Positions 1 through 64,000 of a stretch of 64,000 nt of DNA are shown piece after piece. Source of the DNA: Limnoperna fortunei (Eukaryota > Mollusca > Bivalvia > Mytilida > Modiolidae); the NCBI GenBank assembly GCA_944474755.1, contig OX104122.1:11604641-11668640 (forward strand), in the 5' to 3' direction. A program made the translations under genes and the position numbers. Positions within the stretch are counted from its first letter, which is position 1, and the number at the start of each line of letters is the position of its first letter. A model generated the notes under the pieces. It was not told where the DNA came from. It made no database searches and was given only the letters and a program-made list of their open reading frames with translations.

Positions 1-611
1 TTTAGGGTGTGACGTCATTTTCATTATGTGATTTTAAAAAAATCTAACGGTAGTTATTTCATGTACATTGCTTTGAACTTCGGCATCGCTTGCTTTGTCA
101 CGGTATTTGTAGCGTGCGATATATGAAGTATTTTAGCCATTAACATAAATCGACAATAATTAATAAATAGTGTAATCATATTTTATAAACTTTATTACGA
201 AATTATGGAAATACATACCAAGAAAACACTTATCAACTTACAGTTCGATAGAACTAATGAAAAAATACAAATTGTTTTTTACGTAATTGACAACACACAA
301 GTCAACAAAAATAACAGAATGTCTTTATTGAAACGAAACTCGACCACATACATCATTGATCAGATCAAAAGCAATTTTCAATAACTATCATTTTTAATTA
401 AACATGACAAAATAATTCGGACAGTAATTAGCGGATCATCAATTAACCTTAATAATGCATGTCCTGCGCTTGGATTACCAGTTCGTTTTATTAAATTGCC
501 TATTCAAATTGTAATTGCCAATCAAAAATCGTGTTTGCTCTATGACAGGTGTTTAAAATAAACAGACGCGTATTAAGTAACAATACAACAAATACAAATG
601 AAATTGTTAGT
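1..611. other. AT-rich sequence, no gene seen
   Basis: No open frame, splice-bounded exon or recognisable repeat was found here. It may be an intron or the upstream flank of the RGG-protein gene whose visible exons begin at 1446. Confidence 0.4.
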
Positions 612-850
612 TTTGACATCGACATCGAGAGCAAAATTAACTTCGAGACAACGAGGTTAAAATTACACTAATTAATATTGTCCGGACTGCAAAAATCCAT
701 CGAGTTAAGCGAAATATCGAAACAACCGAGATCGACACATCCGAGGAAGAAATGCATTGTTGATATGGGAAAAATGCCGGGACTTAAAAATTATATCGAC
801 ATAACCGAGGTATCGAGTCAACCAAGTTCGAGACAACGAGGTTCGACTGT
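612..850. repeat. Degenerate CGAGACAACGAGGTT-type repeat
   Basis: The 15-mer CGAGACAACGAGGTT occurs at 644-658 and 829-843, with looser ATCGAG and ACCGAG motifs between. This looks like a decayed short-period repeat or part of a dispersed element. Related 'aactcgaa/ttcgagtt' strings recur near 58.7 kb and 60.66 kb. Confidence 0.4.
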
Positions 851-1445
851 ATTTTGATTATCCTGTTTATTATATTGATGAATATATAATATATCGCCGA
901 AAACTTGGAGGAACTTTGTTTTGAATGTCCTTTCACGTTAATGTTTACTAGCGACGTCGTTAAGGACATACTTTGTACAAAATTACCAGGGAATGCATGG
1001 CATTAATTTATTTCACATGTGATTTGTTAGAGTTTAATTCACTTGGAAATTTCGGTATTTCATTGCTGTCAGTGACTGATTTTGTAACTTGACACCTTGC
1101 TATGATTGTTGCTGTTAAATGAAGCACAAGTAATAACAAAGCACCACAGAAACTGTCAAACAATAAAAAGACCTAAACAATGACACAACTACAGTAATGG
1201 TCCAGACATTTATGTTTGGGTTTTCCCAGGAAATGTATACAGCATTGTGCAAATTATGCATATTTTGAAAAAGAAATTACTATTGTTTTCTTCTAAAATC
1301 AAATAAATATTTCAGGTATTTAATTTTCTGGTGAGCAGTGACAGATTTTTCCCATGGAGATTGTAGTTTGTAGCATGTCTCTGTTGTAGATATAGTAGAG
1401 ATAAAGTCGCTAAAACTCCACGGTTAATTTGTAATATTATTTTAG
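851..1445. other. Probable intron, no exon identified
   Basis: The stretch ends in a pyrimidine-rich acceptor (ttattttag) at 1445, so at least its right part is probably an intron. No upstream coding exon with matching phase was found. Confidence 0.4.
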
Positions 1446-2135
1446 ATTACCAGAGAGATAAAAGAGGCCTGAGAGACAAAGACAGAGATCATGAACGTGA
1501 TAGAGATAGGGATAGGGACCATGACAGAGATCCGGGATCTAAACGTTCATCTGACAGAAACAGACATGATTCACATAACATGGATGATGATTTTGAAGAA
1601 AGACTAGCAGAGGAAAGTTTGATAGAAATGCAAGAAAGAATGGATAATGAAATGGAAGATGAAATGATGGAACACCAGGAGGGAATTGTGGGAAACAGGC
1701 AAGGCATGATGGGAAACCAGTTTGGTGGTATGAGAGGTAATCAAGGAATGATGGGAAATCAACCAGGCATGATGGGTAATCAGCAAGGAAGAATGGTGAA
1801 CCCTCAAGGATTAATGGGAGATCAGCCCGGAATGATGAGAGGTCAGGGAATGATGGATAACCCTGATCAGGGAATGATGAGACCAAATCAACAAGGAATG
1901 GTGGGAAATCAAGGAATGATGGGAAATCAGCAGAATATGATGGGACAGAATCGACCAGGACTTGTGGGAAATATGCCTGGAATGAGAGGACCCAATCCTG
2001 GTATGATGGGTCCACAAGGAATGATTGGACAGAATCATCCGGGTTTTGTTGGGAACAGACCAGGAATGGGCAATGTAATGAGCCCACAAGGGATGATGGG
2101 ACAGGGAAACAGGATGGGTGGTCCTGGAGCTCAAG
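1446..2135 (+). CDS. Exon of the RGG protein: RD-rich, acidic and GMMGNQ repeats
   Basis: The frame is open from the acceptor through the Arg-Asp stretch, well upstream of the internal ATG at 1580, so 1580 is not the true start. The exon is 690 nt: two bases, 229 codons, one base. Reading past the donor gives only a few residues before TAA at 2147-2149. Confidence 0.75.
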
Positions 2136-3973
2136 GTACAAATAAATAAAATAAAATTCTGTTCTAAATTGATTAACATGTACATTGTAAGAATGTACAA
2201 TACTCATTTATCCTACACTTTGTACATTTGCTTTTAATGGTTAATGATCATATCTGGTATCCGACTTCTCACATTCAAGCATATTTAGTAATAAGTTCTG
2301 GTTCATGCCATGTTTAGAATACAATACTTGATTGTTTGCCAAAATGTTTGACCGATAAATCTACTCCAAATGCTCTTTTTAGTATAAGTAACAGGATACA
2401 TATACACTATTAGTGCAGTGTCAGAAAATTTATAACATAGAAACAGGTAGTAAGGCAAAGATCTTCCAAGTATGTTGTACCTGTTTCACAGTAAATGCAA
2501 ATAAAAGCCAATGTCTGACTTGAAATTTTTGATGGATATTCTGTTGATTGAACCAGAAAAGAATACTAAATATCGAAAGATGTGAGCACATGGGTACCAG
2601 GAAACATTTTTTTGACACTACGGAATAAAGCAAAAATATATTCTGCCACCTTTATTGTACAGCAAATGTAATGATTGAAACAATTTTTCATCTTGTCAGA
2701 AAATATACAGTTTATTTGATATTTTGTGACAATTTAAAAAAAAAATTTTATACAAAAAGTGAGAAATAATATAGTTGAGCTGCTTTTCTATTTGTAATAA
2801 TAAAATGATAGAAATTGGGTTAAACATTTCTTTACAACAATGACAATCGACTTAGTTATGAAAGTAGAAAGACTTGTTTAGCTTCAGTGTCTACTTCGTG
2901 AAAATGACTGTCATGTTAAATTGTGGTAACAATCAATTTCTGATATGTTTTGCAATTTTGCCCACATCAGATTTTTTTTTCATAGTTTACGAATGATTTT
3001 TGTCAAATGAGCTTGGTTACAGAAACCCAGTCTTTTAAAAGGATGCAGTCATTATGTCATTCCACATATTCAGTACACATTAAAATTCAATTTTTTTTGG
3101 CCGGATTTCACGGAGTGAAAATCCTGGTGTTAAAATGGTGAATGCCGGTTGGGGAGTGAGCGGGGAAAATATTTTTGTACCAGTTTCTCAGCAACTACTA
3201 ATCACAGCCTCTTGAAATTAGGTATGCAGCATGGCCTCCATAATGTGGGATTTGATTTCAGGTCTTTTGCTCACCTGTTTAAGGAAATCTGGCCATTTCT
3301 GTCTTTGGTCGATTTTTTTATAATATAAAATGTATTTTACCTCTTTGCTTAAAACAGTACTAAGAAAGATGTTTTGTTATTCTGTTTAGGTGGCCCCAGA
3401 ATGTCTTTGTTAGGTCAAGGACCAGGAATGACAGGTCCTGTTGGACAAGGAGCTGGAATGGTAGGACCCGGAGGCCCAGCTGCTAGTAGAAACTTCAATC
3501 AAGATGTTGACCTTAGAGGACCAATTCAGAACATGGGTCCAAATCAAAGGGGAGGATTTCAGGATAAAGACTTTAGAAAACAAGATTCTGATTTTCGCAG
3601 CAATCAGGACACTGATTTGAGGGATAGTGACATGAGGCCAAGAAATGACAGAGATGGTAGATTTCCGGATCGTGGCAATCAACGATATGACAGTAATAAT
3701 TCAAATCAGGACAGGGACAATAGATTCAGTGCTAGTCAAAGTCAGGGACCAAATAGACAGGAAGAGTTAATGGACTTTGACGAACGAGAATCTTTTAATT
3801 CACGAGGAGGGATGGATGGTTCATTTAGAGATGACCAGCAATTTAACGACAGAAATAAAAGAGACAATTACGCGGGTAGAAATCGTGATTGGAATGATGG
3901 GGGAGGGGACAGGGGTCGAAGGGGTGGTGGGAGAGGTGGTAGAGGAGGTGGTGGTTGGCGAGGAGGACGATAA
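1446..3973 (+). CDS. Met/Gly-repeat and RGG-box low-complexity protein, probably RNA-binding (3' part of gene)
   Basis: Two exons join in phase into 423 visible residues. Exon 1446-2135 starts after an AG acceptor with two bases completing a codon and ends in phase 1 at AAG|GTAC. Exon 3390-3973 follows ctgtttag, and the split codon reads Gly. Order of regions: an Arg-Asp-rich stretch (about residues 1-40), an acidic Met/Glu segment that may be helical, a long Met-Gly-Asn-Gln region built on GMMGNQ-like units, an Asp/Arg-rich stretch with DVDLR and DTDLR motifs, and a C-terminal Arg-Gly-Gly box ending at TAA. RD-rich, low-complexity and RGG segments are typical of nuclear RNA-processing or condensate-forming proteins. 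No folded domain is visible; an RRM or CTD-binding domain could lie upstream. I cannot name the orthologue; SCAF- or PCF11-like factors are only possibilities. Confidence 0.75.
2136..3389 (+). other. Intron of the RGG-protein gene
   Basis: GT at 2136 and AG at 3388-3389 with matching codon phase. It contains AATAAA signals at 2141-2146 and 2145-2150 immediately after the donor, and a dispersed repeat at about 3091-3290. No other coding sequence seen. Confidence 0.7.
3091..3290 (+). repeat. Dispersed repeat beginning GGCCGGATTTCACGG
   Basis: This block is less AT-rich than the surrounding intron and contains a short inverted motif (GGATTTCAC, then GTGAAAATCC). It looks like an inserted dispersed repeat. 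No second copy was seen in the window, so the assignment is tentative. Confidence 0.3.
3390..3973 (+). CDS. Terminal exon of the RGG protein: DxDLR motifs and RGG box
   Basis: Acceptor tctgtttag at 3389. The exon encodes 193 residues after the split Gly codon, ending in a Gly/Arg run with several RGG and RGGR units and TAA at 3971-3973. The sequence turns from Met-Gly repeats to Asp/Arg-rich to pure RGG, which is why I treat it as the natural C-terminus. Confidence 0.75.
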
Positions 3974-4735
3974 CATTTCTGTGTTACCTGTGAGTTCACT
4001 TCAATTTAGGAAAGAAGTATGGTACATTGACTGGGACACAATTTGTGCTAGTAAATGATAGTGTTACCATAAGCAATACAATCTGAATGATTAGTTATGA
4101 CAATTAAAAATGTTGTGACACATTAAAGTTTCCTCAGATGTATAACACTTAAAGTGTTCAAAATGATAGTTTCATGTAGATGGTCCAAGATCTACACAAA
4201 TCATACAGCTACTGAATGTTTGGAAAGAAACGGACATTAAAATGCCTGGAAGTCATCTTGTACTGAGGCTAAATGGAGTTTTTGAAAACAATAAAGATTG
4301 TCAAAGAGATGCATATAGATTTGCAGTTTAAACATGTGAACACTTAAAAAGTGCATTTAATAGCAAGCTAATTTTTCTATTGTTACTAGTATTTTTGTTG
4401 AAATCATTGTGTATAGTGCTGAATATATTTTTGTACCATAATTGTATAATACACATTGATGTATTGTATGCACCAAGTCTGATGTTCTAACATCAAATGA
4501 TTCATTTAACTTTCATCTATAAGACTTCTTGTGTACAATGTGCACCCAGGCTGACCTCAGATGATCTTTAGAACTAAAAACTGATCATTATACACACTGA
4601 TCATTATACACAACAAATTACATTATTGTAATGAATTAGATAATTTTTATCTAAACCTTTATGTATTTGTAAATTTGTCAAAATCCTTCTGAATGTCAAG
4701 AACTGTATTGTACACAAAATAAAAAAAACAATAAT
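3974..4735 (+). promoter_or_regulatory. 3' UTR with two candidate poly(A) signals
   Basis: Downstream of the TAA there are AATAAA hexamers at 4290-4295 and 4718-4723. Either could end the RGG-protein mRNA. The second is followed by an A-rich stretch. Confidence 0.55.
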
Positions 4736-6813
4736 TATTTCTAGTTTTCTGGAGAACATCAAATGTGATTACTTTTTATAAAAAGGGTTGTTAAAAAAAA
4801 AAAACAAAAATATTAATTTCTAGTTTCAAGTTCTTTTGACAAACTCCTTTGGACTTTTTAAGGAATGTTTTTCACATCGGACATAAACTTTTACTGCATC
4901 TGTTCAGTTACAGGATGCATAATTAATTATTTTATCATTAAAAGTCTTTTTCTCTTTGTTACTTTCATCATCTGCTGTCAAGTCTTCCTATCAACTTTTT
5001 AACCGTCCGACCAAGGGCATTAAGTTGTTGGTGTAGGACGTAAAAAACTTCCCAAGTCAAGTCAACTTTTTAAGTAACAAATGTTTTCTGTAGTATAAAC
5101 CATCTGCATTAGGTTTGACTGAATGGGCGGTTTTTTCTTGAAAAATACCGATACATGTACACAATAATGTTGCTATTTATTAAATACATTCATGTACCAT
5201 TCATTTAAAAAGAAAATAAACAGCAAAATTGTGTATCCCCCATACAGATGTGGTATTAAAAAATATGAAAGAAAAAAACAACAAACTTGATATTAAAAAA
5301 AATATAAACTCTTTCTACCATTACTTTCTAATACTAAATGCTAAGAAAGTAAAACTCTTAAGTGTATGACCAAACCACTCCAAGCCAAGCTATGGTGTTT
5401 TATAAGTATTAGTCAATAACATTCATAGCAAATATATTAAGTATTTAAATGTCTTTTCTGGAATGAATTTAATATTGATTTGATATTACTGCTAAGCAGG
5501 GCATAAAATATCAATTCTCAGTTAGAAATTTATATTTTTTATTTGGTCCTGGATTTTATAACAAAAGTGTCTTTTTTCTGACACTGGTTCTCTATATACA
5601 CTGTAGGATTTTTGAAAACTGACTTGGATTCCTAAACAATTTCTGACCAGACAGAAAAATCCAGGCACCCCACCACTGGATTGTCTTTAAATATGGGCAA
5701 GAAATGAAGCCTTTGAAATATGACCTATATATACTTCCTGTTTACCGAATACATATGGCAGTCATATTTCTGAAAGCAGGGGTACCTTTAGTGAGCATTA
5801 GCTCCACCCATGTTCGCTAAGTTGCAACAAATTTGCTAGGTGGTCTGCCGAGCAGCACTCTGAACTTAATGGTTCTCAAACCTTCACTCCTTGAGGAATC
5901 CATATTTCTGAGTATTTACCCATTTCAAATTGATATCAGAACTACTGTGCCAAATAGACGGTTGCAGTATTGGAGTATAGTAGGTCTTTTACAAAGTATC
6001 CTCAACTTATGCTGATCTTGGTTTAAAGCATGTCCACCGTGAGGAATCTTAATTTCGTATCAAGTTCTTGTATTGGGGTAATGAATGGTGGAGGGCCACT
6101 TACAAAAAACTTTATTTCTTGCCGATTGAACATTCAAGATTGCCATCAAAATAGTGTTTTATTAACCTTACTAGGAAAACGAAACAGGCTCTAAATCCTC
6201 TAGTTTTTTATTCGTCTTTTATTTATACTAAATATCGTCTCTTTAATGGGGAAATTAAACGTCAAATTATATTAATACTGAATACCAACCAGCCTCCGGT
6301 TTTGAAAAATTAAAATGTAATGAACCTGAGAAAATCATGTGGTCGTTCTGTTGTGTGCTTACAAAAATCGTTTACTGTAGCTTGCATAAAATAAAAATTA
6401 TTTTTTTACATATTCTTCATGGGTGGTAGTACATCTGTCCATTCATTTCAATAAATTATTTCTTGGTTGCATGTAAGACATTAGTTGTGAAAGTTGAATT
6501 ATGTGTCAAAAGAATAATAATTTGTTGTTTCATTCAACTTGTCATTTCCTTAAAGAAATGTATTGAAAATTTTAACATATATTTCATCGAGATCCTGTTT
6601 GTTTGATAAATTACAAAGGTTTAGACAGATATGTAAATTAAAATATGACACATCTGGAAGAATGTTTTGTTATTTTGTAACCTGTCAGCACCTTCATATA
6701 GCATTTATGTTTTCAAAATAATCAACGCTGTCTAAGAAGTTCCCTTTACCAAAATTCCCACACAGAATAAAATTGCCTGTATAAAAATCCAAATAAATTA
6801 TAACCATCTTTAC
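4736..6813. other. Intergenic, no gene seen
   Basis: Short open frames only, without splice-site support or compositional bias. No repeat family recognised with confidence. Confidence 0.4.
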
Positions 6814-6909
6814 CAGTTTAAACAGTTTCTTTTTTGCTGGCCTGGATGTATTGGAATTTTCTACAGTTGCTGACTCTAATTCTTGAACTTTTGTACTTTG
6901 AACGTTCAT
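6814..6909 (-). other. Possible small first coding exon, unknown gene
   Basis: On the minus strand an ATG at 6909 opens 32 codons of hydrophilic sequence (Gln/Glu/Ser/Asn, then RPAKKKLFKL) and runs into a donor-like CTG|GTAAAG at 6814/6813. No partner exon was found to the left, so this could be chance. Confidence 0.2.
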
Positions 6910-7097
6910 ACAGATAAATAATTAAAACGCAAACCAATCTTAGGTTAATTAATCAGGGTCGCTATATAGTCATTAATGATATAGTTCTTCCTGAATTTAA
7001 TTGCCGTTATAAAATAGAATAATTTTTAAAAAAACGAACAACGTAATCCCTACTTTATTATTCATTTAACCATTTTCAGCGATAAAGAATTGAAATG

Positions 7098-7200
7098 TAC
7101 AAAAACAGCCTTCCTCTTAGTCAATACAGAAAGAGGACGATATACAACTGATGTCGATATATACAACTTGTATTGACTAAGAGGAAGGCTGTATTTTGTA
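7098..7200. repeat. Hairpin or MITE-like inverted repeat
   Basis: Arms 7105-7128 and 7169-7192 are perfect 24-bp reverse complements. They extend outward with one mismatch to about 7098 and 7200, around a ~40-bp loop. No coding content. Confidence 0.7.
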
Positions 7201-7269
7201 TTATTATTTGATAATTTTCAAAATCCAGCGGAAGACTCTTCTCAGTAACATACTCCCTAAACATGTTAA

Positions 7270-7645
7270 CCGCTGTATGTATTGATGCGTTTTTTACAGG
7301 TGTGATGGTTTTCTCTTGAGTGGTTCAGGTCATAATACAGAAAGCATGACCTTGAACCAAATCGGGTAACGTCCTTGGCAGAGTGCTACACAAAACAACC
7401 TAAAATTAAAGGCACATGGTAATCGCTGCAAAAGGCTAAAATGTCAACCCTTACCTAATACTCGACACTTTTCCAATATTCTGTCCTTTTTTCTATTCAT
7501 ATATCGTATGAATTTATTGTTTGCCGACATGATCAATCCTAAATATACTCGAAACACTGCTCACCTGACATTATGCAGCCCAGTCATTCAATCAGTCAAG
7601 AGTCCATGCACCCTATCCTGATTTTCCGTTAACCGGGATCCATGA
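7270..7645 (-). repeat. Decayed copy of dispersed family C
   Basis: Shares landmarks with the copies at 9.1, 23.2 and 49.0 kb: 'aaaaggctaaa', 'tttattgtttg', '..ctgctcac' and a terminal 'tcaatcagtca'. Strongly diverged. Confidence 0.3.
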
Positions 7646-8454
7646 CGCCTTGATAGAATGGCAGTCCTCAAGACAATGAAATTGTTCACCAGTTTAGAGA
7701 TATTGGTTTAGTAACTAGTGTTATCTGTGCGCTCTACGTCATGTACAACATATATTGGACTTCGTGCACTACTTCATGAAACAAGGTGGTTGTCACATGG
7801 GGAGTAAGACCAGATTATCTTTAAAATTCTATATGAAAGAAAAACGAAAAATTGACTGCACAAATTTTAACAGAATTTTATCACTATCATCTAAACATAA
7901 TTGGCAATCAAGTAGTCTAGGAATTTGCAACCTACTTTTGAACTAGTGTGTTTATGCTTTTTTAAAGATTGTACGTTCAAGCCCGACTTTGAAATCAGTT
8001 TTAAATGATAAGAATTGAAAGATGTCCTGCCAAAGGTTTATTGTTTTCATTCAAACAATTAAATGAAAAAACATCGTACATGTATATACATTTACATGAT
8101 CGTGAAACTTTAGTCTTTAAAATACAATAGTAAAAGGATGGCCCTCACTTAAACTATTAGATAACATCGAGATCACCTCATTTTCTATGAATCTTCTAAT
8201 TGACAATCTACATTTAACATTAAAAATGTCAGAATACACGTACACAGAAATATTAAAAGAGTTGAAAGAATACAGAATGTTTGCATTAACAATTCCTCTG
8301 CAAACAACAGTATGTGTTAATGATATGTTGCCAGTGTTTAGGGCCAAGAAGTCATCTTTTTGAAGACAAAATTTTACAAGGAAGCAAACATCCTTTTTTT
8401 CTCCTCAGAGATAAAACCGACTATTGCAAACTAAAGTTGCAACAATTGTTAAGA

Positions 8455-8590
8455 AATGCCAGTTTTCCTACCTCAGGTCGGAGGTTTTCTCCGAGTACTC
8501 CCGCTACCTCTCCAATATAAACTGAACGCCAAGATATAGCTAAAAAGTTGCTGAAAGTAATGTTGAACACCAATTAAACAAACAAACAAC
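8455..8590 (+). mobile_element. Partial tRNA-headed SINE (family A), 3' part
   Basis: Matches the 3' body of the full copy at 10974: a 'cctacctcaggtcgg' block, 'ttttctccgagtactcc', 'gatatagctaaaaa' and a terminal (caaa)n. The tRNA-like head is missing. Confidence 0.6.
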
Positions 8591-9109
8591 TCGCACAGTC
8601 TCAATATGAAATGATGTTTTGTAAAATATTTTAATTGCTATAAAGATCGACGGTATTCTTTAGTTGAACTGTGGCGCAAATTCCTCGGCCTCAACTGTAG
8701 TGCGGGGCTTCTAACAGGGTCTCCGAATTTTTTGTTTTCTTGAATATTTGTGCTTCGTACAAAGTCGTCCCTTTTTTAAGTTGCTTAACAATGGGATGCA
8801 ACATTAATTATATCCTACAATATGAAATCGGGATTCATTTCGTATTAGAATTTATGACAACATCGATAAATTTAAAAATTGATTGTTATGTTCCTTGATC
8901 CATTTCAATAATTATTATAATTCTTTCTAAAATGATGTTCTTTACTTCTGTTTTAGACTAACGTAATTGATTGTTCATTATTATTAATAACCTTTTGTGG
9001 CTTGTAGCCTCAACCATCTTACAGTATTAGTGGTCTTGTTGAATGAGCTATTTTCAACAAACGTTCCAGACATCTTCAGTCAGGCTCTGAATGTGAATAC
9101 ACAAATTAA
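8591..9109. other. No gene seen
   Basis: AT-rich intergenic sequence without supported features. Confidence 0.4.
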
Positions 9110-9366
9110 AGCGCCAATCCATGCATGATAAAGACCCGTTTTGTAGATTTCAAAAAGCGTACTAGGCTCACTGTACCCGCACAAAAAGGCTAAATTTCCG
9201 TTCCTACCCAAACATCCATACTTTTTCAGTGGCAGTCAAAATTTTATGCCTTACATCCCACACCCCCCCCCCTTTCTGTTGATTTATTGTTTGTTTACTT
9301 ATTCTCGTGATGAATCTAGCTGAAATATTGCTCACTGGACGCAAAGCAAACATAAATCAATCAATG
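9110..9366 (-). repeat. Dispersed family C, minus-strand copy
   Basis: Contains the family landmarks 'aaagaccc', 'tgtagatttc', 'aaaaggctaaat', a C-rich tract at about 9251-9262, 'tttattgtttg', 'agctgaaatattgctcactgg' and a terminal 'aatcaatcaat', as in the copy at 49.0 kb. Confidence 0.55.
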
Positions 9367-9889
9367 CTTTATTATTGGGTTGGGTAAATCATTTGTTTTG
9401 TTGTTTTTTTTAAGCAGGTCTTTATTTTTTCTTCTTGATCTGATAAACATTAATACATCTGTTATAACATGTATAACGTTTTTGCTAAAATAGCACTTTT
9501 TGCATTGATTGTTTACCACTGAGTTCGGAGAAAATACTAAAGATTTAAAAATATTATGTTTTATGTTCCTGCAAATTTTCAAAAACTTTTTATGGAGGTT
9601 ATCTGGAACGTTTTTAAGGATGACGCATGCATCCAACACGGCAACACAATTGAATTTTTATCATGACCAATACAACATATGGCGTTATGATCCTAAAAAT
9701 ATATCAACTGAGAGTTTCACTTGTTTTCATTTTTTGATAAATACACAGTACAGATGTTTGATATGGCATTTAAATTTAGTGCTGACTTGTCGACAAAACA
9801 ATACTTTAAAAACCACGATAAAACGTGTGTGTGTGTGTGAGGGTGTGTTTGTGTGTGTGATTCTGTCGTTTAACAAATGAAGTACAGAC

Positions 9890-11426
9890 ATGAAGGGTAA
9901 GAATTACATTTAATAATATTTTTTCATATAATATTATTTGCACCTCAATGGCTTTGAATTTCAGCTGTAGCTTAAGTACAACAAACTAGATATGTATAAA
10001 TTAACAAAGTAATTACAGCAAATTCGAACTTTTTTGTTTGTTTGTTGACCACGTGTTATTGACAAACATGCGGGGGGTCTACTTACGCTTCTCATTCGTC
10101 ACTAATTTTTAGATATCCAAATGAGGTGATAAATTTTTTCTAAAATACAGATTAAGTTTGAAATATGTGTTCCCTTCATGTATACGTTAATCCGTTATTT
10201 TCTTTAAAACCCAGCAGACACATGATATTGTTAAAATTGTAAACAAGTTTTGTTCTATAATTTATTAGTTTCGGTTGTTCTTTTATCTATTTGTTTGAGA
10301 ATAATTATAAGTGGATTTTTTGCATAAAAAAACTCATAGAAATGTTCACACATAGAATGTAATATGTGTTTGTGTTTCGTTTTAAATAAAACCAAAGTGT
10401 TACTATGTGTCAACACGTAATTTATCATAAGATTGCATGTTACAGCTGGACAAATGGTGGGGGTTCATTAATTGAGAGGTTTAATATATTTGATCAATTG
10501 AAAACTTATAAAATGTAAAGTTAACATATGTCAATTCTATGTGGTCATGTGTTATTTACTAGGGCAATGTGTTCACCTGACTAACTTTATTTAACATACC
10601 TGATGCTTGATATTTTACCGAGCAAAAGTTGGGGTTCGTCAGCTACCTGTCCCAAGTAAAAGTTTTGGGGAGAAGTTATAGCTGACAGAATTTGCTGGTA
10701 TTTGTATATACTTTATTGGCTTGCTAGTTTTTTGTTTTCTCCCAATAAAGATATATCAGACTCCCCATTCTGCCAACAACGACCCAGAGGAGATGAACCG
10801 GCTACCAAATAAAACCTATTTGCATCCATAAAGTTAACTTTAACTGTTTTAATTGGATTTTAGTCCAGTCTTAATCAATGGTAAATGGCTTAATACCTAG
10901 ACGACTCGGCCACTGCGGACTCCTTATAATAACATCTGGCCCAGTTTATACATCTTATTCATCTATATACGGAGCCTCGGTGGCCGAGTGGTCAAGGTAG
11001 TTTGTCTACTATTGATCACGTGGTCTGCCAACACTGAGATTGTGGGTTCGATTCTCACTGCAGGCAGGGTGAATTCGACTCCAATCTTAATTGACAAGGA
11101 TTGCCATTTTTCCTACCGCAGGTCCGGGTTTTCTCCGGGTACTCCGGCTTCCTCCCCCAATAAAAACTGGACGCCATGATATAGCTGAAACATTGCTGAA
11201 AGTGGCGTTAAACACCATCAAACAAACAAACAAACAAACATCTATATAGATATGTTGTTTTTAACCTTTTTTATCGTTTGTTACAGGTTTACCTTCTCTT
11301 ACTATGAATAATGATATAATTCAAGTCCAAGATACAAGTTTCATCAACTTATACGAAAGAAGTATTAAAAGATTAAACTATTGTTTTATTGTTCTTATGG
11401 ATTACCGGCTAAGTTTAAGTAATTAA
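9890..11426 (+). pseudogene. Remnant of the secreted Cys-rich protein gene
   Basis: The seven-base first exon ATGAAGG with its GTAAGA donor (9890-9896) is conserved from copy B, and so is the last exon after ttgttacag (11287 onward). The three middle exons encoding the cysteine-rich body (26095-28074 in B) are missing, leaving about 350 bp between the last shared intron-1 block and the next shared block. The final exon has lost the B stop codon (TAA in B reads CAA here) and runs on to TAA at 11424-11426. Almost certainly a non-functional paralogue. Confidence 0.6.
10974..11240 (+). mobile_element. tRNA-headed SINE, family A, full length
   Basis: The head has RNA polymerase III boxes: box A-like GGTGGCCGAGTGGTC and box B-like GGGTTCGATTC, as in class II (Ser/Leu) tRNAs. 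The body contains 'ccgggttttctccgggtact' and 'gatatagctgaaacattgctg', ending in 'aacaccatcaaacaaacaaa'. Other copies in the window are at 8455, 23488, 46545 (minus), 56055 and 61048 (minus). Confidence 0.8.
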
Positions 11427-11931
11427 AGGATTGTTCAACATTTTTTATATCACTCTCTATTAACATAAATGTGTGTAACATCTTGAAATTAATTTGATTT
11501 CGATTTTTATTTGTTTAAATTAATTTGAATAGCCAGAAACCCACTGAATTCCCGAAAGAATTCTTCAGCAAGTCGTAATCAACGTTAACCTTAATTAAGA
11601 TAGATGTCTTCTCAGGTAAAACACTGGGTCGATGATATAACGGAAAAATTTGCTGATTGTGGTGCAAATTTGGTTGACTTCTTTTCTCCAAATGAAGACA
11701 TTTCAATTTGATCCCAACATCCGCACTACCAACAATGTCATAGAGGCGGTGCACAAGCTAAAAACGGAACTATCGTCATCCAATCAGATCTTTTAAACTG
11801 TTTTTAAATATGTAGTTTTAGGTTACGAGATTACGTTTTTTCTAATAAAGAACTAAAAGGCCAATTATGCTACAGCGAAGAACAGGTTATAGTATGCTGG
11901 ATTTTCTAATCGACAACATATTTGTAATTTT

Positions 11932-12350
11932 TTGAGGTGTTTTTCAGCAGACAATGGGAATTTCAATTGGTACCAACCTTGCCACACTCTTGCCGATTTC
12001 TTCCTGTATTCTTATGAAACAGAATTTCTTCGACGTCTTATTAAAAACAAGAAGATAGTAGAAGCTAGGTTCTTTAATTTTACATATAGATATATTTATG
12101 ATGTCCTTTCAATTAACAACCCTCAATCACCTGAGTGGCTTCTGTTAATATATCCTTTAGAACTAGAAATTAAAGATACCACAGAAACAGCTTGATCTAC
12201 ATCATTTGTAGATTTACACCTCTAATATAACACCAACTGTCATATAAGCACAAGAATTTAAGAAACAATTTTAAAATTATAATTTTTTCTCACCTATGCA
12301 GCAATATTCCAGCTTCTCCTGCATACGTGTCTATATTTCTTAATTGATCA
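11932..12350 (+). pseudogene. Decayed retroelement reverse transcriptase fragment
   Basis: The open frame 11932-12195 contains an LADFFLYSYETEFL-like stretch, FTYRYIYDVLSINNP and IYPLELEIKDTTET, which match the catalytic-core region of reverse transcriptases of a retroelement family common in marine invertebrates. The usual YIDD core reads YIYD. A GISIGTN-like segment lies one frame off just upstream (frameshift), and a decayed SNIPASPAY segment follows at about 12300. Not functional. Confidence 0.65.
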
Positions 12351-13199
12351 GGTATGCAAGGGCCTGCAGCGAGTATACGGATTTTTGCAAACGTCACATA
12401 TTTCTTCGGGTTAAACGGGGTAACACCAAGGTTACAAGAAAAACGACTCGTTCGCGCCTTTAATAAGTTTTACTATAGATGCCAGTTCCTTCTAGAAAAA
12501 TATTTTGTTTGAAAATATGGTACAGTCAATGTGCTACGATGATTGTTGGATACATCTATTAGTGACTAGATGTATATGATACCTATCCCTTTTAATCAAC
12601 TAACCAACTCAAATACTACAGTAATGGAAGCATGAGGTTTGGCATGCCATAACACCTGGTTTAACACACAATTTCTTTTGAAATGCCTGTACCAAATCAG
12701 GGCATTTGCTGGAGTAATTATATTTTTAGTTGTTGGTTCTGGAGTTGCCTGTTTCTCGCACTTTGATATGTGGAATGTCTGTTTCGACAGTTTCATCGGT
12801 GTTCGGTATTTTGTTATTACCTTTATTTAAAGAAAATTTACCAGCATTTCAATCAATAGTAAATGGCTTAATACCCAAACCACTCGGTCACCCAGGCCCC
12901 CATTATGCCTTTGCTCGATAGCATCTATATACATGTGAAATCTTGTTTAAACAGCATTTAATTTTATCTTGAATTATATTATGTTTTTTGTTGTCTAAAT
13001 GTCTGAACCGGATTGTGTCAGTCTTGAACGGTTTTCGATTTTTATCGTTTTTTATATTCATCTATTTCATGATATAAAAACAAAGAATAAATCTGTTATG
13101 AAGTTTCAATGTCTTTGCATCGATTACTGTCATTACGTGCTAAGATTATCTGGGTAGTCATTATTTTTGTTTTGCGATATTTATGTGACATCATAAGAA

Positions 13200-13405
13200 A
13201 AATAGCAAGAAACAGACCAAACAACAAGAGCCGAAAGTCAAAGGACAATTACTAAACATAAACAGCACGAAACAAAAACCAAAAGCACAAAAACAGAAAA
13301 TGAGTAAACTAAACCGAATAAAATCCATGGGTACTCTCATGTGCTTCGAAAGAGTAAGCGGTGCCTGCCTCTAATTTGACATCCGTCGAGTTTCTTTTTG
13401 TCATA
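13200..13405 (-). mobile_element. Retroelement 3' tail fragment, minus strand
   Basis: The reverse complement carries the same string of landmarks as the tail of the element at 31640-32156: the 'gaggcaggca' motif, 'cccatgg', then 'ttgactttcggctcttgttg' and a 'ttgctattttt' end. Confidence 0.5.
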
Positions 13406-13737
13406 TCTAGTAAGAAGTAAATCCCAGGAGTAACAAAAAATACCTGTTACTCCAAGAAAATGTCCGTTAGTATTTGAGAGATTGATTTCCCTCAACGATC
13501 AATAAAATCATTGTAATGACAGTAGAAATTATGAAGGGATAACATCAATCTAGGTACAACAGGCCCTTGTTTGAGTTGCTTAGTTAAACAGCAGTGAGAG
13601 GTCTATAAATTTAAATACCGTTCTAAGGATCTAGCATAGCGTATAAATTGTGAAACGTACAACCATTGCTGGAATGTTGCTGATGACGAAGGGAAGTTGA
13701 CAATAGGAAAGTTGAAGTCATTTCGTTCGTCGTATAG

Positions 13738-14004
13738 TTAAGGCTGAAGTTTTCCTGAGTCTTTTTCAAAAAGTGGGTATAAGATGCCGATCTTCGTGTA
13801 GTGGTAATGCTTTACATAAATAGCGCATTGTACTATGGAGAGAGGACAGTGTATTGAGACACCGATATAATATATATGACCAGCGAATTCCGGTGCACGG
13901 CCAATAAATTCTTCTACATATTCATGTAGACTATTCGGATGCCGCATAGAGGACCCGTTTTCTTCAATAAAATTTGTCACAAGATCTTTGAGATTCCAGA
14001 TCAT
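13738..14004 (-). other. Open frame of 88 codons, unknown, possible coding remnant
   Basis: The predicted protein has normal composition, with segments such as SLHEYVEEFIGRAPEF and KIGILYPLFEKDSGKLQP, and ends at TAA. No family recognised and no flanking splice partner found. It lies in sequence present in copy A of the duplication but not in B, so it may be a fragment of a transposon gene. Confidence 0.25.
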
Positions 14005-15060
14005 TTATTTTTCTGTCAATCCGTTCGTTGTATTTGTGATTTGTATAAAATCGTTTAGATACTGTTTATTATCCTTCTTTTAGACAAGTGTATTTAGTTT
14101 TACAATTAGAATTTGGCAGGTATGTAAATTCGGAGGTACGTTCGAAAGATTAAGTTTGTGGTACTTTAGCCAATACTACATAAATTGCATGAGCTTATAA
14201 ATAAGGAATTCTATTTGGCTGAAATGAACAATAAGCTTATTTTCAAAAACTTATAGAGAGTGAATATAGATAATGATTCTGGGTTTTCATGTGCATCTTA
14301 ATTACAGAGCATACAATGTGCTTTTTTTCTCTCAAACACAATGCAACATGACGCTAGTATGGTTCAATAAAATATTATTATGTTCGTTTTTTGTTTATAC
14401 TATATTTTTATCGGCAAATGTGGACCTGAAATCCTGAACCTCCACAGAAATAGTTTGAAATTCAGCCAAATGATAGAATGTTGGGAAACTACTAGTTTTT
14501 GTTTTTTTTGCCAGTCAGAAAATTATAAACATGATAATCAATTTCTCCAAAAGCTTTAAACACATTTTAACCCAATCTTACACAAATGATACTAGTTGTT
14601 CATCATCGACTTGGATTTTCGGCGCCAATCATTATTCAATTAAGGAAACAGCTGATCAGCTTGTCAGTGTCTTACCCTACATGATACGCAAGGAGACCAT
14701 TACAAATTTGCGATTTTATAGCTTTCATAATTAAAAAACTTATACGCTACTGATTGTTTTAACGGAGAATTTCTTATTTAGTTCTTTAACATTTCCTAGT
14801 ATTTTTTCTTCCCCCCACCCCCCACCCCACCTCGTTATTTTAAACCTAGACTTGAAATGATACACAAGATATGTATTGTTTAGAAGATTTAGAGGGCCCA
14901 AGACTTTTCTATTGAGATCGACAAACTGATAACATATTTTATAGCGAAAATAACATAAAAATCACCAAGGTTAATAGTATTTACTACGCCAGACTATTCA
15001 AGACTCATCAGTGGCGCTCAAACCCAAACAATTTTCAAATCCAAATGATTCAGATTTTGT
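14005..15060. other. No gene seen
   Basis: AT-rich sequence. The small plus-strand frame at 14531-14734 has no supporting signal. Confidence 0.4.
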
Positions 15061-15061
15061 A

Positions 15062-15410
15062 TAGCTTCTATCATCAAAATTCAATTCCAAAACGTTATAC
15101 CAAATCCGGCTACGACTATCTACACCTTTAAAATAGAAAACAAACTTAGAATTTAATTATTTTTCGAAATTTCAGTGCAGTAAATTTAGACAATGAATTT
15201 ATCACTGAAAGAATCAATGATATTCCTGTCAGCACCGAAGTGTGACTACTGGGCAGGTGATGCCCTCGGGAATTAATAGTCCACCAGCAGCGGCATCGAC
15301 CCAGTGGTTCAGATGTTGTAGAGCTTTTATCACCAAAATTCAAATCCAGGTTTGACTATTAACACCTTGAACATAAAGAAAACATTAAAATTGAAATAAT
15401 TTTTTATTCA
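15062..15410 (+). repeat. Short diverged direct repeat
   Basis: A block of about 100 bp at 15062-15165 ('tcatcaaaattcaattcc', then 'gactatctacacctt') recurs at about 15320-15410 ('tcaccaaaattcaaatcc', then 'gactattaacacctt'). Confidence 0.45.
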
Positions 15411-15571
15411 AAAAGAAGTGAACAAACTAATAATGTTATGTGATATTTATAATCAGTGTTATGGCTTGATTTTTAGTGAAAGACAATTTAAACGAATGTC
15501 TAAAGTTTAAATTTCGACTGTTCTCTCAGTTGTTCTTCAATAACTGGCATTAAAGAAACAATCTTATTTTT

Positions 15572-15835
15572 CTTTAATAGCGAGCACAGCTCGCGGCGGG
15601 CAGCACAGCTGTACAGCACGTGGTCAAAATCTGGATATTGCTTTTGTTTTTTTGGTTTTTATGCAATCTTCAAAACTGACAATCATATGACATTCGCGGA
15701 ACGTCACCATTATTTACAATGACGTCACTTGACCACTGAAGTTTAGATGCACTATCAGGGTGATCGTAATTAATGTCAATTATAACAATTTCATTTAGCC
15801 ATACGATTGTTAAGCAAATGCGGTTAATAAGATAA
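15572..15835 (+). repeat. Dispersed repeat, inverted partner of 34.9-35.3 kb
   Basis: Contains a 'gcgagcacagctcgcggcgg' head, 'cacgtggtcaaaa', 'aaaactgacaatcatatgac' and a paired gacgtca region. The reverse complement of the same string occurs at about 34900-35282. Confidence 0.55.
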
Positions 15836-17420
15836 TAACTCTAAATGTACATAATCATCATCATCACCAGTAACACAGCGACAGGTTCCGTGTTTCATTT
15901 CCTAATTTAACAAAAAACAATTGCAATTATGACCTTTATATTGAAAACTTATTTACAAACAAACATCAACATTAACAAAAAAGTAAACTAATAGTAACAC
16001 TTATAAATATCCACAAAAAGAACAATGTTTCCACCAACATAAAACATCCAACTGCACTGGAACTGATCCATAAAAACAAACGAATCCTTACTAAAATGCT
16101 ATTTCTTAACAGAACACATTCTAATCACACAATGACAAAAAATTCTTAAACCTCCGAATATAACACATTTTGAATATTTTCCGCCAACTTAAACTGTATG
16201 TCAACGTGATTATTTAATGTCATGGCCCTTAATTTTCATCGGTGGTTTTAAAAGGGGGTTCTAAATTAGAGAAATGGGGATTAAAATTGACCAAGTAGGG
16301 ATATCTCTAAAAAAAACTAGTTGCATTAAATAATAAAATTTTGACTTAAAATGTTACTGTACGTCAGCACAAAAGAGTGGGGAATAGTTTAGGTTGTGAT
16401 TGACCTACAACTATATGCAACAAACCAAAATATATTCATTCAATCTACAGCTGAAATCTTGCCTGAGATAATTTAGAAATCACTTTAGGCAGGGGTTGAA
16501 AAAGCAATTTTAAAAAAATTAAATATATTAGAAAACCATTGTATTATAATTTTATCCATAATACGTAAAACCATTTTGTGGCCGTGTGTACATGTAAAAA
16601 CCAACCGAGAAATATTTGTTTTTTCACAAGTCTCTCTCTAATGTACAAAGTAAAAAGATATTTTAAATACATACATTTATTTTGAATTCTGTATTGAAAT
16701 CACAGCATTCTGCTTAAAAGCATGTATTTTGTGCTTAGCCTTTATTTTATAACATAATGAATTGATGTACATATATAGATGATTGTTGAAATCTATTTGA
16801 CTTCTTTGCTTCATGTTTACGAAGTACATGTAGAGGAATATGGTAGTAAGGTGCTCGGAAAATTAAGAAAATTAATAAACACAGTAAAACAGTTAAACCA
16901 ATAAATAGTGCAGAAATAAACAAAATAAACTAATAGAGAACTATATTTTCCGTGCTCGAAATTTGGCGATGCCTACACCATATTATCTATATTGTCAGAT
17001 ATAAGCCTTTTTGCGTAATATGAAACAATGTTCAGAGATGTTTTGTGAATAATGAAAAGAACTTATGTGTGATGATTTAAGCGTATAGAAAGCAATTCAT
17101 CTGCTATTTTAACCAAGAGAAAAACTGCGCTTGAAATCAGAAATATGGTTTACTTCCTTTTTGTATTGAATAGACGAGTTTCACAATATCTTTGTTTCTA
17201 AAAATAGATCGCTCTTATCAGTTCATAATGAGGCTAAGGGTGTATAGATCTCTATAGCTTCTGTAACTGACAATGGCATCGAATGTAAACATTACACAAA
17301 ACTACGTTCTATATCAATTATGGATCATGAGATGTTAAAAGAAATTTTAAGAGAAAATGGCAATTTAAGCGTGTTTGTCACAAGGCAGATTTTAGTTGCC
17401 AGGTGTTATCATTTAATCAG
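15836..17420. other. No gene seen
   Basis: AT-rich sequence. From about 17020 it aligns again with copy B of the segmental duplication (30205 onward). Confidence 0.35.
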
Positions 17421-17611
17421 CTGTAGACGATCGAAAGAATGCAACTTCTGATAACGGGTCAAACGAGGACTCGGACATTGTGGACAATTTCAGTCCTCTT
17501 CTTAGTTTAGATTCCATCAAGGAAATAGGATTTAAAAAACTTAATTTAACAGCCAAAGAGCGACTATGGCATACGGACCTTAGACAATTTTCGCCGTGCA
17601 ATTTTCATTAG
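17421..17611 (+). other. Possible terminal exon of an unknown gene
   Basis: After the acceptor-like atttaatcag at 17420, a frame (two bases then 62 codons) is open to TAG at 17609-17611. The sequence is acidic then basic, including SDNGSNEDSDIVDNF and LTAKERLWHTDLRQF, with coding-like codon use. The segment lies in an A-specific part of the duplication. No upstream exon or family recognised. Confidence 0.3.
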
Positions 17612-17939
17612 GGTTATAAATACCTAGTAAATTAAACGGACTAAAAAATACGGTGACAGTTATGAAAAAATGTGACACATATAAAAAGATAAAATCCTAC
17701 AATTTTTTCCCATAAAGGTAGTGTTACCCCAACATGTACATGTATAATCAAAGTTAAACTTATGAAAAAGTTAGTCCAAAGACACAATTATATATTCAAT
17801 ATCTAAACCTACAATTTGTATACTTCCATTCCCAAAGTGAACATTTTGAAAAACAATAACATGAATATTTCATCAAAAGTTCTCTAGCCAAATGGTTAAA
17901 AATACCAAAGAAAATATGACTTTGAAATATATGAGCAGG

Positions 17940-18440
17940 GGAGGAGGGGTCATCATCCCGAATTTCCGATCACAATATTAGAAAATCCCGAATTCCCGGT
18001 CATACAATTGACATTTTCCCGAATTCCCGAAAAATTCAGAATGTTAATCAATAAAAAAATTGTCCAGATGTTGTCAATTTGGCCAATATTGAATAGTAGA
18101 TCAACCTAAAGTTCCTATACTAATTTGACACAATTTTCATACTATTTTATTATTAGCAATGAACAACAAGTTCAGAATTGTAATGGGATAAGCTAGAATG
18201 ACACTTGTAAACTGTGATAAAATGATATTCACTGGTCTTCGGAATCCCTGCGTACCAATGTAAGGTTTGACATTTATTAAACCATAAAAATTAATCCCGG
18301 TAACTTTATATCCCGAATTCCCGGCGAAAAAAATGTGTCCTTTCCCTGATCTCGCTTATGCTTTAATCCCAAATCCCCAGTCAAATTTTAACCAAATACC
18401 GAATTCCCGTTAAAACAAATGCCCAACCCTGGCGTCCCGA
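17940..18440 (+). repeat. Decayed repeat with recurring CCCGAATTCCCG
   Basis: CCCGAATTCCCG or a one-mismatch form recurs at about 17957, 17987, 18017, 18311 and 18398 inside an otherwise AT-rich stretch, spaced 30 to about 300 bp apart. Probably a degenerate element or minisatellite; no protein coding seen. Confidence 0.4.
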
Positions 18441-18914
18441 GAAAGGTTCTCCCGACCCTCATATATGGCCACCCACTCGAATTTTGACGATTTTCCTACA
18501 AATTCAAGGCGAAACTACTTTTAAAATATATTGCATTTATCGTGGCATTTATCATGTTTATTTCAAATGATACACTCAATAATAAATTACAGATGTTTAA
18601 ACCAAATTAACGTCGTAAAGCGAATATGAAATAATAACAGAAACTTAGAAAGTAAAGCAATTTATTTATGATACATTAAAAAAAACAAATTTATACATCT
18701 GTTTCTCTACGACTGATCGGACTGATACACCCTTAGCCTCGATCTCGCTAAAGTTCCGGTATATTCTACAATCCTGACCAAATCGGAATAAACACGTTGT
18801 GAAAAGGGTATATTATAACTATGTACAAAATAATGACCCTACTACAATGAATATTTCATCTGCATAATGTGAGTTATTCAAAATATTGCTATAAAAAAAC
18901 AATCTATTGTGTAA
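18441..18914. other. No gene seen
   Basis: No supported feature; shared sequence with copy B resumes near 18915. Confidence 0.35.
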
Positions 18915-21641
18915 TCAAACAAATACGACAGAGTTGTGTAATAAGTGCCTAAAATGTACACGTTCAATTCAGAATGTCCGCAGCATTATGACTTTCTTGG
19001 AGCATTCAAATTACACGTCAACCTATTGTTATTCAATGTGATTGGCAGTTTATGTCCAGTACACTATACAAGTTTTGATTGGTTTATATTAGAAAAATGC
19101 TCATCTAAAATAACGTTTAAAAAAGATAAGAATATGTTTAATAAATGTCTAAAAACTAATATTTGTATTCACTTAACCTTTAAAAATGTTTTCTCACTTA
19201 ACTGAACGAACTTAATATAACTAAGATCTTTTAAAAAACAACAAGAGTCAGTAAGTACACGTATTATGGTCCAAACTAAGCCACTTGGATAATATTGTAT
19301 GAAAGGTGCCAGTGTCCTGTTAAACTCAAGAGAAAACCAGCCATGCAATAACGTATGAAAAGAAGGTAACCACTTACAATCTGAAATTTCAAATGCCTTA
19401 GCTATGGACTAAAAATTTATGACAATAAATATCCAATAACAACTGTATATTTCATTTGTTTTTTATTGGAAACCTTTTTAACATCAGAACTCTCAGCTAT
19501 GGAATTTGTTTTGAAATGTGCACAATGTTGAAGAACCGTGTAGACTGGCGTTGTATTGTCCGTATTGCCAAGAATAATTGTCCAGCAACAGTTAAGCAGA
19601 CAGTGGACTCCTACATCGCATGGTCACTTTAACACAACCACCATGTTATTGCTGGTTCTGTTCGTGTTGCTTCCATAGCATTTAGATTCAGCAATAAAAG
19701 TCTTATTATATATGTTTTTCAATTAATTTGTGTACACAGTCATTAATGCATTGGAAGCAAGTACATAATAAAAAAGTTGGACAAATTGACTTGGAACAAA
19801 TTTGATAAGGGACAAATTGACCAAAACTATGACAAATTTAAACATTGTTCAAATTGACTTGTATCTATTGTATGCATTAGTGCTCATATTATCAATTTGA
19901 TTATAAGTAAAAAATATCGGGTTTTTTTTCAATGCAGTACTTGAAAGACAAGCCAACGACATGGTCTTAAATCAAATTTACATTTACTGTAATTTATTTT
20001 AATAACAGAACGGATTAGTAGCCGGAGAAATGATGTGTGATTATACCTTTTCACTGCCAACATAATATTGAACATTGCAACAAGTAATGGAGCAGTAAAA
20101 TTATGAAATTGGTAACGTTTATTTTGTTCCCACTGAACCAAAGTAATTTAGCCATTCTGTATTCCTTCCCGATCATAATAACCAAAATGAAGTTTGGAAA
20201 ATATTCCAAGTAGTTTATGTATGTGTTAAATTGATTTACAACCTCCGTGTGCAATAAACTCCAATTGATTGCGAGCAGCAGAGTTAAACTTTTTTTGCAA
20301 AAACTAGTAAATAATCTACGGATTATGAAGTTAACGCGTATTTAGTATGACGTATTAAGTAATAGTGTATTTAGTAAGACGTATTAAGTAATCATGTATA
20401 AAGAATGACGTACTAAGTTATCATGTATTTAGTATGACGTAATTAAATTATCGTGTATTCAGTATGACAAAGGAGATGTGTCGTCAGATCTAAGCACACG
20501 AACAGTTCAACAGATTCTGATGTACTCGGTTATTTTTATTTTTTAACTCTTAATTCCAACTAATATCAAATTATAAGACATATCCTGATCTTTTAAGAAT
20601 TGACTTTTGATCTGTCTTCTCAGATGATCTATACGTAGCTCTAACACCAAATTTGAAAAGTTATTGATGTTGAGTGTTGGTTTTACTGTCCATAATTAAA
20701 TTATCTGGAACACGTAGAGGAATCAGGTAAGTGAAATATAAGAAATCTTATCCCATGATAGGTATCTAAAATTTCTAAATAAATTGAATTAAAAAATAAA
20801 TATATCGGCTGCTTTAAAATTGAACACTTAGTTACGCCAAATATAGTGTAAATTTACAGACAGCAAGCAAAAAAAAGCAATTAAACATCAAAATTGTAAC
20901 AAAACAATGCTAGATCCAAAATTAAGGCTAAGTAAAGTAAACTTTTTCTTAATCATTTGATTGGTTCAAATTATATGTCAATATGTAGTTTTACAAAAAT
21001 GTTCTTTAATGGAATAATTAAGGTTCACGTTGATAGCACTGCAAACACAAAACGTAAATATTGCAAGTTGGAAGTGTATAAAGAAACACATAAAAAAATT
21101 AAAAATTAACTGAATGTCAAGATGAAACACACTTAATACCAAAACGGTAGATGCCAAAAGGAATTGCCTTGGGAAGAAAAAACTTTGAGGTACTGGCAAA
21201 ACCTCTGAGCTATTTATGTCTGTTAAGATATATGTAGTCCACATTCCCAAGAGAATATCTGACGTGACTGACCTGTGGGTTATCATCTTGAATGGGGTAA
21301 GAACAAATAGAATCATGGACTGAACGATTGAACTATCTCCTGAAGCAAAATCACAACCTTGTACTGCAACAGAGGATTCATGAAGAAATCTCCAGTCTTT
21401 GAACGATCCTATGGAACTTCCCAAAAATGTATTTTCAGACCCCAGCGTAGTATGAATGGACCCACTTTTTTGTACTATTTAATTTTAATAATTTTCTCAG
21501 ACTTTATCTCATTTCTGTATTGTATTTATATTATACGTCTTTCCCTAATCCTTTGGTTTCCCTTGGAACAAAATTAGCATGTACACTTGGCAAATGACCC
21601 AAACTGTGCCCTACCACATCATGAATCCTTCTGTACTGTGT

Positions 21642-21708
21642 TTCTGGGCTACAACATACTGACCGTTAATACCGAGTGAATAAACGGTCGGTATGTTGTA
21701 GCACAGAA
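21642..21708. repeat. Inverted repeat (hairpin)
   Basis: Arms of about 26 bp (21642-21667 and 21683-21708) are reverse complements with two mismatches, around a ~15-bp loop. Confidence 0.6.
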
Positions 21709-23164
21709 GCACGTGACTAAGGGAAATGTTAATATTGAGAACCCTTCGGCGATGTACCCTCATATACAATGACATTAATATTACCAATTTCCACGCAAAG
21801 GATTCTGGGTTTTCTACGTCAACCACAATCACCTCTGCCATACCATTGGTTGACATTGTGAGAGATATTTCTCATGGCAGATATGCCTTGCGTACAAACG
21901 CAGTAATTGCAATGAAAAACTGTGTCAAAAGTGTATTAATAAAATTAAAAAAGAGCTCGAGTATTATTTTACAAACATCATTCTTTTATACAAACGTTAC
22001 TAGTCTGGGACCCTGACTAAATTTTCTCTATAATGTAAGCGGACTTCCGGTTCGAAAATACAGTCAGGTCATCTGTAATGAATCCGGTCAAAATTTCGAC
22101 CGGTTTGCAACATTCGGAGTGCCTCACAATTTACGTATATTTGAAAGTGAAGCTTGCTTAATTGAAAATTATTGCACCAGCGGACCAGGTTACAAACGTT
22201 ACAAGCAGAAGACAAATGTAGTCCCGCAGTAAAAAGAGTATGACGTGTGGCAGAAGTTATATCTGGGAACAAGTTATGTTCTCTGTGCCGGAGAGTGTAA
22301 TATTACATGCATCTAGTGTACTATCGTCATTGAATTATAAAATAGTTCCATGACAGTAGACCAAAAGTGCGCGAGATCTATTAAGTCTTAATTGCTAAGT
22401 TGGTTTTTACGTGGCTTGAAAAAAACGATAGCAATTAAGATCAAATCTTAATGAGAGTACGTAATTTTAGATGTACAATTACTACATACTAACATAACAT
22501 TCCCTCTATCACAGACGAAGCAAAGTACATTCTAGTCTAGTAGTTCCGCACGTCATGTAAACACGTCCACTTTCAGTAATGTTATTTTTCGTATCTCCTT
22601 AACAGTTTGCTAAAAGACTGAAAATCTTCGATTTTCATGGCAAGGTATCAGGTACAATCATATTGTGATAATGCAACAAGTATTGACGAAAACATTACTT
22701 TCTGTTGCAAGAAATATTCCAAACAACAAATAACATATCACATTTGCATTGTGTTTTGCATCGTTTTTCGTTACAATAGGTCCGTAAACATGCAGTTCAA
22801 CATTTATTACAGATTTATAAAAAAATATCGAAGAAATTATTTTGAGGGATGTTACCGCGAATCACAAAATGTATCCTTAAAAATGTTCCAGATATCCCTA
22901 AAAAACCTGTATATGAATAAACAAAGTACTGGATAAAAAACTCTATCGATCACTTCAATCTACTTTATAAACTTTATAACAGATGCAGTATTCATAATGT
23001 TTTTTTTGTAGACAAGAAAGCTATCTTGTAAATTAATCACAATAATCACTAGAAATACGACGAATTGTTTTCGCATATTATTTTGAAAAAAAGAGAGGTG
23101 TATTAACAAATGGCAATACTGCAGTTATATCATGTCTAAGGAAAAAGTCGAATCCAGGAATAGA
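21709..23164. other. No gene seen
   Basis: Several short frames without splice or composition support. A small imperfect inverted repeat (cttaattgcta with tagcaattaag) lies at about 22385-22440. Confidence 0.35.
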
Positions 23165-23835
23165 TTGATTAATGGATTGATTGGATGTCTGCTTTACGTC
23201 CAGCGAGCAGTATTTCAGCTATATTCACGACAGGAACAAGTTAACAAACAATAAATCAACGGAAAATGGGGGTGGGATGGGTAACTGTGAATACAATTTT
23301 GGATAGGGGCGGAAAATTTAGCCTTTTGTAGCGGCTACAATGAGCCTACTCTTTTTCGAAATCTACAAAAGGGGTCTTTATCGTGCAAAGAGCGTGGCAC
23401 TCTCCAAACACGTTACCCACTACGGTCCGCGGTCAGGCTTTCCGTATTATGACCTGACAACTTCCCAACGAGAGGGTCTCTCCTAGGGGCCTCGGTGGCC
23501 GAGTGGTCAAGGTAGCTCGCCTACTTTTGATCACGTGGTCTGTCAACACTGCGATTGCGTGTTCGATTCTCACTGCAGGCAGGGTGTACTCGTCTCCAAT
23601 CTTAATTGACAAGGATTGCCAGTTTTCCTACCGCAGGTCGGGGGTTTTCTCCGGGTACTCCGGCTTCCTCCCCAAATAAAAACCGGACGCCATGATATAG
23701 CTGAAAAATTGCTGAAAGTGGCGTTAAACACCATCAAACAACAAACAAACAACAAGCTCTCCCCTATCCGCCACCCAAGGACGCGCTGGGCTGCACTGTG
23801 GGTCGAGCACTGGGAACCCTCCCAGTATGGTCCTA
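23165..23835 (+). repeat. Dispersed family C, plus-strand copy split by a SINE
   Basis: The left part (23165-23487) runs from 'gattgattggatgtctgctt' through 'agccttttgtagcggctaca', 'ggtccgcggtcaggc' and 'gagagggtctctcct'. The right part (about 23757-23835) resumes with 'ctctcccctatccgccaccc' and 'gaaccctcccagt'. The copy at 49.0 kb (minus) is continuous across this point. Confidence 0.65.
23488..23756 (+). mobile_element. tRNA-headed SINE, family A, nested in family C
   Basis: Near-identical layout to the copy at 10974: box A GGTGGCCGAGTGGTC, box B-like GTGTTCGATTC, the 'gggggttttctccgggtact' block and a (caaa)-type tail. A short target duplication around 'ctctcc' may flank it. Confidence 0.8.
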
Positions 23836-25813
23836 GTCCAGGAATAGAAAAGACTACCTAACACCATGGATAAATTAGCCTGGATAACATATGAAGTAAC
23901 AACATCGGAATAGTATTTGAAAGGCGAAACAATTTAACGTTTTTCGGGATCTCGTAGGTATAACGGGATTAGGGGAAATTATGAAAACGTCTCTTATGAA
24001 ATTTGAGTTTAAAACAGCAGTACCCTTGTATTGATTTTTTGTTTCTTTTTAATCCTTTTTTATTAACAACAAAAACAGCAAATACAGTAAAACAGTAAAA
24101 TACCTCTTTTTACATTTGATTATTTCCTGTATAGTAACTCCACGTGTTCTTTTTTATGCAGTATGTTTTGTCTCGATCTGGAGTGTCATTGTCCTACGGT
24201 TTTAATGATCGGCTTCCTTAATGTTTTCTTCATAACATGAAAAAACAAGAATAAGAATACATCTGTCATAAAGTTTGAGTTTAAAAATAATAATCTTTGC
24301 ATTGATTGTTTGTGAATCGGTGCAGAGTGAATATTAAACAAAAAAATAATATTTGCTTATACCTTTTATATTAACTATTAAAAAATTTTTATGGAGGTTA
24401 TCCGGAACGTTTTTGTTAATTTCAACATTTGGTGTTTTGATTCTTAAAATGAACAATGAAACATGTTTACTTAAAATGGAAGAAAAGATTGTTTTTAGAG
24501 AAAGAATAATACTTTTTGTTACGAAATCGTGAAACGTTCAGAAATTTAGCAATATTGTCACAAGTTCTAAAAACTATAAAGCCACACACATTGCACGATT
24601 GCATACATGATTATTATTATATTGTTCATGATACAAGCATTACAGAACAATTGGGGCGACGTCAGGCGCAGCACAAAGAAACGAATTAAATTGTATAAAT
24701 GTATTCAAAGACGTATTTAACAATCGTTGAGACACATTTGTTTGATTAATTTCCGGTAACATACTTTTGTTTTAGTTTTTCCTGCTTTCGGGTTCTTCTT
24801 TGTGTCGAGTGTTTTTGTTTTAATCCCGACTTTGCTTAATTTTTCGTTGACTGAATGTAATACAGCCATTTTAGGAATCATAATTTAATAAGATATTCCA
24901 GGTCGATTGAGAGATTGGTTTGCCACTAGCCATATCAAATGCACGAATACAAAATACAGGTGTGATTTTGAAACCGGTAGTCCGACAAAAATTTTGATAG
25001 TAGTGGCACACTCAAGGGACATTAATCTTCAAAATACCAAATTTCGTCGAAGCCGGATGACTGTTAAGGGTGTGGTACTTGGAAGGCGGTTATTATGAAT
25101 GGTGGTCATTTTGAAAATTTCAAATGCAATATCCTAAACATTCACTATCCCAAGTTTCATATTGGTCGTACGAACCTTTGTTGGTGAAAAATTCCGGACA
25201 AAGAAGTGATCAATCAAAAAATAAATAATAATAAACAGTGTTAAAACAATGTCTCCCAAAACTTGTTTTTGCGACTTAATAATAATAAGAAACGGTGTGA
25301 AAACAATAACTCTCCTAAAACTCGTTTTGGGTGACTTAATAACGTATTACAAGTTTTCACTCGCTATTCCGGCTTCTTCCCTTGTACATAACACTAACCT
25401 ATATGTTAAAGCTGAAAAATTGCTAATATTGGAATTAAGCGTCATTGAAACAATCAAACACAGGACCAGATACACAATTCGGATTTTCAGATTATATATC
25501 GATCCTATACGGCATTGGGTTTGAGGTCCTGAAGCTCATGCGGTGTAATTCCACAGTAATTTTCGTGTCTTCGCGGACTCTTCGTGGATTGCATCTTCCA
25601 TATCCGTAAGTTTAAGCAATGTTTGTTTTAAAGAAGACAGATGGTTTTATAAACTAGTTTATAAGTTTGATTTTTGTCATTTTTTGATACATACATAGTA
25701 CATGTAGGTTAATATATTATGTAAATTTAGTGCAGACCAGTCAAGCATCAATTAACAAACCAGTATATTTACATGTGTGTGTGATTCTGTCGTTTAACAA
25801 ATGAAGTACAGAC

Positions 25814-25820
25814 ATGAAGG
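25814..25820 (+). CDS. Exon 1 (7 coding bases) of the secreted protein
   Basis: ATGAAGG followed by GTAAGA. The seven bases and their flanks are conserved at 9890 in the duplicate, which supports this start. Any 5' UTR exon boundary is not resolved. Confidence 0.6.
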
Positions 25821-26581
25821 GTAAGAATTACATTTAATTATATAATTCATATAAGCATTATTTGCATCTGTAATAACTCAAAATTTTTGCAGTAGGTTAA
25901 GTACAACAAACTAGAGAGGTAAGGAATAAAAAACTTAATTGTAACAAATTCGAACCATTGCTTTGCTATAAGTTCTACAAGTTCTCAGACAGCTCCTGCA
26001 GCCCAATATAGGCGAAACCCCGCTGGGAGTGCTTTTAATATAATGATATTTTCTATTATAAACATGTCTGTTTAATGTATTGTAACTTTTTCAGGACTTC
26101 TATATTTCGTAATATTGATAATCACAAACGGAATCCAAACAGAGCATCTATACAGGGTTTTCGAAAAAGAGATGTTTTGTGCAGATGGTGACGCTCATGA
26201 CAAACTGTTCCCCGATGATGTGCATTATTCCTGCAAAAAAGGACCAGGAAAATTCGTTAAGTGCAAAAACTTTTGTAAGTAACAATACACGTGAAGATAA
26301 GTACTTTGCTATGAAATTCGCGATATTTTAAAACCTTTTAAAAATATTTATATAATAACTATATATTTATATATTTAGTTAATGAGAAACTTACATGTAT
26401 GCATTTTAGTAAGATTAAAGGCAATAAAACTCGACCATTAGACTATGCATACCTTTGATTAATATTCATGATTGAATGGTGTGTAAATGTTACTCTCTTA
26501 CATTGATATTAATAAACTTATTTCAAACTGCCATATACATTGTACATGATAAAGTAAAAGTAAAGATTGTTTGGTTAATGA

Positions 26582-26627
<46 letters not shown>

Positions 26628-28688
26628 TGATTGAGGAATATGTGCATCGAAGGATCGATCGAGTGATTGATTGATTGATTATAATAAGCCTTCTCGGTTC
26701 CACGTTTTTAAAAGGTGTCGCTTTCTTAACGTCACCCACTATGGTTCGCGGAATTATACACCAAACACCAAAGTATATAGTGTATTTTTAAATGAAACTT
26801 TCAGGGTTTACTTTAAAAGATCCATTTCAATGTCCAGGATATGGTTATATCAGTGGTTGGCACATAGTTGGTGAGAAAGTTGTGACAAGATGCTGTTCGG
26901 AGCCAGGTAGACCTTAAAATGCGCAGGTCACGCGTAATAATGTGTACCGCGTACTCTAGTTAAAAAGTGGGCCATATGCAAAATACTTTGTTTGCTTAGT
27001 AATACCTGAATTGGGCAAAAAATATAAGGGTATTTGGAAATAAAACCGAAATTTTAAACTTTAATCATCATATTTACTGCACAAGAAAGTTATACAAATA
27101 TAATTAGTTTTATTTAATTATTATCAAAATAACGTCTACTGCTGCATTCAATATCTTGTTCTGGTTTTAGACTCCTTATAAAGTTACCTGGTAAAATGAT
27201 CCTCCCCCTCAGCGATATTTACATTTTGTTCTGATTTTAGACATTTTTTGTGTATAAAATTTGTTTATTATAAGTAGATTTTTTGTGTACACGTGTATTT
27301 GTTTTGTCGCAAAGCAGGCGACAAATGCTTGACAGATAACCATATTTGCTAAGGTTGGGACAGGTAAACTTTCTAGCAATGCATTTATATTGTATATTGT
27401 ATTTGTACAAATGTTGACACATTATAAGTCTTAAATACAAACTATATATTTTAATTAGCAGACACAAAAGAAATAAATAAGTCAAATTATTATATACATA
27501 TATGACAGAATTAAATTTTGATATATCACATGTTTTTAATTGTACGTTTATGATGGGTTCTGGCTGTACTCAGTCAATATTGTAAAGACTATTTACTTAG
27601 ATATGTTATTAAAGTAAAGTCTCATTGAATATATAAATGGTTTGTACAATGTTTTTGTGGTTTTTTGTGTTGCATTTATCTATATCCGGATTTATAACTA
27701 TCCCTTGACTTCTGGCTCTTGTTGTTCTGTCGGTTTTCTTTGCTATTTTTCGTACAGCTCAACAAGAGGAACCATACAGCTTACTTATAATACAATTTTT
27801 TTTTGTTATTTCCTGACAGGCATCTATTATTCCCATAAAAACTGTAGAATTCATTTCAATAACGATGTTGCTAATGGGCGATTTTACCGGGTGGATAAAG
27901 AAAAAGTTATCACTGGTTTCAAAACACTGGACGGAGGGTATGTAGATCCAAAAAAAACTTGGCCACTGATTTTTCACAAAACATTTACTTCTATGTGTAA
28001 AAGGAGGGAGGAGAGTTTCTCCATCAGTAGCCCGAAACTCACTTTTCCCTTGAAATGTCCTCAAATTGATTGTGGTATGTATTTGTGTTTTTTTAAGACA
28101 AAGTGTTACCCTGTGTCTAGACGTAATCCAACAAAAGATTACATGTTACAGCTTTCAAAATGGCGCCGGGTTCATTAATTAACAAGTTTGAAATATCAAA
28201 TCAATTGAACGCTTATTTAAAAAAGTACAGTTAACGTTTGTCTATTCTATTTGGTCATGTGTTATATGCTTGGGCAATGTGTGATCCTGACTAACTTTAT
28301 TTGACATACTTCATGTTTTACCGAACAAAAGTCGGGTTCGCCAGCTGCCTGTCCTAAGTAAAACATTGGGCGAGAAGATATAGCTGACAGAAATTTCTAG
28401 GATTTGCATATACTTATATTGACTTGCCTGCCAAGAATGACCATGAGAACAAACCGGCTAACATATAAAACCTATCGGCATCCATAAAATTAATTTTAAC
28501 TGTTTTAATGTGATTCTTCTTCAGTCTTAGTTAATGGTAAATGGCTAAATACCTAGATTAGTCGGTCTCAGAAGACTCCTTAGATTAACCTTTGGCCCAG
28601 TTTGTACATAGATATGTTGTTTTTAACATTTTTGTTTGTTACAGGTTTACCTTTTTTAACTATGAATGCCGGTACAATTCAAGTCTAA
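25814..28688 (+). CDS. Small secreted cysteine-rich protein, five exons, 195 residues
   Basis: The exons 25814-25820, 26095-26274, 26805-26906, 27820-28074 and 28645-28688 all have GT/AG borders and all four junctions are phase 1, so they join without a break (588 nt including TAA). The first exon is only ATGAAGG. Splicing gives an N-terminus MKGLLYFVILIITNG, a clear signal peptide. The mature part has ten cysteines, including one CC pair, with motifs CPGYGYISGW and CPQIDCG. No transmembrane segment follows the signal, so secretion or luminal location is likely. I do not recognise the family; uniform phase-1 introns are common in extracellular metazoan proteins. A paralogue at 9.9-11.4 kb has lost the three central exons. 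Confidence 0.7.
26095..26274 (+). CDS. Exon 2: signal peptide core and first cysteines
   Basis: Acceptor aactttttcag and a strong donor TTTT|GTAAGT. Encodes the hydrophobic LLYFVILIITNG and then three cysteines. Confidence 0.7.
26580..26632 (+). repeat. (ATTG)n microsatellite
   Basis: About a dozen ATTG/GATT units within intron 2 of the secreted-protein gene; shorter runs continue to about 26680. Confidence 0.9.
26805..26906 (+). CDS. Exon 3 of the secreted protein
   Basis: Acceptor gaaactttcag; ends at CCAG|GTAG. 102 nt, phase 1 to phase 1, with CPGYGYISGW and a CC pair. Confidence 0.7.
27640..27760 (+). mobile_element. Very short retroelement 3' tail
   Basis: Resembles the tail at about 32040-32156: 'tttttgtgttgcatttatct', 'cccttgacttctggctcttg' and 'tcggttttctttgctatttt'. 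It lies in intron 3, about 60 bp upstream of exon 4. Confidence 0.5.
27820..28074 (+). CDS. Exon 4 of the secreted protein, main body
   Basis: Acceptor tttcctgacag; donor TGTG|GTATGT. 255 nt, phase 1 to phase 1, carrying four cysteines and Lys/Arg-rich surface segments. The minus-strand frame here is a shadow. Confidence 0.75.
28645..28688 (+). CDS. Exon 5: short C-terminus and stop
   Basis: Acceptor gtttgttacag; encodes LPFLTMNAGTIQV and TAA. The homologous exon in copy A (11287) aligns but lacks this stop. Confidence 0.65.
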
Positions 28689-29425
28689 GATACCAGGTTC
28701 ATCAACTTATACGTAAGAAGCATTAAAAGATTAAACTATTGTGTTATTGTTCTTGTGGATTACTGGCAAAGTTTGAAAGTAATGAAAAGATTCACCAACA
28801 TGTTTTATATCCTCTCTATTAATAGATGCAAGAAATGTATGTAACATCTGGGATTCATTTGAATTCAATTTTTATTTGTTTTAGTGAATTTGAACACTTA
28901 ACAGAAGTAAAGTGAATCCCACTGAATTCTAGCAATAATTCTTATGTAAGGTGTGCTCAACTTTAACCTTAATTAACATAGATCTCTTATTAAGTAAATT
29001 GGCCTTTGTGATAATAATGGAAAATTGTGCTGGAATTTGTGGAAATTCTGTTAACTTGTTTTGTACAAATGAAGAAATTTCAATTTGATCCCACCACCCG
29101 CCCTACCAACAAAGTCACATAGGCGATAGACAGGCTAATAAAGAAACTATCGTAATCCAAGAAGTTGAACTATTTTAAAGTGAATTTACCCAGTTTAAAT
29201 CAATAGTAGATGGCTAATACCTAGACCACTTAGTTACCAAAGCCCCCATTATGTCTCGATATCATCTATATACATTTTGATATGCTTTTAATACTATTTT
29301 AATTTTAACTTTAATTAATTACTATTTCTTTATTTTTTTCTTCATGTCGACATCTGGATTGTGTCAATATTATACGGCTTTCGGTTCTTCTCGGTTTTCA
29401 TACATTTATCACAATATATAATTAT

Positions 29426-29573
29426 ACAATAATACTGTCTTTGTCATGTCATATGCGAAAATATGTCCCAATGTTAGAAGGCATAATGCACGACCCGAAG
29501 GGAAGTCCATTATGCCTTCTAACCTTGGGACATATTTTCGCATAATATGACATGACAAAGGCAGTATTATTGT
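29426..29573. mobile_element. Long-armed fold-back element
   Basis: Arms of about 65 bp (29426 to about 29490, and about 29509 to 29573) are near-perfect reverse complements; the right arm has a few extra bases. The loop is only about 18 bp. Probably a MITE or fold-back transposon. Confidence 0.7.
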
Positions 29574-31639
29574 TATTATTACTATGAATGTTAATTGTTC
29601 CAACATCGTAATAAGATCAAATCAGGCAATGGCATGTGCTAACAAAATTCATCCCAAATTAAACAAGTTTAATAAACATTATAAACATAATAAACATTGC
29701 CAAACCTACATATTGAAATTTTCCTTCAGCCTGTTGGCAGACTATATACTTTAAACCAAAACTTCGGTAAGATAATATTTTCGCATTGTAAAAAGCGCAT
29801 AGCTGATGTCCAAAAAAATCAGTCATGACATATTTATTAAGCAACGCCCAATAGCCCCGCTTATATGCATATGGCATGTAATATGCCATGTAATATGCTT
29901 ATGCATAATACTACTACGCTATTTGTTCTTTGTTAAAATATACCAGAATAATAGAACTCCAATTATAATGAAAGTTTTTTACATGAATAGTAATAATAAA
30001 AAACATTATAAATAGATGTGTTATGAAGTTTCAATTTCCATTGATTTCTGTCATTACGTGCTAAGATTATCTGGGCTGTCATTATCCTTGATTTTCGATA
30101 TTTATTTGACATCATAAGACAAATTGCATGAAAAACCGGCAGAACAACAAAGGCCGAAAGTCAAAAGACAAAAATTACAAAACGAAAAACCAAAAGCTTA
30201 AAAACATATGAAACAATGTCGAGATATGGTTAGTGATTAAAGAAAAGAACATACTTGTAATGATTTTATCCACAGTTCTCTGTCCATTGATTAATGCATT
30301 TATGTTAAGCGAATAAAAAGCAATTCACACGCCATTTTAACCAAGAGAAAACAGCGCACGAAATCATAAATTTGGTTTACTGATTTTGTCAGAGCAACAT
30401 TTTGGATATATCAAATTATGCAGATGACATGCGTTCACCCGAATAGGGTTCTAATACTTACACAGATATATAATTCAATATAAAAAGAAAGTCAATTTTT
30501 TTATTGTCGATTTGTAAACTTTCCCTTATAAATCATTAATACACATATAAATTAGAAAAGTTTTAATAAAAAAAGGAAACAACAAAATACGGCGGAGTTG
30601 TGTAATAAATATCTGAAATGTACACGTCAAATTCAGAATGTCCGCAGCATTTTGAATTTCTTGGAGCATGCAAATTACACGTCAACTAAACTCAATATGA
30701 CTGGCTGTATATGTTCGATACACTAAACAAGTTTTAAATGGTTTATATTAAACAAATATTCTTCTACAATAGTCCGCAACATAAGTTTAAAATCAAAGAT
30801 AAAATAGTATGCAACATATGTTTAAAAAACAGTCTGAAATTGTGTAAAAAGTAATATGTGTATTCATTTAACCTTTAAAAGAAAAATAGCAAAGAAAACC
30901 GACCGAACAACAAGAGTCAAACGTCAAGGGACTTTTAATTGGAAACCTTTTTATCAGAACTCTGAGCTATGAAATTTGTTTTGAAATGTGCACAAATTGT
31001 AAATATTTAGTTTAATTTCAGCGCAGTTTAAAGAACCGTGTATACTGGCATTATAGTGTCCGTTTTGCCAAGAAGAATTGTAAAGCAACAGATAAGCAGA
31101 CAGGGGACTACTACACCATAGGGTCACTTTAACACAACCACCATGATATAGCTGGTTCTGATGTCGCTGTTCGTGATGCTTCCGAGGCATTTCGATTCAG
31201 CAACAAGTCTAATTATATATGTTTTCCAATCTATTTTTTACACAATCATTATTGCATTTGAAGCAAGCACATAATAAAAAAGTTGGACAAATTAGAACAA
31301 TTTGATAAGGAATAAAATGACCAAAATTGGGACAAATTGGTTCTGAACAAATTAGACTTTGGTCAAATTGACTTGTATTTATCACATGTATTAGTGCACA
31401 TATTATCAATGTGTTGACAAGTAAAGAACAGAACAGTAAAAAATTTTCTTTCAATGCAGTACTTGAAGGACAATGTCTTGTTATGTTTTAAATCAAAAAT
31501 TCAATTAGTGTAGTTTATTTTAATAACAGATATGATTTGTACAGGGCGAAATAATGTTTGATTACACCCTTTCATTCCACACACAAAATATTGAACATTT
31601 TTAAATTAATTTTGTAACGTTTATGTTTTTCACACATAG

Positions 31640-32156
31640 ACAGCTATCGACAGCAACATTCCAGCAGCTCCAGCGTACGGTGTGTACATTTCACAACTTA
31701 TACGTTATTCTAGATCATGCGATCGGTATTCAGATTTTCTAGACCGATCATTGCTGTTGACTGCTAAACTACTCAAACAAGGGTTTGTTGTACCTAGGTT
31801 GATGTTATCTCTCCAGAAGTTATATGGTAGTCACCATGACTTAATTGATCGTTATGGGAAATCAGTGTCTCAAATACGATCTGACATGTTCGATGTCATA
31901 TGTAGTGTTTCATATTCCTGAATTTGATATTTTCCTAGACATTACAATGAGTAACTCGACGGGTGTCTAATTAGAGGCAGGCACTACTTACTCGTGCGGA
32001 GCACCTGAGTGCACCCATGGTTTTATTTATTGGGTTCTGGTTACTCTTTTCTTGTGTTTATTTGGATTTTGTGTTGCGCTTGTCTATAGCTGGATTTGTA
32101 ACTGTCCCTTGACTTTTGACTCTTGTTCGGTCGGTTTTCTTTTCGCTATATTCTTA
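31640..32156 (+). mobile_element. 5'-truncated RT-bearing retroelement insertion with target duplication
   Basis: Encodes an RT C-terminal fragment (from SNIPAAPAYGVYISQLIRYS to a stop at about 31921) followed by a family-specific 3' tail. It is flanked by a 14-bp direct repeat with one mismatch: tttttcacacatag at 31626-31639 and tttttcacacagag at 32157-32170. The matching place in duplication copy A (about 20130) has no such insert. It belongs to the same family as the fragment at 11932. Confidence 0.65.
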
Positions 32157-33529
32157 TTTTTCACACAGAGCCAAAACATGTTAGCCATTCTGTTTTCAGT
32201 CTCGGTCATAATAACAGAAATGAAGTTTCACGTATTCTATGTATGTGTTTAATTGACATACAACCTCGGTGTACAATAAACTTCAATGGATTGCGAGCAG
32301 CAGAAATGGATGTAACTTTATTTGCAAAAACTAGTAAATAACTTACAGATTATTAAGTTACCGTGTGTTAAGTATTAAGTATTAAGTAATCGAGTATTTA
32401 GTATGACATAATTATGTTATCGTGTCAGTGGGACAAAGAAGATGTGTCGTCACATCTAAGCACACGTACAGTTCAAAGTCTTAACTCCAACTAAATATAC
32501 TGATCATTTAGGAATTAGCCCTGTTGATCTTTTGATCTGTCTTCTCAGACGATCTATACGTAGCCCTAACATCAAATTTGAAGAGTTGTTGATGTTGAGT
32601 GTTGGTTTTACTGTCGAAAATTATGTTATTTGGAACACACGTAGAGGAATCATGTTGGTGAAATATACGAAACCTAATCGCACGATAGATATTTTAAATA
32701 ATTCTAAAATTGCACGCTTAAGACATCACAGAATGCTACAAAGGCGTTAGAAAATTTTTAAAACAATGGTGCAGTTTGGTTTATTTTGGAGAGTTCTAAG
32801 GTGCTTCATTTACTGAAAAAGGACAATTCATTGATTGCAGGAATAAAATTGCAATTTAGTTGTTGTTGTCAAAATCATATGAATTCAGCCGCGTACTCGC
32901 GTATAGACAGCTACGATTCTGGATGCCAAAGGGACTTGTCTTGGGAAGAAAAACATAGAGGTACTGACGAAATCTGTGAGTTACTTTGATATCTGTAGGC
33001 ATATGTAATTCACATCCCAAGGAGAATAGTGGACCTGACTGACCTGTGCGTCTCCATCTTGAATAGGGCAACAACCGATAGACACCTGGAACAACCTCCT
33101 GAAGCACAATTTTCTAAACCAAATCCCAAACTGTCCTGCAACAGTCAATTCATGAAGAAATCTCCAGTCGTGGAGAGATCCTATGGAACTTCCCAAAAAT
33201 GTATTTTCAGACCCCCTCGTATTATGAATGGACCCACTTGTTTGTAATCAGTTGCCACTGGGAAATTTGACAACCTGCCCTTCCTGGACTATTGAACAGA
33301 CGAGTGGAAAATGAAAGCTCATCTATAGTGGAGGTTGACTGACATCCAGAGACACATACTAGGTTCCTCTGTTTTTTTCTTTCACAACATTAGGCTTTTG
33401 CCAGCTGAGAAACACAGAACAAATGGCTCTTTAAAAAAATTTTGATATAGCTGGTAACACACTTACCAGTCTATAAATTACCACGTGATAATTACCTTTA
33501 TTTAGTATATTATTTTTTTATATAACGGC

Positions 33530-34110
33530 CTTACTTGGGCATTTTTCAATTTCTCTTCGAAAAGCAGAAGTAGCTAAGGATTTATTTACTAATAATATGA
33601 TTGGTTCATCAATTGCGGGTGTTGATAGCTTTACAATCTTAGGTGATATACCATCATAGCCTGTGGCATTTTTGATAATTATTTATCTTATTATCTGCTA
33701 TAAACAAACTCTTCACCAACTGGTTTAAAATTCAGGTCTTCTGTTACAGGCTTGTTATCATTTATCATTTGTACACTGGGATGATTTCTATCAATAATCA
33801 ATGTTTTGTCATCTTTTGCTACATTTACGAAAAATGGTTAAATATTAGTGATACCTTTGATGAATCATTTATAATTTCTCCATCTTCATACAAAGTTATA
33901 TTGCTATTTGTCTTACTTCTCTTGTTTGATAAAACAGGTTTTATTGTTGGCCAGAAGTCACATGAATATGACTTCAGCAAGTTGAAGATTCTGCCAATGC
34001 TTGCACAGCGAATGAGAGGAAGAATAAAATATATATATTTTTTTAAGATAAAAAGGAGACTTGTGATCAGTGTTGTATTGCTGACACAGCTGAATTGAAT
34101 GATTCCAGTA
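33530..34110 (-). pseudogene. Decayed LINE ORF2 fragment
   Basis: The minus strand reads, with frameshifts and stops, FWPTIKPVLSNKRSKTNSN, ITLYEDGEIINDSSKVSLIF, FVNVAKDD and ATGYDGISPKIVKLS. This is the typical order between the endonuclease and the start of the reverse transcriptase in non-LTR elements. The catalytic core is missing. Confidence 0.65.
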
Positions 34111-34899
34111 TTATTAACGATTATTAACGACACGTGCAGTCAATGATTAACCCACAGGTCTATAATTAGCTAATGCCTATTATTATGTTTGAAATTGTTC
34201 TTAAACATAAAAAAAATTCTCATTTATTAGGACTTATTTTGAAATAAATTGTTTTATTAAAATATATATAAAATCAGGGACAGTATACACTAACTTCCAT
34301 ACTATATAGTTATAGTTATAAAATATATAATATGATAAATCTTAATGTTGACTTTGAAACCATAAAACATTTATTTTTTCTGATTTCGGGTAAAATTCAT
34401 TATTGTTATTGTTCTTGTTAAAAGTATTTTTCATGTTGTTAACATAATCTATCCTTTTGGTATTTCACTTTCTTGATGGTTTTTGACACTTCTTGTCGGT
34501 AAATGGGGAGACCGTCCTTTTCAGCTCTCCTCCTTAGAAAATTACGAAATGTTCTAACTTCCGTTGTCATTTTCGAAATTGCAAACTGTGCAAAATCTTA
34601 AGCCATTCAGCCTATAAATTGAGCCACTAAGTCTTCTTAAAATTTATATGAATACATGCGGATACCGCTTGGTAATGCAGTTACTAAATTATGTGTAGAA
34701 TTGCTAGAACTGCGAACAGCAACACAATAAACAAACGGTTATCCATGATATACAGAGTCTATACAGTAGCATACTATAGTATACAACGAATATAATATGG
34801 AGTAGGCGTTGCCAAAATGCGAGCACAGACAATATAGTCCATTATTATTTATATATAATGCTCTTTCATAATTGAAACTTCCGAATACTGTATAAGTGC
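34111..34899. other. No gene seen
   Basis: AT-rich intergenic sequence without supported features. Confidence 0.4.
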
Positions 34900-35282
34900 C
34901 TCAACTACATTCCAGTGATCATGTGACGTCTTTCTTTGTAATGGTGACGTCAAATGAAATGTCTTATGATTGTCAGTTTTTAAAGATCGATTTAGAGAAT
35001 ACAAAAAAATAGTATGAAATTTTTGTTGTTATTTTTAAATATAACATTTAGCTTTTATCGATGTCAACTTTATTTTTAAGTCATTCTTTGAAATTTTAGC
35101 CCTTCTTCATTCACTTTGTTACAGTTTTTTGACGGTATCAACTTCCGTCGAAACAAAATCAACATCAGCATTAAGCAGATTTTGAATACGTGATTTCATT
35201 TTGACCACGTGACACGTAATTGCCCTAGAGCTCACTGCCTTTCGCGGACAGCTTCGCTGCCCGCTGCGAGCTGTGCTCGCTA
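34900..35282 (-). repeat. Dispersed repeat, inverted partner of 15.6 kb
   Basis: The reverse complement of the 15572-15835 family: 'gtgacgtc', 'atgattgtcag', 'ttttgaccacgtg', 'cgctgcccgctgcgagctgt' and 'gctcgctata'. It is longer than the partner by an internal insert. Confidence 0.55.
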
Positions 35283-35883
35283 TAACGACTCGCCCCAATC
35301 TCGAGTCGCCCCATCACGAGTCGCCCCACTCAATAACGACTAGCCCCACATATGTAAAATATATGATATAAGTTTATAAATTTAATATTTTAAAATATAT
35401 TTAATTAAATTTATAGTATACATTTTAAAATTTGCATATATTTTATTGCTAGGTGATTAAAACATTACAATCTTGTTTCTTATATTTTATATATGCGGGA
35501 AAATACTGCAAAGTAGCAGAAATGGGAACAATCTTTTACTCCAAACAAACATTCAAATAAGACAAATAAATTTAAATTATTTCAAACTGTTAATTCTATC
35601 AAAGTTAATCATGATTGTAAATAAGCAAACATTCAATTATAATTATGATAATTAATTAAAGAAGTGAACATGAGTTCACTTTAATCTCAAGAGATCCACC
35701 GCCAAATAAAACACAGAGCAGTACAATATACACAAATTAAAAAATTTATACTATCAATATATTTATTTATATTATAAAGTATTAAATATATCAATTTATA
35801 TTATAAATTTATTTATTTTACATATGTGGGGCTAGTCGTTATTGAGTGGGGCGACACATTATTAAATATGGGGCGAGTCGTTA
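35283..35883. mobile_element. Fold-back element with CGACTCGCCCCA-type terminal repeats
   Basis: The left terminus begins TAACGACTCGCCCCA and the right terminus is its reverse complement. Inner arm segments carrying 'ataacgactagccccacata' match across the element with one gap. The arms themselves are tandem GAGTCGCCCCA units. The ~450-bp interior is almost pure A/T and encodes nothing. Confidence 0.65.
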
Positions 35884-36000
35884 CGATACCACTACAACTC
35901 GGTATCAGGTCAAGTCGCCCTCCAGACTATAGTCGCCCCCTGTTCGAGACAAGTTGCTCACTTTCCAGGACAAATTGCTCACCGCTCGAGACAAGACCCC
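35884..36000 (+). repeat. Degenerate CAAGTCGCCC / GACAAGTTGCTCAC units
   Basis: Several diverged units about 25 bp long ('caagtcgccctcc', 'tagtcgccccc', 'gacaagttgctcac', 'gacaaattgctcac') continue the style of the neighbouring fold-back arms. Confidence 0.4.
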
Positions 36001-36299
36001 AATGCTACATGTATAGAAACTTGTTAATGCAACAATTTTGAGAAAATTGTATTTTAATATAAAAAAAAATTAGTCTTAGATAAATGTTCGTTAATGATAT
36101 ATTTTGTTTAGTTGTTTGGAAATGGACTTTGACATTGTGTGTTTAATAGTGTTTAACAGCAAAAGTTAAAACACAGTAAGTTAGAGTCAACATACAAATG
36201 TACAAGAATAACAATCATATGTACACTACACAATCTTTACTGGCCGCCATAGATCTTCCTGGTAAGTCATGTATTCTCTGCAGCCGGGTTGTCATAGTA

Positions 36300-36584
36300 C
36301 TAGTAAGACAAAGTGTTATCACCCCTAGCATGCCTAGTACTGGTATACGAAGGATTGGGTGATTTAGCAGCAACTGTATTGGAGTACGAGTCTAAGCCTG
36401 ACTGGTGTTGATGCTGAAAGAGAATGGTGTCATCAGCTTTACATTCATTGCAGTAAAACAGAACTTTAACACTTGTTCTCAACATGAGGTGGTACTCATT
36501 TCTGTTTATATCTGAGCCACAACATCTTTGCTGCTTTCTGTGACAGTGTTCATTCAATATAAACTCGAACTCACAATTGAACAC
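36300..36584 (-). other. Exon-like frame, unknown Cys-containing protein fragment
   Basis: On the minus strand, after acceptor-like gatttaag, a frame of about 95 codons contains NCEFEF, HCHRKQQRCC and FYCNECKADD and ends at TAG. The first ~55 codons are repeated at 37315-37515 with little change. It could be the terminal exon of a gene that was locally duplicated, or part of a transposon. Family not recognised. Confidence 0.35.
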
Positions 36585-36846
36585 CTTAAATCATTGAAAT
36601 CAACACAAGCTTGCACCATAACTAGTCTATGCTTATTATACAGGGATGATTTTAGACTTTTCCAAATGGGTCCCCCAACGCACAAATTGGGAAATTTTGT
36701 GCATAAAAGCTGTGTATTGGGAAAATATCATTTTGCATTATTAAAAGTTCAAACTTGAGGAAGTCCTTGGTTTTTTTTTACTTATTTTCAGACACTAATA
36801 TGTACAACTACTTAGCTGCATTGTAAAGATCATAAGTCTGACAAAA
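36420..36846. repeat. Duplicated block, copy 1
   Basis: About 427 bp, almost identical to 37351-37776; only scattered substitutions and T-run length differences were seen. Confidence 0.8.
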
Positions 36847-37098
36847 TCCGGTTTTTTGGGGAAACAATTTTCTGTTGTTTTTTTTTTGTTGTAAATTAAA
36901 TTTCGTAATGAATTAAATAATATAATATTGAGGTTTTTTCTTACATTGACTTGTAAAGAAAACGAAAAGGATGAAAATTTGTTATGTACAAAAAATATGT
37001 GTACATTATATTTTGAGATATATGGGGGTTTTGTACTGTTTGTTTCATAAAAATATGTACATTAAGAAACCTAAGCCAGCTTCTTAGACAGAATTACA

Positions 37099-37164
37099 AA
37101 TAGTTGTTGTTTCCAAATATAAATGTAGAATACAGTACATTTATATTTGGAAACAATAACTATT
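37099..37164. repeat. Perfect-type hairpin between the duplicated blocks
   Basis: Arms of 29 bp (37099-37127 and 37136-37164) are reverse complements with one mismatch, separated by 8 bp. Confidence 0.7.
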
Positions 37165-37314
37165 GTGCAATCCTGCAAGAAAAAAATCTTCAATTGGTAC
37201 ATATCTGTATATTTTTAATTAAAAAATTTACATGTCATTAAAACTTTGTGGGAAAGTTTACTTGAGATGTGGGAAAGCCAGTTTATAGAGGACACTTTCC
37301 CGTGTAAAGTTCAG

Positions 37315-37515
37315 TTAGCAAAAAAATCCTAGAACGCTGTGATGATGATAGAGAATGGTGTCGTCAGCTTTACATTCATTGCAGTAAAACAGAACTTTAA
37401 CACTTGTTCTCAACATGAGGTGGTACTCATTTCTGTTTATATCTGAGCCACAACATCTTTGCTGCTTTCTGTGACAGTGTTCATTCAATATGAACTCGAA
37501 CTCACAATTGAACAC
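37315..37515 (-). other. Second copy of the exon-like frame
   Basis: Repeats the first ~55 codons of the 36300-36584 frame after an acceptor-like gattaaag, then diverges at the ACCATTCTCT junction and stops. Probably a duplicated, inactive exon. Confidence 0.35.
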
Positions 37516-37776
37516 CTTTAATCATTGAAATCAACACAAGCTTGCACCATAACTAGTCTATGCTTATTATACAGAGATGATTTTAGACTTTTCCAAATGG
37601 GTCCCCCAACGCACAAATTGGGAAATTTTGTGCATAAAAGCTGTGTATTGGGAAAATATCATTTTGCATTATTAAAAGTTCAAACTTGAGGAAGTCCTTG
37701 TTTTTTTTTACTTATTTTCAGACACTAATATGTACAACTACTTAGCTGCATTGTAAAGATCATAAGTCTGACAAAA
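37351..37776. repeat. Duplicated block, copy 2
   Basis: Direct repeat of 36420-36846, about 930 bp downstream. The two edges match exactly ('gagaatggtgt' and 'ctgacaaaa'). Confidence 0.8.
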
Positions 37777-37843
37777 GAACAACTCGGCCATAATATAACA
37801 CGATATAAAACTTACTGGAAGTAAATGGCTATTGGTAATTTGC

Positions 37844-40800
37844 GGAACGGAACGGAACGGAACGGAACAAGCATGGAGGTACCAATTAGGGTATTCAAAA
37901 ATCACGTTTATATATTAACCATTAGGTGTTTAAAAGATTTACAAGTGTTATTTCTGTATATTTAAGCTATTGCTAACCTGTTCACTATAGACGTTTCTTT
38001 GGTATTGTACCTTTCAACAGGTGCAACAACATTAGTGATTAATAAAGATACATTGCAAGTTACTTTACGGTAGAAAATATCAGATAATTGACAAAAAACA
38101 GGAAATTTTAACGAAAAAATTAACTAAACTGACAGGTTAATAAATATCGAAAGCCATAGGACAGTGTTAAGTTCACGAAGTGAATATCAATCTTATTAAA
38201 ATTATATCTTTCACTTGCTCCCCCTTTTTGTTATGTGGCTACGCAGCGGCGACAATAAGAAAAAGTGAAGAGCAAGTGAAATATTTAAAAATGTAAATAA
38301 CATATGGACTCAAAAGGCCTTTCATAATTGTCACAAACTACGCTGTTTCGTTCCGTTCCGTTAATTACCGTTACCTATATAGCTAACGGTAATTAACGGA
38401 ACGGAACGGAACAATGATATTTTTTCAACATTTCATACTGTATTTATAGAGATGAAGGTTCGTTTCACTAAGCAGATGTTTATTTTAAGGCTTGTGGTGT
38501 GGGGTCCACATTAAACTATATAAATGGATTCTCCTCATTTTTTGCAACAGTGTGCTATGGAAAATAACATGGGGGGTTCTCAACAGCTCTATATGCAAGG
38601 GTTAACATTAATAATTTAATAACTTTTAGATAAAATATGTTGTTTTGATCCGATTTGATAATAACCGCTACTTATATTTGTATTTGTATATAACGTAACG
38701 GAATGAAACTTTTTTTAAATTACAAATCATGATATACATACATGCTACACAGCGATTTTTTTTGTATTTTGTGACGCGGTACCAGATTTCTGGTTTTACC
38801 TTTGAACATAGGCACAAAGCAACATTGATGATAAATAATAGGTCCCTTAGATGTTAACGCCAGAAAATTTCAGATATTTAAAAAACGGGATGTTTTAAAG
38901 AAAAAATAAAGTAAACTGACAGGTCAATAAAAATCGAAAACCATAGGACGGTATTAAGTTCACTAAGGTTCCGTCAATATAGATCTTATTAAAATTATAT
39001 TTTTCACTTGCCCCCCCCCCCCTTTTTTGTAATGCTTGCTGCGCTGCCAGCGGCAACAAAAACAACACTTGAGGAGCAATTGAAATATTTAAACATGTAA
39101 ATAACATACGGACACAAAGGGCCTTTCATAATTGTCACAAACTATGCGGTTCCGTTCCGTTCCGCTAATTACCGTTACCTATATAGCTAACGGTAATTAA
39201 CGGAACGGAACGGAACAATGATATTTTTACAACATTTCATACTGTATTTACGGAGATTAAGGTTCTTTTTATTAAGCAGATGTTTATTTTAGGGCTCGTG
39301 GTGTGGTGTCCACATTAAACTATATAAATGGATTCTCCTCATTTTTTGCAACAGTGTGCTATGGAAAATAACATGCGGGTTCTCAACAGCTCTATATGCA
39401 AGGGCTAAACATTAATACTTTAATAACTTTTAGAAAAAAATATGTTGTTTTGATCCGATTTGATAATAACCGTTACTTATATTCATTTGGTATTTGTATA
39501 TAACGTAACGGAATGAAACGTGTTTAAAATTACAAATCGTGATATACATACATACTACACGGCGATTTAAAAAAAAAAACTGTGTAGCGGTTCCAGATTT
39601 TTTGTATTACCTTTGAACAAAGGCACACAGCAACATTGAATATAAATAATAGATCCGTTGCAAGTTAACGCCAGAAAATATCAGATAATTGAAAAAAGAA
39701 TGGATCTTTTAGAGAAAAAATTAGTAAACTGACAGGTCGAAAAACATTCAACTGTATTAATTTCACTAAGTTTCCGTCGATATTAATCTTATAAAAATTA
39801 TATCTTTCACTTTCTCCATGCGTTTTATAATTGTCACAAAATATGCTGTTCCGTTCCGTTCCGTTAATTACCGTTACCAATATAGCTAACGGTAATTAAC
39901 GGAACGGAACGGAACAATGATATTTTTACAACATTCCATACTGTATTTACGGAGATTAAGGTTCTTTTAATTAAGCAGATGTTTATTTTAAGGCTTGTGG
40001 TGTGGGGTCCACATTAAACTATATAAATGGATTCTCCTCATTTTTTGCAACAGTGTGCTATTGAAAATAACATGCGGGTTCTCAACAGCTCTATATGCAA
40101 GGGCTAAACATTAATACTTTAATAACTTTTAGAAAAAAAATATGTTGTTTTGATCCGATTTGATAATAACCGTTACTTATATTGGTATTTGTATATAACG
40201 TAACGGAATGAAACGTGTTTAAAATTACTAATCGTGATATACATACATACTACACGGCGATTAAAAAAAAAACTGTGTAGCGGTTCCAGATTTTTTGTAT
40301 TACCTTTGAACATAGGCACACAGCAACATTGAATATAAATAATAGATCCGTTGCAAGTTAACGCCAGAAAATATCAGATAATTGAAAAAAAGAATGGATC
40401 TTTTAGAGAAAAAATGAGTAAACTGACAGGTCGAAAAACATTCAACAGTATTAATTTCACTAAGTTTCCGTCGATATTAATCTTATTAAAATTATATCCA
40501 TGCGTTTTATAATTGTCACAAAATATGCTGTTCCGTTCCGTTCCGTTAATTACCGTTACCTATATAGCTAACGGTAATTAACGGAACGGAACGGAACAAT
40601 GATATTTTTACAACATTTCATACTGTATTTACGGAGATTAAGGTTCTTTTAATTAAGCAGATCTTTATTTTAAGGCTTGTGGTGTGGGGTCCACATTAAA
40701 CTATAAAAACGGATTCTCCTCATTTTTTGCAACAGTGTGCTATGGAAAATAACATGCGGGTTCTCAACAGCTCTATATGCAAGGGCTAAACATTAATACT

Positions 40801-42510
40801 TTAATAACTTTTAGAAAAAAAATATGTTGTTTTGATCCGATTTGATAATAACCGTTACTTATATTGAAATTTGTATATAACGTAACTGAATGAAACTTGT
40901 TTGAAATTACAAATCGTGATATACATACATACTACACAGCGATTTAAAAAAAAATTTGTGTAGCGGTACCAGATTTTTTGTATTACCTTTGAACATAGGC
41001 ACACAGCAACATTGAATATTAATAATAGATCCGTTGCAAGTTAACGCCAGAAAATATCAGATAATTGAAAAAAGAATGGATCTTTTAGAGAAAAAATGAG
41101 TAAACTGACAGGTTGAAAACCATTCAACAGTATTAATTTCACTAAGTTTCCGTCGATATTAATCTTATTAAAATTATATCTTTCACTTGCTCCAGGCCTT
41201 TTATAATTGTCACAAAATATGCTGTTCCGTTCCGTTCCGTTAATTACCGTTACCTATATAGCTTACGGTAATTAACGGAACGGAACGGAACAATGATATT
41301 TTTACAACATTTCATACTGTATTTACGGAGATTAAGGTTCTTTTAATTAAGCAGATGTTTATTTTAAGGCTTGTGGTGTGGGGTCCACATTAAACTATAT
41401 AAATGGATTCTCCTCATTTTTTGCAACAGTGTGCTAAGGAAAATAACATGCGGGTTCTCAACAGCTCTATATGCAAGGGCTAGAAACAAATATGTTGTTT
41501 TGATTCGATTTGATAATAACCGTTACTTATATTGGTATTTGTATATAACGTAACGGAATGAAACGTGTTTAAAATTACAAATCGTGATAAACATACATAC
41601 TACACGGCGATTTAAAAAAAAAATTGTGTAGCGGCTCCAGATTTTTTGTATTAACGCCAGAAAATATCATATAATTGAAAAAGAATGGATCTTTTAGAGA
41701 AAAAATGAGTAAACTGACAGGTCAAAAACCATTCAACAGTATTAATTTCACTAAGTTTCCGTCAATATTAATCTTATTAAAATTATATCTTTCACTTGCT
41801 CCAGGCCTTTTATAATTGTCACAAAATATGCTGTTCCGTTCCGTTCCGTTAATTACCGTTACCTATATAGCTAACGGTAATTAACGGAACGGAACGGAAC
41901 AATGATATTGTTTACAATATTTCATACTGTTATACGGAGATTAAGGTTCTTTTCATTAAGCAGATGTTTATCTGAAGACTTGTCCGCATTCTTCTGATTT
42001 TTTGCAACATTGTTTGCTGGCAACATACGGATTCAACAGCTCCACTTTTGCAAGGCCGATACACTCATACCGTAATAACTGTTAGCAAAATATGTTGTTC
42101 CGGTCTGTTTCGATAAAAACAGTTTCCCATATCGGTATAAGTATTCAAAGTAAAAATGGAACTTTTTTAATTACAAGGATAAACTCCCATATATATGGAC
42201 AGGAAGGTCCTTTAAGTAGACATGCTAATTTCCATAACTCCCAGTCTAGGATCCACATCCGCCTTAATTGATTGAATCGTAATACACGTCTATGTGCGTG
42301 TTGTTGTTTTTTTTGTGAAGCGTTATCATATTTCTTTAAAAACATCTCTTTACATAGCAGATGAATAAATGCATTCTTCTGAACATCGTTCTCTCTAGTA
42401 AATAACATTAGGACTCCCAAGGCCTTTAATAATTGTCACAAAATATGCCGTTCCGTTCCTCCCGTCATTATGGTTAGCTATATATGGGTAACGGTATTTA
42501 ACGGAACGAG
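37844..42510 (+). repeat. Tandem array of 0.6-0.8 kb units, each with a GTTCC/GGAAC palindrome
   Basis: Six near-identical palindromes of about 68 bp lie at 38345-38412, 39147-39216, 39849-39915, 40531-40597, 41224-41291 and 41833-41900. A GGAAC run (37844-37869) precedes them and a degenerate palindrome (42449-42508) closes the array. Each arm is three GTTCC pentamers plus 'gttaattaccgttacc' around a 'tatata' centre. Start-to-start spacing is about 802, 702, 682, 693, 609 and 616 bp. The unit bodies share 'gtggtgtggggtccacatta' and 'atgcgggttctcaacagctc'. No credible coding region. Confidence 0.85.
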
Positions 42511-43340
42511 TTCTTGGCGCTAGCTTAAGTGTGTGTCTTGTGTTTACAATAGTGTTGTATTTCTGAGTTTGATCACACGAATCTGCTCAAAGCCAATAAC
42601 GTCATTTTGGGACTTAATTAACGAAATTCGTTTAATAATCAATCATAATATTAACAAGTTGCCTAGAACATTCTTCTGGTCTTAGAAATCAAAGACAAAA
42701 TATAAGACGGAAAAACTACAAAGTCGATTGAATATAAACTCAACATGAATGTCCTTTATGGGATAGTATTGGGAAACTTTAATGAGATAGATACATGTTC
42801 GAATTTTGCTCTTATTCATCATAAGGCAAAACTAAAGAAATAAGACAACTTGTAACTAACAATTGCATAAAAATATGTACATATATAACTTTTATCTAAC
42901 AATTACATCAAAAATATTTCCATACAACTTTTTAACTAGCAACTACATACAAAATATTGTACACACAAACTTAAAAAATGACAACAGAACATAATCAAAT
43001 TGCAAAGCTCTAATACCGTAATATACATGAAATTAAGTACAATCGCAAATTTGTCACCAGTTAATAGCACTACTACATGTACATACAAATGTATACATCA
43101 CAAAATATTGTAACCATTTTTAATTAATTATAACAGTTTCACTTTGTTAGTTGCTTTTATGTTCAGACATATACAAATGTATAAATTACCGCACTACATA
43201 ATTTTTTTGCATGTCTCGCGTAACCGTAAGCCTTTAAAACGACATAAAAAAGTCGTAAAACAATCATAAGCATCACACTGCTTGCTGCATAGATTCTCAA
43301 CGATTTATGTTAATTTAGTTTTGTGAGCCTTGAATGTAAA
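42511..43340. other. 3' flank of the kinase-protease-transposase gene
   Basis: No gene seen. On the minus strand this should hold the 3' UTR of the large gene. ATTAAA-type signals occur near 43120 and 42780, but no canonical AATAAA was noted close to the stop. Confidence 0.35.
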
Positions 43341-45976
43341 TCAACTATATCCAAATGCATCTTGCAAAAATTTTCTGTGTGTTTCTTGAAGGTATACCCT
43401 TTCTGTATTTATTAGTCCAACCCAAAAGTATGGATGACGACTCAGTAAACATTCTTGTTTCAAACAATAATACTTCGCCCCCGTTTTCTTGTGCGTCGGT
43501 ATCCACTGAATCTTTCCATTATCATCTCTTTTTGGATATTTGTATCGTTCTTGGTGGCAAAAAATAATATCAAAAGGACTAACAGCGTTTCTTTTAGTTA
43601 TAGTACAACTACAGCTTGCACAAGAAATATTTTTTTTTGAATCTTGCAAGTCATGTATGTTAACGAGATAAAATGGTTCATCGTTATGCCAAATTTCGGA
43701 ATACTGAAACGGTCTTCTACTTTTAAGATCAATCTCTCTAACACTCTGTTCGTTTATGCTTATGTCAATTTGAATGGGACGTTTGGTTATGTTTTGTTGT
43801 CCTTTTCGAGGTTTTTTTACCCTCTTCTCTCCAGAAGAAGACGGTTTATGTCTGTGAATTGCAGTTGACGGACTGTATTTGTACCTTTGTAATAATACAG
43901 GAAGGCAATTTCTGTTGTCTGCAATCACTAAAACATGCGAACATATGTTAATCTTAATGAATCTTGCACAATTACACTTGAATTCATCTTCTTTTGCCTC
44001 TGTTACTATAAAGACATCGTTGTCTTCAATAATACAATGACTGCCGTTCTGCATGGTGGTAACTTGAAAATGCGATAGTATTATTTCAGCCCCGTCCCAA
44101 ACTTCTTGAATAAGTCGTAGTGGCAGTTCTGATAGACTATCTTTGCAGTCCTGTGGCTGAATTGTTAACTTTTTTGTTATCATGGGCGTATTTTGATTTG
44201 CCATCTTTGTCTTGCATTTTAAAACTCTGCTTGCATGATTAATTCTCTGGTCCTCAGACATTGTTTTCCACTGCAGTGGACAAATCTCAAAATGTTTGAA
44301 CCGAGGCGCCAACCTGTATTCTCCGTGAGAATAAATTGCTTTGACCAATTCCAATTCTTGTGGTTTAATGACATTTTCGTAAACGAGATCGTGGACTGCT
44401 GACTGATCTACAAAATCAGACCCAATAGACTCTTTTAATACGCTGTTAATTGCTTCTGCCCTTTGGTTGTCGTATTTATTGGGGGGGTTGCCTAAGCCTG
44501 CTGCAATCCTTGCATCTTTTCCCATGCATTTTAATAGAGTTTCTTTAAGTGGACGGATTTTTAGTCGTGTAGATAACATATAATGCTGGAATTCACTTGG
44601 CCATTTTCTTGACAGGGTTTCATACTCTTTTTCATATTCTGATGTTTCACAATCAACTAGCCCAGGTAATCTTCTGTTTTCATATTCTGTTCCAAGGATT
44701 GATGTTGTTATGGAATTGAGGTCTGATACGTTTATCTTTTTTAACTCAGCTAACAAGTCGTCTTTGACATGGTTAAAACACCTTAGCTTAATACTTTTTA
44801 GTCCTGGTGGCACGCTTTCAATGGGAAAAACAGCTTCCATTCCAAGCTCCAGAGCAAATTCACCATCAGTCCCATAAATCAATGTTTCTATTCCCCTTGA
44901 TTTTAATTGCGAGGCCAAATATAAGTAATCCTCCTTTTGTCTGCCAGTGCTGGTCATCATACAAGCTAAAAGAGTTGGATGCTTTTGTGGATCATCTTTA
45001 TAGACAAACATAGGATGTTGAAAACTCATGCATGTTGTGTAGAAGGGTCCTACTTTGTATGTCATATCAATTCCAAGTTGAGATTTCCATTCGGCTCCAG
45101 GAATACAAAATTGTTTTATCCACGTTAAAGTATTATCAGTAGCTGCAAACGTATTTGGATGAATTCTGTGGAATTTATCTCTGTTAGAAAAGTCAATGTT
45201 TTTTAGAAAATCGCCATTGTCCATAGAAGCTATTAGTTTGGAAAAATCTGGAGCGACGACCTTCCCTGTGTTTCTTACTTTGAAATTAATGCCATGATTC
45301 TTTTTTACATTATAAATCTGCTGACGGTCACGTGGTCCGTCGCTTACAGAATTATAACAATATGGTCCACCAGATTCCTTGTCTATTAAGTTTATAACTT
45401 GTTTTGGTGCTACCTTCCGAGCTAATTCACTTTCTTTTTCTAGTACTGATGGCTTAGTTCTTATGTAAATTTGTTGTTGCTGTTTTTTCGCATTTCCATG
45501 GGCCCGCAAATGACACTGTCTTTCTCCAATGTATTGGACAATAGCGAATTTGGCCAGTTTGTTCTTTGCGTATACCTTACTTATTATTCTTGTTGCCTTT
45601 CCTACTCCTTCTCTGTGATGTTCACTATACAGTCGTTTTACCTGGTAAATGTTTTCTTCATCAAGAATAGGATCGCCAATGTCGACCTTTTTTCTTGACA
45701 ATATTGTGCAACCTATTACTTTACCCTGTTTCAACGTTGCTCTAACAACAGCTGATGGGGAAGAATGTGTGGTATAAATACCAGAATCGTCACAACTGAT
45801 ATCTTTTACATTAATACATGACAAATCTAACACATAGACAGCATTTGTCCTAGGTGGCGGCACTCGTTTGCAGACCTTGATTTCATCAACTGTATCAAAC
45901 TGGCACAATGAAATTATTTCTTTAACGTCCAACCCTTTCTGTCTTTCAGTATATACAGGACAATGTGTTCTTGACC
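43341..45976 (-). CDS. Exon 8: MULE transposase, SWIM finger, Cys-rich tail
   Basis: The continuous frame reaches 46007, but the acceptor caaatttgttttag at 45977 gives the phase that exon 7 requires. It encodes 877 residues after the split Gly codon. Transposase core: GID1089MTY, GTD1156GEF, C1185FNH1188 (the C/H motif of MULEs) and AE1293AINSVLKE, a complete DDE set with usual spacing. The SWIM motif CNC...CSH follows at 1453-1466. The tail has CASCSC, FCHQ and CLKQEC, probably zinc-binding. No stop or frameshift interrupts the exon. Confidence 0.9.
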
Positions 45977-48571
45977 CTAAAACAAATTTGTCTTTGAAAT
46001 TACCCACCTATCAAATTTGACAAATATACAAATAACTTCTGGTAATCACGTTGCGTTGTCGTGTTTCAAACGATTGGACGTAGGATTTCCTTATATTTTA
46101 TCTGAACCTAGCATTTTCATAAGGCAAGTGTATTTTTTCGGTTTGTGATGCTATTTGTGTGTAGGTTTGTCAAGCTTACCAGCCATTTCAAGATCATTCA
46201 AACTTAGAGAGATATAGTACTCGTACAACCTGAAAGTTTACTTATTGTAGATTCTGTTTCCCAGCAATGATCCACTGAGGGGAGGGGACATTCTTAATCA
46301 TTTAAAGAGCTCTACGATTGTAATTAACGCAAAACCAACTTAACCTAAATTCCAGTATTTCTAGAGCCCTACAAATAAATATGGATATTTAGTGATCTGT
46401 TCCAATGAATTCTATAATTATGTTGTAGAGGTTTTGAAACCGAGTTATTTAAAAAGATCTATAAATAAATATCCTTATATAAATTTATGCATCCTTTGCA
46501 AACTGAGGTCGTTTTTAATAAAAAAAACTACTCATAGAATGTTTTTATTGGGGAGGAAGCTGGTGTATAAGGAGAAAACCCCGTCGTGCTCTTGGAAAAC
46601 TGGCAATCCTTGGCAATTAAGATTGGAGTCGAGTACACCCTGTGCGCAGTGAGACGAACCCGCAACCTCGATGTTAACAGGCCGCGTGGTAAATAGTGTA
46701 TGCATAAATAAGTTAAGAGGTCTTCACTCTAAATTATTTGTGTAATTGTCTGAATATTTGGAGGGTTATCGAAATATTTGAAGCTCTCTAAAATATTTGT
46801 AAAGATTTGCAAACATCTTTAAAAGTTTTTGTTGATCTATAGAAATACTTGAATTTATGTTAATTTAGCATTCCATATACACGTACGTCATTTTTAAAAA
46901 GTGTTTTGAAAAAAAATATTTAGTCAAAGTTGACAGTGTGGTCAGAAAAATTATTCTTGAAAATTGATATGAATTTAGTACATGAAGTATTTGACTTAAG
47001 ATCATTAATACTAAAAACTCGCTTCCTGTAATTGTGTATTTTGTATGTCAGTTGAAGGATACACATCATTTTACAATCGAAGAAAATTGACAAATGTTAT
47101 TAAGAAATTTGTGTTGTTTTCTTATTTTAATTGGAAATTGTAATGAAAAAGTAAATGTAATGTCAACTGACGATGTTATTTTTTGGGTAAATAATTTCGA
47201 AAATTTTTTACCTGTTGTTGATGACATAGACCTAAATGTTGAATCATTTTCTCTCAAGTGTGAAGAAATTTCATTCATATCCAATGTTTCTGTCATCAAA
47301 ACTTCTACGTTAATTGGAGATAAATCAATCTGTTGGTTTTCTTTGTCTGCAACTAAACTTTTTAGATAGGTTATCATATCGCTTGCTCTATCAAAATGCA
47401 AGATGCACGCTTTTCCTTTCGGGTCTATTAAACCAGAGCTGTTTCGTGCATGAGGGTCAAAAATACTGTATCGTCCATTGCTACCATATATAATAGATGT
47501 ACAGCTATCGAACATTCTTAATACAAAACTTTGTCCTGGTTTTTCATGCAGCGCAGACATGATAAGGTTCTCTATGTTCATAGCAAATCCATATATTACT
47601 TCGTTGGTAACCCCAACACTTGCCGTCACTTTCAAACTTTCAATTTGACAAGAAATAACACTTGGCAGTTCGTCCAAATCCAGTCTGGAATCGGACCTGG
47701 AATAAGGCCATCCTCTTTCTTTCAAAATTTTCAAATGAAGAATGTCTCCTTGTTTTAAGATGTTATCTATGTCATTTGGATTCCAATCATCTTTTGATTT
47801 TATCGATGAAACTATAACAGAAATAACACTTATCGTGCTACATTGAGTTCCTACTGCAGCGTGATTAAACACCTCTGGTGTTGCTTGGTGAAAATGTCCT
47901 GACACACAACTCATCATATCATCGACCTAAATTAAAGAAATTGTTGAAACTTTTATAGTATAAATATTACATGTTTAAAAATTTGGTATTAAGTTATTTT
48001 ATGCCAGTAGTAAATTCTGCATGTGTTTCATATATAAAACTTTTTTAAAAATTAATGTTTTGTTTTCAGAAACTGTAAAGCCGATAAAACCCATTATGTT
48101 TGCCAGTTTTTTTTATGAATATATACACAGCTTTTTGTATATGTTTTCGATTTGAAATCCAAGAAGATTAGTTTAAAATAGAACCCAAGTGAAAAGAAAC
48201 ATACATACATACATACATACACATACATACATACATCTATGAACTTTATGTATACATAAATAAATACATATGTATGTATGTATGTATGGATGGATGGATG
48301 GATGGATGGATGGATGGATGGATGTATGTATGTATGTATGTATGTATGTATGTATGTATGTATTTAAACTTTTATAGTATAAATAATGACAAGTTTACAA
48401 ATTTTGTATTACGTACGTACATACATACATACATTTCGCTAAAGATAGTCAATAATTGCTCGTATTGACAAAAAAATTAGGCTTAATTATGAGATGTGTA
48501 TAAATATTTGATATTAAGCCTGTTTTCGGATGCTTCAGACATCCACTGGATATATATTATATTGTTGTCAC

Positions 48572-48632
<61 letters not shown>

Positions 48633-51600
48633 TTTTATTTAATAATTTTTTTTTATTTATTTATACCAAGTTGCATGAGATGTTCGTTTTATTCATTGTT
48701 GCCAGGGGAATGGTTTGTACAGACGAAACTTCTTGCTCAGATGTCAAATACTTGTTCGACAATATTTGTGAAGAATGGGAATCCAATATATCATCCACGT
48801 TTGACGTTTGACCGGCCTTAAACATTTCCTCCCCTATGCAATCTTGACTGGAATCTTTCTGAAAACATTAAAAGTTCATTATTCAGAAATTTTTAAGATT
48901 ATTAGGAAAATATGTATTATTTTAACATTGTATTGTCATAAGTGCAGTCATAAGTATCAACGATAAACATGTACAAACAGATTTTTCTTGCGAATTAATT
49001 TCTCATTCTGAGACCACACTGGGAGGGTTCTCAGTGCTCGACCCCCAGAGAACCCTAGCGCGTCCCCAAGTGGCGGATAGGGGAGACCCTCTTGTTGGGG
49101 GTGTTGTCAGGTAATAATACGGAAATCCTGGCCGCGGACCGTAGTGGATAAAGTTTTAAAAGAGTGCCCTACTCCTTGCACTATAAAGATTTTTTGTAGA
49201 TTTTGAAACAGAGTAGGCTCATTGTAGCCGCTACAAAAGGCTTAATTCTCCGCCCCTTTCCAATGCTCCATACTATTCCAGTTGCAGGTAAAATGTTGTC
49301 CCCTCTGTCCCATCCCACCCTTTTCTCTGTTATTTTATTGTTTGTTGTCTTGCCCTTGTCCTAAATTTAGCGGAAATATTGCTCGCTAGACTAAAGCAAC
49401 CATCCAATCAATCAATTATTTTTTTTCATATTATTTTGGAAATATTGATTGTAGACTATTCCTTCATCCAAGATTAATATTACAGAAAAAGACTATCAAT
49501 TTACCCCTATTTTGATGTAGGGTTACTTATCGTGATATTAAATACTTTGTTACCTTAAGCACAGTAGTAATGTAAAGTATTTTTGTTAATTTTGCATATG
49601 CGGATACCTTGTATGGTATCTTCTGACTTTCTTTGGTTGGCATGTCATATTGCGCTTCCTGATTATTTTCCGCCACTATATTATTATTTTCGTTATTACT
49701 TTCTGTCTGAAATAGAAATATAAAGCAAGTCTTAATTTATATTAGGGATCTGTACATGAACGATTTTGGTGGTCGTTTATATAATTTTTTTTTTAAAACA
49801 TAAATGGAAAATGATCTGTATTGTTCATCAAATATATCATAGATTGCATCATGGAATGCACTGGTCAAAAATGCTCTCACTTACAATACTGTTTTGATAG
49901 AAACACACTAGAGGGTCCTAGAAGCCGAAATCGCTCGACTGAACCTGAAACCAACTGAACAACTATGCAGCCTTTATTTCATTGGAAATGTCCAACATTT
50001 CTGCAAAAATCATTAATTTGGTGGCATTAATACTTATCTTGAACTTGATGAACTGAATATTTTTGTATATAAAAGATTTTCTCTATAGCTCATAGTTTCC
50101 ACGAATTTTGACGAATTAAAGGGGCAATAACTATTATAAGGTGTAGACACACATCTTCACACATATTTCTTGAACTATAAGCATAGAAATATTTCTTTTC
50201 TCTATTTTTAGCAAAGGCAGCCATGTTGAGTCGGGTATCATGATTTGTGCAATTTTGGTAGAGGACTTCATGAAGATGATGTGTACAATGTTTTAAAGAC
50301 GTCTTATTAGTGGTTTTAGACCAGAAAATTTTGATTTAAATTGACTTAATAACAATTCAAGGGAAATCAGAAAATCTTTACCCGAAGTGATTTTTTGTAG
50401 CTCTCATATAGCTAAACAATTTAGTTATGCTAACTTTTTCTCTACTTCTAATTACTCAAGATTTTTACGGGAAAATTGTAAAAACCATCAATTTTGACGA
50501 TTATGTGACAATTACTCCTACAAGGGTCGTCGAACAACTTTGACGAATGAAGAGTTTTGTTGAGCTATTGATACAGAAGAAGGAATGTCGCTTTAGTTTT
50601 CCTGTATCGGTTATACTTTTTGAACAATAAAAAAAAAACTTTATTTTGACCTCCTGTTTTATTTTTAGCCAAGACGGCGATGTTGGTTGGCCTGCGGTCA
50701 TGATTTGTGTAATCTTGGACTGATTATGTCTGCAAAGTTTCAAGAAGGGTTTTAAGGGGATGCAGGACACCATCCGGCATTTTTTTGAAAATTTCAAAAT
50801 AGATAGAACAATTATGGTAAATATTTGATAATTTCTTTCGTTATTTCTTTCTTAATTTCAATAAAATTTAAAACGACAATGAAAGTCTTGTAGCTATATT
50901 ATTACTTCAATTTATTAATGGTTTTCGCTTAAATGAGTTTATTATTGGCAAAAATAATGAAAATGGAATTTTTAAAAAAAGGGATGTAATTTTGACCACA
51001 AAATACCATTTTTTAGCACTTTTTGATTAGTTTTTGCCCAATTGACAAAAAGTAAACTCAGAGACTCCTATTTTTCTTTCCATCACTAAAATGTATAACA
51101 ATTGCTTGACATTATATCAAAAATTTCGAAAATTTCATTTGACAGAATTTTTGTTATCTTTTATTTTAGTGCTTTTTTATTCTCGTCTCTGTATAATCTA
51201 TATGAAAATTTAAAATTTCAGTGCTCAACCACTCGAAAATAAGCTCTGAAACCCCTATTTTTTTTAATTATGATAACTTGTATAAAAAACTAACTACTTG
51301 GCGAATTTAAAGAAATATCATTGAAGAATTGTTTTCAGAAAAAGTGTCCTGCATCCCCTTAAAGAAACATTACGACGACAACGACTGACAAAGACGACGG
51401 ACGCCAAGTGATTGCAATAGCTCACGGCGAGTTAAAAACTTGTTTCGAAATTAATGAGGCGTTGTAGAGATATTTCACATTTATACTGAATACATATTTC
51501 TAGCACAGATTATTACCATTAAGGGCAACAATTGGAAAGGTAAATACTACATGTCAAAAATTATTCATCGGAGTATATCTACCACAGATTCAGTATTCCT

Positions 51601-54600
51601 TCCCGAATTCTCTGTTGATTTTGTATTTGAGGACAATTCAAAATACATCTCCTGTGATTCCTTGTTCTCAATTACGAGATCATCTCTTTTAATTTCACTA
51701 TTCATTAACGGTTTGGACTGAAATGAAAAAATATTCAGTATTATTATCGACAAGGCAAATATTTTATAAATAGCATCTTCCTTAACATAATTTACTTGTG
51801 GGCCACTCAGTTTTTTTAGGATTACACATTAATTTTTATCATCGTACGGTGTATGTTAGCGTTAATTTCGTTAAAAAGCAGATCAGACGATTTCAAGACA
51901 AAGTCATGTTATTTTATTAATAATCATTGCTATATTGAGTGATAGGGTGTACATATTTTTATGCGGATCTACCACATGAATTTGGGTCCATTCGAGCTGT
52001 AATCTCAGACAAGATCATTCGTTTTTTTAGAAGAAATCGAATTTGCAAATTTCTCTTCATTATTCAACAGTTAATATGAGAATTATGTAGCAGTTTTGTC
52101 CTTTGCACATTTCTTAATACATCGTACATATCTCATGTACACTCTAAATAATAAGAAATGTGGTTGATTTAAAGACAAAAATACAACCAATAATTACATG
52201 CGCCTTGCTTCGACATATAATTTCTTCTCAGTAATGATCAAATCAAACAGTTTAGATTTCTCAATAAATCAGTAGATACATATGCATAATACAAAAAATC
52301 TTACCAAGAAATTACAAACCAAGGGTCGACATAAAATTTACTTACACAAAAAGGAAACTAACAATCAAACAACAGATAGGGCTAATTTTTCCAGAACAGT
52401 TAGAAAGGTCTTTCTCATGATTCCTGTAATTAATTAATTTTTCTACATCATTCTGTTGTTTTGAACATGACTACATATTTTGCTGGGATATATTTTGGGC
52501 GGAATATACTATTTTTGTGGTCCTGAGTAAGATAATACATGGTTGTCAAGGACTTTTTTGGCCGTTGCATTACGGTACAGCATCATGATTTAAAAAATAT
52601 ATGGTTGCTAAGGACTTTTTTAATTGGGCTCAAATTGAAGGCCTTGACTTGGTGATCATGTTGAAAATGTATGTTTACTATATTATCTCTAACCGTTTAT
52701 ATGCAAAAAAATGATTAACCGAAATGATTCAAGGGCTGTAACTCGAAAACGGTTCATCGAACAATTTCGGACTAAATGTAACAAATGAGGGTCTTGATGG
52801 AGGAGTATATTTCCCTTTATTGTTTTCTTCTTTCTTTATAGTGTTTGAGTCGTAATTATAACAAGATTAGAGGCCTAAGGTCGAGGTCACTTCTGAACTT
52901 TGAATTTTCTTTAAGCACATGTCACTGGATGACAAAGGTTGAAGATCTCAGGTGTTTTCGACTTTGTGACTTTTTGTGATAAGCTCAGTCCTTGGAACAT
53001 GCAAGGTATACCGCTCGTCTCCGCTAGTCAGAACTTTTTAGCCAAATTATGTCATAAAGTTGTCTCAAAAGTTCCTTAACATTTGTCACTTTTCAGTCGT
53101 CTCCTATGTGTTATATATCCAGGATATTTGGGCAGATAACCCTTTAAAGAAAAACGTTTTTTTATTTTACAGGGTGAATTCCGAATAGACTTTCAGTGCC
53201 GAAAACTGGTCGCGAAAGACCAAAAAGATATGTACTTTTTAAACCGTTTGGTTTTGAAAGTTGGCGGAAAAATAAATAATCCAAGCAAAAACAATAACAT
53301 ATATCCTGTTAAAATTGTGACACCTACATATAACTTAAGTTAATAATCTTAAAAGCCACGTTTTTTTTACATATGAATCTAAGGATAACAATTCTGGTGA
53401 TCAGAAGCAAACCTACCAGATTCCATTGTTTAAAACTGCTTTTTTGAATTAAAGTAGGCCAATCTTAATACCTGCCTCAGAATATAGTAAATAATCACTT
53501 CATTTAAGTCTAATATAATATGATTAAACACCGTGCTTTAGGAAATTATCAATGTGTAAACTCCGGCGACTCAATCACAAACTAAATGACTTTATGCCAA
53601 GCATGTGAGGGAGTCAACGGAGTTTACACATTCGTAATTTCCTAAAACACAGTTTTAATTCTTATAATTCTCATAAATAGTCATTGTGATGTTTAAACCT
53701 GCAAAACCAGTTACAGAAATCCATCTTGATTTGAAAATGTACCAAAGCAGGAAAACGTTTGAATATACAAAACATAGTACCAAAGGAACATCGGTTCTGT
53801 ATATATTAATTGCAAAAACAACAATATGAAACACAATTTTTTATATATATTATATTTTATTTAAAATCTCAATCGATTTAATTAAAAATCATTAGGACAG
53901 ACAAAACATTGTTCCCTATTCCTTACTATACGCTAGCGGGGGACGCCATCTTGTTTATATTGGATACCGAAAGTAGTTCCCTTAGAGGAAATATCGATTT
54001 ATAAATTTTCTGAAATTTATATTCATATAGTGTTTTCATCCAATTAAAGCAATTAGTATACATAAATTACAGCATGAATAAAATTATTTACCTTTACATC
54101 TGTATTGCTACAGCTCTGCTCCTTTCTTTCTGTTTCAGTCAAGTTAACTTCAACTGTGATCTCATTTTCGTTTGATTCGGAATCTTAGAAATAAATAGAA
54201 GTTGCCCTTATTCGTAGATTTACTGACTAGTATATCAACTTATTAATCATAGTCGCTTCTTATAATTGACCTTTGTTCATTTGTCTTAAACAAACTTTAT
54301 TTCTATATATTTACGGACAAGTTTATACCACCCTCTCCCAAATATAGTAATGCATTTATGTTCATTGCTGTCATTAGTGCATTGTGCTTATTAATTACAA
54401 GTATATTTTTTCATGTTACAAGTAATACATTTCGATACCCGCATGAAGTATTTGCTATACTTATTTATTAGATTTACTTATCATAATATTTTTTAGAAAA
54501 CAACTACCAGGAATCATTTCATAAAAAATCTCAAATTTAGGGGATTACCTAAAATTATCTTCAACACAGATATTGACCAATCAGTTTATATAAATTTGAA

Positions 54601-57600
54601 GAAAATATTAAGGATTAGAGGAAAATCTCAATTTGAGAACTTTTAGCCCGGGCCTGTACATATTTATAGTTTAGTTTTTATACCCCCGATCGACAGAGTC
54701 GGGGGTATATAGTGGTCCTCATGTCCGTCCGTCCGTCCTTCCGTCCGTCCGTCCGTTCGTCCGTCCACATTTGGTTTCCGGATGCTAATTCAAAAAGTTT
54801 ACATCCAATTTGAATGAAACTTTGGGATATTGTTATATATCAAGTTGGTAAGAAGCCTATTGATTTTGGGGGAAATCCGTCAAATTTCAAGGTCACAGTC
54901 CACGAAAAACGTTAGAAATTTTAACAAAAAAGTTGTTTCCGGACAATAACTCAAAAAGTTTACATCCGATTTGAATGAAACTTTGGGATATTGTCATATA
55001 TCAGGTTGGTAAGAAGCCTATCGATTTAGGGGGAAATTCCTCAAATTTCAAGGTCACAGTCCACGAAAAACGTTAGAAATTTTTAGAAAAAAGTTGTTTC
55101 CGGACGATAACTCAAAAAGTTTACATCTGATTTGAATGAAACTTTGGGATATTGTCATATATCAGGTTGGTAAGAAGCCTATCGATTTTGGGGGAAATCC
55201 CTCAAATTTCAAGGTCACAGTCCACGAAAAACGTTAGAAATTTTTACAAAAAAGTTGTTTCCGGACGATAACTCAAAAAGTTTACATCTGAGTTGAATGA
55301 AACTTTGGGATATTGTCATATATCAGGTTGGTAAGAAGCCTATCGATTTTGGGAGAAATCCCTCAAATTTCAAGGTCACAGTCCACGAAAAACGTTAGAA
55401 ATTTTTACAAAAAAGTTGTTTCCGGACGATAACTCAAAAAGTTTACATCCGATTTGAATGAAACTTTGGGATATTGTCATATATATCAGGTTGGTAAGAA
55501 GCCTATCGATTTTGGGGGAAATCCATCATATTTCAAGGTCACAGTCCACGAAAAACGTTAGAAATTTTCACAAAAAAGTTGTTTCCGGACAATAACTCAA
55601 AAAGTTTGCATGTGATTTGAATGAAACTTTGGGATATTGTCATATATCAGGTTGGTAAGAAGCCTATTGATTTTTGGGGAAATCCGTCAAATTTCAAGGT
55701 CACAGTTCACGAAAAACGTTAGAAATTTTTACAAAAAAGTTGTTTCCGGACAATAACTCAAAAAGTTTGCATCCGATTTGAATGAAACTGTAAAATATTG
55801 TTATATATTTTGTTGGTAAGAAGCCTATTGATTTTGGTGGAAATCCATCAAATTTCAAGGTCACAGTCCACGAAAAACGTTAGAAATTTTCACAAAAGCG
55901 GGCGTATCAGTGATCACTAGATCAACTTTGTCTAGTTTTAGTACATGCATTTAAAATTTTTTTTTAAAAAGAATGTCAATGTAGTACTGAAACTAAAGGT
56001 GGAGTCTGATTGCCGACATGGGTTCGGTATACAATTAACTTAGTCATTTGATTGGATCACCACCGCGAGAACACTAAGATTGCGCGATCTAGCCGTACTA
56101 CATGCAGTATCTGCTCAACTCCAACTATACATGACAACAAGTATTACAAGTTTTCCTGCTGAAATGCAGGAGGTTTACAGTGTATACCGCCTTCATCGCC
56201 CAATAAAAACTAGACGCCATGATCACGATATCTGCAAAATTGCTGAAAGAGGCGTAAAACTCCATTTAAACAAAAAAACTCTGAATACTTATTAGTACCA
56301 TTCTTACTTAATTATTGGACCTACCTGTGACATAGTCTGCTTTATTTAAGTTTAACAAGTCTGAGAACAAATTCCTGAAAAGAATTTTTTGAGGTTCACC
56401 ATTAGAAGTTATTAATTAGGAGTTTGTTTCTCAGTGTATATGTTTGTAGAGCTTTTATATTTTCTCTCAGAACATTTAATATTATGCATGAAGTTCATGG
56501 ATTGGAACATGTAAGTTGGTGTCACCTTTTTGCTACAACCCCACAATAGTATATCATATATGATTCCTATCCCGTTACTTATACTCTCAGTGTATGGTGT
56601 GTTCTTGTAATCTCCTTTGCACGCATACTACGATATAGGCCGAATTTTACCGCTGTTATTATCCGATGTTAGTTTTGTGATTTGTAGGATTAACGTTGCC
56701 AAAAAAGAGAGGGTACGATTATTCGTTCTAACTACGGTAGTATTCTTACTGATTTTGTTTGTTTTAATTTATTACAGCTTTTTGTTTGGTTAATTAATTA
56801 CATGCTTACCTACGGAAGCCCTTAGTGCCATGCTGTGTTTTATTTTTAAGTCGTTATAATGACTTACTTACTAGTTATAACGACATAGTTACTGGTTTTT
56901 AACGATTTGGTTACTCGTTAAAACGACAGCTTACTCGTTATTGTGACTTAGCTTAATCGTTAAAGCAACTTAAATTACTAGTTATAACGACTTAGCTTTT
57001 CTTCATGCAGTTGCATATCTCCATATGATGTACTTCCTTCAAGTAAAGTTTCATCAAAATCTATTAATGGGTTTAGGAGGAGTTGCACTTAAGAGTTAAG
57101 GGGACATAATTATGTTAATCTTAAAAAGATTTAGGTAGGTTGTTATAACGAGTAAGTTAGTCGTTCTAACGAGATACTGAGTAGTTATAACGAGATACTA
57201 AGTAGTTATAACGAGTTACTACATCTTTTTATAACGAGTTACTAAGTCGTTATAACGAGTAACTAAGTCATTATAACGAATAAGTAAGTCATCATAATGA
57301 GTAAGCTAAGTCGTATAACGAGTAAGTAAGTCGTTATAACGAGTAACTAAGTCATGATAACTAGTAACTAAGTAATCATAACGGGTAAGTATAGATCGTT
57401 TTAACGAGTAAGTAAGTCGTAATAACGACTTAAAAATAAAACACAACATGGCCCTAACGAACTTACGTACTTACCTCTCTCTTCTATCTGGTATTTTTTT
57501 CAGAAAAGATAAGATGTTTTCTATATCTGGCCTGATGTCAAATTTGGCACACAAATTGTAAACTTGTACTGTCTCTACCCAGTGGGTTCTTCTTTGGTTT

Positions 57601-58547
57601 TCATATTTCAGACTCTGAATAGGAAGCTGTTGTTTATAAAATAAGTCTTTCAACACTTCTGTTGCAGGCCTAGGATTATCGCATTTTGTCTCATTGGCAT
57701 ATTCCAACTGGTACGGATATCTTAAATCTGGGTTAAGAAGCGCAAATAAAATCATGGAATACGACCAAATATCCATTCGTTTAAGATCGTTTAAATTCAT
57801 TTGCGTTCTTCCATCGTGAAGAAATATTTCGGGTGCCATATATGCCGGTGTTCCTCTATATACATTACTAGTCCTGGTGTGTATGAAGCTACCCGTTTGT
57901 ACCAGCCTAGCTCTACTTTCCCCGAAGTCAGTTAGTTTTGCTATTACTGGTTTTTTAAACCAAAGTGTACTAAGATCTGTACTTTCAGAACAACAATAAT
58001 GTTGATTGGAAACTAGAACATTTTCAGGTTTAAGGTCTCTGTGAGCTATGTTATTTTTATGAAGGTATGCAAGTCCGCCACAAACGTCTGTAGCGATAAA
58101 TTTCTGCAAGTGTTCAAATCCTTCACTGTCATAGTTGTCTACAAATTTTAGAAGATCTTTCAATGAACATGCCATGAAATCCTGACCAAAAGGTTTAAAA
58201 TCAAAGTAAACGTATTCCATTAAAAATCCCACATTACCGGTATCGTTCGTGTCGCACACGCTATCGAACTTTACTATATTTTCATGGTTTAACATGTGTA
58301 AAACTCTAGCCTCTTTAATAAATAAACGCTTACTAGCTTCATCTTCTACTATCAGCTCTTTAAGCACCAATTTTCTCTTTTTTAACTCGCACAAAGATAT
58401 GTGTCCGTAACTGCCGCGTCCTATGGTCTTTATCCTTTTAATTTCACTCGGACTACTAAGAGGCAATCCATCTGTCAGGTCTCTTTTTTCAACAATGCCA
58501 GCAGCCCGTTTCCGAGGAGGTAACAGCTTAGGTAATTTAAATGACAT
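43341..58547 (-). CDS. Kinase - C76-like protease - MULE transposase fusion gene, 8 exons, 1663 residues
   Basis: Eight minus-strand exons (58547-57475, 56374-56325, 54183-54092, 51717-51583, 49706-49608, 48858-48667, 47926-47212, 45976-43341) have GT/AG borders, and all seven junctions agree in codon phase, giving 4992 nt with stop. Domains: protein kinase about residues 36-355 with complete catalytic motifs; Asn/Ser/Glu-rich linker 358-547; protease-like domain about 555-740 resembling the herpesvirus tegument N-terminal family (peptidase C76 deubiquitinases), with Gln561, Cys576, Asp704, His706; MULE transposase with Asp1089, Asp1156, C1185xxH1188, Glu1293; SWIM finger C1453xC1455...C1464xH1466; Cys-rich tail. 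A phosphorylating, ubiquitin-cleaving and DNA-cleaving protein in one chain is my inference. It could be a transposon gene or a domesticated host gene. No signal peptide; nuclear action expected. Two adjacent genes is the alternative, but the phase chain argues against it. Confidence 0.75.
46545..46690 (-). mobile_element. Partial SINE, family A, minus strand
   Basis: In intron 7 of the fusion gene. The reverse complement carries 'ccaagagcacgacggggttt'-like and 'ggattgccagttttcc' body landmarks plus a decayed tRNA-like head. Confidence 0.6.
47212..47926 (-). CDS. Exon 7: C76/tegument-type cysteine protease-like domain
   Basis: Acceptor ctttaatttag; 238 codons plus one base to the donor ACAACAG|GTAAAA. 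Motifs: HFHQ (Gln561), GTQC (Cys576), DDWNPNDIDNILKQGD, DELP, and IFDPHARN (Asp704 and His706, two apart as in this protease family), followed by GKACILHF. The order GxQC ... W..xDID.IL..GD ... FD.H.R..G is that of the Herpes_teg_N/C76 fold. Reading past the donor continues open for about 45 codons, so intron retention would still make protein. Confidence 0.7.
48190..48440. repeat. Compound ACAT / ATGT / GATG microsatellite
   Basis: (ACAT)n at 48200-48235, then (ATGT)n, (ATGG)n and (ATGT)n at 48270-48362, then (ACAT)n again at 48413-48433. The opposite orientations can form a hairpin. In intron 6. Confidence 0.9.
48474..48575 (+). repeat. Fragment of the SINE-B tail
   Basis: Resembles the 3' part of the element at 58796: 'gtataaatatttgatattaa' then 'ctgttt', 'tgcttcagac' and 'actggatatatattatat'. 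No tRNA-like head. In intron 6. Confidence 0.5.
48576..48663 (+). repeat. (TTTA)n tract
   Basis: About fifteen uninterrupted TTTA units and then a T-rich decayed part, ending next to the exon 6 donor. Confidence 0.9.
48667..48858 (-). CDS. Exon 6: linker
   Basis: Acceptor taatgttttcag and donor ACTTG|GTATAA. Exactly 64 codons, phase 0 on both sides. A long (TTTA)n tract begins only a few bases past the donor. The plus-strand frame here is a shadow. Confidence 0.7.
49010..49432 (-). repeat. Dispersed family C, minus-strand copy, uninterrupted
   Basis: In intron 5. Landmarks: 'ctgggagggttctcagtgct', 'gtggcggataggggaga', 'ggccgcggaccgtagtgg', 'tgtagccgctacaaaaggct' and a terminal 'atccaatcaatcaatt'. 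It serves as the empty-site comparison for the SINE in the 23.2-kb copy. Confidence 0.65.
49608..49706 (-). CDS. Exon 5: Asn-rich linker
   Basis: Acceptor tttctatttcag and donor ACAAG|GTATCC. Exactly 33 codons, phase 0 on both sides. Starts TESNNENNN, echoing the composition of exon 3, so linker exons may have arisen by duplication. Confidence 0.7.
50100..51440 (+). repeat. Dispersed 'ggcaataactcctacaaggg' repeat, interrupted by a MITE
   Basis: In intron 4. A diverged first unit ('ggggcaataactatta', 'ggcagccatgttgagtcggg') is followed by a second ('caattactcctacaagggtc', 'ggcgatgttggttggcctgc', 'gcaaagtttcaagaaggg') that resumes after 51359 with 'aaacattacgacgacaacga' and 'gccaagtgattgcaatagct'. 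Confidence 0.5.
50756..51358. mobile_element. 603-bp MITE with TTAA target duplication
   Basis: Begins GGGGATGCAGGACAC and ends GTGTCCTGCATCCCC, with TTAA on both sides (50752-50755 and 51359-51362). The interior is AT-rich and non-coding. TTAA duplications point to the piggyBac or Kolobok superfamilies. Confidence 0.75.
51583..51717 (-). CDS. Exon 4: linker
   Basis: Acceptor ttttcatttcag and donor CTGTG|GTAGAT. Exactly 45 codons, phase 0 on both sides; Ser/Asn/Glu-rich with no recognised motif. Confidence 0.7.
53524..53658. mobile_element. Fold-back element
   Basis: Arms of about 48 bp (53524-53572 and 53611-53658) are reverse complements with several mismatches, around a ~38-bp loop. In intron 3. 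Confidence 0.65.
54092..54183 (-). CDS. Exon 3: acidic linker
   Basis: Acceptor atttctaag and donor AAAG|GTAAAT. 92 nt (two bases plus 30 codons), ending in phase 0. Rich in Glu, Asn, Thr and Ser. Confidence 0.75.
54679..55935 (+). repeat. 161-bp tandem array headed by a hairpin and CCGT run
   Basis: A TATACCCCCGA/TCGGGGGTATA hairpin (54679-54709) is followed by (CCGT)n (about 54724-54766) and then seven units of about 161 bp starting near 54768, 54932, 55093, 55254, 55415, 55578 and 55739. Each unit has 'tttccggacgataactcaaa', 'gaaactttgggatattgtca' and 'caaggtcacagtccacgaaa'. It ends 'gatcactagatcaact'. In intron 2 of the fusion gene. Confidence 0.85.
56055..56285 (+). mobile_element. Decayed SINE, family A
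   Basis: 'caccgcgagaacactaagat', 'aagttttcctgctg', 'cccaataaaaactagacgcc' and 'aaaattgctgaaagaggcgt' match the family in order. Ends about 40 bp before exon 2 of the fusion gene. Confidence 0.55.
56325..56374 (-). CDS. Exon 2: 50-nt linker exon
   Basis: Acceptor attcttttcag and donor ACAG|GTAGGT. It takes one base to complete the kinase exon's last codon (Arg), reads NLFSDLLNLNKADYVT, and leaves one base, which exon 3 completes as Asp. Its length is what reconciles the phases of exons 1 and 3. Confidence 0.75.
56818..57455. mobile_element. Fold-back element built from GTTATAACGAGTAAGTAAGTC units
   Basis: Left end GTGCCATGCTGTGTTTTATT and right end reverse-complement GGGCCATGTTGTGTTTTATT are terminal inverted repeats. 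The arms are tandem variants of an ~20-bp unit with ACGAG, TAAGT and TCGTTATA. It fills much of intron 1 and ends about 20 bp from the kinase exon donor at 57474. Confidence 0.75.
57475..58547 (-). CDS. Exon 1: Ser/Thr protein kinase domain
   Basis: Starts MSFKLPKLLPPRKR with a basic N-terminus. Kinase landmarks: Gly-loop G43RGSYG48, ATP Lys63 (LVLKEL), helix-C Glu79, catalytic H169RDLKPEN176, D207FG209, GTPAYMAPE ending at 240, and D259IW. All are intact, so activity is expected. HRDLKPEN and GTPAYMAPE favour Ser/Thr specificity, perhaps TKL-like. The exon ends in phase 2 at the consensus donor AG|GTAAGT. A possible acceptor (attttag) five bases before the ATG suggests an upstream non-coding exon. 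Confidence 0.85.
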
Positions 58548-58552
58548 ACTGT

Positions 58553-58795
58553 CTAAAATATAATTATGAGTATATAATTGTTAATTTGGACATAGGGTTC
58601 GAAACCTGAATCGTAATTGTATTTCTGCAATTATAATATTTAAACCCATTAATCCCTACACAACATACAGGTGTAGTGGATCATCGAGTTACGGTAAATG
58701 TTCGAGTTAGTGTTCGTTTTAAAATTCGTGTTGGAATTCAAATTTCGAGTTCGAGTTGGAATTTGAGTTTTATTTTGAGTTGATCATAAGAGTTA
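58553..58795. other. 5' flank of the fusion gene
   Basis: No TATA box could be assigned. A run of ttcgagtt and gagttgg motifs at about 58690-58790 is mirrored (reverse complement) at 60655-60720. Confidence 0.35.
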
Positions 58796-59080
58796 CGATT
58801 AACCCCAGTTAATGAAGCTATATTTTTATATAGCGGATTTGGCCGAGGGGTCTAGACCGCTGGACATAGTGCAGGCGAATTGGTGCCACAGTGTCACAAC
58901 GGTGTAAGTTCGAATCCCGCTGAGTGAAAGCAAAAATTTGACAGTGTTAAAAATCTAATTCTAACAGTGTTGGGCTTAATTTGTAGACGTATATATAAAT
59001 ATTTGATATTAACCCTGTATTTCTGATGTTTCAGAAAACCGCTGGATAAATATATAATATGGTTTTCACAATACTTAGAC
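58796..59080 (+). mobile_element. tRNA-headed SINE, family B, copy 1
   Basis: Head with box A TTGGCCGAGGGGTCT and box B AGTTCGAATCCC, like class II tRNAs, preceded by 'gttaatgaagctatattttt'. Body: 'gcaaaaatttgacagtgtta', 'gggcttaatttgtagacgta', then a tail shared with 48474-48575. Confidence 0.7.
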
Positions 59081-59224
59081 GTTTGTATATAATTACTTAC
59101 TGTGACTGTATGACAAGTAACTTTGTCATCCTATATAATGTATACAAAAAATGCTGAAGTAGATTAATACTTATTGGTTACGAAAATTCCATCGTCACAC
59201 GCTAGTACACATGTGCTATATCTA

Positions 59225-59411
59225 CGATTCACCCCGGTTAATGAAGCTATATTTTTATATCGCGGATTTGGCCGAGGGGTCTAGACCGCTGGACATAGTG
59301 CAGGCGAATTAGTGTCCCAACGGTGTGAGTTCGAATCCCGCTGAGGTAAAGCAAAAATTTGACAGTGTTAAAAATCGAATTCTAACAGTGATGGGCCTAA
59401 TTTGTAGACGT
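59225..59411 (+). mobile_element. tRNA-headed SINE, family B, copy 2
   Basis: Same head and body as copy 1, about 430 bp downstream in the same orientation, with a shorter anticodon-region spacer and an earlier 3' end. Confidence 0.7.
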
Positions 59412-61047
59412 ATAATGTAGTGTAATGCTTAAGAGACACCAGTGTTTTTTAATATCGTTAACGTTGATTTAAAAGATCGTTTTGAATTCAAAATCGTTGA
59501 ATGTTGGATAAAAATATTTTCAAATTAATTAATGTAAATGTATAAATATGTATCATAACATTCCTTTAGAAGATGAGAACTACTTCTCATCGGATTTTCA
59601 AATCAATAAACAAATACGATACAACGTGTTGTATAATTAAAAAGCTATTTCAGATTTAAAAAAAACAACCTTTTATTAATTTAAAAAAGGATGAACCAGT
59701 AAAATACAGTCTTTGTTCTCAAATGTGTAGCAAGCTGTACGGCCGGTACGGTTCGAATCGTACCACTTTAAATTTCAGGTACGGAAACCGTACCAGTTTT
59801 TTTGGCAAATTGAAATAAAAAATGATAGAATTTCATTACATATACTCTGTAATTTGTGAAACGTAAAACATAAATATATACTTTTTTTAATAACTTCAAT
59901 ATATAACAGCAACCGCTACGATCTCGAGCGCAGTTTGGCAAGTGACAAATACTTGCACAAGGAAACCCCCATTCGCGGTAAACGGGTTAACGACCCTTAA
60001 CTGACCGTGCCACTTTTTGTCTGGGTGCTACGCCTATGAAGATGAAATGAGGTGCGCATCGGCATGTGTGTGACATGTAGTAATTTTACGTTATGTATTG
60101 TGAACGGTGTTGCTTTGATTTGATTTGATTTGTATCTGTTTTCTTTTTATTTTTTTTTCAATTTATTTTACTATAGCTTTATTACAAAGAACATTCCAAT
60201 AATAATAAGAAAGTTGCATTTAAACCCTGAGAAGATGAGGGCACAAGAGTCTTTTACGGGCGAAAGGAGGGCAATATCAGGCTTTAGTAAGCCTCAACAA
60301 TAGAGTGTACAAGTTAGCAAAATAGATAGGTTGTTTATTCTTTAATAGTGCATCAACATACAAAAAAATTTAAGCCTGATCCACGGGTGTGGATATTAGG
60401 CTGTCCCAGGGGTAAATACCTCAAAATACAATGTTTAATTGTACCTTAAAATATCTGGTAAAACAATGCATAGAAAAAATAACAATATTCTTAGTTGTGA
60501 CCTATAAACAACAGTCCGAGCCTATGAAAGACGAAAATTAAAACATAATCCGGGGCAAGAAATAATCTTATCTGATTCCTGTTGAAATAACTGTTGGCAC
60601 TTTGTACCGAACATGCGTGTTTTTATAAGACACGTTTTTATTTGGATCCAAAAATATTGGAAATCCAACTCGAAGTTGAAATCAAACTCGAAGTTTAACT
60701 CGAAATCTAACTCGATTATCTACAACACCAGATCGCACTGTAAAGTTTTATTTGTTATAGAGAGAACTCAATTGTGATTCGATGATATTAAATTTATATT
60801 TTGATAAATTAACGCTTTGAGTAATAAAGCACGATTTTATTAAAGGTTTGCATCATTTGGAATAACATTGATCTGGTTATGTTATTTAGTGGACTTGTAA
60901 TATTTTTCTGAGGATAGGGCCAATAATAGGCGATTCTATATTTTTTAGCAATCTCTTTGCATTGTAAATATTAATTTTAAATTTCTTCCCCCGCTGTAAC
61001 TTGGTAAAACATTTTTTGGAAATATTGATTTGATCTGAATGTTATTT
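59412..61047. other. No gene seen
   Basis: AT-rich intergenic sequence. Contains repeated 'aactcgaa' motifs at about 60655-60720 but no supported exon. Confidence 0.4.
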
Positions 61048-61293
61048 TAACGCCACTTTCAGCAATTGTTCAGCTATATCAAGGCGTCCAGTTTTTATGG
61101 GGGGGGGGGGGGGGGGACCGGAGTACACGGAGAAAGAACCCCGACCTGCGGTAGGAAAACTGGCAATCCTTTTCAATTAAGATTGGAGTCCAGTACACCT
61201 TGTCTGAAGTGAGAATCGAACCCGCAATCTCAGTGTTGACAGACCACGTGATCAATAGTAGACGAACTACCTTAACCACTCGGCCACCGAGCG
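61048..61293 (-). mobile_element. SINE, family A, minus-strand copy with homopolymer runs
   Basis: Near full-length copy. An 18-base G run (61099-61116) interrupts the body where other copies have 'ctcccccaat', and a 14-base C run (61294-61307) abuts the tRNA-head end. Confidence 0.8.
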
Positions 61294-62205
61294 CCCCCCC
61301 CCCCCCCTACCGCCAGGAAATAAACAAAACACCAAATAAATATCAGTAATAATAATATCAGTATATTTGTTATTTCATCTTTTCATCATTTGCAATTACT
61401 TTTTGATAAATACATTTGTAACTTGCTTGTACTGAAATTACATGTGTTTATTTGTTGCAAAGTTTCGAAAAAGTTTGTTCACCACAAAATTCTGCTTAAA
61501 AAATCTTGTCACTCCGCTGATTATAAGCCGGAAAAATATTAAATGCCCTTAATTACCTCGTAACTGCAAGATATCATTTTGTACTAACGAGATGTCTATC
61601 TCGTAATTTTGAGATAACTATCTCGTTAGAACGAAATATTATTTTGTTATAACAAGATCGTTTGTCTAAGTTCGTTTCCAGTGCCTTTATAAAATCACAT
61701 ATCAGTTTAATTTAGTACAGTATGAAGCAAGTAAACTTATGCTTCTTTGCATATAAAGCTTAAAAGAAGATATCACAGATGGAAACTTCTACCCCTAATT
61801 AAGAATAAAATAATTGCAGCTTTGTAAAAAAAACAGCACTATGGGCGATTTGCGTGAAAATTTAATTTAAGCATGCGCGAGTAAGCATACATATAGTTTG
61901 GATATGGATACCCTGACATCTAATTGTGAAAAGCTACACCATAAAGGCTAAATTAAATGTGTATGAAAAAATTGTTACTTTTGTTTCTTTTACAATTACA
62001 AAAGATGAAATTGCTAGTTAGGTTAGCACAAGAAAAAGTAGTCATCAAAACGGTTAATTACTTACCTCAATTAATTTTCAACGTGTATCCAAACAAATAT
62101 GAGTTAAATTTGTTGGAGCTTGTTATACGTTTAGTTAGCTAGATATTGTATTAATGGGATTACGAATTTCTGATGAAGTCGTTTGATATACGCCAATATA
62201 CACAG
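61294..62205. other. No gene seen
   Basis: A short 'ctaacgagatgtctatctcg'-type inverted motif lies at about 61590-61660. Otherwise nothing supported. Confidence 0.35.
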
Positions 62206-62270
62206 CGGGGTGTAGCTCAATTAGCAGCAATACTCCGTTACTATTTAGGATTTTATGTCCTCATAAACAA
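62206..62270 (+). other. tRNA-like 5' half, probably a SINE relic
   Basis: GGGGTGTAGCTCAATTAGCAGC resembles the D-arm side of an Ala-type tRNA with a box A, but no T-arm or box B follows. Confidence 0.25.
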
Positions 62271-62569
62271 GTGTCATTATTTGAAAGAAGATAAACATAG
62301 GATCCCTTTCACACAGGTTTCAGTTTTCAAGTCATTTATATATGGTACCACCTTCACATCCCTGATTTACCTTAATGTCAATGCTAACGCTCTTGCACTT
62401 AAAAACTCTTGAGAAGATTCACAATGATAACTAGTATTACTGTTTGTAAATAACAAGTGAAAAAATAGTCTTAATATAAATTATTCTCTTTTTAATTAAT
62501 TCTTTTAGTTTTTTTGTTTACACAATTCCTCCATATTATTTCGATTTCTGATGTAAGTCGACTCCCGCT

Positions 62570-62595
62570 CCCCCCCCCCCCCCCCCCCCCCCCCC
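62570..62595 (+). repeat. C homopolymer, 26 bases
   Basis: An uninterrupted C run directly visible in the sequence. Confidence 0.95.
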
Positions 62596-63409
62596 ACAAA
62601 TACAAAAAACGACTAAAACCTTACAAAAATTACGGATAGTCATAAAAGAAAAAGATTTGTTGACTAATAAAAAAAACATAACATAGCCACTAATACATTA
62701 ATTTCAGTGGTTTTAATTTAATTAGAAAAATTAAGACATTGTGTTACAAATCAAATAAAATATTAAAAAATAAGATGCCAGTAAGCACTAGTATTCAATT
62801 TTTTATACACCATTAAGCTCTCATACAAGTTATGACAAGTGAAGTTCGTGTTTAGTATAATTTTAATCGATATAATACTGCTACGAGCTTTGTGTAATGT
62901 ATAATGTTTTTTAGTTTTTTTTAATTTGTTTGTTTATTTAGTTTTGTTTTTCCAATAGTTTATTATTTCATTGATAATATTAATGAAATAATATCCTATC
63001 TTATTTTATTATTCCTATATTGTTTATGCGCAATCTGAATTGCTACTGTGTCGTCTTGAAAGACGTTCATAAGGAGTAGCAGATACAAAAGTATGACGAG
63101 ACACCTATTACTATTTACCCGATTTAATTCAATGTCAAAACCAAGGTTTAACTTAATTTACACATGTGTTCCACTAGAGCATACCAGTTATACCAACTTG
63201 TAAAGACCTTGTGATTCTTGTATAAAGTTTTCAAAGCAAGTGGGCAATCTCCACACCTCAGAAATACCCAAGAATACTTTAAACTACAAAATAGATATGA
63301 AACGAATTATTTTATATATAAGAATCTGCAATATATATTTTAACCATTATATTTGTTTTTAAAATGTGCAATATGTATTTATTTTCTGTGTCTGTCTGGA
63401 TGTGTATTG
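62596..63409. other. No gene seen
   Basis: AT-rich, no supported feature. Confidence 0.4.
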
Positions 63410-63411
63410 TA

Positions 63412-63490
63412 CGTGTAACTCAGTTGGCATGCGCTATAATGCTTTAATGTGGTGGTTAAACCTGGTCAAGCGAATCCGGGCATATGGCCG
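63412..63490 (+). other. Decayed tRNA-like element
   Basis: GTGTAACTCAGTTGGCATGCGC resembles box A of a tRNA, and GCGAATCCGGGC about 45 bp later could be a decayed box B. A real tRNA fold is not convincing. Confidence 0.25.
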
Positions 63491-63622
63491 CCGTTGTTTC
63501 AACGATTGATTTATTTTAATTCACACTATATTATTGTTCTGTTGTAGAAAATATTAGCAAACTAGTTATGATTTCTTAAGTCATATTTACAGTACGAGTC
63601 ATTTACTGTATCTGATTTACAG

Positions 63623-63787
63623 CGAAGAGGCGTACGTGTATCGAGTCCGATTGGACGATATACACGAATAGCCGAAAACGTGGAAAATGAACATTATGTT
63701 TTTACCGAAATGGGAGAAAAGTCAAACTGTACAACAATATCTTCCGTATGGAGATTTCAGCTTGGATTTTTCAATGTCAGACAGTGA
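63623..63787 (+). other. Possible terminal exon of an unknown gene
   Basis: After the acceptor-like gtatctgatttacag at 63622, a frame of 54 codons (RRGVRVSSPIGRYTRIAENV and onward) is open to TGA at 63785-63787. An AATAAA lies about 100 bp later (63886-63891). An alternative frame from ATG 63687 also stays open, so the call is weak. Confidence 0.3.
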
Positions 63788-63885
63788 ATCAAATTCTAGC
63801 AAGTGGAAACCTGATTCATATGTTTATTTTTTTTTATTTGTTTGTTATTTGAGTTATAACCATTTATTGTAAATGTGTTTACACT

Positions 63886-63891
63886 AATAAA
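63886..63891 (+). promoter_or_regulatory. Candidate poly(A) signal
   Basis: AATAAA in a suitable position for the possible terminal exon at 63623-63787. It abuts an (ATT)n tract, so it may be fortuitous. Confidence 0.3.

Positions 63892-63966
<75 letters not shown>
63892..63966 (+). repeat. (ATT)n microsatellite
   Basis: About 25 uninterrupted ATT units. Confidence 0.95.
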
Positions 63967-64000
63967 GTTTATTCAGCGAGGTGCATGAAACGTGTTACGG

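Follow-up and report, generated by a model that had tools for sequence, protein, structure and literature searches.

Introduction

Cut-and-paste transposons usually carry little besides a transposase and its DNA-binding parts. MULEs, as described in the main text of Dupeyron et al. (2019; PMC6446971), encode a DDE transposase, often with a SWIM zinc finger, and have terminal inverted repeats (TIRs) and target site duplications (TSDs) of 8 to 11 bp. That text names the clades MULE-Cg and MULE-Mollusca and extra domains such as the ovarian tumour gene in MuDR-6_HM, SET, and FAR1, and it contains neither the word "kinase" nor the word "protease." Complete MULEs of 1.4 to 10 kb are given in an arthropod survey (PMC13359780), whose available text, like that of a survey of bivalve transposons (PMC10294476), mentions no "kinase," "protease," or "peptidase." MULEs with extra domains (PMC6446971) and Mutator/Foldback elements (PMC3169594) are already known. 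No title or abstract start in the open-licence literature was found to describe a kinase or a VTD attached to a MULE transposase.

The window, the whole stretch of 64,000 nucleotides of Limnoperna fortunei DNA analysed here (C12:11604641-11668640), contains, we judge with good confidence, most of one intact copy of a Mutator/Foldback-type transposon. Its products would be a distant MULE transposase joined to a VTD-type deubiquitinase and, encoded upstream on the same strand, a kinase that may form the N-terminus of the same protein. Like the MULEs of PMC6446971, the element has a putative DDE transposase, SWIM residues, TIRs, and TSDs in the 8- to 11-bp range, but the TIRs reported there reach up to 640 bp, whereas here we find terminal arrays of ∼4 kb in an element of 41 kb with nested insertions. 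It resembles Tm1, a Mutator/Foldback element of root-knot nematodes (PMC3169594), in composite TIRs with internal tandem repeats and a Mutator-type transposase, putative here, as well as in its TSDs (mostly 8 to 10 bp in Tm1) and non-autonomous relatives. The Tm1 repeat units, however, are about 14 bp, compared to ∼600 to 800 bp with palindromes in this element, and "kinase" and "protease" are absent from the available text on Tm1. Galileo, a Foldback-like member of the P superfamily (PMC3688188), also has long, internally repeated TIRs, which in Galileo hold several transposase-binding sites, but its transposase is of the THAP-domain P type and its abstract mentions no accessory enzymes. The deubiquitinases of Helitrons and Helentrons (PMC9741609), described from hosts that include molluscs and active on ubiquitin in vitro, share with this element a VTD with Cys and Asp-x-His residues inside a transposon protein. 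In those elements, however, the VTD is part of a rolling-circle RepHel protein, whereas here it accompanies a DDE transposase, and the main text of that paper contains neither "MULE" nor "kinase."

The element and its ends

The three-part gene sits within an intact Mutator/Foldback-type transposon of 41.2 kb (41,238 bp), bounded by perfect 8-bp TSDs and running from window position 37827 to 15 kb past the window end (Table 1). The sequence-only reading had missed this location of the gene inside a repeated, TSD-bounded transposon. DNA comparisons showed that similarity to other loci extends far beyond the gene and stops on both sides at one type of repeat array, in opposite orientations. Both outer ends of the element are GGCTATTGGTAATTTGCGGAACGG, each flanked by AAGTAAAT, and in each array unit a variant of the terminal motif occurs as two inverted copies that form a palindrome. 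The partner of the left array, in inverted orientation, lies at extended coordinates 75276-79064, 11 to 15 kb beyond the window end. Long, internally repetitive inverted termini are present, as in Foldback-type elements, and so are terminal inverted repeats, which in MULEs are often long. On first inspection within the window no convincing simple TIRs were seen near the gene, since it is separated from the ends by 5.5 kb and about 20 kb, with the right end past the window.

With up to one mismatch, the terminal motif occurs 22 times within the window element and not at all in 42.8 kb of fetched flanks; the TSD-bounded elements on C13 and C3 contain it 14 and 13 times, respectively, and their flanks (26.3 and 27.0 kb) not once. 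Perfect 8-bp TSDs were found at three of five loci, those where both ends were found: AAGTAAAT on C12 (the window), CGTACTGC on C13, and TTATTATG on C3. A TSD of this length is not exclusive to MULEs, as hAT and P elements can also make TSDs of about 8 bp.

The length of the element is partly due to nested insertions, including a LINE with endonuclease and reverse transcriptase domains that precedes the right terminal array past the window end. This LINE (L029:2459-7614, extended coordinates about 66.5 to 71.6 kb) has an endonuclease and reverse transcriptase open reading frame (ORF) of 1180 codons and an upstream ORF of 547 codons, both open.

Table 1. Coordinates of the element, its predicted exons, and related loci (window positions unless a contig is named)
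Feature	Coordinates	Strand	Remarks
Left TSD copy, 8 bp, AAGTAAAT	37819..37826	.	Right copy at extended coordinates 79065-79072, beyond the window
Left terminus (GGCTATTGGTAATTTGCGGAACGG...) and terminal array	37827..42508	.	Units of ∼600-800 bp, a palindrome in each
Exon 8: MULE-like transposase	43341..45976	-	D/D/E, CxxH, and SWIM zinc-finger residues; Cys-rich C-terminal part
Exon 7: VTD/C76 deubiquitinase-like protease domain	47212..47926	-	PF04843 match
Predicted linker exon 6	48667..48858	-	Open; splice sites kept in two other copies
Predicted linker exon 5	49608..49706	-	Open; splice sites kept in one other copy
Predicted linker exon 4	51583..51717	-	Last 95 of 135 bases and weak donor in one other copy; acceptor not covered
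Predicted linker exon 3	54092..54183	-	Absent from the four other loci fetched
Predicted linker exon 2	56325..56374	-	Open in one other copy, which retains AG and GT but has the last base changed
Exon 1: complete protein kinase domain with catalytic motifs	57475..58547	-	Strong donor, GTAAGT overlapping an in-frame TAA
Rest of element within the window	58548..64000	.	Kinase 5' flank, SINE-like insertions, (TAT)n run at 63892-63966
Copy with both ends	C13:11852996-11872745		19,750 bp; TSD CGTACTGC; exons 5 to 8 and a portion of exon 4, with some breaks
Copy with both ends	C3:68204495-68217445		12,951 bp; TSD TTATTATG; internal deletion, part of exon 8 retained
Rearranged copy	C3:55485276-55497189		Kinase, exon 2, exon 6, protease, and transposase parts; termini not found
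Fragment without ends	C13:10740004-10741114

Transposase and protease

Exon 8 has no Pfam match of its own. We aligned it with 33 homologues, which include proteins from Mytilus galloprovincialis and Clytia hemisphaerica. Five of these 34 sequences have a weak match to PF10551 (MULE), with a best E of 0.0063, and other transposase families gave none; eight, the window exon not among them, match the Pfam SWIM family at E values up to 0.1. In ungapped rows the acidic triad is nearly invariant (D314 in 32/33, D381 in 34/34, and E518 in 32/32), as is the CxxH after the second Asp, and the residues CxC..CxH are present in 29/29; we take these to be the D/D/E triad and the SWIM finger by the usual motif rules. 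The weak profile matches and these rules hint that the transposase is a distant MULE. Solved structures gave no convincing match to it, and plasmid records, viral contigs, and prokaryote genome contigs held no relatives.

Exon 7 scores 29.2 bits (cutoff 25; E 8.7e-7) with PF04843, the Pfam family of the herpes-tegument N-terminus. A profile of six protease sequences matches the crystal structure of a Helitron VTD, 8ADD (E 2e-11), as well as large tegument proteins of herpesviruses (E 0.00029 and 0.0044). Q28, C29, and H159 are present in all six aligned sequences and the Asp in five, with Asn in P0037. By its sequence, exon 7 would therefore encode a deubiquitinase of the VTD (herpes-tegument-like) kind in which the Gln-Cys and Asp-x-His residues are in place. 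Asp-x-His is the arrangement described for VTDs, whose Helitron-borne members cleave ubiquitin (PMC9741609). The genome has 63 protease matches, four of them in copies of the element and one, on C14, 54% identical; nearly all others are 20 to 31% identical, and many of these sit in open frames of 1,800 to 2,992 codons, which we infer to be Helentrons.

The sequence-only reading had proposed one gene joining a kinase, a C76-type protease, and a MULE transposase. The association of the three stands, as one pair of ends encloses them all and pieces of each recur in a second, rearranged copy. So does the protease-transposase fusion, which has relatives with both domains in one protein and is well supported; the kinase as part of the same polypeptide is possible. 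A precomputed assignment places PF04843 together with the transposase in 3 of the 33 homologues. When these were rescored, P0017 passed the Pfam cutoff (26.0) and the other two fell below it (18.1 and 19.8), with Gln, Cys, and His still aligned. By our reading, P0031 appears to align through the exon 7/8 junction (THCPVYTERQKGL versus TTCPVNREKCLVM). The joined protein of 1663 residues, used as a query, returned five kinase-domain proteins, none with a protease or transposase, in a search with thin word sampling that also missed P0017 and P0031 of the same database.

At C14:15491401-15493741 (15.49 Mb), a diverged relative has a VTD piece (54% identity) followed 1.8 kb on by a transposase piece (54%), on the same strand and in the same order. 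Among the matches listed there (114 of 171 candidates scored) we found no kinase.

Copies and derivatives in the genome

Several near-identical pieces of exon 8 lie elsewhere in the genome (1.335 Gb in 285 contigs) among the 51 of 212 candidates scored. We examined four further loci, two of which have both ends and their own perfect TSD. The rearranged C3 copy seems, on our reading of its coordinates, to have undergone an internal inversion. Of the loci seen, none but the window copy has all three domains complete.

Allowing up to two mismatches, termini were found 81 times in forward and 91 times in reverse orientation genome-wide, and a reversed-pattern control gave none. The 40 exact termini in the terminus listing form 13 pairs. 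At least three of these pairs contain exon-8 matches (51 of 212 candidates scored) and at least one, the window copy, contains a kinase match (114 of 171 candidates scored); the remaining paired ends look like non-autonomous derivatives. A variant terminus, with GGTACTTTGC replacing GGTAATTTGC, has 70 exact occurrences that form 29 convergent pairs spanning 318 kb, or 0.024% of the genome. One variant-end pair of 40.7 kb, C3:57600866-57641582, has no kinase, protease, or transposase among the matches listed and is possibly a full element of a second subfamily or two unrelated ends.

The kinase

The kinase domain of exon 1 matches PF00069 (E 3.4e-34), with the glycine loop, the catalytic Lys, and the HRD, DFG, and APE stretches at residues 43, 60, 169, 205, and 238 of the joined protein, as we assign them by the usual motif rules. 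A genome search, in which 114 of 171 candidates were scored, listed 36 kinase matches. Four are close copies or parts of them: the window, the rearranged C3 copy (96% protein identity to the window kinase), and a third copy represented by two pieces. The tail of the C3 copy accounts for a fifth match. Another 17 are remnants that cover residues 37 to 125 at 53 to 60% identity, each with a stop. The remaining 14 comprise a diverged piece at C9:47907585 (49% over 53 residues), which lies outside any variant-end pair, and 13 generic kinases of 28 to 40%. Besides the copies and remnants, no other kinase in the genome exceeded 40% identity over more than 60 residues among the candidates scored. The third close copy, C3:55597765-55598798, lies about 100 kb from the rearranged one.

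All 17 listed remnants fall between paired variant ends, and 17 of the 29 pairs contain one. One such derivative, L036, read whole, is bounded by a perfect TSD (GTTTATAT) and carries a kinase remnant between inverted terminal arrays. Upstream of the remnant there is a short kinase-like start (MAFKIPKLWPPGKK versus MSFKLPKLLPPRKR, 9 of 14 residues), a weak match (E 0.056). The first half of another derivative, L037, carries the same remnant. In the variant-end derivatives, the kinase is a relic carried by non-autonomous expansion. The kinase was thus most likely present in the element family before the two subfamilies separated. We are highly confident that the transposon has the kinase as a component. 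Chance adjacency of the kinase and transposase, also considered, was ruled out by the copies and remnants.

Selection on the exons and the gene model

Compared with four other loci, the domain exons gave pN/pS values of 0.31, 0.46, 0.33, and 0.18 (one-sided Fisher P values of 0.0007, 0.014, 0.009, and 0.03, which are not independent because every pair includes the window copy). Relative to the C13 copy, exons 7 and 8 diverge by 0.85% and 0.66%, compared to 1.65% for the noncoding DNA of the same stretch. The kinase has a pN/pS of 0.35 between two copies, from 12 changes only (5 synonymous and 7 nonsynonymous). The domain exons are under purifying selection. No constraint was detectable on the linker exons by either measure: their pN/pS values of 0.73 and 1.29 are indistinguishable from 1, and their divergence from the C13 copy (2.0 to 3.1%) is not below that of the introns (1.79%). 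Exon 3 was not found in the four other loci fetched. Neither stops nor indels interrupt the linker exons where these are present (386 bp in the C13 copy and 242 bp in the C3 copy), which hints in favor of the linker model.

The eight minus-strand exons proposed from the sequence could be reproduced with their phases, with all introns GT..AG and a single terminal stop after 1663 residues. The compatible phases themselves, which had been offered as support, carry no more weight than chance: the interval between exons 1 and 7 holds 1678 open AG..GT intervals (30 to 250 bases; each phase counted separately), and the two exons can be connected by ∼10^47 phase-compatible chains. The five linker exons are therefore predicted from splice-site plausibility and partial conservation.

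Alternative readings

That the kinase, protease, and transposase form one polypeptide as modelled has, in our estimate, just under an even chance. We give the same weight to two genes in one transposon, a one-exon kinase ending at the TAA and a separate protease-transposase gene starting at the exon-7 ATG, with the enzymes acting in trans. The TAA overlaps the donor of the kinase exon, so the kinase could end there, and the unconstrained linkers, the unreplicated exon 3, and the sheer number of possible exon chains fit two genes as well. So does the exon-7 ATG, which lies near the protease core, where the homologue P0017 starts with MADFHQAS. The C13 copy has lost 5 bp just inside the exon-7 acceptor, which disrupts the frame coming from exon 6 but leaves the ATG in frame with the protease, although this copy is otherwise broken. 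A single spliced protein, on the other hand, is favored by the strong donor of the kinase exon, which is kept in the C3 copy, by the acceptor before exon 7, and by exon 2, which in the C3 copy retains its AG and GT even though its last base has changed. Exons 2, 4 (in part), 5, and 6 are also free of stops and indels in the copies where they are present. Behind the exon-7 acceptor stands a Val-Asp that is matched by Val-Asn or Val-Asp upstream of the core in P0031 and P0037, which hints at a conserved upstream exon.

Two further readings concern what the attached enzymes are for. A captured kinase could ride in the MULE without functional link, as in Pack-MULEs; MULE gene capture is well known (PMC6446971 and PMC8277862, in the text available), the activity of this kinase is predicted, and variant-end elements keep only a remnant with a stop. 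We consider such passive cargo unlikely in view of a kinase found in two subfamilies, with every listed match of 53 to 60% identity inside element ends, of its retained catalytic motifs and its low pN/pS (in two copies, with the few changes given above), and of the lack of any comparable kinase elsewhere among the candidates scored. Still less probable is a domesticated host gene, in which the transposase and its attached enzymes would now serve the host. Purifying selection on the domain exons would fit it, as would the presence, among the matches listed, of just a single copy with all three domains complete, but a working transposon should also show selection between its copies, and the window copy has intact ends and a TSD. 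The idea of a domesticated regulator, raised from the sequence before, is likewise disfavored by the several copies of the element, three with perfect 8-bp TSDs, and by the many paired ends that resemble non-autonomous derivatives.

Proposed working of the element

In a mobile transposon of the kind we favor, the transposase would bind the motif GGTAATTnrCGGAACGG, which occurs at each end and as palindromes throughout both terminal arrays, pair the ends, excise the element, and duplicate 8 bp of the target on inserting it. It would also act in trans to mobilise deletion derivatives that share these ends. The repeated TIRs of Galileo hold multiple transposase-binding sites (PMC3688188, abstract), which leads us to infer that the terminal arrays may be amplified sites of this kind. 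The deubiquitinase would prevent ubiquitin-dependent degradation of the transposase or of a host factor, for repair or chromatin, recruited to the ends. Protection of the transposase or of an attached host factor is the role we find most likely, and it is the one suggested for Helitron VTDs (PMC9741609). Self-stabilisation and modification of host factors had both been suggested from the sequence; with the VTD biochemistry published in that paper, deubiquitination is probably the better-grounded half of these ideas. The kinase would phosphorylate the complex or a host factor and so control activity or timing, and our preferred guess is that it regulates the transposase itself.

At its fullest, this reading has a cut-and-paste transposon making its transposase, its own kinase, and its own deubiquitinase as one polypeptide, a self-contained post-translational control unit, with the kinase in the family before the two subfamilies split; we put this forward tentatively, at somewhat less than an even chance. 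A kinase and a deubiquitinase kept under selection suggest that phosphorylation and ubiquitin turnover of transposition complexes decide the fate of the element in its host, and the element could serve as a system for testing such control of transposition. With this element, the range of VTD deubiquitinases grows beyond rolling-circle elements and herpesviruses to include a putative DDE transposon family whose transposase has homologues in Mytilus and Clytia, which bears on the origin of this enzyme class.

Other features of the stretch

Intron 2 contains a 161-bp tandem repeat in seven copies (window 54774-55897), which is also found at C1:64594176-64594933. Dispersed SINE-like repeats, tRNA-like by eye, lie at 46541-46697, 56070-56279, and 61036-61298 and are matched in several of the fetched loci. 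A search with window 51500-54300 returned itself and dispersed repeats nested in introns, among 40 of 5815 candidates scored, a sample that missed the known exon-4 match on C13. Outside the element, at 1367-3973 on the plus strand, there are open frames of a probable host gene with RD repeats, GMMGNQ-type repeats, and a C-terminal RGG stretch, which we take to be perhaps a WDR33-like RNA-processing protein.
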